Notes under the pieces: generated by a model
Database searches by the model: none
What the model was told of the DNA's origin: nothing
Seen by the model: the letters and a program-made list of their open reading frames with translations, nothing else
Position numbers and translations under genes: made by a program
Shown: one piece after another, positions 1-64,000 of the stretch
How the letters are laid out: the number at the start of each line of letters is the position of its first letter
Numbering within the stretch: position 1 is the stretch's first letter
Source: a virus
DNA length: 64,000 nt
IMG/VR virus record: IMGVR_UViG_3300029787_000018
Location: 1 to 64,000 of that record
Direction: 5' to 3' (one strand)

Positions 1-9
1 TTTTTTTTT

Positions 10-477
10 TTACTTAACCCCAAACCTTTTTTTCAAGGCTGCTAATTCTTTTCTAAGCTTTCTGTTTTCAAGCATAGCATTTCTTGCGGCATCTTGTGAA
101 ATAACTCCCTGTGTAGGTTTTTCACTTTGGGTTACCTCTGGTTCTGTTTCTGCAGGATAATCGCTAGCAGTTGTAATACCATCAGCTGCATTTATATTTT
201 TGTCTATGATTTCCTGTTCGGTCTGACCGTCTATGATATCTTCTTTTTTAGTGTCTATCTCCGGTGAACCTAAATCTGGAACATTTGGAGTATCGGTAGA
301 TTTTAAATCACCGCTTTTAATATCTTCCAAAAGTTGGTCATTAGCTTTTTCCGTTGGATCATTTTCTTGAATCGACTGTGACGGATTCGGGTTCTGATTG
401 GCTAAGCTGTTTGAGCTCTTCTGTTCTTCGCTCTCGTTCAGCTTGTTCTCGTTCTCGTTGAAGTTTTTTTCTGACAT
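10..477 (-). CDS. Acidic, low-complexity protein with C-terminal coiled coil
   Basis: 155 residues. The first ~120 are rich in Glu, Asp, Asn, Gln, Ser and Pro and look disordered; the last ~30 (from about QDAARNAMLENRKL) form a basic, heptad-like helix ending in KKRFGVK. No family is recognised. Its 5' end overlaps the 3' end of the upstream gene by 119 nt in another frame, which is unusually long. It is the last gene seen in the leftward operon before the window edge, so in a circular phage genome it would lead into the head genes; a scaffold-like or assembly role is only a guess. Start chosen at the first ATG; no clear ribosome binding site. Confidence 0.7.
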   Translation of the reverse strand: MSEKNFNENENKLNESEEQKSSNSLANQNPNPSQSIQENDPTEKANDQLLEDIKSGDLKSTDTPNVPDLGSPEIDTKKEDIIDGQTEQEIIDKNINAADGITTASDYPAETEPEVTQSEKPTQGVISQDAARNAMLENRKLRKELAALKKRFGVK

Positions 478-1015
478 GATAAAAAGTGTTTTTGTTTTTT
501 AATTTATTCTCTAATCTACTTAAATTATAATTATTCTTCTTTGATTCTGATTCATCAAGGAACCTGGACTGGTCTGCATCGCTGTATCGCTGTTGCATTT
601 TTTTAATCTTTTCTATATCGATTAAAATTTGAGCCCTTTTCATTACATCGGTAGTATCTTTTAGTTCCGCCAACTTTTCAAGTCGCATAGAACGTATAAT
701 ACTTATTTCTTCCAGATCTTCATTAAACTGCAATTGCTCGTAAACATCGCAAGCTTCCATTATCAGGTCGTTGTTCCAATTGAACTTCTTAACCGTACCA
801 GATACAAGTCGCATAGCAGCTTGTGGTCTTTCCAGCTTTGGATATTTACGCATAGGAGAACCATAGTCCACAGAAAGAGCTATACACGTAAAAGCTTCAA
901 TCCCAAACTTCTCGTTATTGATAACATCGGCAAAAGCTTTTATGGCAAGTACACCATCTTTTACGTTGCTGATATCAACAAGATTGGTTTTGGGATTGAT
1001 CTTTGTTAAATACAT
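359..1015 (-). CDS. Hypothetical protein with a charged helical C-terminus
   Basis: 218 residues. The N-terminal ~90 residues are mixed alpha/beta; from about residue 95 the chain is helical and charged, ending in an Arg/Glu-rich stretch (REREQAERERR) that lies inside the 119-nt overlap with the next gene. No family is recognised. The ATG overlaps the stop of the preceding gene within a few bases, so the two are probably translationally coupled. Its place between the chaperonin cluster and the presumed head genes suggests a virion or assembly factor, but this is inference from position only. Confidence 0.75.
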   Translation of the reverse strand: MYLTKINPKTNLVDISNVKDGVLAIKAFADVINNEKFGIEAFTCIALSVDYGSPMRKYPKLERPQAAMRLVSGTVKKFNWNNDLIMEACDVYEQLQFNEDLEEISIIRSMRLEKLAELKDTTDVMKRAQILIDIEKIKKMQQRYSDADQSRFLDESESKKNNYNLSRLENKLKNKNTFYHVRKKLQREREQAERERRTEELKQLSQSEPESVTVDSRK

Positions 1016-1378
1016 TTAGGAAAGTTTTAGTTCCGGTTTTTTATCGGCTTCTTTTTGAGCTTTCTTTTGACGCTCGGCAATTAGACTATCTAATTCTTTA
1101 GTGATTCTTACACAACTACCCGATAAATGTCTGATTCCTGTTCTATCACGAATCTTTTTGTCCATTGCTTTTTCAATCTCAATGGTAGCTTCGTCAATAT
1201 CCGCAAATGCTTTCGTGCTTTTTTCTACAAGAGGTGCAACTTCTGAATCGGTTAATATATTCTGCTGAACATGGTAAGCGATTTTTTCTTGCGTTCTACT
1301 TAGAACAGCTAATGTCTGCTCTAAAAATGACAGTGTTATCCATAACTCCGTCATTGTCATATTTTCGTATTTTTTCAT
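1016..1378 (-). CDS. Hypothetical helical protein
   Basis: 120 residues, almost entirely predicted alpha-helix (long runs of Leu/Ala/Glu/Lys with heptad spacing), with a Lys-rich C-terminus. No motif recognised. It starts at an ATG that overlaps the stop of the KTSC gene (ATGA-type junction) and ends next to the following start, so it belongs to the same tightly packed leftward operon. Probably a small structural or adaptor coiled coil; function unknown. Confidence 0.75.
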   Translation of the reverse strand: MKKYENMTMTELWITLSFLEQTLAVLSRTQEKIAYHVQQNILTDSEVAPLVEKSTKAFADIDEATIEIEKAMDKKIRDRTGIRHLSGSCVRITKELDSLIAERQKKAQKEADKKPELKLS

Positions 1379-1587
1379 ACTTTGGTATAGTTATAATTTT
1401 TCTGAATGTTCTGTGCAAAGTACTTCCCTTGAGATGGAGCATTCATTAAATTTTCTTTGATAATTTCAGGAACTTTTGTGTAGCAATAGGTATCACCGCT
1501 CCTAACAAATGTAATATAAAGTTTTTTATTCTTTTTATCGTATTGTCCTGAGTCTAGGTTAGATGAATTAAAAAATAGTTCTTCCAT
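1375..1587 (-). CDS. KTSC-domain protein
   Basis: 70 residues that match the KTSC domain pattern throughout: an N-terminal SSNL segment, YD-x(4)-KLYITF, a YxY-like segment (DTYCYTKVP), then the hallmark small-residue turn (NAPSQGKYFAQNI) and a closing aromatic strand. KTSC domains (recalled family; named for a Lys-Thr-Ser-Cys motif) are small and common in phages and bacteria, sometimes fused to lysyl-tRNA synthetase; nucleic-acid binding has been suggested but the role is not established. The gene sits directly after GroEL (6-nt gap). The family call is fairly sure; the function is not. Confidence 0.8.
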   Translation of the reverse strand: MEELFFNSSNLDSGQYDKKNKKLYITFVRSGDTYCYTKVPEIIKENLMNAPSQGKYFAQNIQKNYNYTKV

Positions 1588-1593
1588 GATATA

Positions 1594-3276
1594 TTATTCT
1601 TCTGATTTTCCTACGAATCCTGTTATAGATGTTCTGGTTGACATTAATGTTGAAGCTACCGATATAGCACTCTTTAAAGAGTTTACGGTAATCTTTTTAG
1701 GGTCGAATATTTTAGCATCGAAAATATTTACAACTTCTTCCGTACGAACGTTGTACATTTCTTTGAAATTTGTTGTCAAAAGTTTGTTCCTGTAAGCTTC
1801 TACGCTCTTACCTGAGTTTTCGATAATCTTTTCAAATGGAGCAAAGCATGATGCTAGAATAGTATCATAGCCTTTTATGTAATCCGCATCTTTCTGCAGA
1901 TGGTCAACATCTTTTTGCTTTAATGCATCAAGCTTGTAACAGCTTTCGTATAAAGCTACACCACCACCTTTGACAACACCTTCTGCCAATGCTCCTTTTA
2001 CGGCATTAACGGCATCATCTACACGTGCATGTATTTCCTCTGCTTCCACGGGTGTTTCGGCACCTACGAATATAATGGAAATACTTCCCATTAACTTTGC
2101 TTTACGCTGCATAAGTTTGTCTTGCATGTAACCGCTTTCCTCTTCCTCTATAAGCTCGTCAAGGTAATTGATTCTCTGTTGAAGCTTGTCCTTGTCGTAC
2201 TGACCGTTAATAATGGAATATTGATCACGCTTGATATGCATTTCCGCTCGGCCAAGGATTTCATCTGGATCAAGTGTGTTCGCATCTTGCAATTCTTGGA
2301 ACTCACTTTTTAGGACTGCTCTACCACCTGTGTAGATAGCCATTTCATTGGCTACGTAGCTTGCCTGTACTCCAAATTCCGGTAGCTTCAATGCTATAAT
2401 CTGCATACGCTTGCCGTTTTCGTCCACTAGCTTGGCCATATTCTCGAACATCAAATGCAAAGCTTTTACATTAATGTCCGGAGCAATGATAATAAGCGGG
2501 TATCTCGTTTCTTCGTTTTTGAAACTGTTCCATACATGGGTCATTACGGAACTGATTTCGGATAATGAATTTATCTCGTGATCGGTAATGAACAGCTTTG
2601 AGTTCTTTAATACGATTTCGTTGGTAACGCCTAAAGCTTCTAAGAAAAAATCGTGGTGCACGCTATTATAGTGAATCATACCTTCCATGTTCTCTACATA
2701 GCATTCGCTACCTCTGGCCTGGTTTATCTTGATAGGGTTTTTGCCCTTGGAATGTTTGAGCGCTTCCAGAACCAAAGACGATATCATTTTATCGTTGTTA
2801 GATGATATGAACGCTACATTCTCCATAATATCCAAACCTATTTCAGTTTCTAGGTCTATTTGAATACTATCGGCTTCCAAGAATTTGGTAATATCGTTCA
2901 GTGCATCTGTCATTCCTTGTTTGGCTTTTGCCCAACTGGTATGCTCTTCAAATTCCAATATCGTTTCCAATATTACTTTAGCCAATAAAGTTGCTGTAGT
3001 AGTTCCGTCACCGGATTGGGATTGCGCTCGGTTCGCCACTTGTTTCAATATCTGCGCTCCCTGATTTCTTATAGGGTTTCCAAGCTTTATATGCCTGGCA
3101 ACAGTAACACCGTCTTTCGTAACCAAAGGATCGTCGTTCGGTCTATCGATAATAACGGTATATCCGCTAGGACCCATTGTATCTACTACAGCTTCAGCAA
3201 GCTCTATAGCTCCCTGAATCATTTGTTTTTGGATATCCCATCCACGTTTTATTTTAGTGTAAGAAACGTTTTCCAT
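1594..3276 (-). CDS. groEL: GroEL-like 60-kDa chaperonin
   Basis: 560 residues, close to the ~548 of bacterial GroEL. The ATPase signatures are in place: KDGVTVA (residues 54-60, Asp55), SGDGTTTAT (88-96, Asp90) and RVDDA followed by EGVVKGGG near residue 420, which carries the third catalytic Asp region. The apical and intermediate regions align only loosely with cellular GroEL, and the C-terminus ends in FVGKSEE instead of the Gly-Gly-Met tail that lines the bacterial cavity. A GroES-like gene ends exactly where this one starts, so the two are coupled. Known family role: ATP-driven folding in a double-ring cavity. Inferred client: phage capsid or other virion proteins, as for other phage chaperonins. 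An intact ATPase suggests a working enzyme, not a decayed copy. Confidence 0.93.
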   Translation of the reverse strand: MENVSYTKIKRGWDIQKQMIQGAIELAEAVVDTMGPSGYTVIIDRPNDDPLVTKDGVTVARHIKLGNPIRNQGAQILKQVANRAQSQSGDGTTTATLLAKVILETILEFEEHTSWAKAKQGMTDALNDITKFLEADSIQIDLETEIGLDIMENVAFISSNNDKMISSLVLEALKHSKGKNPIKINQARGSECYVENMEGMIHYNSVHHDFFLEALGVTNEIVLKNSKLFITDHEINSLSEISSVMTHVWNSFKNEETRYPLIIIAPDINVKALHLMFENMAKLVDENGKRMQIIALKLPEFGVQASYVANEMAIYTGGRAVLKSEFQELQDANTLDPDEILGRAEMHIKRDQYSIINGQYDKDKLQQRINYLDELIEEEESGYMQDKLMQRKAKLMGSISIIFVGAETPVEAEEIHARVDDAVNAVKGALAEGVVKGGGVALYESCYKLDALKQKDVDHLQKDADYIKGYDTILASCFAPFEKIIENSGKSVEAYRNKLLTTNFKEMYNVRTEEVVNIFDAKIFDPKKITVNSLKSAISVASTLMSTRTSITGFVGKSEE

Positions 3277-3638
3277 TAAAATATTTGTTTGTCTGTTATT
3301 ATTACTATGTCGCTAGGTACCACCAAAACAGCAGCTTTGGCTTCTACCGTTTTTTCCTTTCCATTTTCAAATCTAGGTCTGAAAGGATGAAAAATATGTG
3401 GTCCGTGTTGCTTATAGTGGCACCATTTGCCAACAGCACCCGCATATCCGGCACTAGCTTTTACTATAACTCCCGTACAAAAATCGGCTTCGTGACCTTC
3501 TTCTTCAAATTTCATTTGTTGTATAGGATTGTCATAGGACACATCCGGAATAACAATAAAACCTTCTTTGGTCATTTGTTGGTTCTCCCACCATACAGGG
3601 GTAAGCTCCACAGGAACTTTATTATAATCTTTTTCCAT
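3276..3638 (-). CDS. groES: GroES-like co-chaperonin
   Basis: 120 residues, longer than cellular GroES (~97). The Cpn10 outline can be followed: an early T-x-EGFIVIP strand (as in T-x-x-GI-x-lP), a mobile-loop-like segment (about residues 35-50), a GVIVKASAG strand replacing the VvavGxG strand, an HIFHPF segment where GroES has GDxVlF, and a closing LVVPSDIVIITD, as in ilrExDilAv. The divergence and the insertion near residues 88-96 make this a remote match, but its position immediately before GroEL with overlapping stop/start strongly supports it. Expected role: lid of the phage chaperonin. Alternative: an unrelated beta-barrel protein. Confidence 0.75.
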   Translation of the reverse strand: MEKDYNKVPVELTPVWWENQQMTKEGFIVIPDVSYDNPIQQMKFEEEGHEADFCTGVIVKASAGYAGAVGKWCHYKQHGPHIFHPFRPRFENGKEKTVEAKAAVLVVPSDIVIITDKQIF

Positions 3639-3861
3639 TTCTTAAATTATTTACTTCATCAAAACAATCTCTACCGTTTTCGTCTAAACCCGATTCATCT
3701 ATAACACCGCTCCACATATGCCTAAAATATTCGACACCGTTCATTTCTCTTGGGTCTTTGGATTCTACCCAAATACCGTTATGGTACTCCATAGGTACGG
3801 ATATCTTATCCCATTTGGCAGAAAAAAACATACCTGTATGCTTTTTGAATATTACGCTCAA
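3622..3861 (-). CDS. Small hypothetical protein
   Basis: 79 residues, mixed charge, Trp/Tyr/His-rich (SAKWDKISV, YHNGIWVES, YFRHMWSG). No motif recognised. It overlaps the GroES-like gene by 17 nt and the upstream WDGH gene by 4 nt, which fits an operon with coupled translation. The coding frame is the only open one with phage-like composition here. Function unknown. Confidence 0.65.
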   Translation of the reverse strand: MSVIFKKHTGMFFSAKWDKISVPMEYHNGIWVESKDPREMNGVEYFRHMWSGVIDESGLDENGRDCFDEVNNLRNGKRL

Positions 3862-4328
3862 AGCATATTTTTTAAACGACTTAACACATCTTGCGGAGTA
3901 TGTCCGTCAAATTCGTATTTGGCTTTTATTACTGCAGGAACTTTAAATTTTTTCCAATCCTTTGCCTTGTAATGATTCGTTACCTGGCCATCAGGTGTTA
4001 TAGCAACTACAATAAACCACGTGTGCTTGCTTTCTGAAAAACATTTTTCTCCGTCATGATGCCGCCACGATTTATGTACATCGTATACACCTTGCTTTGC
4101 CCATTCATTAAACAACAACGCCTGTAGAACCAATCGGAACTCATAAAGCTCTTCAAAGGTATGGTACCCATCACTGATTTTGTTCTCTTCAAAATCATCA
4201 TGGTTTTTCTTGCCATGGTCAATGATGCTTTGAACCCACTCTAAATGCTCTTTTCCATTATACCCCATATCGGTTCTTCTTTCAAAAACAGTTTCTACGG
4301 TTTTTTTTAATTTACTTAGACTTAACAT
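3858..4328 (-). CDS. WDGH-type phage protein
   Basis: 156 residues. From about residue 50 it follows a pattern I recall as the phage WDGH family: SDGYHTFEELYEFR, then a W-x-(S/R)-HHDG segment, WFIVVAITPDGQVTNHY, and near the end the hallmark FDGHTPQDVLSRL (Trp replaced by Phe). The N-terminal ~50 residues are a helical extension. The family is widespread in phages of Firmicutes and Bacteroidetes; its biochemical role is not known to me. Overlaps both neighbours by a few nucleotides. Confidence 0.75.
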   Translation of the reverse strand: MLSLSKLKKTVETVFERRTDMGYNGKEHLEWVQSIIDHGKKNHDDFEENKISDGYHTFEELYEFRLVLQALLFNEWAKQGVYDVHKSWRHHDGEKCFSESKHTWFIVVAITPDGQVTNHYKAKDWKKFKVPAVIKAKYEFDGHTPQDVLSRLKNML

Positions 4329-4509
4329 TTTTTATAACAAATTTAATTCTGTGACCTATATCCGAATAAGAATAGTATGTTGTTTTATGGGTTTTTCTCA
4401 ATTGCCTAAAAACCAAATAAGGTTTCGCTATCTCAACAACTCTTCTCCACTTTGTACCAAGTAAAACAAAATCTCCTTTTTCTATTTTATTAAAATGAGC
4501 TTTTAACAT
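4312..4509 (-). CDS. Small basic hypothetical protein
   Basis: 65 residues, basic, with a short beta-rich core (KGDFVLLGTKWRRVVEI) that could be a small SH3-like barrel. No family recognised. Overlaps the WDGH gene by 17 nt and is preceded, upstream on the - strand, by a stem-loop terminator at about 4521-4547. It may therefore be the first gene of the chaperonin transcript unless read-through occurs. Confidence 0.6.
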   Translation of the reverse strand: MLKAHFNKIEKGDFVLLGTKWRRVVEIAKPYLVFRQLRKTHKTTYYSYSDIGHRIKFVIKNVKSK

Positions 4510-4520
4510 TTCACAAAATT

Positions 4521-4547
4521 AAAAAAGCCTCGGGGGAAACGGCTTTT
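4521..4547 (-). terminator. Intrinsic terminator after the RyR gene
   Basis: Read on the - strand: AAAAGCC, a ~11-nt loop, GGC followed by TTTTTT. The GCC/GGC stem is short but flanked by A/T runs that extend pairing. It lies just downstream of the RyR-domain gene and could separate it from the chaperonin unit. Confidence 0.55.
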
Positions 4548-4554
4548 GTTAATA

Positions 4555-5190
4555 CTACATTTTCAATCCGTCAGCAGTCGGAGCTATTTTATTGTTCTCA
4601 GGCTTATAGCTATCTGGATAAGGATTAGGCTCATTCAATCTTTTTAAATCCATACCTAACCACATGATACTTTCTTGAAGCTTAGTAGTTGCTAATGAAC
4701 GCTCTCTTGAACGACCTAGCTTTTTAAGATTCTGCAATTCTTTATCCAATGACACACGAAGCAATTTGTCACATCTTACATCGTGGTTTACCAAGGAATT
4801 ATCATCCTCCATAGAGATTTTGAACTCGAACGGGTCTACTTTTGGCAACATTGCCGTACAAATAGCAACGAACAGTTCGTCCTTTACCTTCTGGAACTCC
4901 GGAAGTTCATCGAAAGAAACGATACAAGGATGCGTTTTAGCCTCGGCATCCTTTACCTCTCCATAAATCCAACCGTCATTAACTTTGTCTTCCATCCAGG
5001 CATTGTGCTGTGCATCTTTTCCAGCATAAGGATTGGCAAATCTGAACTTAACACCATTGATAGCACTTTCCCTTTGCCATGACTCGGCTTCGTCCCAAGG
5101 CTTTTGTGAATCGTCTCCGTTAATAATGCACCATTGTCTGTTGGCTTCATGACAAGCCATTGCAATAAAAATGAAATTTTCATTTTCCAT
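4555..5190 (-). CDS. RyR-domain protein with Acb2-like C-terminal hairpin
   Basis: 211 residues with two parts. Residues ~10-112 match the RyR repeat domain: HEANRQWC, PWDEAESWQRESAINGV, a W-x-x-x-K-x-x-DGWxYG segment, and KTHPCIVSFDELP. RyR domains occur in ryanodine receptors and in many phage and bacterial proteins, where nucleotide-type ligand binding has been proposed. Residues ~135-185 form a helical hairpin with SRERSLATTKLQESIMW (161-177), which closely resembles the 'SRE-x-SLA-x-TKLEEA-x-MW' motif I recall from Acb2/Vs.4 anti-CBASS sponges. Residues 186-211 are a Pro-rich tail. The joint architecture suggests a protein that binds nucleotide signals; this is inference. It is flanked by terminators, so it may be its own unit. 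Confidence 0.8.
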   Translation of the reverse strand: MENENFIFIAMACHEANRQWCIINGDDSQKPWDEAESWQRESAINGVKFRFANPYAGKDAQHNAWMEDKVNDGWIYGEVKDAEAKTHPCIVSFDELPEFQKVKDELFVAICTAMLPKVDPFEFKISMEDDNSLVNHDVRCDKLLRVSLDKELQNLKKLGRSRERSLATTKLQESIMWLGMDLKRLNEPNPYPDSYKPENNKIAPTADGLKM

Positions 5191-5261
5191 AATCTAATCT
5201 GTTTTGCGGTTATAATAATAATCTGCAGTAAATATACATATACTTTTAAACTATCCAAATA

Positions 5262-5295
5262 AAAAAAGCTACAGGAACTCCCCGTAGCTTTTTTC
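5262..5295. terminator. Bidirectional stem-loop terminator
   Basis: AAAAAAGCTAC, a short loop, then GTAGCTTTTTT. The near-perfect 11-bp symmetry with A and T runs works as an intrinsic terminator on either strand. On the - strand it lies between the 74-residue gene (ends 5374) and the RyR gene (starts 5190). Confidence 0.75.
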
Positions 5296-5373
5296 CAAAA
5301 ATAAAATCGTTCCTGCAAAACGTCGTCTCAAATATAATCAGTTTTTTTTAATTGCTGGTTTTGTCGCATCTTT

Positions 5374-5598
5374 TCAGCAAGTGCTTCCTCTTCCGAATGG
5401 GCCCCCCCATAAATCACTAAAACTCTTTCCAATACTAACCTCGCCACCGGTACCAAAAATTAGCGTAAGGTTTCTTAATGGCTCTGAAACAGTTATTGCA
5501 TTCATAGCCTTTTTTAATTCAAGAAACTGCAAAGCCTCGTTCTCAAACTCAACCCGACTACAAGGATATCCCCGTAAATCAAAATACTTTTTTGCCAT
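5374..5598 (-). CDS. Small hypothetical protein
   Basis: 74 residues from ATG 5598 (MAKKYFDLRGYP...). It has a helical ELKKAMNAITV region and a Gly-rich C-terminal part (LIFGTGGEVSIG). No family recognised. A longer reading to 5637 is possible, but the ATG at 5598 overlaps the end of the upstream CxxC gene by 20 nt, which is the usual pattern here. Function unknown. Confidence 0.6.
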   Translation of the reverse strand: MAKKYFDLRGYPCSRVEFENEALQFLELKKAMNAITVSEPLRNLTLIFGTGGEVSIGKSFSDLWGGPFGRGSTC

Positions 5599-5734
5599 CC
5601 GGATTCTCTTTATTACAAAATACACACCTATTACCATTCAACAACCTATCGTAATCATCGTAAACATGACCAAACATAAAACATAATGCCCTAACCAAAA
5701 AAGGTGCTTTCTTATACCCACTCTTGTTATCCAT
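5579..5734 (-). CDS. Tiny CxxC protein (DUF1660-like?)
   Basis: 51 residues starting MDNKSGYKKAP. It contains LCFMFGH followed, about 15 residues on, by GNRCVFCNKENP. A 'LC-x-x-FGH ... CxxC' order is typical of short phage zinc-binding proteins that I recall as DUF1660-like; a second metal pair could be the Cys/His of LCFMFGH. Its frame runs straight into the next gene with a 20-nt overlap. Function unknown. Confidence 0.6.
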   Translation of the reverse strand: MDNKSGYKKAPFLVRALCFMFGHVYDDYDRLLNGNRCVFCNKENPDGKKVF

Positions 5735-5845
5735 ACCTCTCTATATATTTAATTCTCCATCCCATTTTCCTAACGAAATTAAAACAAGATTGGACGTTCA
5801 TAAACCATTACGAGAATAAAGATATGCAATCCAAAAACATATGCA

Positions 5846-5879
5846 AACAAAAAAGTCCTTGCCAACTACAACAAGGACT
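5846..5879 (-). terminator. Stem-loop terminator
   Basis: AGTCCTTG (5854-5861) pairs with CAAGGACT (5872-5879) around a 10-nt loop; on the - strand the stem is followed by a T run. Second of two tandem terminators after the two small leftward genes at 6.0-6.4 kb. Confidence 0.7.
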
Positions 5880-5927
5880 CACATACAACTTAAATCAAAC
5901 TATTTCGTACAACACCATAAATGTAAT

Positions 5928-5974
5928 AAAAAAAGCTATTCAGTACAACCGTGACTTTAATTGTACCAAATAGC
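5928..5974 (-). terminator. Stem-loop terminator
   Basis: GCTATT-CA-GTACAA (5935-5948) pairs with TTGTAC-CA-AATAGC (5961-5974), a 12-bp stem with one symmetric internal loop. On the - strand it is followed by seven T. It ends the two-gene leftward unit that starts at 6413. The stretch 5735-5927 between this terminator region and the CxxC gene holds no convincing gene apart from the second terminator. Confidence 0.75.
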
Positions 5975-6018
5975 CATAATTAACCAACTAATAGCAACAA
6001 CGAAGATAATCATTTTTC

Positions 6019-6222
6019 TTAAACAACATTAAACTCCTTTAACACCAAAAACAACTCTTCCTCACTATAAATATTATTCATAAATCGAGTTAACATATTA
6101 CTAGGATTCAAATTATCATAATCCACAAACTCAAACATATTAGACAAATTATCTCGAACCAAAACATGAACGTAGTCAGAACTATACAAATAATCATCAC
6201 TTATAACTACCTCTTTATCCAA
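6019..6222 (-). CDS. Small acidic hypothetical protein
   Basis: 67 residues, acidic, rich in Asp, Asn, Tyr and Val, with no recognised motif. Overlaps the upstream gene by 16 nt. It and its partner are the first genes leftward of the divergent control region and are followed by tandem terminators, so they form a short unit. Early host-takeover genes are often like this, but that is inference. Confidence 0.6.
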   Translation of the reverse strand: MDKEVVISDDYLYSSDYVHVLVRDNLSNMFEFVDYDNLNPSNMLTRFMNNIYSEEELFLVLKEFNVV

Positions 6223-6413
6223 ACCTTAAATTCCTTAGATTCAGACATATTGCCAACAACATTCTCATAAATGAATAACGTTGAATTCATCTCTATCAAA
6301 AGACGTATCTCATCACCAATACCATTAGTAACAATATCACCAACCACAAACCAATTCTCACTAAAACCTATCTCACCATTACCAATATACAATATACTAA
6401 CACGCTTCTCCAT
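6207..6413 (-). CDS. Small hypothetical protein
   Basis: 68 residues, beta-rich by appearance (RVSILYIGNGEIG, NWFVVGDIV). No family recognised. It is the first leftward gene next to the divergent intergenic region at 6414-6618. Function unknown. Confidence 0.6.
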   Translation of the reverse strand: MEKRVSILYIGNGEIGFSENWFVVGDIVTNGIGDEIRLLIEMNSTLFIYENVVGNMSESKEFKVWIKR

Positions 6414-6618
6414 GCTAACGAAACTAGCACAATCAACCTTTATTCCCTAACCATACCAAAAAAAATTTTCAAAAATTTTTAGAAACAGTGCTGTGAAACG
6501 GCTATACGCTAAAACTCCCCCGTGCCTCCTCCGTTTTCGGAACCCCCGGGGGGCCTTTTACAAATAAAGAAAAGAGAGTCCTTTAGGGCTATTGTCTAAT
6601 CCATTAAAACATATACAC
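6414..6618. promoter_or_regulatory. Divergent control region between the - and + blocks
   Basis: About 205 bp without a gene, between leftward and rightward genes. It holds an A/T-rich tract of alternating A and T runs near 6455-6482, likely intrinsically bent, and further right a GC-rich palindrome CCCCCGGGGG (6543-6552) preceded by TCCG-TTTT-CGGA. No clear Bacteroidetes promoter (TTG ... TAnnTTTG) is visible on either strand, so promoters may be specific to the phage RNA polymerase. Confidence 0.5.
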
Positions 6619-6996
6619 ATGGAAAGTTTACACATTACCGAGAGTAAAAGAGAATTATCAACTACTCAAACTAGAGTTAGTAAGCTCATTGGAGCCATTG
6701 GCTTTGGATCGTTGACTATTGGCGCTGCTTCGCACGCCATGACCCTTACTACAGTAATAGCAGGTAAGACTGCTGCTGTTGGAGCTATCAAGACTGCAAC
6801 TGTTATGACCAGTGCTGGACCTGTTGTTTTATCTGTTGTCAAGGCAGGTATATTCTCAAAGATAGTATCGTTCACCTTTGGTGTAGTCTTGGCAGGTTTG
6901 GCAGGCTATTCGTTGTACTGTTTGGCTGAGGCTTGCTTCGACAAGTGGAATCACCGTGACAAAAAAGTAATCTCTAACGCTATTAAATCTCTATAA
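6619..6996 (+). CDS. Ala/Gly-rich membrane protein
   Basis: 125 residues from ATG 6619; an in-frame TTG at 6592 is possible but the ATG lies better. After a ~25-residue polar start it has two or three hydrophobic Ala/Gly/Val/Thr-rich segments (about residues 25-60, 65-80 and 85-110), the last ending in Cys-containing LYCLAEACF. No family recognised. First gene of the rightward block, closely followed by two more small genes. Confidence 0.65.
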   Translation: MESLHITESKRELSTTQTRVSKLIGAIGFGSLTIGAASHAMTLTTVIAGKTAAVGAIKTATVMTSAGPVVLSVVKAGIFSKIVSFTFGVVLAGLAGYSLYCLAEACFDKWNHRDKKVISNAIKSL

Positions 6997-6998
6997 TT

Positions 6999-7253
6999 AT
7001 GAACAACGCACCAGATTACGATTACGACGGCATCATAGAGGATGCGCAAGCACAAATGCGTAGGGATGCTTTAGCATACCATCAGGAAATGCAGGCTCAA
7101 TACGAGCGTGAAATGCTTCTTAACGAAATTTCAGAGGACATCGTTGGATGTCCTTTTCATATCATAGATGACATTCTTGATGATGAGGTTGCAGCTCATT
7201 ACATCAAGCTTGTCAATAACACTTACGAACAGTTACTAACTTTTAAATCATAA
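6999..7253 (+). CDS. Small acidic hypothetical protein
   Basis: 84 residues, acidic and helical (DAQAQMRRDALAYHQEMQAQ), with a C-terminal Ile/Asp-rich segment (IIDDILDDEVAAHYIKL). No motif recognised. Two bases after the preceding stop and four before the next start, so co-transcribed. Confidence 0.65.
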   Translation: MNNAPDYDYDGIIEDAQAQMRRDALAYHQEMQAQYEREMLLNEISEDIVGCPFHIIDDILDDEVAAHYIKLVNNTYEQLLTFKS

Positions 7254-7257
7254 CATC

Positions 7258-7473
7258 ATGTCTACAAGAAAACGTATTCCCGTATCTATCAACATCAAGT
7301 CCGCTGAAGCTATTCACGACTACGAACTCGAACGTCGCATAGAACGCCACCGCAAGGCTCTTGGTCTTGTGGCGGCATCGAAGTCCGAACGTTCCAAGCA
7401 ACGTAAGCACGACGCTAAGTGGCTACAGATCAAGAACGCTGTCAAGAGAGCTGGTCTAAATACTTCTGATTAG
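7258..7473 (+). CDS. Small strongly basic protein
   Basis: 71 residues with many Arg and Lys (ELERRIERHRKALG, SKSERSKQRKHDAKW). Probably helical and nucleic-acid binding by charge alone; no family recognised. Its last 32 nt overlap, tail to tail, the end of the leftward winged-helix gene. Confidence 0.65.
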   Translation: MSTRKRIPVSINIKSAEAIHDYELERRIERHRKALGLVAASKSERSKQRKHDAKWLQIKNAVKRAGLNTSD

Positions 7474-7879
7474 AGTCCTCTAAACTGTCGCCGTACATCT
7501 TTGAACGTAGCTTGCTAAGTTCTCTGGAATACTCTTCCAGACCACTATCAGAAACAGTTGGATTGAACTCTGGATTCAATACACACTTGTGGGTCTTCCC
7601 GATACGTTTCAACACACCTAGTTCAACTAGCTTGTTGTAATGCTTCGGGAAAGTCCTACTGTACCAACTGCCTTTTATGATGTAAACCAAGCCAGGATGC
7701 TTGCGACGCTGAACAGGATACTTTATCATGTTCTGTAGTATCATGGTTGATACAAAGCCATTCTGCAATGTATTCAACCTATCTTGCTTGTTCTCAAGCG
7801 CTATCCAAGTTTCCTTGGTAGTATATTTATTAGATACTTCTGTTAATTCTAACAGTATTTCATATATTTGCTCTGTCAT
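7442..7879 (-). CDS. Winged-helix protein, candidate replication initiator or regulator
   Basis: 145 residues, leftward, alone among rightward genes. The middle (about 30-110) reads as a winged helix-turn-helix: a helix pair around TLQNGFVSTMILQNMI, then SRTFPKHYNKLVELGVLKRIGK as helix-turn-helix plus wing start, and THKCVLNPEFNPT as the wing strand. The 'vLNPex' wing ending resembles plasmid RepL-type initiators and phage wHTH proteins. Its start faces the iteron-like repeats at 8032-8207, the usual arrangement for an initiator or self-regulating repressor. The HTH call is moderately sure; initiator against regulator is open. Confidence 0.7.
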   Translation of the reverse strand: MTEQIYEILLELTEVSNKYTTKETWIALENKQDRLNTLQNGFVSTMILQNMIKYPVQRRKHPGLVYIIKGSWYSRTFPKHYNKLVELGVLKRIGKTHKCVLNPEFNPTVSDSGLEEYSRELSKLRSKMYGDSLEDSNQKYLDQLS

Positions 7880-7911
7880 AACTTTGGTGGTTATACAATT
7901 AATTATTCTTC

Positions 7912-7938
7912 AAGCCTTGTTCACGCAAGGCTTTTTTT
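7912..7938 (+). terminator. Intrinsic terminator
   Basis: AAGCCTTG, loop TTCACG, CAAGGC then seven T: a textbook Rho-independent terminator for + transcripts, placed at the left edge of the repeat region. On the - strand it lies just upstream of the winged-helix gene, so it could also shape that gene's leader. Confidence 0.8.
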
Positions 7939-7980
7939 GTGCCGTTATATATCGACCAAGGTATTTAATCGATAGCACAA
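7937..7980. repeat. Imperfect inverted repeat
   Basis: TTGTGC (7937-7942) pairs with GCACAA (7975-7980), and inside it ATCGA pairs with TCGAT. The element lies between the terminator and the first iteron-like repeat and may be part of the same control or origin region. Confidence 0.5.
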
Positions 7981-8031
7981 ATATAGAAACTTATCCGATA
8001 AATTGACTAATGCAAGAAAATAAATCTTTCA

Positions 8032-8207
8032 AAAGTATACACCCCGTAGTAGTATACTCGTACTTTTTTAATGAAAAAACACCAAAAACTTATGTGACTG
8101 ATAATCAGATACATATCCGTTTGTAAACGTTTTTTTATTTTAAAAAGTATACACCCCGTGGTAGTAAACTCTGAAAATCAAAGTATACACCCCGGGGTAG
8201 CATACTC
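8032..8207. repeat. Three 28-bp iteron-like repeats
   Basis: Copies at 8032-8059, 8144-8171 and 8180-8207. Each begins AAAGTATACACCCCG and ends with GTAxxATACTC or GTAAACTC, so each is itself an imperfect palindrome (AGTATAC ... GTATACT) around a CCCCG-rich centre. Copies 1 and 2 are 112 bp apart, copies 2 and 3 only 36 bp. Between copies 1 and 2 lies an A/T-rich stretch. Such spaced palindromic repeats next to a winged-helix gene fit binding sites of an initiator or repressor. Confidence 0.8.
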
Positions 8208-8532
8208 TCGTGCGCGAAAAGAAGCCTTTCCAGAAAACTTCGTGCCTCAGCTTTCTTCCAAGTCTCCCTCCGGGTGCTCCGCATCTTTTGAAAAGAGAGC
8301 GTGGCTCCCTCGGTCCTCGTCACCTCGCTCTAAAACGGCACACCTCTCGGGCGCCGTTTGTCGAGCTCGTTGTCTTCGGACCTATGGGATTAAGGTTGAT
8401 TACTTCGTAATTAGTTGCTGGGCGGTCTTAAGGTTATAGTAGTTACATAGTAACGTATTAATTAAACGTTGAGTGTCTCGCGTACGCGTGCGAGGCAAAT
8501 AAAAAAAATAGAAACTTTTAAATTATATAATT
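8208..8532. other. GC-rich non-coding stretch with stem-loops
   Basis: About 325 bp with no convincing gene, visibly richer in G+C than the rest of the window up to ~8390. Stem-loops include AGAGCG ... CGCTCT, AAACGGC ... GCCGTTT (8333-8339 with 8353-8359), ATTAC-TTC-GTAAT, GTTAC-ATA-GTAAC and, near 8478-8500, CTCGCG ... CGAG. Possibilities are a structured non-coding RNA, a replication origin, or a long leader for the gene at 8533. No tRNA cloverleaf was found. Confidence 0.5.
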
Positions 8533-8898
8533 ATGAAACATTCTAAGTATTATTTGGGTGCGGCTGTGATGCTGTTCTTAATTTTTTTCAGTGGAGTAAT
8601 AGCCACTTATGTGATTAGTGGCTTGTTGTTGTTTGCAGGTCTTGTGGCTTTATGTGAGAGTGTAAAGCCGATCAAGTGGTTGTTGAGTAAGACTGGCAAT
8701 ATTCTTGACATTCTGATATTTGGTTTTAGCATTTATGCTATGAGCAGTATGGGCGTTACTGTTGCGATTGGTCTTGGAGTAGCTGGGTTGTTGTTCAGTG
8801 TGTACTACAAGCCTATTTTGTTGCGTAAGAATAAGCCTAGTAAATCTAGTGCTGATAAATCGTCGATGGAAAGTAGAAAGCAGTTATGGGAGCAGTAG
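8533..8898 (+). CDS. Small multi-pass membrane protein
   Basis: 121 residues. Three or four hydrophobic segments (about residues 8-26, 28-42, 58-75 and 77-95) are followed by a basic, Ser/Lys-rich cytoplasmic tail. No family recognised. Overlaps the next gene by 13 nt. Possibly an early membrane or superinfection-exclusion protein, by position only. Confidence 0.65.
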   Translation: MKHSKYYLGAAVMLFLIFFSGVIATYVISGLLLFAGLVALCESVKPIKWLLSKTGNILDILIFGFSIYAMSSMGVTVAIGLGVAGLLFSVYYKPILLRKNKPSKSSADKSSMESRKQLWEQ

Positions 8899-9266
8899 AT
8901 AGAATCAAAGCTATTAAGTTCATAGAACTTGTTAAGCAAGCTTATGTCAATCATAGACCTCATGGTTCTGGTTTGTGTAAGCACGCTTATGATGTGTATT
9001 GGGATAATAAATATTCAACGATGATTGATTATTTGGAAGAGTATGATTATTTCAAAGCGATGTTGAGAATCGATTCAGCCTTTTGTGGTGTTATGTATCA
9101 ATATTCTCACAATTTAGGTTTCGGAACAGGTGTGAGGTCTGTTGATGTTAAGTCTATGCATCCCATGTACAGAAACTACTATCATTGGCATCCTGAAGAT
9201 ATTCAATCACGTCTTACATTCTTGGACGATATTGTAAATCACTTATCAGATACGGATAAATCATAG
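8886..9266 (+). CDS. Hypothetical protein
   Basis: 126 residues, soluble, rich in His, Tyr and Asp (VNHRPHGSGLCKHAYDVYWDN). No motif recognised. Starts inside the preceding gene. The following ~105 bp (9267-9372) hold no gene but two short stem-loops: AGGTAG ... CTACCT and CTCG-GAAA-CGAG, the latter with a GNRA-type loop. Confidence 0.6.
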   Translation: MGAVDRIKAIKFIELVKQAYVNHRPHGSGLCKHAYDVYWDNKYSTMIDYLEEYDYFKAMLRIDSAFCGVMYQYSHNLGFGTGVRSVDVKSMHPMYRNYYHWHPEDIQSRLTFLDDIVNHLSDTDKS

Positions 9267-9372
9267 TCAAATACGTAAAATTAGGTAGGTAGGATCAACG
9301 TTCTACCTCTCGTAAGTATATTATATCATCTTAAACATTAAACGTCTCGGAAACGAGCTTAAAATCATTTAT

Positions 9373-9858
9373 ATGAAAAAAGAGCATCAAATTTACATTA
9401 ATGAAAATAGGTTAAAAGAATCTATGTTAACAATGGCAAGTTCAATGGGAATACCTTACAATCGTGTTAGAAACTACATGATAAAAAAAGGATTACAGCT
9501 TGAAATCAAAACAAAAAAGAAAAAAACAGCTTCTATAATTTCTGGTGGTTCATTTTATAACAACTTAAACTGTAATGATTTGGGTTGTGTACAAGAATTA
9601 ATAGTTTCAGTTGACTTACTAACAAAAGGCTATAATGTTTATAGAGCTCATTCACCATCTGCGCCATTTGATATAATGGCTTACAAAGAAGATGGTAATG
9701 TACAATATAACATTGAAGTAAGAACAGGTATGAAAACCGTTAACGGGAGTTTGTATTGGGGCAAAACTAAACATGAAAATCATTTTGATATTTATGCTAT
9801 AGTTTTTGGACCAGATATATATTATTACAACAAAGAAAAAGAATTAATAATTATTTAA
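9373..9858 (+). CDS. PD-(D/E)XK-type nuclease
   Basis: 161 residues. The N-terminal ~50 look like a small helix-turn-helix plus basic linker (SSMGIPYNRVRNYMIKKG). The C-terminal ~105 show the nuclease order: a Glu in VQELIVSVDLLTKGY, Asp in APFDIMAY, then IEVRTG (Glu-x-Arg in place of the usual Glu-x-Lys) and a closing HFDIYAIVF-x-x-DIYYY strand pair. This matches restriction-like and resolvase-like folds that cut DNA with Mg2+. The Arg for Lys swap is seen in some active members. The A/T-rich codon use differs slightly from its neighbours, which may mean recent gain. Confidence 0.75.
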   Translation: MKKEHQIYINENRLKESMLTMASSMGIPYNRVRNYMIKKGLQLEIKTKKKKTASIISGGSFYNNLNCNDLGCVQELIVSVDLLTKGYNVYRAHSPSAPFDIMAYKEDGNVQYNIEVRTGMKTVNGSLYWGKTKHENHFDIYAIVFGPDIYYYNKEKELIII

Positions 9859-9869
9859 ATTAAATCAAT

Positions 9870-10049
9870 ATGTTATCAGGATCAGGAAGAGGTCGTTCAT
9901 CCTCTAAATCATTTTTCATGAACGAGTATATTATGCTTGCCGTTGCATTCTTTGGAATGGCATTGGTGCTCATTGGTTGGTTATTGTACAACCAAGGCTA
10001 CATAGCAGGTGCCGAGATGTGTAAGGAAATAATCGATAACTGTAAATAA
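9870..10049 (+). CDS. Small single-pass membrane protein
   Basis: 59 residues. A Ser/Gly/Arg-rich start (MLSGSGRGRSSSK) is followed by one transmembrane helix (about residues 21-40, IMLAVAFFGMALVLIGWLL) and a short tail with two Cys (MCKEIIDNCK). Supported by a complete frame, an 11-nt spacing from the preceding gene and 5 nt to the next. Function unknown. Confidence 0.65.
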   Translation: MLSGSGRGRSSSKSFFMNEYIMLAVAFFGMALVLIGWLLYNQGYIAGAEMCKEIIDNCK

Positions 10050-10054
10050 ACATT

Positions 10055-10318
10055 ATGAAAGACTGGACACTTATCAGAACATTGTTGCTAATGTTCTTAG
10101 CAGGTTATATATCCTACGTTGTAGGTTATAACCAAGCTATGGAACAGAGCGGTCAGGACACAGGAAGAATAGATGCCAAAGTCGCCGAGGTACGACGTAT
10201 GATCGAAGGCAGGTATCTTACATTGGTGAATAATCCCCAAAGCCTACAGGAACAGATTATACTTGATTGTGTAGTCTATGGTGATTGTGCCAAAGCAACA
10301 CATTTAATTAACGAATAA
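10055..10318 (+). CDS. Small membrane protein with periplasmic-like tail
   Basis: 87 residues. One transmembrane helix near the N-terminus (about residues 7-24) and a polar helical tail ending in ILDCVVYGDCAKA. It shares with its upstream neighbour an N-terminal helix, a YNQ motif after it and a paired-Cys end, so the two may be related or partners. Function unknown. Confidence 0.65.
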   Translation: MKDWTLIRTLLLMFLAGYISYVVGYNQAMEQSGQDTGRIDAKVAEVRRMIEGRYLTLVNNPQSLQEQIILDCVVYGDCAKATHLINE

Positions 10319-10479
10319 ATAAAATAGTACGATTATGTCATTTGTGTAGATATGGACATTAACTAAAATTACGATGGGATGAATTTTGAAGAAAGGCTTT
10401 TGAGACGACCCATTCAAAAAAACCTGAAAACGCCAATAAAAAGTATAGGTGCACCTATACACAAATAAATAAAATAGTA
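10314..10479 (+). repeat. Direct repeat pair AATAAATAAAATAGTA
   Basis: An identical 16-mer at 10314-10329 and 10464-10479, bracketing the ~180-bp gene-free gap before the next gene. The second copy lies 22 bp before the start codon at 10501. It may be a promoter or leader element duplicated with the gene, or chance in A/T-rich sequence. Confidence 0.5.
10443..10460. promoter_or_regulatory. Perfect 18-bp palindrome, candidate operator
   Basis: GTATAGGTGCACCTATAC, perfect two-fold symmetry, 40 bp before the gene at 10501. It shares the AAAGTATA start with the iteron-like repeats at 8.0-8.2 kb, so the same dimeric protein might bind both (inference). Confidence 0.6.
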
Positions 10480-10500
10480 ATCTTTTAAATTAAATATATC

Positions 10501-10860
10501 ATGAAAAAGTTCGCACAAGAATTCGCAAAGCCAGTAGCAATTTCTGGATTAAAGACTATCAAGGTTGTAAGTATCGGAACACTTGGACTAGCATCCACTA
10601 TTCTAGGAACGGCATCCAATTGCATTGCTGCAGGATGCAATACCGGTATCAAAAAGCTGAAAGGCAAAAAGACCACGTTCAACGAACAGCTTGTGGATAT
10701 CCATGACTACCAACATTTGGCAAATAAGATAATGGACGGTAGAGTATCTATTGTAGAAGCCTACGACTCCGTTGTTCCGGAGAAGTGGAAGATAGTAATG
10801 GAATATCTAAGCCAGCCATACAGAAAAGCTGCCATGGATATCAACCAAGGAAGATTGTAA
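10501..10860 (+). CDS. Hypothetical protein with hydrophobic N-terminal part
   Basis: 119 residues. Residues ~15-50 are Ala/Gly/Ile/Thr-rich and may insert in a membrane; the rest is soluble and helical (LVDIHDYQHLANKIMDG). No family recognised. Preceded by the palindrome and direct repeat described above, so it probably starts a transcript. Confidence 0.6.
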   Translation: MKKFAQEFAKPVAISGLKTIKVVSIGTLGLASTILGTASNCIAAGCNTGIKKLKGKKTTFNEQLVDIHDYQHLANKIMDGRVSIVEAYDSVVPEKWKIVMEYLSQPYRKAAMDINQGRL

Positions 10861-10890
10861 CTAGGATTAACATTTAAAACTATATAGCAC

Positions 10891-11157
10891 ATGTTGACAT
10901 TACCAACACGCGCCAAGTTTGTGGAAACACAGCTTGGCGCTTCTATTTATGGGTCTAAAATGATATTCGAAATGCATGAAGCTATGCTTAGAGCTACCAA
11001 TGCCGGTAGGTCTAGCGTACTATATCATTTCGATAAATCTTATTTGAACGATCCTAAAGCCAAGCTTCTTAATAAATTGTTTATCGAGTATCTAAAGTCA
11101 AAGAAATATAAGATTGACAAGGAAACCGATCAAAACTTTCTAATACATATCAAATAA
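10891..11157 (+). CDS. Small hypothetical protein
   Basis: 88 residues, mixed alpha/beta, no motif recognised. Just after its stop is a stem-loop (GGGAG-CGCGAA-CTCCC, about 11163-11178) with an A run before it but no T run after it on the + strand, so it is more likely an RNA processing or stability element than a terminator. Confidence 0.6.
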   Translation: MLTLPTRAKFVETQLGASIYGSKMIFEMHEAMLRATNAGRSSVLYHFDKSYLNDPKAKLLNKLFIEYLKSKKYKIDKETDQNFLIHIK

Positions 11158-11211
11158 AAAAAGGGAGCGCGAACTCCCCAAGATTTACTAACTGTTTAAA
11201 TACTTTTTAAA

Positions 11212-11598
11212 ATGAATACAATTGTTGACAGCACAAAGTTAAAGAAAAAAATTCCATACTACCAAATAGTAGACATTGAGAATGAAATAGATAACGTTCC
11301 CGTAACCCCTCAAACGGGTAAGGAGAACTGGACCAGGGACGCAGAAATATTGGTATACGATTCATCGGAATCAAAACCTAAAAGTCCTTTATCAATAGTA
11401 TTGGCACTCATGTACAAAGAGTCTAACAAATACTATAGAAAGGCTGAAAAGACTACAGCTAAACTCTTAGGTCGTTCAAGTGACAAAGATCTGGTTAAAA
11501 TCTATAGACGCTCGCAAATGTCTATGTTCTGGTACTCATTGGATATGATGATGTACGAAGTACAGAATACTATGATGCATATTGCATTAAACAAATAA
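11212..11598 (+). CDS. Hypothetical protein
   Basis: 128 residues. A polar N-terminal half is followed by a helical, Met-rich C-terminal half (SQMSMFWYSLDMMMYEVQNT). No motif recognised. Lies between short gaps in the run of small + strand genes. Confidence 0.6.
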   Translation: MNTIVDSTKLKKKIPYYQIVDIENEIDNVPVTPQTGKENWTRDAEILVYDSSESKPKSPLSIVLALMYKESNKYYRKAEKTTAKLLGRSSDKDLVKIYRRSQMSMFWYSLDMMMYEVQNTMMHIALNK

Positions 11599-11631
11599 AT
11601 TAATTAATCAATTTCTAATACACATTTTATT

Positions 11632-12210
11632 ATGACACAAGTAACAAGTACACCAAGTATCTCAAACATTAAGGAACTTCCAACAGGAGTATTGACAAGC
11701 CCTAAAACCATTGTCAAGCTAAAGTTCCTATCGCTTAACATGGCAACACGTGATGCTGTTATACGAATTCAGTATAAAGGCATCAAAGGAAAAGAATTTA
11801 TAACGCTTATCTCTTCGGCCAAGCTAACGGTATATGCCATGAAGTACCTAACAAGCAAGAGAGGCGTTAAAGATGAAGACGGTAACCTTACCGGTGAGTA
11901 TCTGACAAACTTTGAAAGATACCTGAAGAAAAGAGAATTGCCTATTGATACACCATTGGGCGATATGGAGTTTGAATCGGAAAACCATAGCGAGCAATAT
12001 GTGCTTAATCCATTCTCGGTAAGGTTCAACAAGAAGTTTGAGTATGCCACCATTGAATTGGTAAACATGCCGTTCAAAAGACCTATTGTCAAACACAATC
12101 CGATGAACGGTAAAGAGGAAGTAGTGAAATACGTTTACCCTATGCACCGTACGGAGCGTAGAGTATTGAACGTAGGTAAAGCTTATTATAAACGAGTAAT
12201 TGTAAGATAA
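11632..12210 (+). CDS. Hypothetical beta-rich protein
   Basis: 192 residues with many beta-type strands (TIVKLKFLSLNMATRDAVIR, VRFNKKFEYATIELV) and a conserved-looking basic C-terminus (HRTERRVLNVGKAYYKR). No family recognised. One base separates its stop from the next start. Confidence 0.65.
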   Translation: MTQVTSTPSISNIKELPTGVLTSPKTIVKLKFLSLNMATRDAVIRIQYKGIKGKEFITLISSAKLTVYAMKYLTSKRGVKDEDGNLTGEYLTNFERYLKKRELPIDTPLGDMEFESENHSEQYVLNPFSVRFNKKFEYATIELVNMPFKRPIVKHNPMNGKEEVVKYVYPMHRTERRVLNVGKAYYKRVIVR

Positions 12211-12211
12211 T

Positions 12212-12415
12212 ATGAGCAAAGTAACAGAGCTTAAAAACCATTGGGTTATCTATGACGATAACGGTATCATACATAGCGGTACCGAGGCGGACATGAAATA
12301 TGCGTTCGAGGTCATGATAGAACCAATGGCTTATTCTAAGCAAGAAAGAAAATCATTTTATGTAGATTGGAAAGGCGACTTATGCCTTTCCAATACTACT
12401 CATATTTACAAATAA
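12212..12415 (+). CDS. Small hypothetical protein
   Basis: 67 residues, soluble (WVIYDDNGIIHSG, YVDWKGDLCLS). No motif recognised. It starts one base after the previous gene and its stop touches the next small gene, which supports coupled translation. Confidence 0.6.
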   Translation: MSKVTELKNHWVIYDDNGIIHSGTEADMKYAFEVMIEPMAYSKQERKSFYVDWKGDLCLSNTTHIYK

Positions 12416-12544
12416 ATGAAAAAGTCCTTTAGAACAAGGGCACTATTGAAAATGAGTTACGAAGCGTTTGCCATATACATATTCTGGCGAGCGCTTATTT
12501 ATTTATTAACCGAGTTAATTATATTTTATGGGAGCAACAGGTGA
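12416..12544 (+). CDS. Tiny membrane peptide
   Basis: 42 residues: basic start (MKKSFRTRALLK) then one hydrophobic helix (about residues 17-38, with YIFWRALIYLL and LIIFY). It begins right after the preceding stop and overlaps the next gene by 17 nt, which argues for a real gene although it is short. Confidence 0.5.
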   Translation: MKKSFRTRALLKMSYEAFAIYIFWRALIYLLTELIIFYGSNR

Positions 12545-12908
12545 AATCTATCACGAATGTAGACACAATGATTTTGATGCTAGTAGAGCTAGCGATTTTA
12601 TGAGGTCTAATATAGAACGTGAAATAAAACCGAACAAAATGATTGCAGGTCATTTGGTTCCTGGTCTACAGACAAATAAATATACCATACCGCACGAGCT
12701 ATACATATTATGCGAGAAGCCTAGTGGTATCAGATTCGCTATAGTAGTAACGATTACTATAGAGCACAGTGAAATAATCTGGCGCAACGAATCTGAATTT
12801 GAAGGACCGGTTTATTCCAAATGTCCTAAGTTTATTATTAATCAGTTAAGTCCAACCAAGCAAGAATATAGCATTGCTTGGCGTAACCGTTGTAAAGAAA
12901 ATTATTAA
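12528..12908 (+). CDS. Hypothetical protein
   Basis: 126 residues, mixed fold, with YHECRHNDFDASRASDFM at the start and a basic end. No family recognised. Its stop overlaps the next start by one base. Confidence 0.6.
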   Translation: MGATGEIYHECRHNDFDASRASDFMRSNIEREIKPNKMIAGHLVPGLQTNKYTIPHELYILCEKPSGIRFAIVVTITIEHSEIIWRNESEFEGPVYSKCPKFIINQLSPTKQEYSIAWRNRCKENY

Positions 12909-13141
12909 TGGCAAAATTAAGCGATAAAGAACAAGAGTTGTTGAACGATAAATACTGTAAGGACAACAACATAAATCCAGATCAACGAGCTATGTTGGTC
13001 GCAACATGGATTCACTGTGACGAAGAAGATAAATCAACTGAGTATATGTTTGCACTTATGTCGGACATGGGAGATTTAAGCTATGACGACACAGTTGAAT
13101 TTGTAATGAACTATAAAAGAACTTCTAAAGATTTTAAATAA
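12908..13141 (+). CDS. Small acidic hypothetical protein
   Basis: 77 residues, acidic, helical, no motif recognised. Directly precedes the DUF932 gene (2-nt gap) and may act with it. Confidence 0.6.
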   Translation: MAKLSDKEQELLNDKYCKDNNINPDQRAMLVATWIHCDEEDKSTEYMFALMSDMGDLSYDDTVEFVMNYKRTSKDFK

Positions 13142-13143
13142 TT

Positions 13144-14214
13144 ATGAGATCAAAACATCAAATATTACAGGAAAAATTAGACGGATTATTGAACAACAAC
13201 CAACACATCATGGATGTTGTGGAGAAAATAGACCACGACGTTAACAAGATGGAGGACGCAATAGTTCCTTTCGGTCCAATGTCAAAAATGAGATTCTACT
13301 CTAATGGAGAATTCAATGTAATGATGGGTGGAGAAAAATATGAACTCCATAGCAATGCATTGAATCAACTATCTTACCAATTCGGTATTCCGGCATCATA
13401 TAGCAAAAAGCTTATGCAAACCAAATGGGGCAGAGATTTATTGCAGGACGTATTCACGCAGCACAACGACAACTCTTCAAGAACTAAGATGTTGGTGCGA
13501 AGCGTTGACAACGAGATACGAGGTATTGTATCGGATAAATATAGACGCTTGGACAGTCGTATCATTTATGAAAGGTTTCTTAGTGTTGCTAAACAAAACG
13601 GAGCTGTGCCTATACAAGCCCACTATACCAAAGTGAAACAGTACATGACCGTAGTGTTTCCTAGGGTCTTTGAAATAAATACGGAGAACAATGGAACCGT
13701 ATATACCGCATTTGGTGCACGTATTGTAAACGGTGATTACGGTAACAGTGCATTGCACCTTAATTCATTTATGATGCAATGTGTATGTACGAATGGATTG
13801 GTAGGTACAAGCGCATTGAATGTAAAGCATTTAGGTAAACGTCTTTCACCTGATCTAAAGCTTAGTCAACGTACATATGACCTTGACACAAAGACAATGG
13901 CAAGTTCTGTGTACGATATTACAAAGAGCTTGTTATCTGAAGAGGTTATGCTCAAGAATGTAGCGAAAATGAAATCTGCTAGTAACGAAATAATAGACAT
14001 GGATATGGCTATTAAAAAGTTACCAAAGGAAATCCATAAAGAAGAGATTAAAGGTATTCAGACTATTCTGCAGAATGGTGATGAAGAACGTGGCATCTAT
14101 GGTAAGCCTACCAAATGGAAACTATCACAAGCCATAACAGCAATGGCTAATGATGTAGGTGGTTCTCGTAAGCAAGAGCTTGACGAGATAGCTGGGAAAT
14201 TCTTAAAAATGTAA
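13144..14214 (+). CDS. DUF932 phage/plasmid protein
   Basis: 356 residues. It fits DUF932 as I recall it: an N-terminal region with NALNQLSYQFGIPASYSKKL, then VSDKYRRLDSRIIYE (like 'sd-Y-ldN'), an ARIVNGDYGNSALHL strand region, and the CVCTNGLVG segment that in this family reads 'CtNGm'. DUF932 proteins are common on phages and conjugative plasmids, often near replication or anti-defence genes; no activity is established. The C-terminal ~100 residues are helical. Confidence 0.8.
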   Translation: MRSKHQILQEKLDGLLNNNQHIMDVVEKIDHDVNKMEDAIVPFGPMSKMRFYSNGEFNVMMGGEKYELHSNALNQLSYQFGIPASYSKKLMQTKWGRDLLQDVFTQHNDNSSRTKMLVRSVDNEIRGIVSDKYRRLDSRIIYERFLSVAKQNGAVPIQAHYTKVKQYMTVVFPRVFEINTENNGTVYTAFGARIVNGDYGNSALHLNSFMMQCVCTNGLVGTSALNVKHLGKRLSPDLKLSQRTYDLDTKTMASSVYDITKSLLSEEVMLKNVAKMKSASNEIIDMDMAIKKLPKEIHKEEIKGIQTILQNGDEERGIYGKPTKWKLSQAITAMANDVGGSRKQELDEIAGKFLKM

Positions 14215-14215
14215 T

Positions 14216-14485
14216 ATGAAAATTCTATTTGTAATAAAGAAAGAAAACTTGAATAGTTTTAAGCCTTGTACAATGACACAAGCCGTTACCGAAGTCAAAA
14301 ATATAGACGAGGTAAACGAGATTATGGATTCGTTTGAAAAACAAGGATTAAAAGTAACAGGAACCTATCCAGAGGATAAAGAAACTTGGAGAGAATGGCA
14401 AAAGAAATCAAAGTTGAAAACAAAGACTTCTACCAACACCATGGTAAATACTCATCAAGGACAAAAAGAAGACTTTACCAATTAA
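14216..14485 (+). CDS. Small hypothetical protein
   Basis: 89 residues: a beta-type start (MKILFVIKK), a helical middle (IDEVNEIMDSFEKQGLKV) and a basic polar tail. The last 91 nt are shared, in another frame, with the next gene. Function unknown. Confidence 0.6.
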   Translation: MKILFVIKKENLNSFKPCTMTQAVTEVKNIDEVNEIMDSFEKQGLKVTGTYPEDKETWREWQKKSKLKTKTSTNTMVNTHQGQKEDFTN

Positions 14486-14946
14486 AAGAGATGGGCTTTA
14501 CCGAAGTAGGCAATGCTGAATTTGGTATAGAATCTGTATTCTCCGGACTTTACATAGAAAAAGTCTGGGATTACTCCAATAAATATTGGAACGATTATAT
14601 CAAGTTTATAAACGATTGTAAAATGAGCAAAGTAAAGTTCAAAGATTGGGATTGTAAAGTAGAACTAGGTCAATATGCAAATGGTAGAACAGCCATAACT
14701 TTGGTTTCATCAAGAATACATGATGAAGACCCTGACATGATGGTTCTTGAAGGAGAGCCTATAGCTACGGCAACCATTAATGTTCCAAAAGCCGATATAT
14801 CGGATAATGAAGTTATCATTAAAGATTGGTCGGAGAACAAAGGTATATTGGAATGCTTGATGAAAGCTTTTATTGTTGCCGAACCACATGGCATAATACA
14901 TACGCCTGGCGCAGATGCATCACTTTGCAAATTGCTCATTAAATAA
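14395..14946 (+). CDS. Hypothetical protein, possibly DUF4313-like
   Basis: 183 residues from ATG 14395 (an in-frame TTG lies at 14386). The C-terminal ~90 residues read GRTAITLV ... GEPIATATINVPKA ... VIIKDWSENKGILECLMKA, resembling a small domain I recall from Bacteroidetes mobile elements (DUF4313: 'GePyA-x-lTVN', 'IKdYsEN-x-G'). The N-terminal part is basic. It starts 91 nt inside the preceding gene. Function unknown. Confidence 0.65.
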   Translation: MAKEIKVENKDFYQHHGKYSSRTKRRLYQLKEMGFTEVGNAEFGIESVFSGLYIEKVWDYSNKYWNDYIKFINDCKMSKVKFKDWDCKVELGQYANGRTAITLVSSRIHDEDPDMMVLEGEPIATATINVPKADISDNEVIIKDWSENKGILECLMKAFIVAEPHGIIHTPGADASLCKLLIK

Positions 14947-15014
14947 TAGTTTAATGCTCGGTAATAGATATTTGTTAACTTAGTCCTGTTATAACACATT
15001 AAAAATATATTTAT

Positions 15015-15443
15015 ATGGGACCAAAATTTTCAGATCTTGAAGCACAGAATCAAGAGATTCAAGCTTCTGGTGTAGCTGACGTTATCGCAATGTCAAATGC
15101 ACCTTTTGATGCTTTCATAGCACAGACTTACAGTGATTACAGAGCGCAGATAATCAAAGACAGAACCGAAGTTGTCGTAGGTGATAAAGCCTATGCCGGT
15201 AATGTTGAGGGAATAGTTACAGCAATTACCGACGATGGTGAAGTAGCACCAGAGGACACAATAATTGAAGTAACCTACAGAACTCCGTATATGCAATCGC
15301 CCAATGCAGATTCAGTAGAAAATAGAGTCGTAGAATACAACATCATAGATAATGATGATGCTGATTCGGACGGTACAAACAAAGTTACCGCACCTAACGA
15401 ACTATCTGGTGATGGAGTAGTTTTTTTTAGAATTATAGAATAA
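15015..15443 (+). CDS. Hypothetical acidic protein
   Basis: 142 residues, very acidic (Asp/Glu/Asn-rich C-terminus with DNDDADSDGTN). The middle (VVVGDKAYAGNVEGIVTAITDDG) could be a small beta barrel of the KOW/SH3 type. Followed by a strong terminator. Preceded by 68 bp with no clear promoter motif. Confidence 0.6.
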   Translation: MGPKFSDLEAQNQEIQASGVADVIAMSNAPFDAFIAQTYSDYRAQIIKDRTEVVVGDKAYAGNVEGIVTAITDDGEVAPEDTIIEVTYRTPYMQSPNADSVENRVVEYNIIDNDDADSDGTNKVTAPNELSGDGVVFFRIIE

Positions 15444-15471
15444 TATCATGTATCATTGCTATTAAATTTAG

Positions 15472-15503
15472 AAAAGCCTGTTTATAATAAACAGGCTTTT
15501 TTA
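15472..15503 (+). terminator. Intrinsic terminator
   Basis: AAAAGCCTGTTTA-TAA-TAAACAGGCTTTTTT: a 9-bp perfect stem extended by A/T pairing, with a T run. It ends the run of small early genes and sets the lipoprotein gene apart. Confidence 0.9.
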
Positions 15504-15542
15504 TTAACCTACTTTTTTTATTAACTTTTTAAAACAGATAAA

Positions 15543-16334
15543 ATGAAAAGATTATTATTAGTGTTTAGCACATTTATTTTATTATCTAGTTGTAGTAAAG
15601 ATGAAATTAAATTAACCGAACAACGTTATGGTTATTTAAAATTCAATACTAATTATGCAGATGTAACAACATCTAAAACACCTGTTCCTGAGTGTTCCGA
15701 AGAAACTCCTATATCCATACATTATAAAATGGTAAATTCAGAAGGTGTGGACTATTCTAAAACTTTGGGAATTGAAGTTTTTGGAAATAAGTTTAATATA
15801 GACCCTTTTATATTAGATGAAGGAGAGTATTTAGTTACCGATATTACATTATTAGACTCTAATGGAGAAGTTACACATGTTGTACCGGATGAAGTGGACC
15901 CTAGATTTCCATTTTCACAATTAGTATCTAAAAGTGTACCATTCGATATTAGTATTACAGCAGGTGAAACAACTAATGAAGCAATAGAGGTTATTTGCTA
16001 TACTGAACAAGAATTCGTAAGTTTTAATGGAGAACTTGGATTTGACGGAGATGCTTCAAAGTTTATTTCAATAGGAATTTACGTAGGTATAACATCCGTA
16101 GAATGCGTATCCACTATAGGAATATCTACGTTTAATGGTAGGTCTGAAGTAATATTACCTATACAATCTGATTCACCTATGATATTTCCTATACCAGCTT
16201 GGAAAAGTTTCAGCATTAGAGCATATGATGCAGATGGAAATGTAGTTTGGGAAAGATTAGATGAACCCGGAAAAGAACCAGACTTTTTACTAACTGCTGG
16301 GGAATTTTATTATATAAGTCCAAATTGTAACTAA
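15543..16334 (+). CDS. Secreted lipoprotein
   Basis: 263 residues. A signal peptide with lipobox (MKRLLLVFSTFILLSSC) puts the lipidated Cys at 17. The mature part is acidic and beta-rich, like two Ig- or transthyretin-like domains, with Cys in several strands and a YYISPNCN end. No enzyme motif. It stands alone after a terminator, directly before the helicase gene, and its A/T-rich codon use fits a later acquisition (moron). Phage lipoproteins often sit on the outer membrane and block further adsorption; this role is inference. Confidence 0.8.
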   Translation: MKRLLLVFSTFILLSSCSKDEIKLTEQRYGYLKFNTNYADVTTSKTPVPECSEETPISIHYKMVNSEGVDYSKTLGIEVFGNKFNIDPFILDEGEYLVTDITLLDSNGEVTHVVPDEVDPRFPFSQLVSKSVPFDISITAGETTNEAIEVICYTEQEFVSFNGELGFDGDASKFISIGIYVGITSVECVSTIGISTFNGRSEVILPIQSDSPMIFPIPAWKSFSIRAYDADGNVVWERLDEPGKEPDFLLTAGEFYYISPNCN

Positions 16335-16340
16335 TAAAAT

Positions 16341-18863
16341 ATGCAAGAAACGATTGATTGGGGTAGCGACATAGCTATCCAAAGAAATCCTGTTTCTGTA
16401 GATTTACCTATTTTACAACCTGGCCAAGTTCATAATGTAGAAATGATCGAGGCTAGGTTTGAAATAGGTAAAGGTCGTATGATTACCGACGGAACAGGAA
16501 CCGGAAAAACGTATACGGGTTTAGGTGTAGCTAAAAGATTTTCTTTGTTGGGCAAAAATAAACAGCTCATAGTTACGCCTACGGACGATAAATGTAAAGA
16601 TTGGATATTAGAAGGAAACCGCGTCAATCTTTTTATAACACAATTAAAAGATAGCAATGACATGGGTAGAGGCATTAGAACCACTACCTATGCAAACTTT
16701 TATCAAAATCAAGCATTACTACGTGAAGAATTCGATTTGATTATATATGATGAAAGTCATTATATAATGCAAAACGCAGCAGGAAAAGAAACATCATGTT
16801 TCGATCAACATAAATTGATATGTTCCCTTCCTTCTGTATTTGAAAAGCGTGGTGCTTATTTTATAGGTAGAAGACCTTTTACTATCAATAGCCCTAGTGA
16901 GGCAACACCAGAAAAAATCCAAGCGAATAAGATTTGGCAAAAGCGCTGTTACGACAAAGGCCTGGAGCTTTATCACAAGACCAAGGTTTTGTTTATGAGT
17001 GCTACTCCTTTTGCATATGTCAAGAACATTAAATATTGTGATGGACTAATGTGGGATATAGAGGAACGCCTAAACGAGGAACTTCATCCTCATGTTGGTT
17101 ACGGTCAACCTACTAGGTGGGAGAAATTTTTGATTGATAATTTCGGCTATCAAATGAAGAACGGTAAGCTTCAAAAACCTGACGTAGAAGTGGACACTTC
17201 TATATTGGAACGTGATTTCTTTGAAAGAGCCAAAGAGAAAAATCTAATGTCAACAAGAGTTCTCGAACTTGATGTTGATTACTCTAGGCACTTTATTAAA
17301 GTAGATACGGAACTAGGATTGAAAATCGATGAATTCTTTAGCTTGCTATGGAATATCAACGATGTTAAAATGTCCGAGATAAGGTTTATATTCAAAAGAC
17401 ATTTCAACCATATCTTTACTTCTAAGATGGTTGAATCGGCTAAAGCAGAGAACCTTTTTGACCGTATCGACACACATTTGATGCTAGGTAGGAAAATAGT
17501 TATTTTTCATGGATATAATAACATAGATATTACGCATCCATTTAGAATAGATAACTGCAGAAAGTATCTTGACAAAGATGAACGTTGGCGTGAACATAGT
17601 CTGAATAGATTATTGGAACAGTTCTATGAAGCATACCCTGAGTATGCAAATTATGATGTAAGTCATTTAAGAAGTGTACCGGAAATAATCAAGGGCAGGT
17701 ATAAAAAACGTTGTGTTCTTTATAACGGAACTATAGGAAAACCTAAGCGTAGAAGAGATAAAGACACTTTTATGGACGATGATAGCGATGTAGATATAAT
17801 CGTTATTCAGTCACAAGCGGGTCAAGCTGGAATATCCTTGCACGACCTTACAGGTTTCAGACCGCGGGTGTCAATAGATATGTCGTTACCTACCAGGCCA
17901 CCGGAAGCTATTCAGAAAGAAGGTAGGACTTATAGATGGGGAAGTTTATCTAATGCCATTTATGAGTACCCTACACTGCAAACGGCTATGGAGCGTATGG
18001 TATTTGCATATACTATTGCCGAGCGCACAAGAACCGTGGAGAATTTAGCGATGGGTAATCTTGCTAGAGATTTAGAGTCCGCCTTTAAGAACGGATACGA
18101 AAATTTCGAGGAAGGATTGCCCAATATTGGACAAGGCAGATTAGGTAAAGCAGAAGATAAAAAACTGACGGCACCTATATCTCCTTTCCAAAAATCCATT
18201 ACTTACTACTATCAAAAGCAAAAGGCAAATAAAAAAAGGAACAAAGCTTTACATACCGATTTCTTTGCTACTCCCGAGCCTATTGCGTTTAAGATGGTGG
18301 AATGGGCTAATGACAATGAAAATATGGTATGGCTTGACCCTAGTTGTGGTGATGGTGCCATTGCCAGATTTTTCCCCGATAACACAAAACGAATCGCTAT
18401 TGATGTAGATGCAAAGCTTTTGTCGTTATGTAAACTTAAAGCCAATGTAGATGCCAAACACATGGATTTTATAGAATATAAAATCAATAACAAGGCTGAT
18501 AGGATAATCATGAATCCACCTTTTGGCTATGGTGGTAAAACAGCTATAGAGCATTTGCTGAAAGCATTGATACATTTACGTAAAGATAAAGGCAACGCTA
18601 AACTTTATTGTATCATACCTAGAGGTTCTAGTTGTGAAAAACATTTTGAAAGAATGTCGGAGAGCGCAAATATGAAGTTCTTCAACTATACCGGTGAAAT
18701 ACTTTTACCGAAGTGTACTTTTAATAGGGCTGCAACTTCTGTAGCTACTAGAATCGTAAGATTTGAAGGAACGCACATAGCACAACATTTCCGTTCCATT
18801 GACTTAACCTATGTAGAGAACAACAAACAGTTGTTTGAAGTGTTTGAACATTTAGAATTTTAG
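16341..18863 (+). CDS. SF2 helicase fused to N6-adenine methyltransferase
   Basis: 840 residues. Helicase motifs: Walker A GTGTGKT (51-57), DESH box (137-140), SATP (220-223), and a late region with QAGQAGISLHDLTG and EAIQKEGRTYRWG as motifs V and VI. From about residue 635 a methyltransferase follows: DPSCGDGA (666-673, SAM-binding motif I) and NPPF (725-728, catalytic motif of amino-methyltransferases). The order helicase-then-methylase in one chain recalls strawberry-notch and DarB-like phage proteins. Expected role: ATP-driven DNA translocation with adenine methylation, either for replication or to protect phage DNA from restriction. The separate roles of the two halves are inferred. First gene of the replication block. 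Confidence 0.9.
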   Translation: MQETIDWGSDIAIQRNPVSVDLPILQPGQVHNVEMIEARFEIGKGRMITDGTGTGKTYTGLGVAKRFSLLGKNKQLIVTPTDDKCKDWILEGNRVNLFITQLKDSNDMGRGIRTTTYANFYQNQALLREEFDLIIYDESHYIMQNAAGKETSCFDQHKLICSLPSVFEKRGAYFIGRRPFTINSPSEATPEKIQANKIWQKRCYDKGLELYHKTKVLFMSATPFAYVKNIKYCDGLMWDIEERLNEELHPHVGYGQPTRWEKFLIDNFGYQMKNGKLQKPDVEVDTSILERDFFERAKEKNLMSTRVLELDVDYSRHFIKVDTELGLKIDEFFSLLWNINDVKMSEIRFIFKRHFNHIFTSKMVESAKAENLFDRIDTHLMLGRKIVIFHGYNNIDITHPFRIDNCRKYLDKDERWREHSLNRLLEQFYEAYPEYANYDVSHLRSVPEIIKGRYKKRCVLYNGTIGKPKRRRDKDTFMDDDSDVDIIVIQSQAGQAGISLHDLTGFRPRVSIDMSLPTRPPEAIQKEGRTYRWGSLSNAIYEYPTLQTAMERMVFAYTIAERTRTVENLAMGNLARDLESAFKNGYENFEEGLPNIGQGRLGKAEDKKLTAPISPFQKSITYYYQKQKANKKRNKALHTDFFATPEPIAFKMVEWANDNENMVWLDPSCGDGAIARFFPDNTKRIAIDVDAKLLSLCKLKANVDAKHMDFIEYKINNKADRIIMNPPFGYGGKTAIEHLLKALIHLRKDKGNAKLYCIIPRGSSCEKHFERMSESANMKFFNYTGEILLPKCTFNRAATSVATRIVRFEGTHIAQHFRSIDLTYVENNKQLFEVFEHLEF

Positions 18864-18866
18864 ATT

Positions 18867-19031
18867 ATGGTAAGAATATCAAGTACAACTATTTTTGATT
18901 CTATTAAAGAAGTTAAAAAACATGTTGAAAAACAAAATATAGATGATGATAGATATATTTTAGTTTCGTGTAATTATGGTGATGTAATGTTTGAAAAAAG
19001 AAAAGGAAAAATTAAAAGAGTTTTTATTTAA
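18867..19031 (+). CDS. Tiny hypothetical protein
   Basis: 54 residues with a plausible fold (helix IFDSIKEVKKHVEKQ, then strands YILVSCNYGDVMF and IKRVFI). Its stop and the start of the primase gene overlap as TAATG, which supports coupled translation. No family recognised. Confidence 0.65.
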   Translation: MVRISSTTIFDSIKEVKKHVEKQNIDDDRYILVSCNYGDVMFEKRKGKIKRVFI

Positions 19032-19984
19032 TGCAGACCATAGACGCTAGTAGAGGTCAGTGGGAGAAGATTTACAATAAGTTGGATTTCCCCCCTATGA
19101 CCTATAATAGCCATTACAAAGGTCCTTGTCCTATTTGTGGTAAACATAACCACTTTAGGATTGACGACCGTTCTAGTGATGGCGATTGGATATGTACTTG
19201 TGGTAGCGGTAAAGGTATAAGCCTTATACAAGAGGTATTGCAATTGGACTTTGCCGATGCATGTAAGGTTGTTGATGAAATAATAGGAAACAACCAGAAC
19301 ATCAATATCAATAGTCCAGGATTCAAGTCCAAGGAAGATTTAGAAAACGAAAAATATTTAGGTTATTCATATCTTCAAAATACCGATGCGGAGAAGTATT
19401 TAAAGAACCGTGGAATACATATATTCCCGAATAACGATTCTTTAAGGTATTCGCACAACTATGAGTACGATCACACCAAAGGTTTGTATTTCCCTAGTAT
19501 GGTAGCTAAAGTCCTATCGCATGCAGGCACTTACTCTTATACTCACATGACCTTTATTTTCAAGGGTGAAAAGATAGGTCTTGATCCAGCTAGGAAAATA
19601 TATTCCATTGGTAGCGGTTCAAAAGGAGCCGCTATACGCTTGTTCAATTACAAAAAAGTCTTGGGCGTTGCAGAAGGTATCGAATCGGCTATGAGCGCAT
19701 CACAGACATACGACATTCCAGTATGGTCAACATTAAATACACAGTTGATGAAAAAGTTCGTGTGTCCTAAAGGTGTAAAACACTTTATCATATTTGCCGA
19801 CAACGACAAGAACCTTTCCGGACAAGCCGCGGCATTTGAATGCGCAAGGCGAAATATGCTCGTTAAAAATGACATAGAATATATCACGATTATTTTTCCT
19901 AAAATGATCGGGTATGATTTTAACGATTGCATTATGCAGAACAATTACGAAATAATTAAACAAAAATTTAGAAAAAATGACTGA
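19031..19984 (+). CDS. DNA primase with zinc ribbon and Toprim domain
   Basis: 317 residues. N-terminal zinc ribbon with CPIC (Cys33, Cys36) and CTC (Cys55, Cys57) in a DnaG/P4-like setting (HFRIDDRSSDGDWICTC). The Toprim domain is in the C-terminal third: the metal-binding Glu in AEGIESA (Glu215) and the Asp pair in FADND (257, 259). It lacks a helicase domain, so it must work with one of the phage helicases. Role: RNA primers for replication. The start is coupled to the preceding gene. Confidence 0.9.
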   Translation: MQTIDASRGQWEKIYNKLDFPPMTYNSHYKGPCPICGKHNHFRIDDRSSDGDWICTCGSGKGISLIQEVLQLDFADACKVVDEIIGNNQNININSPGFKSKEDLENEKYLGYSYLQNTDAEKYLKNRGIHIFPNNDSLRYSHNYEYDHTKGLYFPSMVAKVLSHAGTYSYTHMTFIFKGEKIGLDPARKIYSIGSGSKGAAIRLFNYKKVLGVAEGIESAMSASQTYDIPVWSTLNTQLMKKFVCPKGVKHFIIFADNDKNLSGQAAAFECARRNMLVKNDIEYITIIFPKMIGYDFNDCIMQNNYEIIKQKFRKND

Positions 19985-21419
19985 GTTTCAAATTAACGTA
20001 TTAAAGACAAATGGATGGAACCCTAATACTGTGGTTCCAATACCCGACTCTATTGTTAAGAAAGCCCAAACAAAAACAAAATGGCAATCAACAGTAGTGG
20101 AAATAGATGTACCCGCTATCAAGGAGGCTTTCCCTGATTGTACGCACATAGCTCATATGCCTTGGCTTAAAGTCAATGGTCTATGGGTAGACTATGAAAA
20201 GTTTGCAGTAAGCGAACCAGAGCAAGATATGAAGTTTGACGACAGGCTTAACAAAGCCAAGGAAATAGCTGGTAGCGGTGTAGAAGATAAAGCACCGACA
20301 ACAGCGCCTAAAGTTCCTACGGTTCCTTCTGTTTCAAAAGCAGAGGAAGCCAAGCCTAAAGAAGAGGAGAAAAAAGAACCGGCACGTTTCAAAAGATATG
20401 TTGAACGTTTGGATTACCTTAAAGAAAAAGGACTGGTTCACGATACATTGGTAAAAGGTTATGTCAACGAAGCTAAAGACAGATTTGTAGACGCAAACGT
20501 TGTCAAGAATTTCGATGCTCCGGAAGATGTTATTGACCAGGAATTTATAAAGTTCATTGATCAACGTCTTAAAATAGAATTCGAGCATCCCGACAATAAA
20601 AAGATTGAAGACTTCATGGATAGTCCTACAGAAGTTCCAGATGTTACGGAAGGACTTAATAATCTTGAAAAAGTTATTCAGAAATGTGACGACAAAATGA
20701 GCGAAGTTCCTAAAAGCTTAACTCTTGCAGAAGAAGAAAAGATTATCAAGGAACGCGTACAATTTTTAGAAGCTCGTGGTTTTGTTCAGAACAAGCAAAC
20801 ATATGTGTTCCAACATGAAAACTTTAACGACGTTAGCTATATGCGTGCCGTTAAGGATGTTTCTCCAAAAGGTCAAATTGTATGGGATGCATTGGCAGAG
20901 GATATAGCTAAGTCTATAGAAGTAGACAAAGCTAAGTTTCCTGAAGCTGAAACATCAATGGATATGATTAAGCCTTCAACTGAAAAAGAAGAAGATGGTG
21001 AAATAGGTGTCGGCAAAAACGAAGTCGGTCCTGATTCTGCAGAAATGGAATGGGCCAAGAAAACAGAAGAAACAAAAGAAGTGGATAGCGTTTCTACAGA
21101 AGATTTAGAAGCTGCTGCAGAAAAGTTCGACAATCTTGTTGCTGAACAGGATAACGCAGAACCACCATTTGTTGAAAATGAAGATGAAGAAGATGATTTA
21201 ATAGGTGCCGTTGCTGATTACCGAAAAAATCATCCTGAAAAAGATTCTTTAGACCGTCATTTTGAAAAAGAATTGGAATTTACAAACAGATTAGCCAATC
21301 TTTTTACAAATCATTCAGAAGCAATCGTTGCTTTAAGTTCTATTAAGAATAGTTTGAATTCCAATGGTTCTGATAAAGAAAAATTGGAAGTTATTCAAGA
21401 AGTAATCAATAATTTATAA
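19977..21419 (+). CDS. Large acidic hypothetical protein of the replication block
   Basis: 480 residues. N-terminal ~80 residues are a small ordered domain (FQINVLKTNGWNP ... WLKVNGLWVDYEKF). Then come a Pro/Val/Lys-rich linker (APKVPTVPSVSK), repeated short modules that begin KERVQFLEARGFV or ERLDYLKEKGLV, and a long Glu/Asp-rich C-terminus. The linker recalls the VPKVP tail of the gene at 30542. No family recognised. It overlaps the primase by 8 nt and may be a scaffold or partner for replication proteins. Confidence 0.75.
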   Translation: MTEFQINVLKTNGWNPNTVVPIPDSIVKKAQTKTKWQSTVVEIDVPAIKEAFPDCTHIAHMPWLKVNGLWVDYEKFAVSEPEQDMKFDDRLNKAKEIAGSGVEDKAPTTAPKVPTVPSVSKAEEAKPKEEEKKEPARFKRYVERLDYLKEKGLVHDTLVKGYVNEAKDRFVDANVVKNFDAPEDVIDQEFIKFIDQRLKIEFEHPDNKKIEDFMDSPTEVPDVTEGLNNLEKVIQKCDDKMSEVPKSLTLAEEEKIIKERVQFLEARGFVQNKQTYVFQHENFNDVSYMRAVKDVSPKGQIVWDALAEDIAKSIEVDKAKFPEAETSMDMIKPSTEKEEDGEIGVGKNEVGPDSAEMEWAKKTEETKEVDSVSTEDLEAAAEKFDNLVAEQDNAEPPFVENEDEEDDLIGAVADYRKNHPEKDSLDRHFEKELEFTNRLANLFTNHSEAIVALSSIKNSLNSNGSDKEKLEVIQEVINNL

Positions 21420-21429
21420 ATCTACAACT

Positions 21430-21855
21430 ATGTCTAAGTCTACCGGTTTATTTAAAAACAGGATTAAAAGGGAACTCGATCAACGGGCTTCCGATAATCC
21501 ATTATTCAAAGAGAAGTACGATAATCCAGAAAAGAATCTGGACGATTGTATTCAGTACATATTCAGTGAAGTAAAAAATAGTGGTTGCAATGGTTTTGAG
21601 GATGAAGAAATATTCTCTATGGCTATTCATTACTATTCAGAAGCAGACATAAAAGCTTCTGGTAAGAAACTTAGTCCTACCGTTGTTATCAACGAAGAGG
21701 TAAAGCTTACTGCAGAAGAAATAGCAACTGCAAAGCAACAAGCTAAGGACAAGGTTATTGCCGAGGAAATGAATCGTATACGCAACGTTGGCAAAGTAAA
21801 TAAAAAGCCTAACGATAAATCAAAGAAACCAGACGAACCTTTAAGCTTGTTTTAA
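21430..21855 (+). CDS. PcfK-like protein
   Basis: 141 residues matching my recollection of the PcfK family: a helical N-terminus (TGLFKNRIKRELDQRA), the segment KNLDDCIQYIFSEVKNSGCNGFEDEEIFSMAIHYYSE, and a Lys-rich tail. PcfK and PcfJ occur side by side on conjugative elements (first named on pCF10) and in some phages. The neighbour is PcfJ-like, which supports the call. The function of the pair is not established. Confidence 0.8.
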   Translation: MSKSTGLFKNRIKRELDQRASDNPLFKEKYDNPEKNLDDCIQYIFSEVKNSGCNGFEDEEIFSMAIHYYSEADIKASGKKLSPTVVINEEVKLTAEEIATAKQQAKDKVIAEEMNRIRNVGKVNKKPNDKSKKPDEPLSLF

Positions 21856-21856
21856 T

Positions 21857-23218
21857 ATGAAAGCTAGAACTAAAAATCAAAAATGTGTTGTCCAACTTAA
21901 CAAAAGAATAAAGCCTCTAGGTGTACGAATTAAAAATTGGGCGAAAGATAGTATTCTTCAAAAAAGAGGTGTCAGATATAAGTCTGGCACCCTTAACTGT
22001 TTTGAATGCGGTCATAGGTGGAAAAGTGAGAGCAATGAAGCTTGGCACGATACTATCATGGAATACATATGTCCATGTTGTAAAAAAGAACTTGCCATTG
22101 AAGCTACCAATAAAAGAACTAAAAATGATAATGCATATTTTACTCATGTTACTACTATTGCCGAATACCAACTTATAAGAACTTTTAAAATAGATGTTAA
22201 ATATAAAGTTGGTAAAAAACCTAATTATGAAATTTATGAATGCTTTAGAGTATTTATAAATGAAAAAGGTCAAGGCGAAGTAGTAGGTTCTCTTAGAGGT
22301 GGTATGTTTTATTCTTACTTAGGTTTTTGGAATGGTCCAATGATATTAAGAGGTAAAAATACTATATATAGCAAATACACTGAACAAGGTACTTTATATC
22401 CTAAGTGGAAGCTTCAAGACTTTGTTATTAAAAGAGGTTTTTATTATTCTAAGTATCAAGAATCGGAATATATAGTCAGTCATGTTCTTATTGAATTGCT
22501 GAAAAACCATAAAGCTGAAACAATCTGGAAAGACGATAGGGTAATGTTATTCGACTATTGCATTTATGCAAAAAATAAAATAGAAAAGTACTGGCCAACG
22601 ATTAAAATATGTATTCGTAAAGGTTATGATATGCCTAGTATATCTTCTTATTTCGATATGCTGAACGCTCTGGAATATTTTGGAAAGGATTTACGTAACC
22701 CAAGATTTGTATGTCCGGATAACTTTTTTGAAGCGCATGATTATTGGATCAATAAAAAAGCTAAACGTGAAAAGATTTTAGAAGATAAGCTAAAACATGA
22801 AGAACGTATAGCCAAACTGAAAGCCAATAAAAAAGCTGGTAAGATTTACAACAAAAGAATGGAAGTATATAAAGACCTTTCTTTTGTTACTGATGATATT
22901 AAGATAGTACCATTGCTAAAAATTGCTGATGTGGCACTTGCAGGTGATCTTATGCATCACTGTATCTATAAAACCGATAGCTATTGGAAGGAAAAAGACA
23001 ATGTTCTATTTGGTACTTTTAAAGATAAAAAGCTTATAGAAACCACTCAGTTTTCATTAAAGGAAGGTAGATGCAAACATTCCTATGGTGTTAACAATAA
23101 AGAATCAAAACACCATAAAGAAATCGTAGGTATACTTAATAATGCCAAGGATACTATCAAGCGCTTATCAAGACCTAAAAGAAAGCCCAAGCCTAAAAAA
23201 GAATTGGTAGCGGCATAA
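21857..23218 (+). CDS. PcfJ-like protein
   Basis: 453 residues. An early CFECGHRW ... CPCC segment (about residues 50-75) is a likely zinc knuckle. The C-terminal ~100 residues carry the PcfJ pattern: a small 'LMHHCIY' motif with His-His-Cys, then YWKEKDNVLFGTF, ETTQFSLKEG and KHSYGVNN. It starts 2 nt after PcfK. Expected to act with PcfK, perhaps on DNA or RNA, but the activity is unknown. Confidence 0.85.
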   Translation: MKARTKNQKCVVQLNKRIKPLGVRIKNWAKDSILQKRGVRYKSGTLNCFECGHRWKSESNEAWHDTIMEYICPCCKKELAIEATNKRTKNDNAYFTHVTTIAEYQLIRTFKIDVKYKVGKKPNYEIYECFRVFINEKGQGEVVGSLRGGMFYSYLGFWNGPMILRGKNTIYSKYTEQGTLYPKWKLQDFVIKRGFYYSKYQESEYIVSHVLIELLKNHKAETIWKDDRVMLFDYCIYAKNKIEKYWPTIKICIRKGYDMPSISSYFDMLNALEYFGKDLRNPRFVCPDNFFEAHDYWINKKAKREKILEDKLKHEERIAKLKANKKAGKIYNKRMEVYKDLSFVTDDIKIVPLLKIADVALAGDLMHHCIYKTDSYWKEKDNVLFGTFKDKKLIETTQFSLKEGRCKHSYGVNNKESKHHKEIVGILNNAKDTIKRLSRPKRKPKPKKELVAA

Positions 23219-23234
23219 ATAAACCTTGTTTAGT

Positions 23235-23250
23235 TCTATATAATTATATA
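23235..23250. promoter_or_regulatory. 16-bp A/T palindrome before the HU-like gene
   Basis: CTATATAATTATATAG, perfect symmetry, in the 58-bp gap before the HU-like gene. Could be an operator or a promoter element; A/T richness makes chance possible. Confidence 0.35.
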
Positions 23251-23276
23251 GTTTAGCAGTCTTAAACATATAGATT

Positions 23277-23615
23277 ATGGCTGAAGCTAGAATAGACGTT
23301 GCGCGACGTATCAATGAAAAACTTGGCATTCGCGATTTGGAAATGGTAGAAATGGTTATACAAGAATTAGGACCTGTTATTACAGACATCCTAATGGAAG
23401 GCGGCGAAGTACATATTCGTAGTCTTGGGCGTTTCTTCGCTAAATATAAGGAGAATATGCGTGATCCCAGAAACCCAGATCCAACAGTAAAACTACCCCC
23501 GATGTTCCTTGCTAAATTCGTAATGGCAAACACCATTAAGAACAAGGTTAAAACAAAAAAAGCAGATTACTTCATCAACGAAAAGAAAAAAGAAGATGAG
23601 ATCAAGGACTCTTGA
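23277..23615 (+). CDS. HU/IHF-like DNA-binding protein
   Basis: 112 residues. The HU outline: helical N-terminus (ARRINEKLGIRDLEMVEMVIQELGPVITDIL), then the signature turn EGGEVHIRSLGRFFAKYKE, a basic arm with Arg/Pro (MRDPRNPDPTVKLPP) and the closing KFVMANTIKNKV helix. A Lys/Glu tail extends past the usual ~90 residues. Role: bends and packages DNA, possibly at the phage origin. Overlaps the next gene by 20 nt. Confidence 0.85.
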   Translation: MAEARIDVARRINEKLGIRDLEMVEMVIQELGPVITDILMEGGEVHIRSLGRFFAKYKENMRDPRNPDPTVKLPPMFLAKFVMANTIKNKVKTKKADYFINEKKKEDEIKDS

Positions 23616-23832
23616 ACTCATTGATTTTTTTGAACATAATTTTTCGTTTGACGAACAACAGTTGTCTGTTATTAAACAAATTTCTTTAGAAACAGGTATT
23701 GACGAAAATATAGTCAAACAGGTTCTAACACACTTATTGAAAGTAGCATACAAAGAGTTGTTGCTTTCATATGAAGACGAAGTTACTATTCGTTTTCCAA
23801 CATTTAATTTATCTAATATTAAAATCGATTAA
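23596..23832 (+). CDS. Small protein, possible second divergent HU-like subunit
   Basis: 78 residues. The C-terminal half (NIVKQVLTHLLKVAYKELLLSYEDEVTIRFPTFNL) follows the HU pattern of a helix then 'l...g-x-v-x-I-x-x-FG-x-f', but it stops before the DNA-binding arm. It may pair with the HU-like protein encoded just upstream (20-nt overlap), or be unrelated. Confidence 0.6.
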   Translation: MRSRTLELIDFFEHNFSFDEQQLSVIKQISLETGIDENIVKQVLTHLLKVAYKELLLSYEDEVTIRFPTFNLSNIKID

Positions 23833-23833
23833 A

Positions 23834-24874
23834 ATGCAAAATTCAAACAATCCTCAGAACCCAGCAACTACCAACCTAGTAATGACAGCTCCGGAGTCTA
23901 CTTCTGATTTTGAAAGAAAAGACAAAACGGATATTGTGAAAATACAACCTGGCAACCATTTGGGTAGACTTTATGGTATCGTTGACTTAGGTACACAACA
24001 TAATATTAAATTTAGTAAAGACAACCATAGAATAGCTTTGTTGTTCGAGTTTCCACATTTGATGCAAGATTTTTACAAGCGTAAAGAAGGAGAACAAGCA
24101 GAACTTAGACCTACGATGATCAAAATGGAAGAAACATTTTCCATGCATCCAAAATCTAATTTCAGAAAGCTTATCGAATCCGCTGTTGGTAGAAAGCTTA
24201 ACGACGATGAAGCCAAGAGCTTTAATGTTTTTGAGCTATTAGGAAAATGGTTCTTATGTAACGTTATGCATGACCCAGATAAAAACAACCCTCAAAACGT
24301 ATACGAGCGTATCAACTTTTTACAGCCGTATGATGCACGTTTTATGGTTGAAGGTGTAAACTATAATGGTCATAACGATCTTATGGCTTACCATTTAGGA
24401 ACACACAAGTTTGCCGGCCCTAACTGGCAAGGACTTTGGACTAAGTTCAGAACACAGATACAAGGTTCAAGAGAAGGTCAGGAATGGGCTGCAAAAGGTG
24501 GTACTTTTGAGGAAGTCAAATATAATAATAACGACGACGGACAAGGTTCCGCTCAACAGAACAACACTTACGCTGGACCACAAGGTGCACCGCAAGGAAA
24601 CCCAATGCAAGGTCAACCTATGCAACAAGCTCCACAAGGAGCACCACAACAAGCGCCTAACAACGCTATGCAACAACCGCAGTCTCAACCCGCACAACCT
24701 ATGCAACAAGCACCGGCTACAACGCCACCTGCTGCAGCACCTCAACAAGCACCGCAAAAGAAGTTTGTAATTAAGCAAGCACCTTTTGATATGGCGTCTT
24801 GGACTAAGGAGGGATGGACGGAAGCTATGATGATCGAGCATGGATATGCAGAATACGTAGAAGGAGCTCTGTAA
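23834..24874 (+). CDS. ssb: Single-stranded DNA-binding protein
   Basis: 346 residues from ATG 23834. The N-terminal ~200 residues form an OB-fold-like core with GNHLGRLYGIVDLGTQ and RIALLFEFP, a pattern common in phage SSBs. A long Gln/Pro/Ala/Gly-rich linker (about residues 240-315) with repeated APQQ/QGAPQG units is followed by a conserved-looking tail (PFDMASWTKEGWTEAMM). Unlike bacterial SSB, it does not end in DDDIPF. Near its start lies the peptide LVMTAP, shared with the exonuclease. Role: coats single-stranded DNA during replication and recruits partners by its tail. Confidence 0.8.
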   Translation: MQNSNNPQNPATTNLVMTAPESTSDFERKDKTDIVKIQPGNHLGRLYGIVDLGTQHNIKFSKDNHRIALLFEFPHLMQDFYKRKEGEQAELRPTMIKMEETFSMHPKSNFRKLIESAVGRKLNDDEAKSFNVFELLGKWFLCNVMHDPDKNNPQNVYERINFLQPYDARFMVEGVNYNGHNDLMAYHLGTHKFAGPNWQGLWTKFRTQIQGSREGQEWAAKGGTFEEVKYNNNDDGQGSAQQNNTYAGPQGAPQGNPMQGQPMQQAPQGAPQQAPNNAMQQPQSQPAQPMQQAPATTPPAAAPQQAPQKKFVIKQAPFDMASWTKEGWTEAMMIEHGYAEYVEGAL

Positions 24875-25315
24875 ATGGATTTTAAAGCAAAGTTCAACAA
24901 AGACGGAAGCTTACAGTTCGCTACAAAAAGCATGGAAAGAATATGGAATCGGTTAAGGAACTTTCATAGTTCTACCGATTCCTATTTCTCTTTTACCATT
25001 GATACTGATAACTCCAAAAATATTACGGAGAAACAGATTAAGCTTTTTAAAAGACTTTGTGTAATGGTTTCCAAAGATTCGGGAAGTTCTTACCACGAAG
25101 TAGAAACAGAACTATTAAAGCTTACGCCTTGTACTACAAAAGAATCGTTGTTCGGAAATATCAAAGAACGGCATCTTAGATTAGAAGAATTAAATAGTGA
25201 ACAGTTTCAGGAATTTTTATCGGAAGCACTAATATTTTGCAATGACATAATGAATAGCAAAATTGTAATGAAGTCCGATAAAAACTTTGGAACTATACTA
25301 ACAATAGAATTATGA
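24875..25315 (+). CDS. Hypothetical protein, possibly recombination-associated
   Basis: 146 residues. The layout (beta start, then ITEKQIKLFKRLCVMV, a helical YHEVETELLKL, and LNSEQFQEFLSEALIF) faintly resembles NinB/Orf-like phage recombination proteins, but no diagnostic motif is present. It starts right after SSB (adjacent stop and start), which makes a DNA-linked role likely. Low certainty on function. Confidence 0.65.
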   Translation: MDFKAKFNKDGSLQFATKSMERIWNRLRNFHSSTDSYFSFTIDTDNSKNITEKQIKLFKRLCVMVSKDSGSSYHEVETELLKLTPCTTKESLFGNIKERHLRLEELNSEQFQEFLSEALIFCNDIMNSKIVMKSDKNFGTILTIEL

Positions 25316-25479
25316 ACGTATGGCCGTTTTTTATTGCAGTAGGTAGATTGGGAGTTATATGGATAGCTGATTATCATAAGAGGAAAATATTTCTTACGAT
25401 AGTAACTATGGCATTTATGATGTACCATTTCCACATAGAAATGGATAAACTCAAAAAGTATGAGCGAATCGAAAATTAA
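25312..25479 (+). CDS. Tiny membrane protein
   Basis: 55 residues. Two short hydrophobic stretches (WPFFIAVGRLGVIWIA and IFLTIVTMAFMMY) with a basic turn HKRK between them, so a likely two-pass membrane hairpin. ATGA overlap with the preceding gene and 20-nt overlap with the helicase gene support a real frame. Function unknown. Confidence 0.55.
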   Translation: MNVWPFFIAVGRLGVIWIADYHKRKIFLTIVTMAFMMYHFHIEMDKLKKYERIEN

Positions 25480-26824
25480 ATTGAATGAAGGACAGCTTGA
25501 AGGCGCTCATAAAATACATAAATTTATGAGAAGCCCCGAGCGAATATTTATTCTCTCTGGACGTGCGGGAACAGGTAAGACAACTCTGTTAGGTCACGTA
25601 TTCAAATCAGAAATCAAGTCCGACGAAGAAAAAATAAATTTTGTAAAGGACGATAATAAAAAGACTTATTCCATTGTAGGGATTGCGATGGCACATAAAG
25701 CCAAGAACAATCTTAGGGAGAAAGGTGGTATTCCATACGTGAATACATTTGCATCCGCTTATGGCCATAAAGAAGTTTACAATAACCGTACAGGTGAAAA
25801 GGACTTTGTACCGGACAGGGATAAAATAAAGTTCGCTGATTGTAAAAAAGCTTTCAAAGTATTCATTATAGATGAAGTATCGATGTTTAACAGAAAAATG
25901 CTTCAATTGGTTCTTAAAGAAACCAATATGTACGCTAAGATTATTTTTCTAGGAGACAGAGGACAATTGCCCCAGATACTAGAAAAGAACGAAGTGGATA
26001 GAGGTCAGGACAGTCCTGTATGGGATTTGGAACTACCGGATTACTGTAGACATGAACTAACCCAAAGGGTAAGACAGACGGAAGGTAATCCTATCGTTGA
26101 AATGAGCGACGTTATCTATGAGGAAATATTCAAGGAACGACCCGACGTAAACAGAGTTGTTCAATATTTGAAACACGATAGGCTGTTATCTAATGGTCAA
26201 GGAATATTGAATATGCATGAGAACGATGCTTATTTTATGTTCAAGAACAATAGCGAAGATTATTTAGATACTAAGATTATAGCATATACCAATAAAACGG
26301 TAAATAAGTTCAATACCGAAATGCGTAATTATATTCATGGTAATCCAGAGGAACAGTTTATTCAAAACGAGATAATCTACATGAACAATAGCTATTATGG
26401 TGAAGATACCTACGGTAATAGATTTGCTTTCTATAACAGTTCGGAATACCTTATCAGAAATATAGATTATGGTGAAATAGAAGGTATTCAGGTTATTTAC
26501 TCGGAGCTTGAAGATTCAAAATGGATGCCTATTGTAAAAGGTGGTAAAGGTCATTGGAACCATAACATCTATGAAGATAGGTTGCTAGAAATGAAGAACA
26601 ACAAAAAGTGGAAGGACTTTTGGGCTTTTGTAGCCTTGTTCGGTGATTTCAGTTATGGATATACGCTTACCGCTTATAAGTCGCAAGGTTCAACATACAG
26701 AAACATATATATCTGTTTAGCGGACATAATGGGGCTTACAAGACTTAGTGATAAGCGAAAGCTTCAAACGCTTTATACAGCCGTTACTAGGTCTTCTCAC
26801 AATGTAAACATCTTAAACAGTTAA
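25460..26824 (+). CDS. SF1 DNA helicase (RecD/Dda-like)
   Basis: 454 residues. Motif I GRAGTGKT (34-41), motif II DEVSMF (138-143), motif III LGDRGQLPQI, and the C-terminal motifs TAYKSQGSTYRNIYI and YTAVTRSSHNVNIL, which are the signatures of RecD2/Dda helicases. These move 5'-3' on single-stranded DNA and are used at phage forks and in origin-dependent initiation. Likely acts with the primase, SSB and exonuclease encoded around it. Confidence 0.92.
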   Translation: MSESKIKLNEGQLEGAHKIHKFMRSPERIFILSGRAGTGKTTLLGHVFKSEIKSDEEKINFVKDDNKKTYSIVGIAMAHKAKNNLREKGGIPYVNTFASAYGHKEVYNNRTGEKDFVPDRDKIKFADCKKAFKVFIIDEVSMFNRKMLQLVLKETNMYAKIIFLGDRGQLPQILEKNEVDRGQDSPVWDLELPDYCRHELTQRVRQTEGNPIVEMSDVIYEEIFKERPDVNRVVQYLKHDRLLSNGQGILNMHENDAYFMFKNNSEDYLDTKIIAYTNKTVNKFNTEMRNYIHGNPEEQFIQNEIIYMNNSYYGEDTYGNRFAFYNSSEYLIRNIDYGEIEGIQVIYSELEDSKWMPIVKGGKGHWNHNIYEDRLLEMKNNKKWKDFWAFVALFGDFSYGYTLTAYKSQGSTYRNIYICLADIMGLTRLSDKRKLQTLYTAVTRSSHNVNILNS

Positions 26825-26825
26825 T

Positions 26826-27032
26826 ATGAAAAGAAAGACTAGTAATGATTTTAAAATAAATTTTAAAGACGGTTCGGATTACTTTTCAAGTGGTTCTTCT
26901 TCTGGTCCAAAAATTAATATTGCACAAGATTTTAAATTTATCAGTATAATGATATTATCCGCTATCAATGATTGTGGTCAGTCTATAGACAATGTTGATT
27001 CTATAGAGGTTAATCTTAAAATAGAAAAGTAA
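26826..27032 (+). CDS. Small hypothetical protein
   Basis: 68 residues: a basic/Ser/Gly-rich start, then a helix (FKFISIMILSAINDCG) and a closing strand (SIEVNLKIEK). Its stop overlaps the exonuclease start. No family recognised. Confidence 0.6.
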   Translation: MKRKTSNDFKINFKDGSDYFSSGSSSGPKINIAQDFKFISIMILSAINDCGQSIDNVDSIEVNLKIEK

Positions 27033-27880
27033 TGGAACAGAAGCTAGTAATGACAGCTCCGAATACACCTACGACGAACATAAAGTCTACGTTTAAAAGG
27101 GTTGGGCTTATAGATGCTGATTTTATAAAGTATCTTGTCTGTAGCGATATATCCAATTACATAAAACGTAACGGGCACCATCCTAATGAAAAGTATGGTG
27201 TCAGTTATTTGGATGTTTTTGTTAACGACCAAATGAAAAAGCAATTTCACGATAGATTCGATTCTAAAGGAAACATATATTTTTTTAGTGGTAGTTCATC
27301 CGAAACCTTTAGAGCCAAGTTAGCTATTACCAAAGAGTACAAAGGCAATAGAGGTTTATCGGAACCGGACTACGACGGGTTCTATAGTGACCTTGCTAGT
27401 GTGATCAGTATAATTTCTAAAGAACATACTGTTTACATACACCCTAACTACGAAGCGGACGACCTTGTATCTATACTGCAGAACGAAAATACTTTTATCT
27501 ACAGTAGGGATAAAGATTTAAAACAAGTGCCAGGACACCATTACAACATTTCAAAGAACAGTCTTGAATACATTGAAGAAAAAGATGCACATTATAGTTT
27601 ATGGATGCAATTGCTTCAAGGAGATTCCACGGACAATATCGTTGGTGTTGAGAATGTAGGCGAAAAAACCGCCAAAAAACTATTGGAACAAATATCCACT
27701 AACAACCTTCATAAAAAAGTCATTGAAGTCTATACTAACAAATATGGTATTATAGAGGGGCTTGATAGGTTTGCAGAAACATGGATGCTTGTTAAAATGA
27801 GAATAAGTAGAGGTGGTTACGAAGCTGATAAGCTGAAAGCCGCATTTTATTTAAGAGATACATTAATTAATTCAAAATAG
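27032..27880 (+). CDS. 5'-3' exonuclease (FEN/PIN-type)
   Basis: 282 residues. PIN-like metal site: GLIDAD (Asp28, Asp30), YEADDLV (Glu141, Asp143, Asp144), YSRDKDLKQV, and the helix-3-turn-helix GDSTDNIVGVENVGEKTAKKLL that binds duplex DNA. This matches T5/T4-type flap nucleases that remove RNA primers and resect ends. Its N-terminal ~20 residues contain LVMTAP, with the same 18 nucleotides as in the SSB gene. Part of the replication operon. Confidence 0.9.
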   Translation: MEQKLVMTAPNTPTTNIKSTFKRVGLIDADFIKYLVCSDISNYIKRNGHHPNEKYGVSYLDVFVNDQMKKQFHDRFDSKGNIYFFSGSSSETFRAKLAITKEYKGNRGLSEPDYDGFYSDLASVISIISKEHTVYIHPNYEADDLVSILQNENTFIYSRDKDLKQVPGHHYNISKNSLEYIEEKDAHYSLWMQLLQGDSTDNIVGVENVGEKTAKKLLEQISTNNLHKKVIEVYTNKYGIIEGLDRFAETWMLVKMRISRGGYEADKLKAAFYLRDTLINSK

Positions 27881-27887
27881 ATTAGAT

Positions 27888-28952
27888 ATGTCAGACAAAA
27901 AAGAAGAGATTATCAATAAGACAATGAACTTATCGGTAATGGACAAAGAAGCGAACGAAGCGCTGGAACTGCTTACAAGTAAACTTACCGTTAAGGAAAT
28001 GGATACTTTAAAGCCAATTGTAGCCGCTACGAACGATTTACAAAAAGTTATGGAAATCAAGTACGTTGAAGGCGATGCTGATTCCATACAAGCCTACAAG
28101 GATGGAAAGCGCACATATGGTTCTTTCAATTCTAGTTTAGCGGAAGCCAAAAGAGATTTAAAGGCACCTTATACGGAAATGACCAAAGCTATTGATACCA
28201 TTTTTAAAAAGTTCTCCGAGCTCTATAAAATGACCAAGGATCAATTAGCGGAAGAGTTTAAGCCTTATACGGACGAACAACAGCGTTTGAAAGAAGAAAG
28301 ATTGGCTAAGAAGAACGCTGCCAGAGAAGCTGAAATGAAAAAGCTTCAGGACGATAATGCCGAAATGGTTCAAAAAAACGAGAACATAAGAATCTTCAAC
28401 GCTATTCATTATGAGGTTATCCTTGGTTTAAAGAACAGCGCTATAGAGAATCTGAATTCTTTAAATTCAAGTGCTATCGAAAAAAAGATAGAGAGCGTTC
28501 AGAACATGGCTTTAGCTACGGCTATCTATGAAAGTGATGTAAAAGTTGTTCCTTCTGAATTCAATGTACTTTCCGATAATCAAAAATCGGAGCTTACAGA
28601 GACTTTTACGAAAACGAAGTCCTCTATTGTGGAATCTTATAGAAGCCGCTTAAATGAGGTAGTACAATTGGAACAGGCTAAGCTTAGGCAACAACAAAAG
28701 CAAGAAGAAGTTGTTCCACCTGTTGTTCCTACCGTAGAGCAAAAAGAAACTGTTCCTGCTCCACCAGATGAATTTGATATAAATTCGTTTATTGCCGTAA
28801 AGACAAGTGAGCTTGAAGGAATTAAAAATGAATGTGATTTCTTTTACGAAGTGAACAAAGAACATCAAGACGCTCCGTTAGCAAAAAACATAGCTGTTAT
28901 GCTTTCAAAAGCATTAGAGTATGTTTACAAAGTACAATCTCAAAAACAATAA
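27888..28952 (+). CDS. Hypothetical coiled-coil protein
   Basis: 354 residues, nearly all helical. A central coiled coil (about residues 85-165, rich in Glu/Lys/Ala, including QQRLKEERLAKKNAARE), a Pro/Val-rich linker near residue 280 (VVPPVVPTVEQKETVPAPP) and a helical end. The first half recalls phage DUF1351-like proteins near SSB/recombinase genes, but I cannot confirm it. Function unknown; location suggests recombination or replication. Confidence 0.7.
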   Translation: MSDKKEEIINKTMNLSVMDKEANEALELLTSKLTVKEMDTLKPIVAATNDLQKVMEIKYVEGDADSIQAYKDGKRTYGSFNSSLAEAKRDLKAPYTEMTKAIDTIFKKFSELYKMTKDQLAEEFKPYTDEQQRLKEERLAKKNAAREAEMKKLQDDNAEMVQKNENIRIFNAIHYEVILGLKNSAIENLNSLNSSAIEKKIESVQNMALATAIYESDVKVVPSEFNVLSDNQKSELTETFTKTKSSIVESYRSRLNEVVQLEQAKLRQQQKQEEVVPPVVPTVEQKETVPAPPDEFDINSFIAVKTSELEGIKNECDFFYEVNKEHQDAPLAKNIAVMLSKALEYVYKVQSQKQ

Positions 28953-28955
28953 TAT

Positions 28956-29597
28956 ATGCTATCATTAAAATTTCCACCTTTGGAAAAACTATTGGACAAA
29001 AACACCGGTGAACTTGAAGAGTTTGACCCAAAAAGAGGAATTTGCATTTTTAACGGTAATGCCGTTGTTGTAAACGAACAGTCGGTTCTGTTCTTTGACC
29101 TTGAAAGCTATTTTGTCAATACCAATAATTATGTAGACGATCAATCTTTAAACAACTTAAAGAGTATACTTGATTTTATGGAAGGCAAAATGTTCTCCGC
29201 TATTTTCTGGAAAGAACTTACAAGCTTGAACATCGTTAGTGTATCTAGCGAGGGGCTTATGCTTAACGGTTCTATTGAGAAGAATGTTTTCTATAAGGAA
29301 AAGACATTCGACGAAACGGAGATAAAGCTATTGGCTAAAGGGTTGTCCGATAAAGAGGATTACAAAAAAGCCATTAACGCTATGTACATGGAACCGTTGT
29401 ATAATATATTCACGGCATTGAAACCGATGATAAAAATGGATTCTATAATCTTGCGTACCATAGGCGAGAACACGCAAATACAGTTTACGTTCAACGATAA
29501 CCATTGGATAACAGGATTCATTGTTAACGATGGTGCCACGGCAAGTAAGAACTTTTTGTTCGACCCATTAAATGAATATTTAAAAGATATTCTATAA
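28956..29597 (+). CDS. Hypothetical protein
   Basis: 213 residues, mixed alpha/beta (LEKLLDKNTGELEEFDPKRG; NAVVVNEQSVLFFDLESYF). It has the look of a DNA sliding-clamp-like or PCNA-type fold (alternating strands with VTIxFN-like ends, such as TQIQFTFNDNHWITGFIVN), but no motif settles it. Its stop overlaps the next start by one base. Confidence 0.6.
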   Translation: MLSLKFPPLEKLLDKNTGELEEFDPKRGICIFNGNAVVVNEQSVLFFDLESYFVNTNNYVDDQSLNNLKSILDFMEGKMFSAIFWKELTSLNIVSVSSEGLMLNGSIEKNVFYKEKTFDETEIKLLAKGLSDKEDYKKAINAMYMEPLYNIFTALKPMIKMDSIILRTIGENTQIQFTFNDNHWITGFIVNDGATASKNFLFDPLNEYLKDIL

Positions 29598-30316
29598 TGG
29601 CTACAGAAAGAAACGACTTAGAAAAATATTTCGAGTGGTGGCTTAATGAGCTTCTAGAGCATGGTTATATAAGGGGTTACGATAGGGAAGCTGAAAAGTT
29701 TCCCTTGTTCCCCAACTATAAAGCATTAAGATTGAAATTCTTTAAGACCCGTGAACCGGAAGAAGAAGAATTCAATTTTATGCATCAACGCTTTTACAAC
29801 TATGATTACAATATCAAGTGGACTGAAAAATCAAGAAATATATTTTTTCAAGAAGCCGACTTTAGTGATCCTGGTAAAAAGCAATTGCTTGTTCATAAAG
29901 GAGTTTATTTTGTAGCTCATTGGAACGAATCTGAAAGATGCCATATCAGCTATGTGGACGTAAAGCCACCTGCTGCAGGTAACCAGAACGTACAGAATAC
30001 TTCATACCATACGTTTCCTTTGAAACAGCAAATATTGTTATGGTTGCAAGGTATATACATCAATAAGGTAATTCCTTTTCCTATAGCTGGAACAGGAAAG
30101 ACCATATCGTTGTTTCCTAATACGTTTACACCTCAACGGTATACTATTACCGATGGTGGTACACGAACGCGTAAAATACGTTTTAACATAATGTTCTTGA
30201 ACCAATATGTAGAAAAGCGTAAAAAAGCGATAAAGGAAATTCAAGACAACTTATCGAAGCTATCCAAAAAATCAAGACCTGAAGGCGAGTCCGGTCAAAA
30301 AGAACTGTTATTATGA
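29597..30316 (+). CDS. Hypothetical protein
   Basis: 239 residues. Reminiscent of small phage nuclease-like proteins: an N-terminal EKYFEWWLNELLEHGYI helix, FPLFPNYKAL, then FHVYFVAHWNESERCHISYVDVKPP-like strands and a basic helical end. The N-terminal sequence and KKQLLVHKGVYF could be a restriction-like fold, but no complete Asp/Glu-x-Lys motif can be pointed out. Coupled to both neighbours by overlaps. Confidence 0.55.
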   Translation: MATERNDLEKYFEWWLNELLEHGYIRGYDREAEKFPLFPNYKALRLKFFKTREPEEEEFNFMHQRFYNYDYNIKWTEKSRNIFFQEADFSDPGKKQLLVHKGVYFVAHWNESERCHISYVDVKPPAAGNQNVQNTSYHTFPLKQQILLWLQGIYINKVIPFPIAGTGKTISLFPNTFTPQRYTITDGGTRTRKIRFNIMFLNQYVEKRKKAIKEIQDNLSKLSKKSRPEGESGQKELLL

Positions 30317-30555
30317 GCGATAGACTTAATACTGCCAAAGATTTATTAGCTAAGCATAAACGTAAATCTGAAATTACTTTTACGCCACTTGCCGAAAAGA
30401 TATTTGACGTAGGCTTTTATATAGGAATGTTGGCGTATACGGAGTTTATGGAAGAAACAATTGATTTACCAAAAGATATAAGTGTTGATCAATTAAAATT
30501 AATGAACGATGAAATCGATTCGTTCTTTGATAATTTACTAGATGATAAAAATTAG
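30313..30555 (+). CDS. Small helical hypothetical protein
   Basis: 80 residues, helical, acidic C-terminus (NDEIDSFFDNLLDDK). ATGA overlap with the gene before and 14-nt overlap with the gene after. No family recognised. Confidence 0.6.
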   Translation: MSDRLNTAKDLLAKHKRKSEITFTPLAEKIFDVGFYIGMLAYTEFMEETIDLPKDISVDQLKLMNDEIDSFFDNLLDDKN

Positions 30556-30910
30556 GAAAGACACTACGGAATATCAGCTAAACGCCCAAAAGTATTGTAT
30601 TGATAATAAAATAGATGTCGATACTACAAATGATCAAACGGGTTGGGCGATATGGATAACTTTTCCTGACGGTACCGATGAAGTATATGCTTGTTTTCTT
30701 TTGGAAGATGAAATGACAAAGCAGTATTGGAACGCTATTACATATGCAGCGGGATTATGGTGGGATAGGCAAAAAGCTTCTACCACCGTAAAAACGCCAC
30801 CGGCTGTTCCAAAAGTGCCTTCGGTACCCAAAATTCCTAAAGTTCCAAAGGTTCCATCTGTACCTCAGATACCTAGAGTTCCAAAAGTTCCTCAAATTCC
30901 CAAAAATTAA
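30542..30910 (+). CDS. Protein with Pro/Val/Lys repeat tail
   Basis: 122 residues. A ~80-residue globular part (DTTNDQTGWAIWITFPDGTDEVYACF) carries a tail made of about ten repeats of P-(K/S/Q)-(V/I)-P-(K/S/R)-V, such as VPKVPSVPKIPKVPKV. Such tails are extended and can bind partner proteins. The same kind of motif occurs as a linker in the gene at 19977. Confidence 0.65.
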   Translation: MIKIRKDTTEYQLNAQKYCIDNKIDVDTTNDQTGWAIWITFPDGTDEVYACFLLEDEMTKQYWNAITYAAGLWWDRQKASTTVKTPPAVPKVPSVPKIPKVPKVPSVPQIPRVPKVPQIPKN

Positions 30911-30925
30911 TACTAACTTTATAGT

Positions 30926-31390
30926 ATGTTTAGAATTGTAAACACAAAGCGTTCAAATGAAAAAGGTCAAGAATACTTGCTTAGTAGTAAACACATAATT
31001 CCGACTACTTTCTTTAAGTATTTAGACCACCTTATCATTAATGTTATTGAAATGGATCTTAATAATAAAAAGAATATTAAGATTTTTGTAAAACAAGGTG
31101 TATCGGAAGAAGAAGCCGTTAACAGGGTTTCCGATATGATGTTGATATTTATGGATAATCATTACATACAAAATGACCCGATATCAGGACCTTATTTTAT
31201 AGAGAAAGTAAAAGAAGAGGTTTACCCTATGCCCAATGTAAATAGGAAAAAATCAAAATCTGAAATCAAGGAGGAAATAAGTAACCTTGAAACCAGAATG
31301 AACAATGCCGTTAGCAGAGAGAATTACGAAGAAGCTGCTAAGCTTAGAGATCAAATAGAGAAACTTAATGGCAAAGAAACGTCCATATAA
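30926..31390 (+). CDS. UVR-motif protein
   Basis: 154 residues. The last ~40 contain a UVR motif, EISNLETRMNNAVSRENYEEAA followed by KLRDQIEKL, which is found in UvrB/UvrC and in protein-quality adaptors such as McsA and ClpC. The N-terminal ~100 residues are unrecognised. The motif binds partner proteins, so an adaptor that hijacks a host protease or repair complex is possible (inference). Overlaps the next small gene by 23 nt. Confidence 0.7.
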   Translation: MFRIVNTKRSNEKGQEYLLSSKHIIPTTFFKYLDHLIINVIEMDLNNKKNIKIFVKQGVSEEEAVNRVSDMMLIFMDNHYIQNDPISGPYFIEKVKEEVYPMPNVNRKKSKSEIKEEISNLETRMNNAVSRENYEEAAKLRDQIEKLNGKETSI

Positions 31391-31547
31391 AAGACGTTTT
31401 TTAAGAGGTCGTAAATACGACTTTATGGCTAAGTATGCTTACTCTCTAGGTTTTGATAATGTTACCGATGCGATAAACTTTATGGGTTCTGGAAGAATAT
31501 TCAGAAACTCTTTTAATGAATGGTGCAAATACAAACGTTTAAAATAA
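31368..31547 (+). CDS. Small very basic protein
   Basis: 59 residues starting MAKKRPYKRRFLRGRK; the rest is a small helical region (YSLGFDNVTDAINFMGSG). Likely DNA- or RNA-binding by charge. Supported by a complete frame overlapping the end of the UVR gene. Confidence 0.6.
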   Translation: MAKKRPYKRRFLRGRKYDFMAKYAYSLGFDNVTDAINFMGSGRIFRNSFNEWCKYKRLK

Positions 31548-31551
31548 ATTT

Positions 31552-31689
31552 ATGGAAGAAGAAACATTTCAATGGATAATTATAGCTGGATTGATCATAG
31601 CTGTTGTAGTTCTGTTCTACAGAACACCTAAAAAAGAACAGGTAGATACTTTGGAAAATAAGACCAGGTATCTTTCTGAAAACGATTAG
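31552..31689 (+). CDS. Tiny membrane protein
   Basis: 45 residues with one transmembrane helix (about residues 7-23, FQWIIIAGLIIAVVVLF) and a basic, polar tail. Last gene before a strong terminator. Function unknown. Confidence 0.6.
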   Translation: MEEETFQWIIIAGLIIAVVVLFYRTPKKEQVDTLENKTRYLSEND

Positions 31690-31690
31690 T

Positions 31691-31725
31691 AAAATGTCCA
31701 GTTTATTAATAAACTGGACATTTTT
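31691..31725 (+). terminator. Intrinsic terminator of the replication block
   Basis: AAAATGTCCAGTTTAT-TA-ATAAACTGGACATTTTT: a long, near-perfect stem with a T run. It separates the replication block from the accessory block. Confidence 0.9.
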
Positions 31726-31853
31726 ATTTATTTAAACCAATAGATATAACGTACTAGGAAATATGACCTATGTGCGTTTTTCTACATACGTAAAACTTAT
31801 GGCAAATAATAAATATGACGACTTTGATAAAAGTAGGATATTAAGATTGTTTC

Positions 31854-32078
31854 ATGGACTTACAAAAAATGTTTGAAGTGGTCGAAAACACAGACCGTAA
31901 AAGATGGGAATTTACCCCAAATGAAGGCGTGAACGAAACAAGTTACACAGTAGCCTTTTATGAATGTGATAATGAACCTGATGCGTGGATAGCTTTATAT
32001 TTAGCAATATCCAAAAAAAACCAAAAGACAGCAAGTAAGCGAGGTTTAAGCATTTTTTATATGCATTGTTATCAATAG
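31854..32078 (+). CDS. Small hypothetical protein
   Basis: 74 residues (VAFYECDNEPDAWIALYLAISK). No family recognised. First gene of the accessory block; the ~160 bp before it hold the terminator and no clear gene. Function unknown. Confidence 0.5.
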   Translation: MDLQKMFEVVENTDRKRWEFTPNEGVNETSYTVAFYECDNEPDAWIALYLAISKKNQKTASKRGLSIFYMHCYQ

Positions 32079-32107
32079 TTAATGATTAATCACAAACCAC
32101 AATAGAT

Positions 32108-32377
32108 ATGCCAGATTATAAATTTTTTCCAATGAATGAGCTACCTGAAAAAAGCGTAGACGACCCAAGTTTTAGCAAGACAGTACTTGTCTATGATAAA
32201 ACCGATAATAACCACATATTCGAGAACCTTGGCTACTACGATTTTGAAGATAGTGAATGGACTCATTTTGGTGATGAAAGTATGAATTTAATATGTTGGT
32301 GTTATGTACCTGACCCGAAAAAATTTATAAGCTCGAACGATTTAGAAATTGCCTTACATAGAGGTTACCGACCTTAA
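32108..32377 (+). CDS. DUF551-like protein
   Basis: 89 residues that fit the short phage DUF551 pattern: FPMNELPEK, TVLVYDKTDN, LGYYDFEDSEWTHF and a closing ICWCYVPDP (as in 'v-x-x-WmplPe'). Common in phages, function unknown. Followed by copy A of the cassette-spacer element. Confidence 0.7.
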   Translation: MPDYKFFPMNELPEKSVDDPSFSKTVLVYDKTDNNHIFENLGYYDFEDSEWTHFGDESMNLICWCYVPDPKKFISSNDLEIALHRGYRP

Positions 32378-32380
32378 TTA

Positions 32381-32430
32381 TTGGTAACGTTAAAATGTAT
32401 GGTGCGTTTTGCACGAACTTAATTAAATAT
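32381..32430 (+). repeat. Cassette-spacer element, copy A
   Basis: TTGGTAACGTTAAAATGTAT, then a GTGC-GTTTT-GCAC hairpin and CTTAATTAAAT. It begins just after the stop of the DUF551-like gene and leads to the next gene. Shares GGTAACG, TATG and CTTAATTAAA with other copies. Confidence 0.6.
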
Positions 32431-32447
32431 TAAACAACTTTTGAATT

Positions 32448-32753
32448 ATGGAAAATACAACGCAGAAAATCAACGATAAATGCACTATACATAGTGTTCT
32501 TAATAGTGCCGTTGTTTGGGATACTCTCGAAAACTTTGATGCAAGCACTACACTTGCTCAACACGCTTTTGTAAGTGTTCAAAGAGGTAAATATTATGAA
32601 GATAAGTATGACGGAAACAAGTCTTTATGCGGAAAGATTGGGGCACACGATGGCGACAAATTCATTGCTTTAAAAGACTTTAACCCTGAAGTATTGAACG
32701 AAGAAAAAGCGTGTAAGACCTGCCTTAAAATATATAAAAAAGGTATTATTTAG
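32448..32753 (+). CDS. Hypothetical protein with possible zinc site
   Basis: 101 residues with a central SLCGK and a C-terminal CKTCLKIY, spaced like a small zinc-binding domain together with upstream His. No family named with confidence. One cassette-like gene between spacer copies A and B. Confidence 0.6.
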   Translation: MENTTQKINDKCTIHSVLNSAVVWDTLENFDASTTLAQHAFVSVQRGKYYEDKYDGNKSLCGKIGAHDGDKFIALKDFNPEVLNEEKACKTCLKIYKKGII

Positions 32754-32802
32754 AACGTTGAGTATAAACCCTCGTTTTAATGGGGTTTATACATTGTTAC
32801 CC
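32754..32802 (+). repeat. Cassette-spacer element, copy B
   Basis: AACGTTGAGTATAAACCC ... GGGTTTATACATTGTTACCC: arms at 32762-32771 and 32783-32792 pair over 10 bp, with ACATTGTTACCC at the right end. May also act as a weak terminator. Confidence 0.6.
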
Positions 32803-32848
32803 TTAGTACGGGTTTGAAGAAATAAATTAACTTAAAAACAGAAATAAA

Positions 32849-33271
32849 ATGAAAATTGAATTAACAGTAAAAAAGGAATTTGAAGTAAAGACATTATTAG
32901 TTGAAGCCAATGTAAGATATTGGGAAGATGCAACTGTAAATGGTGTTGAAGACGAAAACGGTGATTTAATACCTTGTAAATTAGGCGACACTTGGAAGCC
33001 GATTATTGATTTAGAAACTGGATTAATAACTAATTGGGAAAAAGGAAAGGAAGCGGATATACATTACAAAGTATGTGATGCAGGTGAATATTGGTTGCAA
33101 GATGAAAACGGTGAAAAGATTGTAAAGGCAAAAGGATATTATGTACCTGACTTTTTAGCAATTGACGATAGTGGATTGGGCGACTACATTATTATGAAAG
33201 TTGACAAAGATGGTAAAATCAACAATTGGCGATTTGATAGCGAACCATTTACTAACGAAGACGAAGATTAG
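32849..33271 (+). CDS. Hypothetical protein
   Basis: 140 residues, acidic, beta-rich: KIELTVKKEFEVKTLLVEANVRYWEDA; DTWKPIIDLETGLITNW; YWLQDENGEKIVKAKGYYVPDFL. I recall similar proteins on Bacteroidetes plasmids and phages with no known function. Cassette-like gene between spacer copies B and C. Confidence 0.65.
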   Translation: MKIELTVKKEFEVKTLLVEANVRYWEDATVNGVEDENGDLIPCKLGDTWKPIIDLETGLITNWEKGKEADIHYKVCDAGEYWLQDENGEKIVKAKGYYVPDFLAIDDSGLGDYIIMKVDKDGKINNWRFDSEPFTNEDED

Positions 33272-33277
33272 TATTAA

Positions 33278-33315
33278 GGGTAACGATTAATCTATGATTA
33301 GTCGCAGTCTTAAAC
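33278..33315 (+). repeat. Cassette-spacer element, copy C
   Basis: GGGTAACGATTAATCTATGA followed by TTAGTCGCAGTCTTAAA. Closest to copy E (GGGTAACAATTCGCTATGA). Starts within 10 nt of the preceding stop. Confidence 0.65.
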
Positions 33316-33330
33316 CTAAACACAATAAAT

Positions 33331-33495
33331 ATGGAATATAAAAAAATATTAACCGTTGCCGATTTAAGGGATGTTAACGATTCTTATGAGAAGGGTGAAA
33401 TATTATACTCAAAAATGGTAGAACTTCTAAACAAGCGCATATCTGAGCGATTAATTATAGATGTTGTTACCTACTGTGGCGATTTAATAAACTAA
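33331..33495 (+). CDS. Small helical protein
   Basis: 54 residues, one long helix likely (YEKGEILYSKMVELLNKR). No family recognised. Complete frame with ATG after a short A-rich leader; 12 nt before the next gene. Confidence 0.55.
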   Translation: MEYKKILTVADLRDVNDSYEKGEILYSKMVELLNKRISERLIIDVVTYCGDLIN

Positions 33496-33506
33496 AATTT
33501 TGATAA

Positions 33507-33755
33507 ATGACTGAAACTAAAAATACATACGAGCCAAATGGCACAGAAGAAGAAGTAAAACTTGGTATTTTGCATAATGTAAACGGCTACTGGGTAAGCA
33601 ACGAGGGAACTAGACAGCAACCAAACTACCACGTATGGATACCAAGTGTAACGCACTCGGTTTGCGACAGTGCCTATGCAGAAATAGACCTTGCCGTTTG
33701 TAGATGTAATTATTTGGCGAAAAATAAGATTGAGGCACATTACCAGCCATTGTAG
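33507..33755 (+). CDS. Small hypothetical protein
   Basis: 82 residues. Aromatic and His-rich middle (NVNGYWVSNEG, YHVWIPSVTHSVCDSAY) and a Cys pair (VCRCNYL). Common type in flavobacterial mobile DNA by feel; no family named. Its stop codon is part of spacer copy D. Confidence 0.6.
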   Translation: MTETKNTYEPNGTEEEVKLGILHNVNGYWVSNEGTRQQPNYHVWIPSVTHSVCDSAYAEIDLAVCRCNYLAKNKIEAHYQPL

Positions 33756-33886
33756 GTAACGGCAAAGTATAAGATTTCGGTTGCGTTTAGGCGACTGGCT
33801 TAATTAAATGTGCGTTACTCTGATGGTGTAGAAATACCTCACAGACAATGACAAACTAAGCAACTGAATTTTATACATTGTTACCC
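33752..33886 (+). repeat. Cassette-spacer element, copy D (two parts)
   Basis: Left part at 33745-33810: CATTGTAGGTAACGGCAAAG, TATAAG, GGTTGCG and CTTAATTAAATG. Right part at 33871-33886: TTATACATTGTTACCC. The 180-bp gap between genes holds nothing else that I can recognise. Confidence 0.6.
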
Positions 33887-33935
33887 ACTTTTTAAAAAGC
33901 CGTGCGTGAGGTACGAGGGCAAACACATACAGATT

Positions 33936-34631
33936 ATGAAATACACAGGAAGTAAAAATAGAATTTCAAAATACATATTACCAGTAATGCTTGAAGGTAG
34001 AACCAATGAAACTTGGGTTGAGCCTTTTGTTGGTGGTGCAAATATGATTGATAAAGTTGAAGGAAAAAGAATTGGTTTTGATAATAATGAATATTTAATA
34101 GAGCTATACCATTATTTACAAAATGGAGGTTTAATAGTTAATAGGTTTATAACAAAAGAACAATGGCACAATGTAAAAGAAAATATTGAAAATTACCCAA
34201 AATGGTATGTTGGTTTAGTAGGCGTTTTAGGTTCTTATAATGGTAATTGGTTTAGTGCTTATGGTGGTGGAAGTAAAACTAAAGAAGGTAATTATAGAAA
34301 CTACTTTGATGAAGGTATAAGAGGATTATTAAAACAAGATTTATCTAATATTCAATTTGTATTTTCTGATTATAAAAATATTAAAATACCAAATAATAGT
34401 ATTATTTATTGCGACCCGCCATACCAACTAAAAAACAAAAGATATAAAGAGCATTTTGATAGTGAAGTGTTTTTTGATTGGTTTAGAAATAAAGCAAAAG
34501 AAGGACATAAAGTTTTTGTTTCTGAATATAATGCACCAAAGGATTTTAAATGTATTTGGCAAAAAGAAATAAGTAAAACTAACCCAAAGCAAAAAGTAAA
34601 CAAAATAGAAAAATTATTTACGATTGAGTAA
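33936..34631 (+). CDS. dam: Dam-type DNA adenine methylase
   Basis: 231 residues from ATG 33936 (an in-frame GTG at 33906 is less likely). D12/Dam-class order: YTGSKNR near the start, PFVGGANM as SAM-binding motif I, and CDPPYQ as catalytic motif IV near residue 160. It is shorter than E. coli Dam (278), with a reduced target-recognition region. Very A/T-rich codon use compared with the replication block suggests separate acquisition. Likely role: methylation of phage DNA against host restriction. Flanked by spacer copies D and E. Confidence 0.85.
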   Translation: MKYTGSKNRISKYILPVMLEGRTNETWVEPFVGGANMIDKVEGKRIGFDNNEYLIELYHYLQNGGLIVNRFITKEQWHNVKENIENYPKWYVGLVGVLGSYNGNWFSAYGGGSKTKEGNYRNYFDEGIRGLLKQDLSNIQFVFSDYKNIKIPNNSIIYCDPPYQLKNKRYKEHFDSEVFFDWFRNKAKEGHKVFVSEYNAPKDFKCIWQKEISKTNPKQKVNKIEKLFTIE

Positions 34632-34654
34632 GCCGTAAAGATTGGCGGCTTTTT
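34631..34654 (+). terminator. Stem-loop terminator after the methylase
   Basis: AGCCG, 10-nt loop, CGGCT then TTTT, beginning right after the stop codon. Merges into spacer copy E. Confidence 0.7.
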
Positions 34655-34700
34655 ACATTGTGGGTAACAATTCGCTATGAGTACTACAGCATCACATAAC
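34651..34700 (+). repeat. Cassette-spacer element, copy E
   Basis: TTTTACATTGTGGGTAACAA, TTCGCTATGAGTA, then CATCACATAACTAACTAAA. It shows the two halves seen apart in other copies (ACATTGT and GGGTAAC) joined together. Confidence 0.65.
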
Positions 34701-34718
34701 TAACTAAAAATCAATAGT

Positions 34719-34931
34719 ATGCGTGTAAATGTAAAATTTGAAGCGGTATGGCAAATAAAGGGTAATACAGACTATAAAGTTACTAAACGCAAAATGGTAA
34801 TTAATTCTAAAACAGAAAAACTATTAACCTATAACAGAAGAGGTTATTTTATAATGGGTAAATATTTAAAGAAAAAAGATTTAAACCATTATTTAGAAAA
34901 GATACCTGAAGAAAATAATTTGCCATTTTAA
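34719..34931 (+). CDS. Small basic protein
   Basis: 70 residues, Lys/Asn-rich (VTKRKMVINSKTEKLLTYNRRGYF, then a helical KKKDLNHYLEKI). No family recognised. Last + strand gene; it meets the leftward virion block at a pair of terminators. Confidence 0.6.
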   Translation: MRVNVKFEAVWQIKGNTDYKVTKRKMVINSKTEKLLTYNRRGYFIMGKYLKKKDLNHYLEKIPEENNLPF

Positions 34932-34938
34932 TAAATAA

Positions 34939-34969
34939 ACCAACTGACAAATAATCTTTGACAGTTGGT
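34939..34969. terminator. Stem-loop at the convergent junction
   Basis: ACCAACTG (34939-34946) pairs with CAGTTGGT (34962-34969). First of two hairpins between the convergent blocks. Confidence 0.6.
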
Positions 34970-34984
34970 GTAATTAAGTATTTC

Positions 34985-35014
34985 AACTACTCGAAAATAT
35001 AGAGTAGTTCTTTT
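34985..35014 (+). terminator. Intrinsic terminator at the convergent junction
   Basis: AACTACTC (34985-34992) pairs with GAGTAGTT (35002-35009), followed by CTTTTT on the + strand. On the - strand the A/T run also allows termination of the virion transcript. Confidence 0.75.
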
Positions 35015-38000
35015 TAAAAAATAGACTCTACCATTGATTTAGTTGTTCTTACTGCAGAAGGTATAAGCTTGTATTCGATCTTATCCAAATCCATGTAGTA
35101 ATTGGCATCCCAATAAGCACTCTCTGCAAACCTATTATCGGTGCTCAATGCAAATCCCCCAATAAGTCCTGACATTGCCAGACCTTTTAGCCCACTATCA
35201 AGTCGTTTGGCTAGCTCAGGACTTTCTTTTTGAAGCTTTTTACGATATTCTATATAATCTTTCGGATTCATGCTTTGAACCTCTGAAACCGTCTTAAAAA
35301 GCATTCTTAGCGAACCGATATGTTCGTTACCATAAATATCTATATCCTGTTTCGCGAATCTATCGTTTACAACAGTAGGTAAGAATCTTGAAAACTGCAA
35401 CATCATTCTACCTAAGCTATATTGCTGAATCAATCTTTGATCAGTAGCTTGATACCCTTTCCCTTGTGATTTCTTCACCTCGTTCTCCAACATGATCAAC
35501 CTTTGTTGATCAATAGGCTCTTCCATAGGTTTATACTCCCCGTTCTCGTCAAACTTGTTCCATTCGGCTTCGGTAAGCATACCCGCCATCTGAACACCTT
35601 GAATCCATTTCTCGCTCCACGTCATTGGCATAAGTGCCAAATCGCCCAAGAAATTATCAAGTCTCCCTTTTGAGGACATAGATACGTTATCGTATACATT
35701 GATATCCATAAAGTTCAACGTCTTTAGAATCTTCTGTGTTCTTTTCATTCGTTTTACAATATCAAATGGATTGGTCGTACTGGTATCCATACCCCAAAAA
35801 CGGCTTTCTCCTTTTGCCCATTCTTTTACAGAACCGTTTTTAATGTTATGGTACTTACCAGAGGCTACGTTACCCATGAAATAACTAGCGTTAAAACCTA
35901 ACTGCCAAAATAGGTTCATCTTAGTCAATAGGTCTACAACCTTATCTCCTTTTTCACCTAATAGGTTTTGTCGCTTGCCTTTTAAGTAGTAATCTTTCCA
36001 GTTCATTTTTACGTACTTACCGGCATTCTTTAAACCTTTGTCCTGGTTCAATGCAAGGACACCATCTACAACAGCTTGCATGCTCTTGAATCCTGCAAAG
36101 TTTTCATTACCGTTAACGAACAACGTAGAATGAACATAGCTGTTAAGCGCATGGTTTAAATCCATAGAAGGCATTTCGGTAGCTTTATTACTACGTGTAT
36201 TGGCAAATCGGTTCATAATACCGAAAGACAATGCAGAATCCATTTCAAAATCGGAAACTTCAATATCCGAACCGTCTTCATTTTTGCCGCTTTTTAAGAG
36301 CTTCTTAGCCTTGTTCTTTAAAAGAATGTAGTCTTTAATCTGCTTGGCATTATTCTTAGTGCTGGCCGACATAGCAGAGTATATGTTATCGATATCCTTA
36401 AAGCTAACAAGCTCTTTTTTGCCAGTGTCCGGATTATCGATATATAGCATTACTTCGTTTAAGGCGTCATCGCTATTTTTCGTAGATTGGAGCAACCCGA
36501 GAAGTCCTCTATTTGAAAAAGATTCAAATGTGCCCATAGAGGTGTGAGGTATATAGCCTCTCCTGACTCTTTTACCGTCTGAGGTAGAAGAAGGGGCAAG
36601 TTCTCCGGTAATGTCAGTGAAAGTTTTGTAGAAGTTGTATTCGGCTTCGGATAATCTGCCTTGCTCTTTAAGTTTGTTGATTTCTTCATTGCTTTTTAGT
36701 TTGAATTCTTTAATGACCTTACCCTCGGAAACAATCTCGTTCTCTTCTACAAGATTACCGTAAAGTATGTTGTAAAGGTCTTTTCTGTTGTGAATATAAC
36801 TATAATAGAAACGTTTTAAAATATCTATAGGGTTACCGCTATCGAACATGAAACCGAACTTCTCTTTGTAAAGTGCGTTCGTAGTTTCGTTGATCCTGGT
36901 AACGTATTTTTTCTTTTCGTTCTGAAACTGTTTCTCCATAGCTGTCATATTCCTTACCATACCTTGTATCTCTGGATGATTGGAAGGAATATTGTTAGCC
37001 ATTAACCAAGTTTGTACAGGACCAAGGTCTTCATTGGTTTTTGTACGTCCTGTCAACTTTGTTTGTTGAGCGGATATCTTTGCCGCCAACGCCTTTACTA
37101 TAGGTGTGGTAATATTGGCATACGCATAGGCATTTTTGGAACCGTACGTTCTATATAGTTCCATAAGCTTTTCGGGGCTGAACTGATTAAAGTCCTTACC
37201 CCTGAAGCTTTTGTTATATATTTCGTTGGCTCTCTTTTTTTCCTTTACGTATTCCTGATAAGCCTGGTTCTTGGATTCCTCTGTTTGAAACTTGTTGAAC
37301 TCCATGGCATCGTTGAACGTCTGCTTGTCCATAAAGTCCTGTGACTTGTAATCCCAGAACTCTTCACGAGCTTCCATGCCTATCGGCTCAGCTTTTTTTT
37401 TAACACGTGGAACAGGATTGTTGGAACTAGAAGTAATGGTAACTAAATCTATATCCAATTGGTTGTTCGTGCGTCTAGGAACTTTTTTTATCATTTTTGT
37501 AGCGTTCTTGGCTAAATGATTAAGTCTGTTCAACGTGTTTGAAATAGGCTTGTTGAATACTTCGGACTTGTTTCCTATAAACTTGTAAAGGTTCATATTG
37601 CCCTTGGCATCCCTTGACTTGAAGTAGAACTGTGTATTGTTCTCCAACGCTGCTCTGAACTGTGGGTTCTTTTGCATTTCTATCATAGCCTTTTCAGGTG
37701 ATAGCCCTTTAATGTCAAAGAAAGGAATATTGTTACGTACACCATTGATATCTTTAAGCATCAATATTTCTTCCAATTCCCTAAGCTCTGGACGCGTATA
37801 GGTTTTATCGTTTTTCTCCTTGAAATCTTGGTTAAGGTTCTCTACCAACATTTTGTTCGTGAACGAGTCGGTAATAGGCAACATGGACAAAGGACTTCCC
37901 CAACCGTTTTTGGTAAGGTCATAATAAACAAGTTTATATTGCAAGTCTGCAGGAAGTTCCGAAAACTCTTTGTTCATTCTACGTACCTCTTGGGTAGTAA

Positions 38001-41000
38001 GGCTTTCATCAAAGAAACTACTGTTCATAGAAATATAAGGCTTGTTTCCATCGAACTTCATATTAAGCCCTTGCGTAAGCAATAGATTGTTTTCAAGATT
38101 GCCTTCCATCTTAAGCCCGGCTATATATTCCGATAAATCTGCAAATACGCTGTTTTCATTTTTAGGATCAACTATTTCGGCCAACTCTTCTTTGGACATA
38201 TTGTTATATCCCGAAATATTGGAATGTAGGAACTTTGAAATACTTCTGGTATACTTCTTAATCTGGTTGTCGTTCAACAGTTCCATGCCTTGCTTAACGG
38301 CCAAGCCTTGTAGCAACTTGGTAATAGCGGGTCTATAAACCAAATCTATTTGTTTGGTATGTTCCAATGTAGCTTCTGCAGTATTCAAATACCTTTTTAA
38401 ATCTGGATTACTAGCCATTTCTGCAGGTATGTTCATCGTAGAATCCTCATTGTTCATAATACGCTTGAACTCTCCTATCTGCTTTTCCAACAAATATGGG
38501 TTGGTTTCAATACCGTTATGACCAGCCATAATCTTACTGACCTTTTGAATGTCGGCATTGACTTCATCCATTTTCATTATTAGGTTAATAATGTTGGACT
38601 GGTTTTTCTGGCTATAGAACTCTTTGTTATTGGTATTGGTAACTACGCCACCTGTAGAATTGGAATCATATTTTACGGTACCGTTATTACCATTGGAAAC
38701 AGACCTTTTAGCTAATTCTGTCAACATTTGCTTTCTAGGGGTGTAACCGTGGAACGCAGAATTGTTTTCGTTCATTATCGAAACATATTCTTTTACCATT
38801 GGAGCGTTCATCATAACGGCTACATCTTCAATAGGAATGTTGAGGTTGACCATTAAGGTAAAAGCCGATACCGTATGTTCGTTTATATTCAATGCATCCG
38901 CTGCATTTTCGTTAAGGTTGTCCAGAATAAGGTTGGCTACCAATGCAGATTTATGGTTACGGCTTTGATCACCTTCTCCCATATCCTCGAATATCTGGTA
39001 ATTGGTATTGTTTACCATTATACCTTCTTTCATATTGGCTCTGTACGCGGCAAGCGTATTGGCAATTCTATGCAAGTTGAAAACGGTACCGATATTCCTT
39101 TTGGCGATCATGGAATCCTCATAGGACTTTCTTCTGTACGATGGAGAAAATGCCAATGGCTGTTCTTTTACATAGTTAGGGAACTGCTCTTTGATATGTT
39201 CCTTTAACTTTTTACCTTCTCCGGAAGTGTCCATTGCCGTTTGAATGAACGGTGCCATTTTTTCACTAAGCCATAGCTTTTCCATACGGTCTATGACTTC
39301 GTTCATTTTTTTGTTTTTTCCTTTATGTTGGATGAACAAGGCATCACCATCTAAATCCGCACCTATTGTCTTACTGAAAGAAGTAGGTACCTGTACTTGG
39401 TTTCCTTTACCAACGGCAAACTCAACAGCTTCGAATATACCTGTAAAGTTTGGTCCGTTTGAAGGAACACGAGTGGCTATTACCGTTTCCCCAGGAACAT
39501 AATAACCGATTACCTTACCGTCTTTAAGAACGGTCTGTGTTTCAAGTTTTGGCGTTGTTTTATCCCTATTTTTATTAAGGTGTGCTACAAACTTGTCCGC
39601 AGCTTCTTTTAAACGCATAAGGTCGTTTTCTTGCGGTGTTTTGGTCTTGTCAAGATAACCGTTCGTATCAGTGGCTTTGATAGCCATTTCGCCTAATTTA
39701 CTATCAGGTGTATAGTATTTTCTGGCTCTTACCTTTCCATTTAAATGTTGGGGCAATACAATCTCCGCCCTATTAAGTCCTGTAGAAGCTTGCGTATAAC
39801 CGTTAAGCTCATTACTTCCTTTTATTTCTCCATCAACAGGCAATTCCCATCCATAACTAGACTTCTGGTGCGCATACGTACCAGCTATTCTTAACTTGTT
39901 ACCTTTTGACTTTAAAGTGTTCGCTAATTGATTGGAAACGATCTCTATTGCTCTAGGGTGTAGTATACCATATTTTTCGATAACGAACCTTTGGACTTGA
40001 TCCATGTCCTCTTTGTTCATTTCCTTGGTAACTATTTTATTATATGTAGCAACATCTTTCTTTTTAAGTTCATTGGTAACCTCGTTAAGGTTTTCGGACA
40101 TCATATCCGATATCAGTTCTTGTATCGCTTCGGCTTCTTCAAGATGCCCAAGATTTAAAGAATGAACTAATAGCGAGTTCATTTGCTGTACAGGTAACGT
40201 TACTTCATCGGTAACTTTATCCATTACTTGTTGTGGTCCAAAGTTGTAACCACTGATACCCATAAAACCACCTTTGGAATCATACATGATGTTGTCTTGG
40301 AACTCACCCGCTTTGGTAACTCCCTCTTCGTTCATAAGCTCGTTTAAGTATGGTGCATTCTCCATACCCTTGCCTTTTTGAATTCCCGTTTTCTCAGAAG
40401 AAAAAGGAATTGCTATCGGAAAGTAGTTCTCTAGACCATCGGTAAAGTTATCACTAGGCATTGCACCATTGTTCTTTTTAGCGTATGCATCGAACATTTT
40501 AGCACGTCTGGCTTTCATATGTTCGTATAATCCTTTGAACTTGTAGTTCTGATCAACAAAATCTTGGTCGATTATAGTAGTATATCCTTTAAGCAATACG
40601 GTGTTACCTCTAAAGTTCGGGTTGTCTTTTTCTACAGAGTAGTTAAGGAACTTGAAACCTTCATTCAAATCAAATACACCTTTACCAACATTAGCCCAGC
40701 GCTCAGCATCTTCTCTAAGTATGAACATACCACCATCGGTAGAAGCTTCATTATCTTTAGGGTCTTTAAAGAATATAGGCTCAAACTTTAAGTTCTTGTT
40801 TACGGATATAACAGGACTACCGGCATTCTTTAAACGCTTGGCAATACTTGATATCTTAATGTTAGGAGATACTACCTCAGCCATGAACAGACCGTTCATA
40901 ATTTGATTGTATACATATCCTTTTACAATTTTTTCTCCTTTAGGATTAAGCTTTCCGTTTTTATCGAACATAGATTTTAAAGAATCTATCTTCATAAGTT

Positions 41001-44000
41001 CCTTGCCGTTTTTATTAAAGAAATCAACTTCTTTTTCTCCTTCTTTAATCAACGATAAGTTAAACTGACGTTTACTTATATTTTCCTCAGATATATTTCT
41101 GTAAATATTATAAGCCGCAGTAGTAGTATCGTTGGACATATCAAGCCTTTTAGTAGGCATGTAATACTTTCTAGGACTATCACCGAAAACACCGACGTTC
41201 GCCAAATATGTTTTTTTGTTAAGTCCGGAAGCGTACATCATAAAGTCCTCAAAGGACTGTTCGTATGAAGTACTGTCCTCAAATGCATTGGCATTGTTGC
41301 TTACGCTATCATCGATACCGGTATAGTAAACAAGGTCTGGTTTGTTTCCAGCTACTACACTATCATAGAAATTGTCCAAAAATTGATTAGGAACGGGTTT
41401 GCTGTACGCTTTTGAACGAGTGATATGAGAATACCTTTTTATAAAATCGGCTTTAGGAATCACGTCACCGTCCTTATTAGGGCGTAATGAATCGTACATC
41501 TGGTCAAGCTCTTTGGTCATGTGGTTGTTCATCATACGAACAGGAACCATATTTCCTTTGGCATTCTCTACAACACTATCTTGGGTAAACTCCCTATTAG
41601 TAGCCATAATAGCATTGGCAATAGGTCTAAAGTTATAAGGGTACATATACCTGTTACCGTTCTTGGCGGGTTTACCTAAATGCTTGTCGTTATCGATAAA
41701 GCTTTTAAGAACTGTTACAGGGCTATAGTAAGTACCTTTTACGTTGATAAAACCATTTTCCAATATATCCATCATTTTTACGTCAGGAGGTGCCATAAAT
41801 CGATATGCCTTTACGTAATCTTCATTAGTAGCAGTATCGTCTTTTATTCTAGCTACGATACCCTCGAACTCCGACCATTGATCACCTAATAAATGACCGC
41901 TCTTTTTAAGCATGTAATCTCTGGCTTTAGCCATATTGTCCATCATGTCTTGTGCTTGGCTCTGCTCTCTTTTAGATAAAGATTCTTCAATAGAGTGGTT
42001 TATTTTGCCATCGTTCTCCGACATAACGGACTTAACGGCATTTACCATTCTATAGTTGGAGAACAGCGTCCATGTAGAATTCAAAAGAACGGTTTTGGCT
42101 TCCGGTGCACGTAGTTCCAAAAATTTGTTGAATGCTTGGATATCCGCATGAGGACTGTTTTCAAGTGCGTCTATAAAATCAACGGAGTTGTTTGTATTGG
42201 CAGCCAATTGGAACATCTTGTACCTAAACTCTTTCTTATCGAATAAAGGACCTTGCTTGCCCCATATGCTTTTTCTAAGCCTAATGGCACGATTGTACTC
42301 TTTTACAAAGTTGTTGATTATTTTGGTAGCCTTAGCTGTTCTGGTCATAAAGCTTTTTTCCGCTATACTGATAACGTTATCGGCATCCTCTTGGTTGTCC
42401 GCAACCTCATCTAGTATCTGGTCTAAAGCATCCTCTTTTCTAGTGAACAAGTTCTTGTTCTCTTCCGGGTCAAAATTGGCAACTTCTTCTTCAAGCCTGC
42501 TCTTGACCTTTACCCTACGTTGCATGATGTTTGCATCGTAAGCTGTGGAGCGAGATTCAAAACCTATTTCGGTAGCTTCTATTCTAGGTACTTCTTTAAG
42601 GAACTCCATAACGATGTAATCCCTCATATTATCAATTGAAAGATCTTGGCCGTCGTTAAGCTTTTGAATAAGCTCTTGGCTTTCCTGTAAGTAAGTAGGT
42701 TCAGATTTAGCCTTGGTATCTATCATCTTCCACCACTTACGGGTAGTATTGGTTCTTTTAGCTTCTGTACTAAGACCAAAGAAATTATTGTACTTTTTAG
42801 AAAGAGGACCTTGCATAGTAGCTACAAAGGCTTCTTCCAGAATGTATTTCTGCTCGGCCAAAGGTAAAATAGATGCTCCGTACTCAACTAGGTCTTCCTC
42901 GGTAGGTTTACCTGAGAACGTTCCTACTTCTTTACTTTCACCAACACCAAAATTATATAGAACATAATCTGGATATCTTTCAGCTATTTCATTTACAAGC
43001 TTTTTGTTTGCCATGACCTGTTCCAGGACCGCTTTGGTTTCTGGTCTGTCCTTTGCGAATCTGTAGAAGATGTGTGTCATTTCGTGCATGAACACTTCGC
43101 CTTGGTTCCATTCATCGCTACGAACGAATACTGCTGCAGAAACAGCAAGTCCGGTACCTCGTATACCCAACGCTTTTACAAGGTCGTCAAGTATGTATGC
43201 ATTTACCCTACTATCAGCTTTAGGGAACATAAAGTTCAAACGCTGATTAATGGCAACCATTTTATCAAGGTCGCTAGGACTGTTACGTATACGTCCTATA
43301 ATAGGAGCTTCGGCTCTGTTCTCTTCAAGAGGTTCGTTGTTCTCCTCAAAGGTTACGAACTCGTCGGCTTCATTTTGTTCAGATAACTCTGAATTTGATT
43401 CAGCTAATTCATCGCCTCTTGATTCCATAAAAGGACCAACTCCTTTTTTATAAGCATCTATAGCACTACTAAGTTTCTTTTTGATCTTAGTAGCCTGGCT
43501 TTTGATTTGCTTCTTTGTTTTGTTAACCTGCTTTGGCTCGGCTTGCTTGTTAACAAAGTTCTGGAACTGCTTGGATTTATCCTTGGCGGTTTCTTTTACC
43601 TTGTCAAAAGTATCGTTGAATTTGTCTACTATTTCCTGCTCTTTGGGAGTCAACGATTTTTGACCTTTTATTTTAGCTACGATATCATCGTACGTCTTTT
43701 TTGCTAAACCTTTAGGTAATGCTTTATTAGCTTTAGCCTTAGCTTTTTCTGCTAGTTCTGAAATACGTTTCTTAACCTCTTTGGCACGTTGCTCTCTTTT
43801 AGAAGCATCTTCCTTAGATTCTTTTTTCTTGGGCTTACTAAGTGTTTCGGACTCTTCTTCCAAATCACTAAGCTCATTTAATTCATCCTCTGTAATATCA
43901 TCTGAAACCTCACCCGTTACATCATCTGATTCTACACTATCGTTTTCCCCATTTTCTTCTCCCTGAACGTCTCCGGCAGTAGCACCATCGATTTCATTAT

Positions 44001-46284
44001 CGCCATCTGTTCCTTGTCCAGTAGGTGACGTAGGTGGTACACCTTCGCCATCTTCTCGTTGGGATTCAGTTTCTTCGGTGGTTGCAACTTCCTCGGTGGT
44101 TTCTGATTCTTCTGATACATCATCTTTGTTTTTATTAAATAGATTGTCGAAAAGGCTTTTAGCTTTATTTCCTAGTTCCGATATTTTGCCAATGGCTTTC
44201 TTGCCTATATTGGCACCGTCGTACTCCGCATTATCTTTAAGGACTTCTGCTTGGTTGTTCTTTTTAAGAATATCCTCGTTCGATTTTTGTACAAAGTATT
44301 TGTAGTCGGCTTTGGCAAGTCCCGTAGCTATAATATCCTGACCTCTTTCGTTTTTAACCTGTATAGGTTCTACAACGTTCTCAACAGCCTTACCTAGAAT
44401 AAGGTTGGCTTTGTTCGCTTGCGCTTGGGCTATACCATAAGTAAGACCCTGAATCGTTTTATCTGTTTCAGCAGTACGCTCATTGATTTCCGATTCTATT
44501 TGTTGTTCTGTAAGATTACTATTTACTAATATTTCAATAACATTTTCAAGTTTTGATTTTTCTACCTCAACCTGTTCTTGAAAGAACATTTCGGCACTAT
44601 GGTTCAAGAACAACGCATGCTTACCTCTAATGTTAAGCTGTTCGGCTTGGTTATCGAGTACCATGTAATCATCGATATCTTCTTGCATTTTTTGAGCTTC
44701 TTCCTCAGTAATAATACCTTCTTTGATAAGGTTCTGTGAATAGCTCTCGAACATTTCCGTTTTGTCCTGTAGCACCATATCCGATATGGTTTCACGCATA
44801 TGGAACTTCTGCATTTCATTGCCTTTTTCATCGGCACTATCAAAAATAGTTTTAAGGTTCTCCGTTCGGTTGTATAATTGTCTTGAACGCTCGGCATCCT
44901 TATTGATGCCCGATACTATACCAGATACACCGCCACCAAGGGCACCTAATGCAAATGCAATGGTTTTCGTTCCTTCGTTCTCTTCACTGTTATAGAACTC
45001 CATGAAACTACCGTATTCTGGTTCTGTACCCATTACGTCGCTTTCAGCCATCATAGCCGCCCAGCTTTCATAAGTCTCTTGGAAAGTTTCTTCGTAACCT
45101 TCCTGTAAAGCTTTACCCGATGCACTTACCAATTTTCTTAAAGTAGGTGAAGTCTTTGCCGTAAAAGCCTTGGATATATTTTTAAAATTCTTGCTTGAAT
45201 CAAAAGCCTGTTTACCTTTCTTGATAAGATTGGACTGCTTTAATATCTTTCCGGCATTACCGTAGGTCATACCCCATGAAAGAATATCAACAGCCATATA
45301 CTTTAGGTTGTTACTAAATGTTTTCGCTGCAATATCGGATAGTTCATCATTGGTAAACAAAGGGTTTCCGTTTTCGTCGGTAAGTTCTTTTCTTGAATTG
45401 TATGCTTCTGCAGAATTCAATAGACCGGAGATAACGTTACTTGCCATACCACCTGCAATATTCTCAACAGCGGCTCCTGCAGTATTGGTAAGTTTCCCTA
45501 AATCGGTAACAGCTTTTCCTATACCTTTTCCCGTACCAGCAACTTCCATTACTTCGTCAGCTCCACTAGCAAGTTTCTTGGAACCGTTTTTAAGTGTTCC
45601 CTTGGCATTTTTGATAAGACCTTTTTTAAGGGCTTTTCCAGCTAATGCATTACTACCTCTTTTTGCCAATGCTCCCGCACCTTTAGAAAGGAATATAAAC
45701 TCTGCTAATTGTGGAATATACTCGGCACCATGTTTAGACCAGAATTGAGGGTCGGCCAAGGTTTTGATAGAGAACTCGGGGTTTTTAAGTTCCTCTGGCA
45801 TGTACACTTGGTTGTTCTCTGAAATGCCTTCTCCTTTTTCCTGTAGGAATCTTGAAATTACGTTACCGTCGAACATATCTATACCCGGAACGGCAGAACC
45901 TACTACTTGTGCTACGTCGCCAAATCCACCGATAACGTGATCACCTATACCACGCATAAAGGAAACTCCCGCTTCGGTAACCCAATCCCTACCACTTACA
46001 TCGGCACCAACGGAATTTTCTCCCGCTTCTGGTTCGTACTGTTGCTTTGCACCTAACGGGTCGTTCTTGGATTGAACGGCACTACCTATAGACGCTTGTC
46101 TTTCTTGGGCGTTTGGAAATACGGCTTTCGGCTGTTCAGGTTCTTTAGCAGTTGGTTGTTTCGGATCGGTATTCTCTTGACCTTTCTCGGTTTGGTAATC
46201 AGGGTTGTTCTCTTCCGCTTGGGTACCCTCTTCTTCAACTCCTTGCTTTTGTAAGGAGCTGATGTAATTTTTAAAATTTGGCAT
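35014..46284 (-). CDS. Giant virion polyprotein with RNA polymerase and zincin domains
   Basis: 3756 residues, the largest gene here. N-terminal ~600: internal-virion type helical region with a hydrophobic stretch near residue 190. About 700-1010: long Glu/Lys/Ser-rich, disordered linker. A zincin metalloprotease site follows: HEMTH (His1067, Glu1068, His1071), with EEAFVATM some 75 residues on as a possible third ligand. RNA polymerase: ATRVPSNGPNF (Arg2272) and GADLDGDALF (Asp2310, 2312, 2314), the same order and nearly the same spacing as the RAPT ... NADFDGD of bacterial beta'. Single-chain polymerases of this type are known from crAss-like phages, where they enter the cell with the DNA. 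The protease might mature the polyprotein (inference). Last gene of the virion transcript. Confidence 0.85.
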   Translation of the reverse strand: MPNFKNYISSLQKQGVEEEGTQAEENNPDYQTEKGQENTDPKQPTAKEPEQPKAVFPNAQERQASIGSAVQSKNDPLGAKQQYEPEAGENSVGADVSGRDWVTEAGVSFMRGIGDHVIGGFGDVAQVVGSAVPGIDMFDGNVISRFLQEKGEGISENNQVYMPEELKNPEFSIKTLADPQFWSKHGAEYIPQLAEFIFLSKGAGALAKRGSNALAGKALKKGLIKNAKGTLKNGSKKLASGADEVMEVAGTGKGIGKAVTDLGKLTNTAGAAVENIAGGMASNVISGLLNSAEAYNSRKELTDENGNPLFTNDELSDIAAKTFSNNLKYMAVDILSWGMTYGNAGKILKQSNLIKKGKQAFDSSKNFKNISKAFTAKTSPTLRKLVSASGKALQEGYEETFQETYESWAAMMAESDVMGTEPEYGSFMEFYNSEENEGTKTIAFALGALGGGVSGIVSGINKDAERSRQLYNRTENLKTIFDSADEKGNEMQKFHMRETISDMVLQDKTEMFESYSQNLIKEGIITEEEAQKMQEDIDDYMVLDNQAEQLNIRGKHALFLNHSAEMFFQEQVEVEKSKLENVIEILVNSNLTEQQIESEINERTAETDKTIQGLTYGIAQAQANKANLILGKAVENVVEPIQVKNERGQDIIATGLAKADYKYFVQKSNEDILKKNNQAEVLKDNAEYDGANIGKKAIGKISELGNKAKSLFDNLFNKNKDDVSEESETTEEVATTEETESQREDGEGVPPTSPTGQGTDGDNEIDGATAGDVQGEENGENDSVESDDVTGEVSDDITEDELNELSDLEEESETLSKPKKKESKEDASKREQRAKEVKKRISELAEKAKAKANKALPKGLAKKTYDDIVAKIKGQKSLTPKEQEIVDKFNDTFDKVKETAKDKSKQFQNFVNKQAEPKQVNKTKKQIKSQATKIKKKLSSAIDAYKKGVGPFMESRGDELAESNSELSEQNEADEFVTFEENNEPLEENRAEAPIIGRIRNSPSDLDKMVAINQRLNFMFPKADSRVNAYILDDLVKALGIRGTGLAVSAAVFVRSDEWNQGEVFMHEMTHIFYRFAKDRPETKAVLEQVMANKKLVNEIAERYPDYVLYNFGVGESKEVGTFSGKPTEEDLVEYGASILPLAEQKYILEEAFVATMQGPLSKKYNNFFGLSTEAKRTNTTRKWWKMIDTKAKSEPTYLQESQELIQKLNDGQDLSIDNMRDYIVMEFLKEVPRIEATEIGFESRSTAYDANIMQRRVKVKSRLEEEVANFDPEENKNLFTRKEDALDQILDEVADNQEDADNVISIAEKSFMTRTAKATKIINNFVKEYNRAIRLRKSIWGKQGPLFDKKEFRYKMFQLAANTNNSVDFIDALENSPHADIQAFNKFLELRAPEAKTVLLNSTWTLFSNYRMVNAVKSVMSENDGKINHSIEESLSKREQSQAQDMMDNMAKARDYMLKKSGHLLGDQWSEFEGIVARIKDDTATNEDYVKAYRFMAPPDVKMMDILENGFINVKGTYYSPVTVLKSFIDNDKHLGKPAKNGNRYMYPYNFRPIANAIMATNREFTQDSVVENAKGNMVPVRMMNNHMTKELDQMYDSLRPNKDGDVIPKADFIKRYSHITRSKAYSKPVPNQFLDNFYDSVVAGNKPDLVYYTGIDDSVSNNANAFEDSTSYEQSFEDFMMYASGLNKKTYLANVGVFGDSPRKYYMPTKRLDMSNDTTTAAYNIYRNISEENISKRQFNLSLIKEGEKEVDFFNKNGKELMKIDSLKSMFDKNGKLNPKGEKIVKGYVYNQIMNGLFMAEVVSPNIKISSIAKRLKNAGSPVISVNKNLKFEPIFFKDPKDNEASTDGGMFILREDAERWANVGKGVFDLNEGFKFLNYSVEKDNPNFRGNTVLLKGYTTIIDQDFVDQNYKFKGLYEHMKARRAKMFDAYAKKNNGAMPSDNFTDGLENYFPIAIPFSSEKTGIQKGKGMENAPYLNELMNEEGVTKAGEFQDNIMYDSKGGFMGISGYNFGPQQVMDKVTDEVTLPVQQMNSLLVHSLNLGHLEEAEAIQELISDMMSENLNEVTNELKKKDVATYNKIVTKEMNKEDMDQVQRFVIEKYGILHPRAIEIVSNQLANTLKSKGNKLRIAGTYAHQKSSYGWELPVDGEIKGSNELNGYTQASTGLNRAEIVLPQHLNGKVRARKYYTPDSKLGEMAIKATDTNGYLDKTKTPQENDLMRLKEAADKFVAHLNKNRDKTTPKLETQTVLKDGKVIGYYVPGETVIATRVPSNGPNFTGIFEAVEFAVGKGNQVQVPTSFSKTIGADLDGDALFIQHKGKNKKMNEVIDRMEKLWLSEKMAPFIQTAMDTSGEGKKLKEHIKEQFPNYVKEQPLAFSPSYRRKSYEDSMIAKRNIGTVFNLHRIANTLAAYRANMKEGIMVNNTNYQIFEDMGEGDQSRNHKSALVANLILDNLNENAADALNINEHTVSAFTLMVNLNIPIEDVAVMMNAPMVKEYVSIMNENNSAFHGYTPRKQMLTELAKRSVSNGNNGTVKYDSNSTGGVVTNTNNKEFYSQKNQSNIINLIMKMDEVNADIQKVSKIMAGHNGIETNPYLLEKQIGEFKRIMNNEDSTMNIPAEMASNPDLKRYLNTAEATLEHTKQIDLVYRPAITKLLQGLAVKQGMELLNDNQIKKYTRSISKFLHSNISGYNNMSKEELAEIVDPKNENSVFADLSEYIAGLKMEGNLENNLLLTQGLNMKFDGNKPYISMNSSFFDESLTTQEVRRMNKEFSELPADLQYKLVYYDLTKNGWGSPLSMLPITDSFTNKMLVENLNQDFKEKNDKTYTRPELRELEEILMLKDINGVRNNIPFFDIKGLSPEKAMIEMQKNPQFRAALENNTQFYFKSRDAKGNMNLYKFIGNKSEVFNKPISNTLNRLNHLAKNATKMIKKVPRRTNNQLDIDLVTITSSSNNPVPRVKKKAEPIGMEAREEFWDYKSQDFMDKQTFNDAMEFNKFQTEESKNQAYQEYVKEKKRANEIYNKSFRGKDFNQFSPEKLMELYRTYGSKNAYAYANITTPIVKALAAKISAQQTKLTGRTKTNEDLGPVQTWLMANNIPSNHPEIQGMVRNMTAMEKQFQNEKKKYVTRINETTNALYKEKFGFMFDSGNPIDILKRFYYSYIHNRKDLYNILYGNLVEENEIVSEGKVIKEFKLKSNEEINKLKEQGRLSEAEYNFYKTFTDITGELAPSSTSDGKRVRRGYIPHTSMGTFESFSNRGLLGLLQSTKNSDDALNEVMLYIDNPDTGKKELVSFKDIDNIYSAMSASTKNNAKQIKDYILLKNKAKKLLKSGKNEDGSDIEVSDFEMDSALSFGIMNRFANTRSNKATEMPSMDLNHALNSYVHSTLFVNGNENFAGFKSMQAVVDGVLALNQDKGLKNAGKYVKMNWKDYYLKGKRQNLLGEKGDKVVDLLTKMNLFWQLGFNASYFMGNVASGKYHNIKNGSVKEWAKGESRFWGMDTSTTNPFDIVKRMKRTQKILKTLNFMDINVYDNVSMSSKGRLDNFLGDLALMPMTWSEKWIQGVQMAGMLTEAEWNKFDENGEYKPMEEPIDQQRLIMLENEVKKSQGKGYQATDQRLIQQYSLGRMMLQFSRFLPTVVNDRFAKQDIDIYGNEHIGSLRMLFKTVSEVQSMNPKDYIEYRKKLQKESPELAKRLDSGLKGLAMSGLIGGFALSTDNRFAESAYWDANYYMDLDKIEYKLIPSAVRTTKSMVESIF

Positions 46285-46286
46285 AA

Positions 46287-48236
46287 TTACTCTTTGTTAA
46301 TTTGCAAATATCTATTGTAAGTACTTTTCCATAAATCTCCGGTTTCCTTATTGTCGGCAATGTCTTGCTCACTAGCACCTTGATTCATTTCGCTTACTAA
46401 GATATCAATAAGTTCTTCATCCGAAGTATCGTGTCCAAAAGTTCTCATAAGTTTTGCCGTTTGTGGTACGGTTTCCATAAACTTGTGGAACTCTTGACTA
46501 TTTGGTTTAGCACCCGTAATAGCGTAAAAAGACTTCATTATACTAGACCTGTTAACGCTAGGTTCATCAGGCTTGGAATACATCTGTGCTTCGTTTAAAA
46601 AGTTCGGATCGTTTTCCACTTGTGAATCTATCGTCAACAATACATTATCGAAGTTCTGTTCCGCTTGTGCCGTTGATGCTTCCGCTTGCTGAAATTCGCT
46701 ATCAAGTCTTTGTGAAGCTTCATTCTGCTTTTTAAGGTCGTCGGCACTACCCAACAATACGGAAAGTCCTCTACGTGCCGCGCTGTCCTCTACATTCACA
46801 CGCTTATAGTATATTCTTTCGTTATCACTGTTTTTAAGAGCAAGGAAATAACTCATTTTAACCTCTGAACCGTCAAGGGCTTCAACATGGTCTTTTTGCT
46901 CTTTGGCTTTAATCTCCCCATCATCGTCCATGATATTCATAACGATTTGGTTGTTGCCGTTTTTATCTTTTGCCAATAATCCGGTGATAACACCTAAGTT
47001 TTCATATTCGGTGTCGTACTCGCCTTTTTCAAACTTGTTCCTGCCCGTCATTTCTATACCTTGGCTACTATATATTTCATCTATATCGGCAGGGTCGAAT
47101 CTATACTGACCTCTTTCGTTAGGTTCTCGGTTCAAGAAATATTCTGCCCACGTGTCCTTATGTGGTCCAGCTACTTCTTTAGCTTCTGCAGGTTTCCATC
47201 TGTCTCCCCAAAGTCTGCTAATGTTCCTTGAAGTCCTATCGTCGGTATGGATTTTAAAACCGTCTTTCTTTTCGGTTACGGAATATGAATCATGCTTCCA
47301 ATCGCTTTGTACGTTGTCCGAAACAAAAGTATCTCCGGATTTCTGTAGCTTGTCCATAATCTTTTTAGGTTGGAAAGAACCTGTTTTGGTTTCAAACAGA
47401 TCGTTTACCGTAGTTCCTTTTTTGATTACATGGCTCTGCATAGCCAAAAGATTGGTCGTATGTAATTGTGGCCTGGTATCTGGTTTTACCTTAACATCTT
47501 TTGTTGCTTGCAATGCTTTTTCTTGTGCAAGCTTTTGTTTTAATCTTAATGTTTCACGGTTACTTCCTTTTTTACCGTAACCCATTAAAGACATAAAGCC
47601 TAACAACTTTTCAGTAGTAGGCTGTTGGTCTTCTGGAAAGTTGGTCATATAGTTACCAAGGACTTTCATGTAATTGTCTTCGTTAAACAAAATATCGGTC
47701 ATAGGAATATCTTTCCCTAGATCGTAATTATTGTCGTTGGGCATTTCTATTTCGGACATTAAACCAGAATAGGTAATATTGCCTTCTCCTGTTTGTTCGT
47801 AATGTTCCAATGCTTTCTTATCCCTCATAGAAATACGATGTCCAAAACCTTTCTCCATAGCATCTTTAATCTTTACGGAGTTTTCCTTATTGGTAATATA
47901 AGTCTGGAACTCTGGTGTACTCTTAATATCCTCTGTAAAGTTTTCCATAATGGAACGACCACCATTTTTAAGAAACTCGGCTCTATTGCCACCGTACATA
48001 GCAACCTTGTTTCTTATACTGTTGTGCATCTTACTGACCATCTTATCAAAGCGCTCTCTGTCCGGACCAAGCATTTTATCAGCTTCAGCGTTCAACCGCT
48101 CGTAATAGGCGGCTTCTTGCGCAGAAGCTTGTTCTTTTCTAGCGTTCTCTTGATCAACAAAAGTATTTAACGCTAAATGAGATTGTAAGTTTGATTGCGC
48201 TCCGTTAGAACGTTGCATTGATTGTCTTGGATCCAT
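46287..48236 (-). CDS. Internal virion (cargo/ejection) protein
   Basis: 649 residues, polar and largely helical, with Gln/Asn/Ala-rich N-terminus (NLQSHLALNTFVDQENARKE) and extended charged regions. No enzyme motif. It lies between the transglycosylase-like protein and the RNA polymerase polyprotein with almost no gaps. By analogy with T7 internal core proteins and crAss-like cargo proteins it is probably packaged in the head or tail and ejected (inference from order and composition). Confidence 0.7.
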   Translation of the reverse strand: MDPRQSMQRSNGAQSNLQSHLALNTFVDQENARKEQASAQEAAYYERLNAEADKMLGPDRERFDKMVSKMHNSIRNKVAMYGGNRAEFLKNGGRSIMENFTEDIKSTPEFQTYITNKENSVKIKDAMEKGFGHRISMRDKKALEHYEQTGEGNITYSGLMSEIEMPNDNNYDLGKDIPMTDILFNEDNYMKVLGNYMTNFPEDQQPTTEKLLGFMSLMGYGKKGSNRETLRLKQKLAQEKALQATKDVKVKPDTRPQLHTTNLLAMQSHVIKKGTTVNDLFETKTGSFQPKKIMDKLQKSGDTFVSDNVQSDWKHDSYSVTEKKDGFKIHTDDRTSRNISRLWGDRWKPAEAKEVAGPHKDTWAEYFLNREPNERGQYRFDPADIDEIYSSQGIEMTGRNKFEKGEYDTEYENLGVITGLLAKDKNGNNQIVMNIMDDDGEIKAKEQKDHVEALDGSEVKMSYFLALKNSDNERIYYKRVNVEDSAARRGLSVLLGSADDLKKQNEASQRLDSEFQQAEASTAQAEQNFDNVLLTIDSQVENDPNFLNEAQMYSKPDEPSVNRSSIMKSFYAITGAKPNSQEFHKFMETVPQTAKLMRTFGHDTSDEELIDILVSEMNQGASEQDIADNKETGDLWKSTYNRYLQINKE

Positions 48237-50513
48237 TTAAGAAATATTTATATTGTCGTAATTAACGGTTTCTTTTTGAGATAAAAACTGTTTGTCGTCA
48301 ATATCTTTATACAACATTGATTTATAATCGCCTGTTTCAATAGCCGATTCCATTAAAGGTTGGCTTACATTTGAGAAATCGGTATTCTTAGCAAAGTCAA
48401 CAGCTTTTACAAGACTGTCTATATCACCGGTCTTTGATGCAGCCAAATTTAAAAACTTATTTCCTTCTTGACTTAAAGTAGGAACCGTTTCTTTTAAGTA
48501 ATCGACTTTGGTATTGTTCTGCTTGATAGGATTGATAACATTGTTCATGTACCATGACCTAGTACCTTTTTTGGTACCTTTACCATCGTCTTTCATATCT
48601 GGGTCATAGCCAAATGCTTTTTGGCGTATCTGTGACATTAGCATATGTGATGCGGTACCAGGTGCGTTTTGTGCCGCATCGGCAAGTGCATCTGACATAG
48701 CCCCAAAACCTGCAAATGCTAGGTCGGTACCGTCTTGACGTGTTTGTAAATCCATTGCTTGCTTGGTCTTGGTATTGTCTATATCCCTACGAGAATCGAA
48801 ATCGTTGATATAGCTCATTACCTCGCCGTACTTATCAAGTGCCGCTTGCTTTTCTTGAAAGTCAGCAATGGCAATATCGTTATTCGCTTTTAGTCTATTA
48901 TAATCCAATTGTCCTTGGTTACCCAATACAAGGTTTCTATTACCACCGGAAGCTTCTACGATATTGTTCATCATGGATGAATACGCACTTGCGGCATCGT
49001 CTTTAAGCTTTGCCTCTATTTCTGGTGGCAATCCCATTTGAGCTACTTTTTGAAGCTTGGCCGCATAATCAAGTACCCCTTGCGATATCTGCTCTGTACG
49101 CATAGGTACATCTGCATTGGCTCTTTCCATACCCGCAATACCTACCATAGCGTTTCCTATAGCTTCAAAAGGTATACTAGGCTCAAAGTCCTTTTTATCG
49201 TATACCATATCTTGCGGTTCTTCAAGATACTCCCTATCCAAGTAGCTCATTAATTGAGCTCGTTTTTCGGCATTAGCATCCTCAACGGAACTTACTTCTA
49301 TCGGAACAGCGTTACCGTCTTTAGCTACAGTTGTTGTAGTAGCAACTTCTGTTTTCTTAGGTTGTTCGTTCTTTAGGTTTTTTTCCTTTGGAACAACATC
49401 CGTATTAGCGATACTGAAATCGGCTATATTAGAATTGTCAACGCTAAAATCCAAGTCTATGAACTCGTCGTTCTTATTATCGAAAAGGTCTATTTTATTA
49501 AACGGTCCAAAACCTGTAGGTATAGAAATACCGTATTTTTTATCATCGATCAATTCTTTTAAGCTACCGAACTCTTTACCACTGAACTTCTGAGCGTTGT
49601 CCATGATGTACTTACTTACACCGTTACCGCTTTTGGTAAGTCCTAAAGAAGTTGTGTACTTACCGTTATTGGTCTTATGGAAAGCTTTGGCAAACTCTGG
49701 ATTGTTCTTGCTGATTTCATCAACAAGTTTTCTTCCCTTTTCGGTTTCAATACTTAAATGGTGGTATGGTCTACCACCAGAAGCTTTAGCCTTAATGTTT
49801 CCTTTGATTTCTTTATAGAACTCTTGGAACAAGGCTTTTTCGGTTTCAAAATTGTTTATCTTCTTTCCTAGTTCGGCATTGATAATGTCTGAATAACCTT
49901 TGTTGTAGAACTCTTGTTTGAGTTCCTTCATCCTAAGCTTTTTACCGCCATCGGTATACTCGTCGTTATTCTGAATTTTCTCCATCCTAGAAATGTATTC
50001 GTTTACATTTTTAGTCTGTTCTTCTTTAGGTATAAGCGTACTTTCCTGTACGGGCTGGGCTTCAAATTCAAGAAGTCCTTTTTTACCTTTTTCAAGGTAT
50101 CTTTCCACACCCATGTTATTACCTCCCGGTTCAAACTTACCACCTTGGATATATGTCAATGCAGCTTTAGGACTCATGTGATATAGCTGTCCTATTTCGT
50201 CCAAGTCTAAATTCCTTTTGTTCTTAGACGCATTGTTCTTTACGAAAGAGTACATTTTAGGCATATACTCCTTTTCAAAAAACTCATCTTGAAGTTCTGC
50301 GGATTTTTTAAAATCCTCTTCATTGATATCCCCGTAACCCGCTTTTTTGGCAAACTTCTTTATCGGTTCCCACCAATACTTAGGATGGAACTGATACTTA
50401 CCTATTGCTTTGGTATCCTTGTTCACCGCTGCAATATCACCACCGTTCGTTTCTGAATAGTATAATCTAGCCCTTACGGCTGCCGTTAATTGTTTTAGTC
50501 CTGGGTTATCCAT
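48237..50513 (-). CDS. Virion transglycosylase-like ejection protein
   Basis: 758 residues from ATG 50513, which overlaps the preceding stop by 8 nt; a longer reading to 50552 is less likely. Residues ~10-130 resemble a lysozyme/transglycosylase: RARLYYSETNGGD holds a likely catalytic Glu, IGKYQFHPKYWWEP matches 'G-x-YQF-x-x-x-tW', and QLYHMSPKAALTYI a later helix. The rest is polar, helical and unrecognised, in the manner of internal proteins. Role: local opening of peptidoglycan during DNA entry. Confidence 0.75.
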   Translation of the reverse strand: MDNPGLKQLTAAVRARLYYSETNGGDIAAVNKDTKAIGKYQFHPKYWWEPIKKFAKKAGYGDINEEDFKKSAELQDEFFEKEYMPKMYSFVKNNASKNKRNLDLDEIGQLYHMSPKAALTYIQGGKFEPGGNNMGVERYLEKGKKGLLEFEAQPVQESTLIPKEEQTKNVNEYISRMEKIQNNDEYTDGGKKLRMKELKQEFYNKGYSDIINAELGKKINNFETEKALFQEFYKEIKGNIKAKASGGRPYHHLSIETEKGRKLVDEISKNNPEFAKAFHKTNNGKYTTSLGLTKSGNGVSKYIMDNAQKFSGKEFGSLKELIDDKKYGISIPTGFGPFNKIDLFDNKNDEFIDLDFSVDNSNIADFSIANTDVVPKEKNLKNEQPKKTEVATTTTVAKDGNAVPIEVSSVEDANAEKRAQLMSYLDREYLEEPQDMVYDKKDFEPSIPFEAIGNAMVGIAGMERANADVPMRTEQISQGVLDYAAKLQKVAQMGLPPEIEAKLKDDAASAYSSMMNNIVEASGGNRNLVLGNQGQLDYNRLKANNDIAIADFQEKQAALDKYGEVMSYINDFDSRRDIDNTKTKQAMDLQTRQDGTDLAFAGFGAMSDALADAAQNAPGTASHMLMSQIRQKAFGYDPDMKDDGKGTKKGTRSWYMNNVINPIKQNNTKVDYLKETVPTLSQEGNKFLNLAASKTGDIDSLVKAVDFAKNTDFSNVSQPLMESAIETGDYKSMLYKDIDDKQFLSQKETVNYDNINIS

Positions 50514-51066
50514 AATTCGGGTTGTAAGTTTTTTGTTGTTTGCCGTAAACATTGCTCTGTGCTTGTGATACTTGACGTCCTTGCATCAAATAATAGGAAC
50601 GTTTTCTTTCATCTTTTGTAGATGCCAACATATCCTCGTACTCCTTATTTTCTTTTTCAAGACGTATCTTTTTATCTTTATTGGAATCGATTATACCAGC
50701 GCCTAAACCTAATGCCCCTCCTATAGCCGCACCCCATGGACCACCTACTTTCATACCCAATGAAGCACCTTTTAAAGTAGAACCCATTGTTTGTGCCTTG
50801 CTTTCTGCAGTACTGCTGGATACGCTTTGAAAATTAGCATATTGCTCTGCGCCAAAATTCATGATATCCCCTGCAGACGCTAATGCGTTCGCTCCTATAT
50901 CCATTTTAGGTTTGGCACCAACGGAATTTGGCGTAGGAATATCAACACCATTTTCTAGTATAGGTGCGTTTATATCTATTTTTTCAAGCTTTACCGGGTT
51001 AACAGGCATTGTAGGCATGTATTGATTTACCGGTAAAGGTTCTCCTGTATATGGGTTTATTTTCAT
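50506..51066 (-). CDS. Small internal virion protein with Gly-rich hydrophobic segment
   Basis: 186 residues. Pro-rich start (NPYTGEPLPVNQYMPTMP), then a Gly/Ala-rich hydrophobic stretch (SLGMKVGGPWGAAIGGALGL) and a charged helical tail. Size, hydrophobic centre and order before two large ejection proteins match T7 gp14 (outer-membrane pore of the ejection channel). The analogy is inference; there is no sequence proof. Confidence 0.65.
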   Translation of the reverse strand: MKINPYTGEPLPVNQYMPTMPVNPVKLEKIDINAPILENGVDIPTPNSVGAKPKMDIGANALASAGDIMNFGAEQYANFQSVSSSTAESKAQTMGSTLKGASLGMKVGGPWGAAIGGALGLGAGIIDSNKDKKIRLEKENKEYEDMLASTKDERKRSYYLMQGRQVSQAQSNVYGKQQKTYNPNYG

Positions 51067-54000
51067 TATTGATAGCTTAGACGTATGTAATTTACAACAC
51101 GATTTAGTTTTCTCAAAGTTCCTTCGTTATATGGGAACACAAATTCAAACAGCGCCCACTCCGACCTAACATCTTTTTTCTCGTCGGAATCGGCATCACT
51201 GTTGGCGTAGTTCAATGTAGGTATAGTATGCTTTCCTTCTCTTTTTTTATAGCGTTTATGCGTTGGTAAAAGTTGTCTTACATGACCTTCTTTTGTGGTT
51301 ATCGTAATACTTTCAAAATCAGTAAAGTCGTTCATTACCCAAGCCAAATGAGGGAATATAAATGTTTCGTCCGCATCTGGGGAGCAAATGAAACTTATTT
51401 TCATTTTAAGTTCTTTTTCAAGAACGTTCAAATATAATCCTTTGTTCAGTTCATGTAATGACTGTGAGTTAGGTCTTTCGATATCGTTTACGGTAACGAT
51501 TGTTTCTCTAGGTATATATATTTTTCCGTCAAAAGGCATATATATACTTGAATTCATTTCTCTCCAACCACTGAACAACCCTAAAGGTTCATTGTACATT
51601 ATCATAGAATTACCGGTATCGGTAACAATATTCAAACAGGTTTCTTTGAACTCTTCGTCAAAAAATCCGTTTACATCTATAATATTTTCGGTATTCAGTT
51701 TATTGTAAAAATCATGATGGTACTGATTCTTTAATGTAATCTCTTCAAAATTCTTTATGATTACTTTTTTAGTATCATCTATGAACATAAAACCAAAATC
51801 CGGATGCTTTGATAGAGAGCGTCTAATGGACGTTCCATAGCTTGATACTACTTCGTATCCTGAAATAGATTTGCCGCTACTCTGTGCAACATTTATAGTC
51901 TGTCCTTGCTCGGAAGGAATCATTATGTTACGGTCAACGTACAATAACGATGTTTGATGTTCCTGTACAGCGAATAGATCGTTTTTAATTTTGGCGGCAT
52001 TGAGAACAGCGCCTTTGTTCTTATCAAGTTCTTGGAACTCGTTGACCGGAAACGAAGACCAGGCATCATAATATTCTCCCGATAATTTTGTTTCGGATGC
52101 AGATACAATATTATCCATATTTGGATCGTCCTGATACCTATAAGGTTTTACTATATATTTTTTGTAATTGTTTTTATGAAGATAGGCTGAATTGATTACC
52201 TCGTTTTTAGTAATTGCAAAATCTATAGCCGTAGTTTCTCTATAAAACTCATACTCATAGTTAAGCTTAGGTTCTACCATTGTCTCTACGACAAATGCAT
52301 AGCACCAAGCACCGTTTAGTTTTTTTACATCTTCTAAATCACCTCTAGCACTAGCGTCTTTGGTTCTACCATTATTAAGGTTTCTGTCTATACGTTCCTG
52401 AGCTTCGTCTCCATGGCTGTTTTTAGTACGTGCCCATAATGTTACATAAGTGTCTCCCTCAATATTGAATACTTGTGCGCCATTAGTGTTTTTTTCTATA
52501 GGCTTTGTTTCCGATAAAGGAATAAAGGTATTGTTGCTGAACGCTTGACTGCTTCTACCGCCATATATAGAATCTTCGTTATCGCGTTCTATATTGATAA
52601 GGGCATAGCTATCGTACCAATTAAAACTACTTTCACCTCTACGTATCTGTGTAGGAAAGGTAGTAGGATTGGCACTACCTAAGAAAGAATCTGTAAATAA
52701 ATTATCCTCGGACTTTATGAACAAGGTCTTTTCGCCTATAGAAAGACTACCACCTCTAGGTAATGCTTCAAATCCATATTGGTCTCTTTCAAATCTGATT
52801 TTTCTAACTTCATTAGAATACCACCAAGGCATAGATGGTAAACAAAAAGCGTTATTGGATATTTCAAAATTAGTACCTAGGTCAGAACCGGGAACGACTT
52901 CACCTCGGCCAAGTGAAATTCCTTCTTTTATATCATGTTCTTGGTCCATCAGTGTATAATTTGAAAATACCGATACATTTACAAAATGCGTTTGCCAAGT
53001 ACTGTTGTTTGTAATTCTATCATCACCTACAAGCTTAGGTAAATCGGATATTATAGAAGGAGTGTTAAGCTCTTCCCTTAATATTTTTCTTGAAAATTTA
53101 GGAAAAGTCTCCAATGGAAATGCACCGAAGCTTTCACCAGAAGTCATTAATGCATTTTTAGAGTGATCGGTATTCAACCTACCTACTACGTGTAGTTTTG
53201 AATTGAGCACAAGACTATCGCTTACTTCTCCATATACAAGGTCTGGACAATCGAAATAAAATAATTTCCTATTGTTTATTACACGCTGTTCATATTCGTA
53301 GTTAGGATTATCATAATCTTCACCGTTATCATCATATTGATCAAAACCCTCTTTATCGAATAATGGTCCACCGTGGTATGGTAATATCCATTTTCTTTGT
53401 AGTTTTTCATCTAAGCCATAACCTGCAAAATTAACAGGGTCTTGCAATCTCATTAATGGTGCTGATATACCTTGGCATATTACACCTCTATTGTTTTCGT
53501 CTCGTTCTACGAACAATATTTGGTAAGAATCAAATTGCTTGCTGAAATTACAATCGAATCTTGTTTCGATATGCATTTCTACACGTACACCATAAAGACT
53601 GTTATTGACAACCTTTTGGTTAACGTATTGTTTAGAAGTGATTACAGCGTTACCAGAATCGTTTATGTAAGAATATGAAGTTCCAAGCTTAGGGATGTGT
53701 ACATCACCCATAGGAATAGCGAATATCGGTTCTCCATTCTGATATAACTGTATGGCCAATCTGTAGATTTCATTTTTCATGAAACCTTTTTTTAGAGTTG
53801 GTTCCGGCATATCAAGAACACTGCCATTGCCATTATACCTAGAAGTAGCTTTGTTCAAAAGCTTATCTTCTTCTAGCCTATAGCTTATACGAATACCGGT
53901 ACCTGAATTGAATCCTGCAGAAAGAGCGCCGTGAACCATTTGTTCACTGGAAAGGTTATCGGTAAAGAATACATTTTCGTCTTCTGTTTCATAAAGTACC

Positions 54001-55724
54001 TGTTCATTGGAAAACGACAAAATTATATTTGTCATATCCGTTTTAAGGTTATCGTTTACAGAATTCAACAGTATTACGTTGTCAATATATTTTATTATGA
54101 CATTAGGAAACTTATTTCCAAATTCTACATTTTGATCACTTTCGTTTTGCAATAATAACCCAATTTCTTCTGTTACGTTTTTATAGACATTGGCTTCATT
54201 TTCTATAACGTATTCATACTGTTCAGATGTTAGGGTGTTTACAAGTCTTACCGTAGTACTTCCAAAACTCCTTATTTCAGAGAATACTCTTTTCTTTGCA
54301 TAGAAAAGTTCTTCTTTGTAATTGGGTGGTATAAGGTTGTATGTTTTTGGTGACGGATTTAAAAAGCTTGAATGTGTATTACCGGCACTGTTCCATCCAT
54401 GTAAAGCGAACAAAGTCTTTAGACTATTATATTCGTTTGTAATAGGGTTGTTACGTAAACCAAAAGCAAAAAGCTTATTGTTCTTTGTTTCAAGGTCGCT
54501 GCAGTATTTCCAATTAAGTTCGTTCTGTAACGTATCGGCAAATGTAATTTCTGTAGATAAATCGGATTCATTGCCAAAATGGTCAAATTCTACAACACTT
54601 GAAACAGCTTTGATACCCAAAGACTTTACACCTGTAGGAATACCAGAAGCTTCAAATTCCAATGCTATACATTCTATTTCTGAAAATCCTGTAGGGTTTA
54701 CTATGTTGCAAGTAATTTTTACGGCTTTATTAGTAACCTCTTCCGGTTCTCCACCTTGTACCGCAACGCTGTTTTCTGGATAGATGTAATGTACTTTTGA
54801 ATAAGGGCTAAGGTTTGTTACCTGGCCATTGTCCGTAATAAGTCTATACAGATATTGAACAGCCATTGATTTAAGCTGACCATTGGTGTTTACTTCTTTG
54901 ATTCTAGGTTCTAATAACGTAGAGCTTTGAAAGTTCTCTAGTTCTTTAGGAGATCTTGTTTTTAAATCTGGGTCGTATACATTTATAGACTTAAAAGTGG
55001 TAGTAAAATCGGTATACTTTACTCTTCTGTAATTAGAGTTTTCATCCACGCCCAATGCAACAATCTTTGCATCAAGTGCCCAATTTTGATAACCTGCCCA
55101 AAGTACTTTATTTGTGAAGTTTCCGTTATCGTCTTTTGTAATTGACAATATGCAATCCGAATACAATTCATTGTTGGGCGGTATGGAACCCTCTTGAAGT
55201 TGACAAGCCGCAAAATCGTTTACGTTTACGTTTAATCTATAATAAGAGTCGTAATCTATTTCATCGTTCTCTGTTCCACTAGGGTCATAGTTATCTTCAA
55301 TGACCACTTCTGAATCAGGTGCTTTGGATGCTATCTGTTCCGTATAGGTAACAACGTTTGAGTTATCGGATATTTCATCCGTTAATGCAAAAGCCCCGCT
55401 ATTAAGTTCTACTTCAAAATCTGAAATATTGGGAACGGTTCTGTTTACACTTTCATAAATAACACCACCGATATTTATATCTATACCGGAAGCTTTTACA
55501 AACACAACAAGTTGATCATTGAAAGATGCGGCACCTAGATATTTTACTATCCTGGTATCGTTCATGATTTCTTCTGTTCCTTTTACGGAAACAAATGAAA
55601 GCATTCCATCTTTTGCGGATAAACGCCCGTTTTCACCAAATATAAAACTGTTCTTAGTTTTTAAATGGTTGTCAAGGTCGGATTTCATACCGCCATCAAA
55701 AGTATGTGTTTGTTTATTTGTCAT
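51066..55724 (-). CDS. Large tail (hub/muzzle or stabilisation) protein
   Basis: 1552 residues. The first residues THTFDGGMKSDLDNHL match the 'F-x-GGm-x-xD' start typical of phage tail stabilisation/muzzle proteins. The rest is beta-rich with many short loops (Asn/Asp/Gly), as in large tail-tip proteins; a wide region of Tyr/Phe-rich strands suggests beta-propeller-like folds. No enzyme motif. Position between fibre genes and ejection proteins agrees with a tail-tube end or muzzle role. Confidence 0.75.
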   Translation of the reverse strand: MTNKQTHTFDGGMKSDLDNHLKTKNSFIFGENGRLSAKDGMLSFVSVKGTEEIMNDTRIVKYLGAASFNDQLVVFVKASGIDINIGGVIYESVNRTVPNISDFEVELNSGAFALTDEISDNSNVVTYTEQIASKAPDSEVVIEDNYDPSGTENDEIDYDSYYRLNVNVNDFAACQLQEGSIPPNNELYSDCILSITKDDNGNFTNKVLWAGYQNWALDAKIVALGVDENSNYRRVKYTDFTTTFKSINVYDPDLKTRSPKELENFQSSTLLEPRIKEVNTNGQLKSMAVQYLYRLITDNGQVTNLSPYSKVHYIYPENSVAVQGGEPEEVTNKAVKITCNIVNPTGFSEIECIALEFEASGIPTGVKSLGIKAVSSVVEFDHFGNESDLSTEITFADTLQNELNWKYCSDLETKNNKLFAFGLRNNPITNEYNSLKTLFALHGWNSAGNTHSSFLNPSPKTYNLIPPNYKEELFYAKKRVFSEIRSFGSTTVRLVNTLTSEQYEYVIENEANVYKNVTEEIGLLLQNESDQNVEFGNKFPNVIIKYIDNVILLNSVNDNLKTDMTNIILSFSNEQVLYETEDENVFFTDNLSSEQMVHGALSAGFNSGTGIRISYRLEEDKLLNKATSRYNGNGSVLDMPEPTLKKGFMKNEIYRLAIQLYQNGEPIFAIPMGDVHIPKLGTSYSYINDSGNAVITSKQYVNQKVVNNSLYGVRVEMHIETRFDCNFSKQFDSYQILFVERDENNRGVICQGISAPLMRLQDPVNFAGYGLDEKLQRKWILPYHGGPLFDKEGFDQYDDNGEDYDNPNYEYEQRVINNRKLFYFDCPDLVYGEVSDSLVLNSKLHVVGRLNTDHSKNALMTSGESFGAFPLETFPKFSRKILREELNTPSIISDLPKLVGDDRITNNSTWQTHFVNVSVFSNYTLMDQEHDIKEGISLGRGEVVPGSDLGTNFEISNNAFCLPSMPWWYSNEVRKIRFERDQYGFEALPRGGSLSIGEKTLFIKSEDNLFTDSFLGSANPTTFPTQIRRGESSFNWYDSYALINIERDNEDSIYGGRSSQAFSNNTFIPLSETKPIEKNTNGAQVFNIEGDTYVTLWARTKNSHGDEAQERIDRNLNNGRTKDASARGDLEDVKKLNGAWCYAFVVETMVEPKLNYEYEFYRETTAIDFAITKNEVINSAYLHKNNYKKYIVKPYRYQDDPNMDNIVSASETKLSGEYYDAWSSFPVNEFQELDKNKGAVLNAAKIKNDLFAVQEHQTSLLYVDRNIMIPSEQGQTINVAQSSGKSISGYEVVSSYGTSIRRSLSKHPDFGFMFIDDTKKVIIKNFEEITLKNQYHHDFYNKLNTENIIDVNGFFDEEFKETCLNIVTDTGNSMIMYNEPLGLFSGWREMNSSIYMPFDGKIYIPRETIVTVNDIERPNSQSLHELNKGLYLNVLEKELKMKISFICSPDADETFIFPHLAWVMNDFTDFESITITTKEGHVRQLLPTHKRYKKREGKHTIPTLNYANSDADSDEKKDVRSEWALFEFVFPYNEGTLRKLNRVVNYIRLSYQ

Positions 55725-55730
55725 GAAATA

Positions 55731-56012
55731 TTAGTTTCCTTTGAAAAATCCAGCAGTTACAAAAGCATCGAATACTTCCAATATAGTTGAATTTTCAGTT
55801 AACGTTAAAGCTGTAAGTGTTGCTGAAGATAAATTTTTTGCACTTATAAAAAGCATATTAAGTTCTTTGTTACAAGGAAAAACTATTTTTTCAATACTAT
55901 CACTAGCTTTGTAATTTTCATTAAAGTTCACTGCTATTTTTCTAACGGAATTACCTTGTTCTACTGTAATTACCGTAGTGTTCGATTGAACTGCAATTGT
56001 TATTTCATCCAT
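55731..56012 (-). CDS. Small beta-rich virion protein
   Basis: 93 residues, regular strands (ITIAVQSNTTVITVEQGN, LSSATLTALTLTENST). No family recognised. A small tail or fibre accessory protein by context. Confidence 0.6.
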   Translation of the reverse strand: MDEITIAVQSNTTVITVEQGNSVRKIAVNFNENYKASDSIEKIVFPCNKELNMLFISAKNLSSATLTALTLTENSTILEVFDAFVTAGFFKGN

Positions 56013-56014
56013 AA

Positions 56015-56932
56015 TTAAAAGTTTATTGTTGATGTATATGTATTGGTTACAGAAACATTCGATGCTTCTCCGTCAACTTCATCTATGGTTAATTGAACCG
56101 TTGATGTAGCACTTGTACCAAAATTACTGTAATTGTGTTCTATTTCAATATCGGATGTTCCAAAAATATCCAAAGGAACATTTATCTGCTGACTTCCATT
56201 AGCTGAAATAATAGTTTCAAAAGTACCGTAAGTAATTCTTATTTCACTGGTTGCTCCGTTAGCAAACATATTCCCTGATACATTGACCGTTATCAAAGCT
56301 GTTTTACCGGATAATCCGTTTTCTATTAAAACATTGTCATAAACAGGGTTGTCGCCATCTACACCGCTTGAAGATATTTCGGCTAAAGAAGATATATTGA
56401 ATATTGTTTGATACACTGTAGCTTCATTAAATCCTATATGGTTTCCGCAATGATAGGATATCGTTCCATAAGGAAGTCCGGCACCGTTGTCCGTAGCAAA
56501 TACCAATAATGATAATTGATAGTTATAAATTATATCTCCTACAAAAACAGGGTCACCGTTCAAAGTCAATGTTCCATAACCTTCGATTGCCTCTATTCTT
56601 ATTCTATCCGTAGAATTATTTATAGCTATTCCCGAAAAATCATAATTCGCATTTTTAGAAGCTGTAACGATTAATTCTGCTGATTCTGGTGTATTTATAC
56701 CTACAAGTTCTTTTATGGCAACTGTGGAAGGATTTGACCACTGACTTTCGTTCTCGGAGACTTCTATTTGCATAGAATCCAAAAACTCGTTTTTAAACCC
56801 TGTTTGGTTGTCATAAGTAATTTCGTTTTGCTCGGCCAAAGGATATGATTGATTCAGCGTAATGGCTACACCGTTTTTTAAGCATGTTACACGCTCTGGC
56901 AATTTTGATATTCTAAAATGAGTTATAGCCAT
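56015..56932 (-). CDS. Tail/fibre protein with Ig-like repeats
   Basis: 305 residues from ATG 56932, which overlaps the preceding stop as TAATG. Thr/Ser/Asn/Gly-rich, with repeated beta-sandwich-like stretches (SAELIVTASKNANYDFSG, KTALITVNVSGNMFANGATS). No enzyme motif. Probably a structural or adhesion subunit of the tail. Confidence 0.65.
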   Translation of the reverse strand: MAITHFRISKLPERVTCLKNGVAITLNQSYPLAEQNEITYDNQTGFKNEFLDSMQIEVSENESQWSNPSTVAIKELVGINTPESAELIVTASKNANYDFSGIAINNSTDRIRIEAIEGYGTLTLNGDPVFVGDIIYNYQLSLLVFATDNGAGLPYGTISYHCGNHIGFNEATVYQTIFNISSLAEISSSGVDGDNPVYDNVLIENGLSGKTALITVNVSGNMFANGATSEIRITYGTFETIISANGSQQINVPLDIFGTSDIEIEHNYSNFGTSATSTVQLTIDEVDGEASNVSVTNTYTSTINF

Positions 56933-57363
56933 TATATACAAGGTGGATTGTCATAGAAATTACTATGTGCTTGGGTTCGTTTAAAACTTATTGTTCTGGT
57001 GTTGCTCTCACCTACGATACCAACGGTAAGCTGATATTCCGATTCAAGGTTCTGTACTTCGCTGTTGGCAAGCTTTACCGTGTAAGGTGTCGTACCTGCA
57101 GAAAAGTTTTTTGAACCTATGAACATAGAAACACCATTCGGTGCGGGATTGTTTCCTCCTGCATTTCCAGCTATCATTTCACCAAAAGCATCTCCGGTAT
57201 ATCCATCGGGTATAATAATAATTCCTTGGAAAACACTCTCGCATGCATTTGAGGTAACAGTAGGATTGGAAACTTTGAACTTTACTTCACCGTTTCCACC
57301 TGTACCGCCATCTGAAACAATAACAGTAGATTTTCTAAGAATATTTTTTAAAAAATTTTTCAT
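56932..57363 (-). CDS. Small tail-associated protein
   Basis: 143 residues: short basic N-terminus (MKNFLKNILRKSTVIVSDGG) and a beta-rich Gly/Asn body (KVSNPTVTSNACESVFQGII). Coupled to both neighbours by TAATG junctions, so probably made in fixed ratio with them. Confidence 0.65.
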   Translation of the reverse strand: MKNFLKNILRKSTVIVSDGGTGGNGEVKFKVSNPTVTSNACESVFQGIIIIPDGYTGDAFGEMIAGNAGGNNPAPNGVSMFIGSKNFSAGTTPYTVKLANSEVQNLESEYQLTVGIVGESNTRTISFKRTQAHSNFYDNPPCI

Positions 57364-59114
57364 TATAAATCTTTTAGGTCGCCTGACAATAAATATTCAT
57401 TAGTAAGACTTGCGTTGACTACAGAAGTAGAATTGGTAAATTCATTGTTACACATTAAATAAGCTGAGTAATATTGACCTAATAGCTTAGTTGATTTGTC
57501 TGCCGGTTTTCTAATGGTTACACCACTAGAAGAAGCGATTATAGTTATTTCATTTACATCGGACGCACTTTGTACAAGGCCACATTCAAAACCTATAGGC
57601 AATAATGGAACTATAAGGTTATTGTTACCATTGCTTTCTATGTGCAAAATAAGACCGTTATCCTCTTCTTTAATAGTATACGGCAATGTAACCGTTTTCT
57701 TTAAAGAAAGTACTTCCTCATATATTTTGGTCACCATACAATAGGCTTCTTTTTCATTGACACCTTCGTAGTAGTAATATTCATTAAAAGCAATAGTAGG
57801 AGTTGCTAAAGGAAAATTGGTTCCAGCATTACTCCACAATCTAAAAGCCCAATAATTAGAGTTAAGGTTTTGAAGAGCTATTTTTCTGGAAAGTATTTTT
57901 ATATAAGCCAATTTTTGCATTGACTTTGTAGTATTATCCTTGTACTTAAAAAAAGACAATCCAAGAACATCGTTAGGCTTATTGAAAATTCTTTTACCTA
58001 CGGATATATCTTTTTTGACAAGCAAATAGATTCTTGATTCATATTTACACATTACAAAATCTATTCCTGCAGGATAAGGAAACCCTGGAAAACTTGTAGA
58101 ATTATAATTTGTAGTAAGATCGGCAGTATAGAATCCTTTTTCCATAAAACCGTTAATAGATTTTGAAACGAACAAATTTTCATATATGTCCGAACTCTGA
58201 ACAGGCTTGAAGCTTTCTTTGCTCAATTGACCATCAGCATTCAGTATTCCTGAAAAATCTTCTGTAATAGTAGAATTATCGGTAAACAAAAATGTAACGA
58301 TTCCTGTTTCTTCATCTAATGTTATATCCGCAATAGTAGCTACATTACCTCCAAAAATATTATCTAAATCTGTATTGTAAATAAGTTGGTTACCTTTTGT
58401 AAATACTAAATTGGTACCTAATATTTCAACATTGTACGGAGAAGGTTTTACAACATGAACGAATACTTTTTGAATATTGTAATCGGTAAGTAAATCCCAA
58501 TCGCTTTTTTCTATAATATCGAGAATTCTATAATTTCCATAAGTATTCTCGGTAATAGTAAAATGACCTAAATAAGTATTGTTGGTTCCGTTGACCATTT
58601 TTATTTCAGCGCCTACGTTTTCATTTGCCAACATTTGAAAACCGGACTGTGAAACAAAATTATTAGATACCAATGCTACGTTTTGAACACCGGTTCCTAT
58701 ATTCAGCGTACCAAAGTACATTGCCTGTGTAGGATTGGTTTCTTCTTTTATTTCGATGTTTACGGATGGTTCTGTGTAGAATAAGGATTTTACTATGCCA
58801 GAGCTTTGAGAACTGTCAAGAACAAAATTGAATATCCTTTCACTATAGTCTTTTCCCTTTACTATTGTATTGGGCGGATATACAAAGCTTGGTGTTATTA
58901 AACCATTTGAACCAAAAGTTACTTCTTCCCATCTATATGTTTCGTTGGTTTCCACACAATAGGAAATCATTCCCTCGTAATAAGTAAAAGCTTTTGAATT
59001 GGCTTCTCCAAGGTCTTTCATTTCGTCCAAGGTTTCAAACAAGGACTTAGCATCTAAAGGAAACATCGATGCGACTCTTAGGGATTTTGAGATATCGGAA
59101 ACACTATCGCTCAT
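57363..59114 (-). CDS. Tail fibre/receptor-binding type protein
   Basis: 583 residues. The N-terminal ~100 (MFPLDAKSLFETLDEM, YYEGMISYCVETNETYRWEEV) match a pattern I have seen at the start of tail fibre-like proteins in Bacteroidetes phages, usually the virion-binding part. The middle is beta-rich, and the end (LHIESNGNNNLIVPLLPIGFE, then ITIIASSSGVTIRKPADKS) has the form of a trimeric fibre tip. Candidate receptor binder. Confidence 0.7.
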   Translation of the reverse strand: MSDSVSDISKSLRVASMFPLDAKSLFETLDEMKDLGEANSKAFTYYEGMISYCVETNETYRWEEVTFGSNGLITPSFVYPPNTIVKGKDYSERIFNFVLDSSQSSGIVKSLFYTEPSVNIEIKEETNPTQAMYFGTLNIGTGVQNVALVSNNFVSQSGFQMLANENVGAEIKMVNGTNNTYLGHFTITENTYGNYRILDIIEKSDWDLLTDYNIQKVFVHVVKPSPYNVEILGTNLVFTKGNQLIYNTDLDNIFGGNVATIADITLDEETGIVTFLFTDNSTITEDFSGILNADGQLSKESFKPVQSSDIYENLFVSKSINGFMEKGFYTADLTTNYNSTSFPGFPYPAGIDFVMCKYESRIYLLVKKDISVGKRIFNKPNDVLGLSFFKYKDNTTKSMQKLAYIKILSRKIALQNLNSNYWAFRLWSNAGTNFPLATPTIAFNEYYYYEGVNEKEAYCMVTKIYEEVLSLKKTVTLPYTIKEEDNGLILHIESNGNNNLIVPLLPIGFECGLVQSASDVNEITIIASSSGVTIRKPADKSTKLLGQYYSAYLMCNNEFTNSTSVVNASLTNEYLLSGDLKDL

Positions 59115-59169
59115 GGTTTAATCTTTTTTCAAATATAAAGATTAAATGAAGATGAACAATCAGAGCGTT

Positions 59170-59628
59170 TTAGCTTCTTGTCACAAAAGCCTTTCCTATA
59201 AAGGCAATAGCACCGAAAAAGCCCAATGCACATACGGAGTAAAAACCATATTTTGAAAGTATCTTCACTTTCTCTAAATCTATTTCAGCTTCCTTAAAGG
59301 ACATTTCCATTTTGTACTTAGCCTGTAGTTCCGCTAACCGTTCTTCTTCCGTCTGTGGGCATAGTATAGTTTCTGAAGCTACCCTACCCTCGCTATCGTA
59401 TACGCGGGTTGCCGTTGCTCCATTGGTTCCTTTATAGATTATGGTGGTATCTCTATGTATGGGTTCCTTTGGAGCTGGCAGTATCACTATCTGATCACCT
59501 GGCCTTGTTATTCTTTCGTAAAAACTTTCGTTTACTTCGAATTCCTCTTCCAGATTTACCTTGGTTACGTCTTTTAAAGGGTTGCAACCAAAAAACAAAA
59601 AAACTAGAATAATAAATATTTTTTTCAT
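59170..59628 (-). CDS. Unimolecular spanin (u-spanin)
   Basis: 152 residues. N-terminal lipobox (MKKIFIILVFLFFGC, lipidated Cys15) and, at the other end, one transmembrane helix (about 129-147, FYSVCALGFFGAIAFIGKA). Between them are ~110 residues with a predicted coiled coil (EEERLAELQAKYKMEMSFKE). A lipoprotein with C-terminal membrane anchor is the layout of T1-type u-spanins, which join outer and inner membrane for the last lysis step. It directly follows the endolysin gene. Confidence 0.75.
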   Translation of the reverse strand: MKKIFIILVFLFFGCNPLKDVTKVNLEEEFEVNESFYERITRPGDQIVILPAPKEPIHRDTTIIYKGTNGATATRVYDSEGRVASETILCPQTEEERLAELQAKYKMEMSFKEAEIDLEKVKILSKYGFYSVCALGFFGAIAFIGKAFVTRS

Positions 59629-60065
59629 TAAGCTGCTCTTTTAATTGGGTATTGTCTTACCCATGCCGAATTATAAACAAAGGCATCGTTCTGAGCGTTT
59701 TTATAATCCCCGTGTATAAACCCGTTATAAATCGCTAAACGTGTGTACCTAGTAACAGCAATTAAAGCTTCAAGTAATATTCCTTGATTCTCTTTAAAGT
59801 TATCACAAGTAATATCACAAGCACCCAAAAAATTATAGGTATGTTCTGAATAACCGCTACGACCTTTTGATTTTTCCCAAGCAGTATTTCTGTAAGAGCT
59901 TTTAAGGGATACGTAGAGTTTGATGTCACAATTATATTTTTCATTGATGTAGTTTTCTGCATCTACTAACGGAGCCATATGAGCAACATAAGCAACGGTC
60001 TCCACTTTAGAAGGAAGACCGTCACCTCTAATATCATAATTTTTTATATCACGAATAGGATACAT
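59628..60065 (-). CDS. Endolysin, M15-type peptidase
   Basis: 145 residues. Zinc-site motifs of the D-Ala-D-Ala carboxypeptidase-like family: SSYRN (57-61, as in 'SgyRs'), SEHTYNFLGACDI (His75, Asp84) and GFIHGDY (His118). No signal peptide or cell-wall binding domain; therefore it depends on a holin. Expected to cut peptide links in peptidoglycan. Lies between holin and u-spanin genes with overlapping starts and stops. Confidence 0.8.
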   Translation of the reverse strand: MYPIRDIKNYDIRGDGLPSKVETVAYVAHMAPLVDAENYINEKYNCDIKLYVSLKSSYRNTAWEKSKGRSGYSEHTYNFLGACDITCDNFKENQGILLEALIAVTRYTRLAIYNGFIHGDYKNAQNDAFVYNSAWVRQYPIKRAA

Positions 60066-60430
60066 TACAATGTAGTGTTAGTTTTAGTTATTTCTCTATA
60101 CAACTGATTCAGAAATACCGAACCTAGACCGCCTAAGAATAATACAATAAAATTACTATCACTTGCAATAGTACCTAAGTAAGCTAATCCTGTAGTGATC
60201 AAAGGAACTGCTATCAATGTTACCGTTCCAGTTACGAAAGGTAATATCTTTTTTACAAGCCACGTAACCCCTAAGGTAATAAGCGGCATAAGCCATGTTA
60301 ATACCGATGCGGCACTACTGAATTCAATGGTTTCTTCTTGCGCCATACCTAATAAAGGCACAAATAATAATAATGCTAATCCAATGTTGGCGAATCCTGC
60401 TTTTTTCCAAAGTAATTTTAATTTGTCCAT
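60065..60430 (-). CDS. Holin candidate
   Basis: 121 residues with about four hydrophobic segments (15-31, 42-60, 66-85 and 93-107) and a short polar end. The first segment could be a cleavable signal (LLGMAQEE). Size, membrane topology and position directly before the endolysin fit a holin. No named family recognised. Confidence 0.65.
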   Translation of the reverse strand: MDKLKLLWKKAGFANIGLALLLFVPLLGMAQEETIEFSSAASVLTWLMPLITLGVTWLVKKILPFVTGTVTLIAVPLITTGLAYLGTIASDSNFIVLFLGGLGSVFLNQLYREITKTNTTL

Positions 60431-60469
60431 TTCTAAATGTTTAGTTATTAATGAATAAAGTTAATGATA

Positions 60470-61177
60470 TTAATTAATTGAGCGCAAAGAGTCTTTCTCT
60501 ATATCCAATATTTTCTCGGTGTCTTCATATACTTCTATACTCTGTATCACTCCATCTTGATCCATTACCATTTTAAAATTAATTATAGGTATCGATATCC
60601 CGTACACTAAAGAATCCAATCCATCAAGACCAGGGAACTTATGGCTATATACCGGAATGGTCACCGAATCGTTTATTTTAGAAAATTCCAATGTGTCCAC
60701 GGGTGCCCACCTCGCCAGAACCAAACTATCCGTCGTTGTCCAACCTTTACCTATAGCTCCTGGTGCAATTTCCTCATTGCTTTTACCTAATAAAGAAAAC
60801 CTATCACAATTGTAATAGATTTCATATCCTTTGTTCATTCCGTTTATCCGGAATACCCACCTGTCTTTCATTTTCATCTTACGATACCAAGGAACATCTA
60901 AGTTGTTCATGGTCGTAGTAGTACTGTTCATAGCTTCTTTTAAAACGACTATTTCAGTTTCCTGTTCGGTAACCTTATTTTTTAACTCTTCGTTTTCATA
61001 ACGGACTATATGTAAATTGAACAGTGCAATTACACCAGTTCCCCATGCGGTCATTTTTTGATGTTTCTTTATCCATACAAAAAATCGCTTAAGATGTAAA
61101 AAGACAACTGCTCTGTTGACTTTTGAAATTACATACCTTTTAAACTTCAAAAATCTTAGAAGCAAAACAGTTATCAT
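60470..61177 (-). CDS. Membrane-anchored protein with coiled coil and PAS-like domain
   Basis: 235 residues. Basic N-terminus, one transmembrane helix (about 44-60, AWGTGVIALFNLHIVRY), a coiled coil (NEELKNKVTEQETEIVVLKEAM) and a ~130-residue domain with PAS-like order (WVFRINGMNKGYEIYYNCD, then SLLGKSNEEIAPGAIGKG, and a closing KMVMDQDGVIQSIEVYED). PAS domains sense small ligands, which would be odd in a phage lysis region. A membrane-bound timing or lysis regulator is one idea; not proved. Confidence 0.6.
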   Translation of the reverse strand: MITVLLLRFLKFKRYVISKVNRAVVFLHLKRFFVWIKKHQKMTAWGTGVIALFNLHIVRYENEELKNKVTEQETEIVVLKEAMNSTTTTMNNLDVPWYRKMKMKDRWVFRINGMNKGYEIYYNCDRFSLLGKSNEEIAPGAIGKGWTTTDSLVLARWAPVDTLEFSKINDSVTIPVYSHKFPGLDGLDSLVYGISIPIINFKMVMDQDGVIQSIEVYEDTEKILDIEKDSLRSIN

Positions 61178-61270
61178 TCGTTCGGGGGAATTTGTTTTAA
61201 TCGCTTACTAAGATCGATATAAAATCGAGAAAGATCATTACTATAAAAATTATGGTAGCTAACATAGTTT

Positions 61271-61729
61271 TTAAATTAAAGGTTTGTTAGGGTCTACACC
61301 AGTTTTTTTTATAAAATCCTGTGTGATTTTTTTATCTCTAGCTTGTTTAAGCTGGTCGAGCATTTCACGTTTTTTAGGTCCGTATGCCATACTTGCCAAT
61401 GAATAGCCGATAGTAAAGAAAGAAGCTTCTTCTTTTACCGCTATACCAAAATCTAACAAAGTATCCGTAATACCCGTAGGAACTAAAATAGTTACTGCAG
61501 AAAGTATTACGGTAGCAGCAGTATGCCATATCCAAAATGGAGAATTATCCTTTATAAACGTCCAAGTGTTTAATTGTGATCTGATAACCCATACTTTTAT
61601 TACAATATACAGTAAAAGGGCAAGAAACGAAAATCCTACGTTAATACCGAAGTCGATATAGGTTTCTGGGTCTTGTAACAAGTACTTGTACTGTTCAACT
61701 GTTTCCGATAAGATTTCTGTTTCTTGCAT
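61271..61729 (-). CDS. Membrane protein, second holin-like candidate
   Basis: 152 residues. Three hydrophobic segments (about 29-47, 66-90 and 101-116) and a basic, helical C-terminal tail. Could be a holin or antiholin, or an accessory membrane protein of the lysis module. No family recognised. Confidence 0.6.
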   Translation of the reverse strand: MQETEILSETVEQYKYLLQDPETYIDFGINVGFSFLALLLYIVIKVWVIRSQLNTWTFIKDNSPFWIWHTAATVILSAVTILVPTGITDTLLDFGIAVKEEASFFTIGYSLASMAYGPKKREMLDQLKQARDKKITQDFIKKTGVDPNKPLI

Positions 61730-61775
61730 TATCTTCTATTTAAAATTATCCTTATTCTTTTTGTAAATTAACAGA

Positions 61776-61865
61776 TCATAAAGCGATGCCGAACAAACCT
61801 AAAGCCCATACCATTAATAAATCTCCCATAACTACCACTTTATATAAGGCTTGATCCGCATACAT
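61776..61865 (-). CDS. Possible tiny membrane peptide
   Basis: 29 residues (MYADQALYKVVVMGDLLMVW, then ALGLFGIAL). One hydrophobic helix. It fills part of the ~180-bp gap between the enzyme gene and the membrane protein gene. Too short to be sure; chance frame not excluded. Confidence 0.3.
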   Translation of the reverse strand: MYADQALYKVVVMGDLLMVWALGLFGIAL

Positions 61866-61907
61866 ATCAGAAATAATACATAGTATGTGAATAGTGCCGT
61901 TGTCATT

Positions 61908-63152
61908 TTAATATGATAACAAAATATACTCTATCTCTCTCCTTATTTTATCGCCCTTCGGTACATTAGGGTTTGTTGGCTCAACGGGGTCTGGTGCTGT
62001 GCCATTACTCTCTGGGTATACATGGCTACCATAATTCTGTGCCCAAGCTAAAGAACCTAGCATAGTAGTTCTAATAGAAAACCAAGAATTGTTAACAGTA
62101 ACTACGCTTTCTAGTCTACTCATAAGTTCTGGATTGTGCGCTGCGGTCATATACCAACCGTAAGACTTATAACCCGCTACTTTAGGATCTACTCCACTTT
62201 CTTTTGAGCTGTACGATCCGTCAATCATAAATCTACCTTCAATAGGAATGTTGTTATTAAACCATTGTAAGTTGTTATAGGTATTACTAAAAGAAACTAA
62301 ATCGGATTTATCCCAAATACCATAACCGTTCTCATAACTTTCTACATAAAATTCTACTACATCACTAGAATGGTCAGTGTCTTGTACAGTATTTTGATCC
62401 CAGTCCCAATACCACGATTGGTTTTCAGAATCCACAAAAAAGAATTGATCAGAAAACCTTGCACCTGGGTATTTGGAATTACTAGGAAACCCGTCGGTTA
62501 CTATATTGTCATATACAGTTTTATATATAGTTTTATCAGTCATTATATGTAAATTCATTGCTATCAATGCCCAATGACTAGTCATGTGAGTAAAAACCCT
62601 GTAGATGTTATTTATGCTTTGACTGTAAAAATAATCCCATACATTATTTTCTGTCCAAGCTAAAATATAATTATATTCATCTTGGTATGTAGTTCCTGCC
62701 CAACCTGATTGTCCATGTGCTGTACTTCTTAAAACAGGACTTTCATACATAACCCTTAAAACATTGGTGATTTCTCTCCAACTATAAGAAACCCATAAAG
62801 GAACTCCATCAGGATAATCATTAGGACTTCTATAACCCGGCCAATTGTAATGTTCACCTGTACTCATTAAAACGGATTTATTCATCATTATATGAGCCAT
62901 TTCCAAGATGTTATTAAGCCATCTTTCTTCACCAGTAACAACCCACATTTTATAAAGACCTTTAACATACCAGCCCCAATAATAAATATCTTGTGAAAAT
63001 CTATTATTTACTGGTCCTTGACTAGCGTCTCCATAAGCTGTTACAGAGTCATATGAAACCCAACGTTCTTCAAATAGTTCAGTATAATCAGGTGTTTGTG
63101 CGTTAACTAAACCTGCAAAACAAAAAGCAAATACTAATAATAGTTTTTTCAT
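61908..63152 (-). CDS. Secreted (alpha/alpha)6-type polysaccharide-active enzyme
   Basis: 414 residues from ATG 63152. A clear signal peptide (MKKLLLVFAFCFAGLVNA, cut before Gln19) precedes a Trp/Tyr-rich, helical body (DIYYWGWYVKGLYKMW, NNILEMAHIMMNK, HYNWPGYRSPNDYPDG, FTHMTSHWALIAMNLHIM) with the repeating helix pairs of (alpha/alpha)n-toroid glycoside hydrolases and lyases. I cannot name the family or the catalytic residues; His, Tyr and Asp clusters are present. The short C-terminal tail has a Pro/Thr linker. Secretion signal on a phage enzyme implies export by the host before or at lysis, for example to cut capsule or biofilm polysaccharide (inference). Confidence 0.65.
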   Translation of the reverse strand: MKKLLLVFAFCFAGLVNAQTPDYTELFEERWVSYDSVTAYGDASQGPVNNRFSQDIYYWGWYVKGLYKMWVVTGEERWLNNILEMAHIMMNKSVLMSTGEHYNWPGYRSPNDYPDGVPLWVSYSWREITNVLRVMYESPVLRSTAHGQSGWAGTTYQDEYNYILAWTENNVWDYFYSQSINNIYRVFTHMTSHWALIAMNLHIMTDKTIYKTVYDNIVTDGFPSNSKYPGARFSDQFFFVDSENQSWYWDWDQNTVQDTDHSSDVVEFYVESYENGYGIWDKSDLVSFSNTYNNLQWFNNNIPIEGRFMIDGSYSSKESGVDPKVAGYKSYGWYMTAAHNPELMSRLESVVTVNNSWFSIRTTMLGSLAWAQNYGSHVYPESNGTAPDPVEPTNPNVPKGDKIRREIEYILLSY

Positions 63153-63153
63153 C

Positions 63154-64000
63154 TTAATCATCTTTAAGTTTCATCGAAGCTTTTACTCTAATTTTAGATG
63201 CAGTTGCTTCATTAGCTACAAAACCATAATTCAATTGCACTTCTGTAGCCTGTGCAGTAAATTCGCCTTCAAATAATTGCCAATCTGTGTTAGTTGCGCC
63301 ATACACTATGTTTTCGACGTCTACGCCATCATATCTAATTAATCTACCATTACCGGGATTCTCCGTAACTTTCATCCAAATTTTGTACTCATAAACTTCA
63401 CCTACAGTAACAGGACTAAGAAAGTGACGCGCTCTTTCGTTTGAGCCAGTGTTATTAGCTGTAACTTCTATTACATAATCATCACCCGTAGGCACAGTGT
63501 CATCAAACACTACGTCAAACGTAGCACCTGTAGATTCTGCAATTTTTTGAAGACCACTTGAAGGCGTTCTAACATTATTAGAACCAGAGCCAATTGTAGA
63601 GGCATAAGTTAAATCAAATAATTCAGGATTAGGATTTACGTAAGCTGAAGTAGTATCAGCAAGAACATAAGAAGGTACTTTAATTTCCCATAGTTTAATG
63701 TTAGCGCTATCCTTTCTATAACGAGCTAATATCATTTCTTTTTGTCCGGTTTTCAAAAAATCTGTTGACTTTAAAACACTATCTTTTACATCAAACCATT
63801 CATCAGCATTTCTAATAAGTCTTAATGAATCCGTGTAATTTTGAATAGGAATCCAAAAGTTTTTAAGTGTTACTCCGGATAGAGAAATAGTATCTTGTGC
63901 AAATATTTCATTAATTACACCTTTAGCTCTTTCAGTCCCATCTACTGTTACATTATTATTATTATAAGTTACTAATGAACCAGTAGTACCACTTTCTAAA
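63154..64000 (-). CDS. Tail fibre-like protein, C-terminal part (truncated by window edge)
   Basis: The frame is open from the right edge to the stop at 63154: about 280 residues, with the start outside the window. An internal TTG near 63756 is not the true start. The visible part is beta-rich and Thr/Asn/Asp-rich. The last ~150 residues (YVIEVTANNTGSNERARHFL, YEYKIWMKVTENPGNGRLIR, AQATEVQLNYGFVANEATAS) have the jelly-roll layout of carbohydrate-binding modules (CBM4/9-like). Likely a fibre or adhesin that binds host glycans. The gene for the secreted enzyme starts right after it. Confidence 0.7.
   Translation of the reverse strand, partial: LESGTTGSLVTYNNNNVTVDGTERAKGVINEIFAQDTISLSGVTLKNFWIPIQNYTDSLRLIRNADEWFDVKDSVLKSTDFLKTGQKEMILARYRKDSANIKLWEIKVPSYVLADTTSAYVNPNPELFDLTYASTIGSGSNNVRTPSSGLQKIAESTGATFDVVFDDTVPTGDDYVIEVTANNTGSNERARHFLSPVTVGEVYEYKIWMKVTENPGNGRLIRYDGVDVENIVYGATNTDWQLFEGEFTAQATEVQLNYGFVANEATASKIRVKASMKLKDD

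Follow-up and report, generated by a model that had tools for sequence, protein, structure and literature searches.

Locus and gene neighbourhood

A gene on the minus strand (4555..5190), running from an ATG start to a TAG stop, encodes a protein of 211 amino acids in which a RyR domain precedes a helical hairpin resembling those of Acb2 and Tad1; homologues of the same architecture exist, and the RyR-plus-hairpin observation of the initial annotation was confirmed. The RyR (Repeat12/RyDEP-like) domain occupies residues 7-117 (4840..5172), as placed by PF02026, PHROG 5154 and an AlphaFold (AF2) model, and is followed by a linker (residues 118-131; 4798..4839) that forms a coil of lower confidence in the model. 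Next comes the two-helix hairpin (residues 132-184, with helices at 132-157 and 162-184; 4639..4797), placed by PF24729, by the Tad1 structure 8kbb and by the model, and within it the motif SRERSLATTKLQESIMW, near-invariant across the hairpin family, whose earlier placement at residues 161-177 is exact (4660..4710). The protein ends in a family-specific conserved tail, NPYPxSYxPxxxxIxPTADGLKx (residues 185-211; 4558..4638), which is missing in T4 Vs.4 and Acb2. All of these features lie on the minus strand.

The window, meaning the whole 64 kb stretch that was analysed, forms part of an IMG/VR virus record of 77,139 bases. Judged by its genes, the source virus is an environmental phage of crAss-like or related Bacteroidota type, because a 'stabilization protein' homologue (window 51066-55724) matched crAss-like Bacteroides phages and Cellulophaga phages, and because a large packaging-type protein (L261:11315-13465) and then portal- and capsid-like proteins follow in same-strand order beyond the window, these names being given by eye and gene order and not by profile. 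The first 20 kb had no Megablast match among phage records.

The fusion gene had been described as standing alone between two terminators, which held well on one side only: the terminator-like hairpin upstream of the gene (5261..5295, minus strand) is strong (-20.1 kcal/mol, z -4.6) and leads into a U run, whereas the one just past the stop codon (4518..4553, minus strand) is weaker (-8.5 kcal/mol, z -1.85, with a U-rich 3' arm), and a consensus terminator scan listed neither of them. The interval from the upstream hairpin to the start codon holds a Bacteroidota-type promoter-like site, TTTG-N19-TATATTT (5230..5259, minus strand), a pattern with 12 matches in the window against 5.2 expected by chance, which is no evidence of function. 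Elsewhere in the window, the second gene downstream from the fusion encodes a WDGH-domain protein (3858-4328, minus strand; PF25311 6.7e-35), and a phage-encoded GroEL-like chaperonin lies upstream of the packaging genes (1594-3276, minus strand; PF00118 2.2e-41, PHROG 5725 9.9e-101). An 840-aa helicase-methyltransferase-like protein (16341-18863, plus strand) matches the middle of a far longer PHROG profile (3925 positions) and may be one piece of a giant polyvalent protein that has been split.

The RyR domain and its ligand residues

The complete RyR pattern that the initial annotation had seen at about residues 10-112 was borne out by a PF02026 match above the curated cut-off (1.2e-10, 41.9 bits against 27.4), by a PHROG 5154 match across residues 8-117 (5e-42) and by the predicted fold. 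The AlphaFold model of the whole protein, built from an 84-row alignment, had a pLDDT of 88.6; its residues 1-120 superposed on Repeat12 of human RyR3 (Z 9.8, 120 aligned, rmsd 3.0), and RyR entries were the top Foldseek matches of the whole model.

The idea that RyR domains bind nucleotide-type ligands has biochemistry behind it, as phage RyR-domain proteins (RyDEP) were described in a May 2026 preprint to degrade or sequester the Thoeris signals 2'cADPR and 3'cADPR (PMC13232231). Of eight other phage RyDEP homologues in that study, six bound 2'/3'cADPR and none cleaved it, despite high sequence conservation with RyDEP, and the two presented in detail had nanomolar affinities, defeated Thoeris in vivo and rescued phages (PMC13232231). 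When the RyDEP reference, Mycobacterium phage DyoEdafos gp78 from MN234187, was aligned with the window protein, H62 (codon 5005..5007), W65 (4996..4998), H87 (4930..4932) and D104 (4879..4881), all on the minus strand, fell at identical spacing on the catalytic H75, the adenine-stacking W78, the phosphate-binding H100 and the catalytic D117 of RyDEP respectively (roles from PMC13232231). Both histidines and the tryptophan were invariant among the 67 phage RyR domains collected, and the aspartate was present in 66 of them. The position of RyDEP Q54, one of the residues mutated in the preprint (PMC13232231), is held here by A43 (5062..5064, minus strand), and by alanine in 65 of the 67 RyR domains compared.

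With the catalytic dyad H62/D104 in place, the RyR half could be a glycosidase, a true RyDEP converting 2'/3'cADPR to ADPR, with the hairpin sequestering or concentrating signals. We regard this as improbable: high overall sequence conservation with RyDEP did not bring cleavage in any of the eight homologues, Q54 is replaced, and a casual look beside the gene, as distinct from a systematic scan, revealed no NARP1-type NAD genes. The tested homologues bind without cleaving, which favours a sponge over an enzyme, and by analogy with them the RyR half is probably a signal-binding, non-cleaving domain.

The hairpin and its relation to Acb2 and Tad1

The window protein matched PF24729 (Acb2_Tad1_hairpin) at 1.4e-4 with 22.4 bits (23.6 in a six-frame search), which is under the cut-off of 27. 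All 16 sampled members of its hairpin family matched the same profile, however, the best at 9.5e-9, and several scored above the cut-off (L013 29.5, L022 33.9, L029 29.5, L074 29.4 and the Gundel_1 protein 27.4 bits), with the RyR fusions L022, L029 and L074 passing it at full length; for this reason the resemblance of the family to PF24729 is, at sequence level, beyond chance. Comparison with the Acb2/Tad1 hairpin profile therefore came out in favour of the family and short of the threshold for the window protein itself. The divergent tail of the fusion in phage phiCB2047-B reached 34.1 bits. In a search of the PDB with the family profile, Tad1 structures came first (8kbb, 3.7e-6); we take 8kbb to be CmTad1, the entry itself reading Thoeris anti-defense 1.

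The model has the features expected of PF24729, with two antiparallel helices and the motif lying where the second begins. A Foldseek search with the hairpin alone gave nothing significant, and neither Acb2 nor Tad1 was among the structural matches listed for the full model; membership of Acb2/Tad1 is thus not confirmed by structure, and two helices are too poor in fold information for a missing match to count as evidence. Aligned by hhalign with T4 Vs.4 as a single sequence, the family gave 15 columns at a probability of 27%, too weak alone. The core TKLQE-x-x-MW is common to the hairpin family and T4 Vs.4/Acb2 (TKLKEASMW), and the initial annotation was correct in calling the motif close to that of Acb2/Vs.4.

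The likeness could also have arisen by convergence, an unrelated helical pair having acquired a similar short motif, as the match spans only about 25-35 residues, lies below the Pfam cut-off in the window protein and finds no specific structural counterpart with a two-helix model. Several relatives nevertheless exceed the curated cut-off, Tad1 chains head the PDB profile search and the motif likewise sits where the second helix begins, so that we consider convergence very improbable indeed.

R162 and E163 align with the Arg and Glu of the Tad1 motif 'SRENA/CRENA', and R162 with the Arg of 'GRWLA' in PaMx33 Acb2. The Arg that opens helix 2 (Acb2 'GRW', Tad1 'REN') is presumably a trinucleotide-binding residue, and we take R67, Y11 and K26 to be pocket residues of Acb2. 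In the alignment with Acb2, the N-terminal IKGY helix, which we take to be part of the cyclic-dinucleotide pocket of that protein, was absent from the C-terminal domain of the window protein. A review bears on the role of this helix region in the dinucleotide pocket of Acb2 (PMC12043709). The N-terminal beta-sheet domain of Tad1 was not found in the window protein, where the helical RyR domain occupies its place.

Because the IKGY helix is lacking and the family carries a nearly invariant tail of its own, we would file the hairpin within the Acb2/Tad1 hairpin superfamily, nearer to the hairpin of Tad1 (CmTad1) and not as an Acb2. The proposed homology of both halves of the protein to signal-binding families is supported, whereas the identification of the C-terminal half as Acb2 found no support.

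Distribution of the hairpin and recurrence of the fusion

Most often the hairpin is a free-standing phage protein of about 80 amino acids whose C-terminal tail hardly varies, and this implies that it does something by itself. The C-terminal domain of the window protein shares 74% identity with one such stand-alone protein, 95 amino acids long, from Tenacibaculum phage Gundel_1, and further relatives are found in Bacteroides phage BK735P4 and in crAss-like phages; a pattern-limited scan recovered at least 141 IMG/VR loci, and among genomes the family was found at 12 loci, mostly in Bacteroidota bins. At some loci (L076/L084, L085/L087 and L036; around 2780-3230, plus strand) various other short domains of about 60 amino acids are joined to the hairpin at its N-terminal side, and these are candidates for further signal-binding modules.

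Besides the window, no fewer than six viral sequences were found to have RyR fused to the hairpin (L018, L021, L022, L029, L074 and Sulfitobacter phage phiCB2047-B, where SUFG_00048 combines RyR with a divergent hairpin). It was also found on a contig from a bacterial bin (L262) with the ORF length and domain coordinates of L022, which is perhaps the same virus. The RyR proteins of Ruegeria phage DSS3phi2 and Pseudomonas phage LKA5 were considered as further fusions and rejected, the former being RyR only and the latter carrying a long tail that lacks the hairpin motif. In the hairpin tree, the window hairpin was placed beside the stand-alone protein of Gundel_1, apart from the other fusions. 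On well-supported branches the fused state had to change at least twice in the hairpin tree and at least three times in the RyR tree, both built from few columns with rough support, so the fusion or fission occurred more than once. The RyR-hairpin arrangement is a minority architecture, since the 80 best loci of the RyR scan held three hairpin fusions and one Tad2-like fusion.

That last protein, of 219 amino acids (L126:2471-3130, plus strand; IMGVR_UViG_3300031963_000147), joins RyR to a Tad2-like domain (PF11195 4.8e-23) and on its domain matches is a second kind of sponge fusion. Separate genes keep similar company. In Gundel_1 (L001:3986-4557, plus strand) the stand-alone hairpin gene QQV91429.1 is followed after 17 bases by the Tad2-like QQV91430.1 (1.5e-26), neither of them annotated as a sponge; a Tad2-like ORF adjoins the hairpin gene of L243, and another lies near the RyR gene of L140. 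In L097 (659-1655, plus strand) and L096 a hairpin gene stands directly upstream of a RyR-only gene, a pair that could be another sponge combination, the hairpin protein of L097 having an N4 gp49-like N-terminus (PF13876 4e-27). A genome-wide search of the source virus for a second sponge gene found no Tad2-like gene, and the hairpin only in the fusion gene. Recurrent combinations of RyR with hairpin and Tad2-like domains, as fusions or as pairs, are as expected if all three modules serve the same purpose, and they support an anti-signalling role.

Other neighbours point elsewhere. Stand-alone hairpin genes of crAss-like phages adjoin dUTPase and ribonucleotide reductase genes, with which a role in nucleotide metabolism would also fit, and RyR genes lie in the capsid/structural modules of LKA5 (L257:2486-3358, plus strand) and Cellulophaga phage Calle_1 (L260:2854-3333, plus strand), so that one may ask if virions carry some of the RyR proteins. 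The fusion protein might accordingly bind nucleotides or ADP-ribose in a housekeeping capacity, in nucleotide metabolism or in the virion, and have no part in anti-defence. This seems to us quite unlikely, as RyR relatives are directly anti-Thoeris (PMC13232231) and are paired with Tad2-like domains, and as the window gene has a promoter-like site of its own and lies upstream of the structural genes, not among them. Phage vB_PaeP-D14S (L259) has the LKA5-type RyR gene under the annotation 'Anti-CRISPR protein'.

A putative two-headed sponge

Acb2 and Tad1, the relatives of the hairpin, bind cyclic nucleotides and gcADPR, and their hexamers hold cyclic trinucleotides on the three-fold axis. We give even chances to the reading that the fusion protein is a two-headed sponge for immune signals, taking up cADPR isomers with one half and a second signal with the other. 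The RyR domain (residues 7-117) would bind, and probably sequester, 2'cADPR or 3'cADPR and so blunt TIR-based Thoeris defence, a ligand class suggested by the close functional precedent of RyDEP and its homologues. The hairpin and conserved tail (residues 132-211) would build an oligomer like those of Acb2 and Tad1, displaying several RyR pockets, and would also form a second pocket, likeliest for a cyclic oligonucleotide of CBASS or type III CRISPR. This pocket may correspond to the Tad1/Acb2-like trinucleotide site around R162/E163, and a cADPR isomer is a possible alternative ligand, although we infer that a cyclic oligonucleotide is probably the second signal. The binding of either ligand and the oligomeric state are likewise predictions from the relatives. 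The sub-threshold Pfam score of the window hairpin, its lack of a significant structural match and its missing Acb2 N-terminal helix count against a double sponge, as do the nucleotide-metabolism neighbours of stand-alone hairpin genes and the RyR genes in structural modules.

In the main alternative, the RyR domain alone binds 2'/3'cADPR and the hairpin merely oligomerises, lending avidity and stability. In its favour, Acb2 and Tad1 are hexamers to whose oligomerising core the hairpin contributes (PMC12043709), RyR alone suffices for anti-Thoeris activity in relatives (PMC13232231), and the N-terminal helix of the Acb2 dinucleotide pocket is missing. The hairpin, however, is mostly a protein in its own right with an almost invariant tail, and adjoins Tad2-like genes, and we hold a purely oligomerising role to be unlikely, if still first among the alternatives, the nucleotide-metabolism or virion role coming next.

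Because each half is related to signal-soaking phage proteins, one gene may disarm two alarms. It is conceivable, at somewhat less than even chances, that one protein takes up two chemically different signals in separate domains and so counters Thoeris and CBASS or type III CRISPR together; in the same joint reading, and with the same reserve, the fusion is one case of 'mix and match' between sponge domains (RyR-hairpin, RyR-Tad2), mostly in Bacteroidota phages.

A literature search for RyR domains together with Acb2, largely outside subscription papers, found no mention of the two, and the main text of the RyDEP preprint, supplement aside, mentions neither Tad1 nor such fusions (PMC13232231). 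Both halves are of described kinds, and their combination appears undescribed. One sponge fold can hold several signals, as in Tad1 and Acb2; if our reading is true, phages also stack specificities by fusing two different sponge folds, and where a RyR, hairpin or Tad2-like module is joined to an uncharacterised domain, that domain is predicted to be a new sponge. The fusion also offers a direct test of the role of the abundant stand-alone NPYP/PTADGL hairpins in crAss-like and other Bacteroidota phages.

Comparison with known systems

Among known systems, RyDEP (gp78, PDB 35TM) shares with the window protein the PF02026 domain, the spacing of H75, W78, H100 and D117 and a phage origin of the gene; it differs in being only 26% identical, in having Q54 where the window protein has Ala, and in lacking the additional C-terminal hairpin domain, the preprint having covered R12-like domains only (PMC13232231). 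Tad1 (CmTad1 8KBB, cbTad1 7UAV) is alike in the hairpin motif, CRENAMAITKLQECLMWLG against SRERSLATTKLQESIMWLG, as well as in the profile match of 3.7e-6, but its hairpin is preceded by an N-terminal beta-sheet domain where the window protein has RyR, and it is without the conserved NPYP...PTADGL tail that follows the hairpin in the window protein. With Acb2 (T4 Vs.4 7UQ2; p26 of 8H2J/8IXZ) the family has in common the TKLxEAxMW core in the second helix and joint membership of PF24729; it is set apart from Acb2 by the absence of the N-terminal IKGY helix, and from Acb2/T4 Vs.4 by its nearly invariant NPYPxSxxPxxxxIxPTADGLKL tail. The phiCB2047-B fusion likewise places a sponge domain behind an N-terminal RyR domain, its hairpin being divergent, shorter and without the tail, and the L126 protein joins an N-terminal RyR domain to a known sponge domain, with a Tad2-like domain in place of the hairpin.

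Follow-up and report, generated by a model that had tools for sequence, protein, structure and literature searches.

The closest described counterparts of the locus analyzed here are encoded by crAss-like phages. In crAss001, the separate proteins gp47, gp49 and gp50 have been detected in virions by mass spectrometry (PMC10172136, also the source of the gene numbering and virion content of this phage), and genes g065–g067 of Cellulophaga phage phi14:2, of which g066 encodes the virion RNA polymerase of structure 6VR4, are annotated from virion proteomics. Two further systems resemble the locus in general design: the N4-type virion RNA polymerase, a huge virion chain (~3500 aa) in which an RNA polymerase is fused to a zincin-type domain (PMC5512222), and gp96 of Thermus phage P23-45, in which an ejected virion protein is joined to a two-barrel virion RNA polymerase (PMC10770324).

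The window, a stretch of 64,000 nucleotides from the 77,139-base virus record IMGVR_UViG_3300029787_000018, contains a giant gene. Judged by profiles and a predicted fold, its product is very distantly related to the crAss-like phage virion RNA polymerase and carries in the same chain partner proteins for which most relatives have separate genes. It shares with phi14:2 the fold, the RxPxxG and DxDxD motifs, the module order and the late-operon position behind the stabilization protein. However, phi14:2 has three genes, reads DFDID and carries its zincin in g065, behind the polymerase, whereas the giant is one chain with DLDGD and a zincin ahead of the polymerase, and its sequence identity to crAss polymerases is only ~14%. 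The N4 protein has a T7-like polymerase with the zincin behind it and thus works alike but belongs to a different family; no T7-like single-subunit domain was indicated in the giant, for which both fold and profiles point to a two-barrel polymerase. P23-45 gp96 differs in its fusion to a siphovirus tape measure and in its RNA polymerase family, and the available part of its description reports no zincin.

The giant frame and its relatives

Translation of the window gave a single ATG-to-stop frame of 3756 residues running from 46284 to 35014; the original prediction had located it correctly but left out that it lies on the minus strand. The motifs listed there, HEMTH at residues 1067–1071, DLDGD at 2310–2314 and ATRVPSNGP with Arg2272, 38 residues ahead of the Asp, were all exact. 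By composition, 0.03 HExxH and 0.05 DxDGD motifs would be expected per chain by chance, against one of each observed, and chance can be set aside because both are conserved in the relatives described below.

Pfam and PHROGs look-ups and a PDB sequence search with the giant protein gave no match, a search for near DNA and tblastn of the polymerase core and of the C terminus against named phages returned nothing, and peptide-pattern scans built on the single sequence found no relative. The first method to reveal the family was a degenerate DNA pattern for G[AS]DxDGDAL[FY], which matched 15 IMG/VR contigs, all encoding a giant relative over long stretches; a second scan, using an alignment of those relatives, raised the family to 19 loci. 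At least 13 distinct complete relatives are present in IMG/VR (3775–4163 aa, 25–46% identity within matched segments). All 13 consist of a single open frame and carry DxDGD, which is found in every relative, and HExxH is present in 12 of the 13. An assembly error fusing separate frames was rejected because all 13 share this single-frame form. A cellular origin was also rejected: alignment-derived patterns matched no relative in 84,980 GTDB genomes. The most distant family member (L117/L137) reads HELTGH instead of HExxH; same-strand genes follow downstream of its giant gene, in contrast to the convergent early genes elsewhere in the family. By sequence comparison, the giant family is a previously unsampled group of ~20 uncultured phages.

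Polymerase core and flanking modules

Profiles of phi14:2 and crAss001 transcription-block proteins were built from 80 viral contigs and compared (hhalign) with slices of the giant family; off-target pairs scored no more than 11% and reversed profiles no more than 0.8%. In this comparison, the chain splits into crAss-like transcription-block proteins in the phi14:2 gene order: a g067-like part, a zincin-like part, the RNA polymerase (g066) and a g065/gp49-like part. The conservation profile displays three blocks (residues 100–500, 1000–2800 and 3000–3700) separated by two hypervariable linkers (500–1000 and 2800–3000) with identity of 0.12–0.19. The coordinates of all features are presented in Table 1.

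Table 1 Features of the giant gene and its upstream neighbors (coordinates are those of the window)
Feature	Coordinates	Strand	Basis
Giant gene, 3756 aa, 424 kDa	35014..46284	-	final gene of late operon; open frame and relatives
C-terminal module, residues 3057–3700, homologous to phi14:2 g065 / crAss001 gp49 (RNA polymerase-associated virion proteins)	35185..37116	-	hhalign 99.0–99.2%, E 5e-18 to 2e-19
Variable linker, residues 2800–3000	37285..37887	-	identity 0.12–0.16
Predicted two-barrel RNA polymerase, residues ~1770–2774	37963..40977	-	hhalign 99.8%, E 5e-29, 893 columns (phi14:2 g066); model fits 6VR4
DLDGD catalytic loop, residues 2310–2314	39343..39357	-	conserved motif; model
Arg2272 of RxPxxG motif, invariant	39469..39471	-	alignment
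Zincin-like domain, residues ~1030–1160	42805..43197	-	90–95% against crAss zincins, reversed <1%
HEMTH motif, residues 1067–1071	43072..43086	-	conserved motif
Acidic variable linker, residues 697–816, net charge -33	43837..44196	-	mean identity 0.13–0.19 over residues 500–1000
N-terminal module, residues 93–450, homologous to phi14:2 g067 (virion structural protein)	44935..46008	-	hhalign 95.6%, E 1e-8
649-aa gene in position of cargo protein gp46	46287..48236	-	position only; kept beside giant in relatives
771-aa gene in position of cargo protein gp45	48237..50552	-	position only
Tail stabilization/muzzle protein of crAss type, 1552 aa	51066..55724	-	tblastn E 6e-15 to crAss-like stabilization proteins; phrog_28748 E 2.9e-25

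The idea of a single-chain RNA polymerase related to the crAss-like virion enzyme, proposed from the letters of one sequence, was borne out by the profiles, in which similarity to phi14:2 g066 extends over several hundred residues; the match to crAss001 gp50 reached 98.7%. Slices to the left of the motif, at the motif and to its right matched the crAss polymerase separately (97.1, 95.9 and 98.3%, with reversed controls of 0.1%), and the crAss polymerase HMM matched the giant directly (E 1.9e-9), as did that of gp49 (E 4.3e-6). No frame of the record other than the giant reached the HMMER inclusion threshold in this search. The R[VI]PxxGP pattern was found in 14 of 16 sequences, always 38 residues ahead of the Asp (14/14). 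An alignment of 14 diverged sequences shows no or almost no variation at any of the Asp and Gly positions of DxDGD, at Arg, Pro and Gly of RxPxxG, or at residues in the GNxL region.

One additional piece of evidence was provided by an AlphaFold2 model of residues 1755–2800 (pLDDT 74.9, pTM 0.70). The structure that it resembles most is 6VR4 (Foldseek E 7e-14; Z 20.3, 4.5 A over 812 residues); next come P74-26 gp62 (P74 gp62, related to P23-45 gp96 as a phage RNA polymerase), QDE-1 and then plant RDR2. The model fits QDE-1 over ~450 residues, and the barrel bearing the DxDGD loop (model residues 376–595) fits cellular large subunits at 2.4 A. The overall fit is that of two double-psi barrels in one predicted chain, the fold that had been expected. 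The accompanying statement that crAss-like polymerases carry DxDGD has to be corrected: DFDID is found in phi14:2 and in nearly every crAss-like polymerase of our sample, and in our alignments DxDGD is the mark of the giant lineage.

The two ends of the chain, previously described as long and internal-protein-like, instead have homologs in the transcription block of crAss phages, namely g067/gp47 and g065/gp49; in the libraries searched, the flanking modules matched g067 and g065 and not tape measures. A tighter slice of the N-terminal module scored 91.2% against g067 (reversed control 0.2%). The acidic linker noted earlier is real, and the most acidic stretch lies at about the same place in several relatives. 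A conserved membrane helix was not found: the one hydrophobic segment above threshold in the window protein (442–460) is absent at that place in relatives.

Neither the size nor the fusion is new in kind, contrary to the first impression: crAss-like RNA polymerase genes of up to ~6000 aa have been published (PMC10136315), and fused chains were also found here among 80 crAss-like loci. In IMG/VR contigs L041, L044, L050, L060, L063, L067, L072 and L082, a g067-like part, zincin and polymerase, or a g067-like part, polymerase and g065, form a single chain, as in the giant. However, these chains occupy a separate branch of the polymerase tree and read DFDID, and those with all parts exceed the giant by 1,400–1,900 residues, with a zincin that is dead.

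The zincin-like domain

The zincin-like region scored 90% against the crAss HExxH domains located ahead of the RNA polymerase and 95% against those at the g065 N terminus. H1067, E1068 and H1071 are retained in all members but one, and Glu1151, invariant in 7/7 aligned sequences, is likely the third zinc ligand. No Pfam hit was obtained for the region, and the AlphaFold2 model was poor (pLDDT 59) and had no PDB match. Thus, of the zincin protease originally proposed, the motif, the downstream Glu and the homology to crAss HExxH domains stand, whereas the fold model is too weak to use. No published description of the crAss zincin was found in literature of incomplete coverage, and the domain may already be known.

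These data raise a key question: does the protease cut the chain to free the polymerase, as was first suggested? In such a self-processing polyprotein, the zincin would cut, for example, in the linkers at 500–1000 and 2800–3000 and release the polymerase and its partner subunits as three proteins, as in phi14:2. The HExxH and invariant Glu are intact in nearly all members, the hypervariable linkers sit at module borders, and processing has been proposed for the zincins of phage polyvalent proteins, with P1 DdrB being processed before packaging (PMC5512222). However, the domain is also present where the polymerase is already a separate gene (phi14:2 g065, HEIMH), and the N4 virion RNA polymerase has a zincin yet is packaged uncut (PMC5512222). 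Moreover, in the all-in-one crAss-like chains of 5,200–5,640 aa (L060, L063, L067 and relatives), the extension before the polymerase keeps the zincin domain with HEAFH changed to WEAFR, that is, dead. The linkers contain no conserved site, and one clade member reads HELTGH. This comparative evidence weakens the proposal to the point that we regard self-processing as unlikely, and release of the polymerase by the zincin is probably not the rule. An effector role after injection is possible, as is cutting at a defined moment in the giant clade only; most likely, the zincin would act on a protein of the host or the phage once it has been delivered, and self-cutting of the giant is the less favored option.

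At the corresponding zincin site, crAss001 gp49 reads EEFAH. The gp47 homolog of cr85_1 (L003:26112-33668) combines an ADP-ribosyltransferase domain of the polyvalent-protein type (PF18760, E 7e-21) with a HEAFH zincin motif; the crAss cargo proteins thus include several domains that are likely to be injected effectors.

Gene neighborhood, proposed role and lineage

In the window and in nearly all relatives, the giant gene closes the late operon and converges with early genes. Upstream on the same strand lie the 649-aa, 771-aa and stabilization/muzzle genes, followed by tail, capsid, portal and terminase genes, and the order of stabilization gene, two cargo-position genes and giant, with convergent genes downstream, recurs with a single exception among the relatives in which it can be seen. 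The arrangement in cr85_1, whose annotation follows crAss001, is the same and runs into the genes that take the positions of gp45, gp46 and gp47. A sequence link of the 649-aa and 771-aa genes to gp46 and gp45 was not found among targets that may have missed some homologs. The giant gene therefore lies in the late operon beside stabilization and cargo genes, the latter by position only.

A D12-class adenine methyltransferase gene (PF02086; 33906–34631, +) adjoins the end of the giant gene. Elsewhere, the window encodes a GroEL-type chaperonin (1594–3276, -; phrog_5725, E 1e-100), a PcfJ-like protein (21857–23218, +; PF14284, E 2e-19) of a family named from conjugative plasmids, and an 840-aa DarB-like/PLxRFG polyvalent protein with a methylase part (16341–18863, +). 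The last is 34–37% identical over 92–99% to proteins of Serratia, Klebsiella, Vibrio, Pseudomonas and Ruegeria phages, whose hosts are only remotely related to the Bacteroidota, the hosts to be expected of a crAss-like phage. A search for an early promoter motif was negative, as 10- and 12-mers in the gaps before plus-strand genes did not exceed shuffles; a ACTTTTAAA-like sequence stands just before several early starts (8533, 10501, 11212, 15543 and 32448, upstream of plus-strand genes), with a count not above that in shuffled sequence.

Because the giant gene comes last in the late operon and runs toward the early genes, its product is most likely packaged, ejected and used for early transcription. 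We consider it very probable that the giant is a two-barrel RNA polymerase of the crAss-like type that is packaged in the virion and has its ejection and partner modules within the one chain. On the grounds of homology and position, it would be made late with the structural proteins, packed as cargo in the head or tail, and ejected ahead of or with the DNA; it would then refold in the host cell and transcribe the early genes facing it independently of the host RNA polymerase. The terminal modules would most likely serve to dock the giant inside the virion and to direct either its ejection or the entry of DNA.

A polymerase that is made late, stays out of the virion and transcribes late genes is improbable: two-barrel non-virion RNA polymerases do exist in phages, such as P23-45 gp64 (PMC10770324), but the giant is fused to modules homologous to virion proteins, and its gene is the last of the structural operon, following the cargo-position genes, so that the product would arrive too late to start late transcription. 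Still more remote is a chain that keeps the polymerase fold mainly for DNA binding or ejection without catalysis, since, even if crAss RNA polymerases evolve very fast (PMC7886860), the DxDGD, RxPxxG and GNxL-region residues have stayed invariant or nearly so.

The giant polymerase belongs to a distinct lineage. A quick polymerase tree split the 16 giants from all 72 crAss-like sequences by a fully supported branch, under a midpoint root that is unsure given the long branches. TerL matched crAss-like and Flavobacterium/Cellulophaga phages at 23–26% identity among the matches listed, the stabilization protein matched crAss-like phages, and the MCP matched nothing. What is new is this lineage, apparently the sister group of all crAss-like polymerases in our sample and with DxDGD for DFDID, together with its stable compact single-chain form. 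We tentatively suggest, as a less secure reading, that these phages are a deep sister lineage of all known crAss-like phages and that everything they inject for transcription (ejection module, active protease, two-barrel polymerase and polymerase partner) would work as one uncut ~424-kDa molecule keeping the cellular-polymerase DxDGD that crAss-like phages changed to DFDID.

The giant clade can serve as a compact outgroup for crAss RNA polymerases, whose evolution is very fast. The fusion predicts that crAss gp47, gp49 and gp50, encoded separately and all present in the virions of crAss001, associate in a single complex. A zincin accompanies an injected polymerase in the N4 type and, on the reading above, also in the unrelated giant type, which suggests a shared need. 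Since zincins occur in live and dead form, in fused as well as unfused chains, the old proposal of a processing role for them on injected phage proteins can be put to a direct test.
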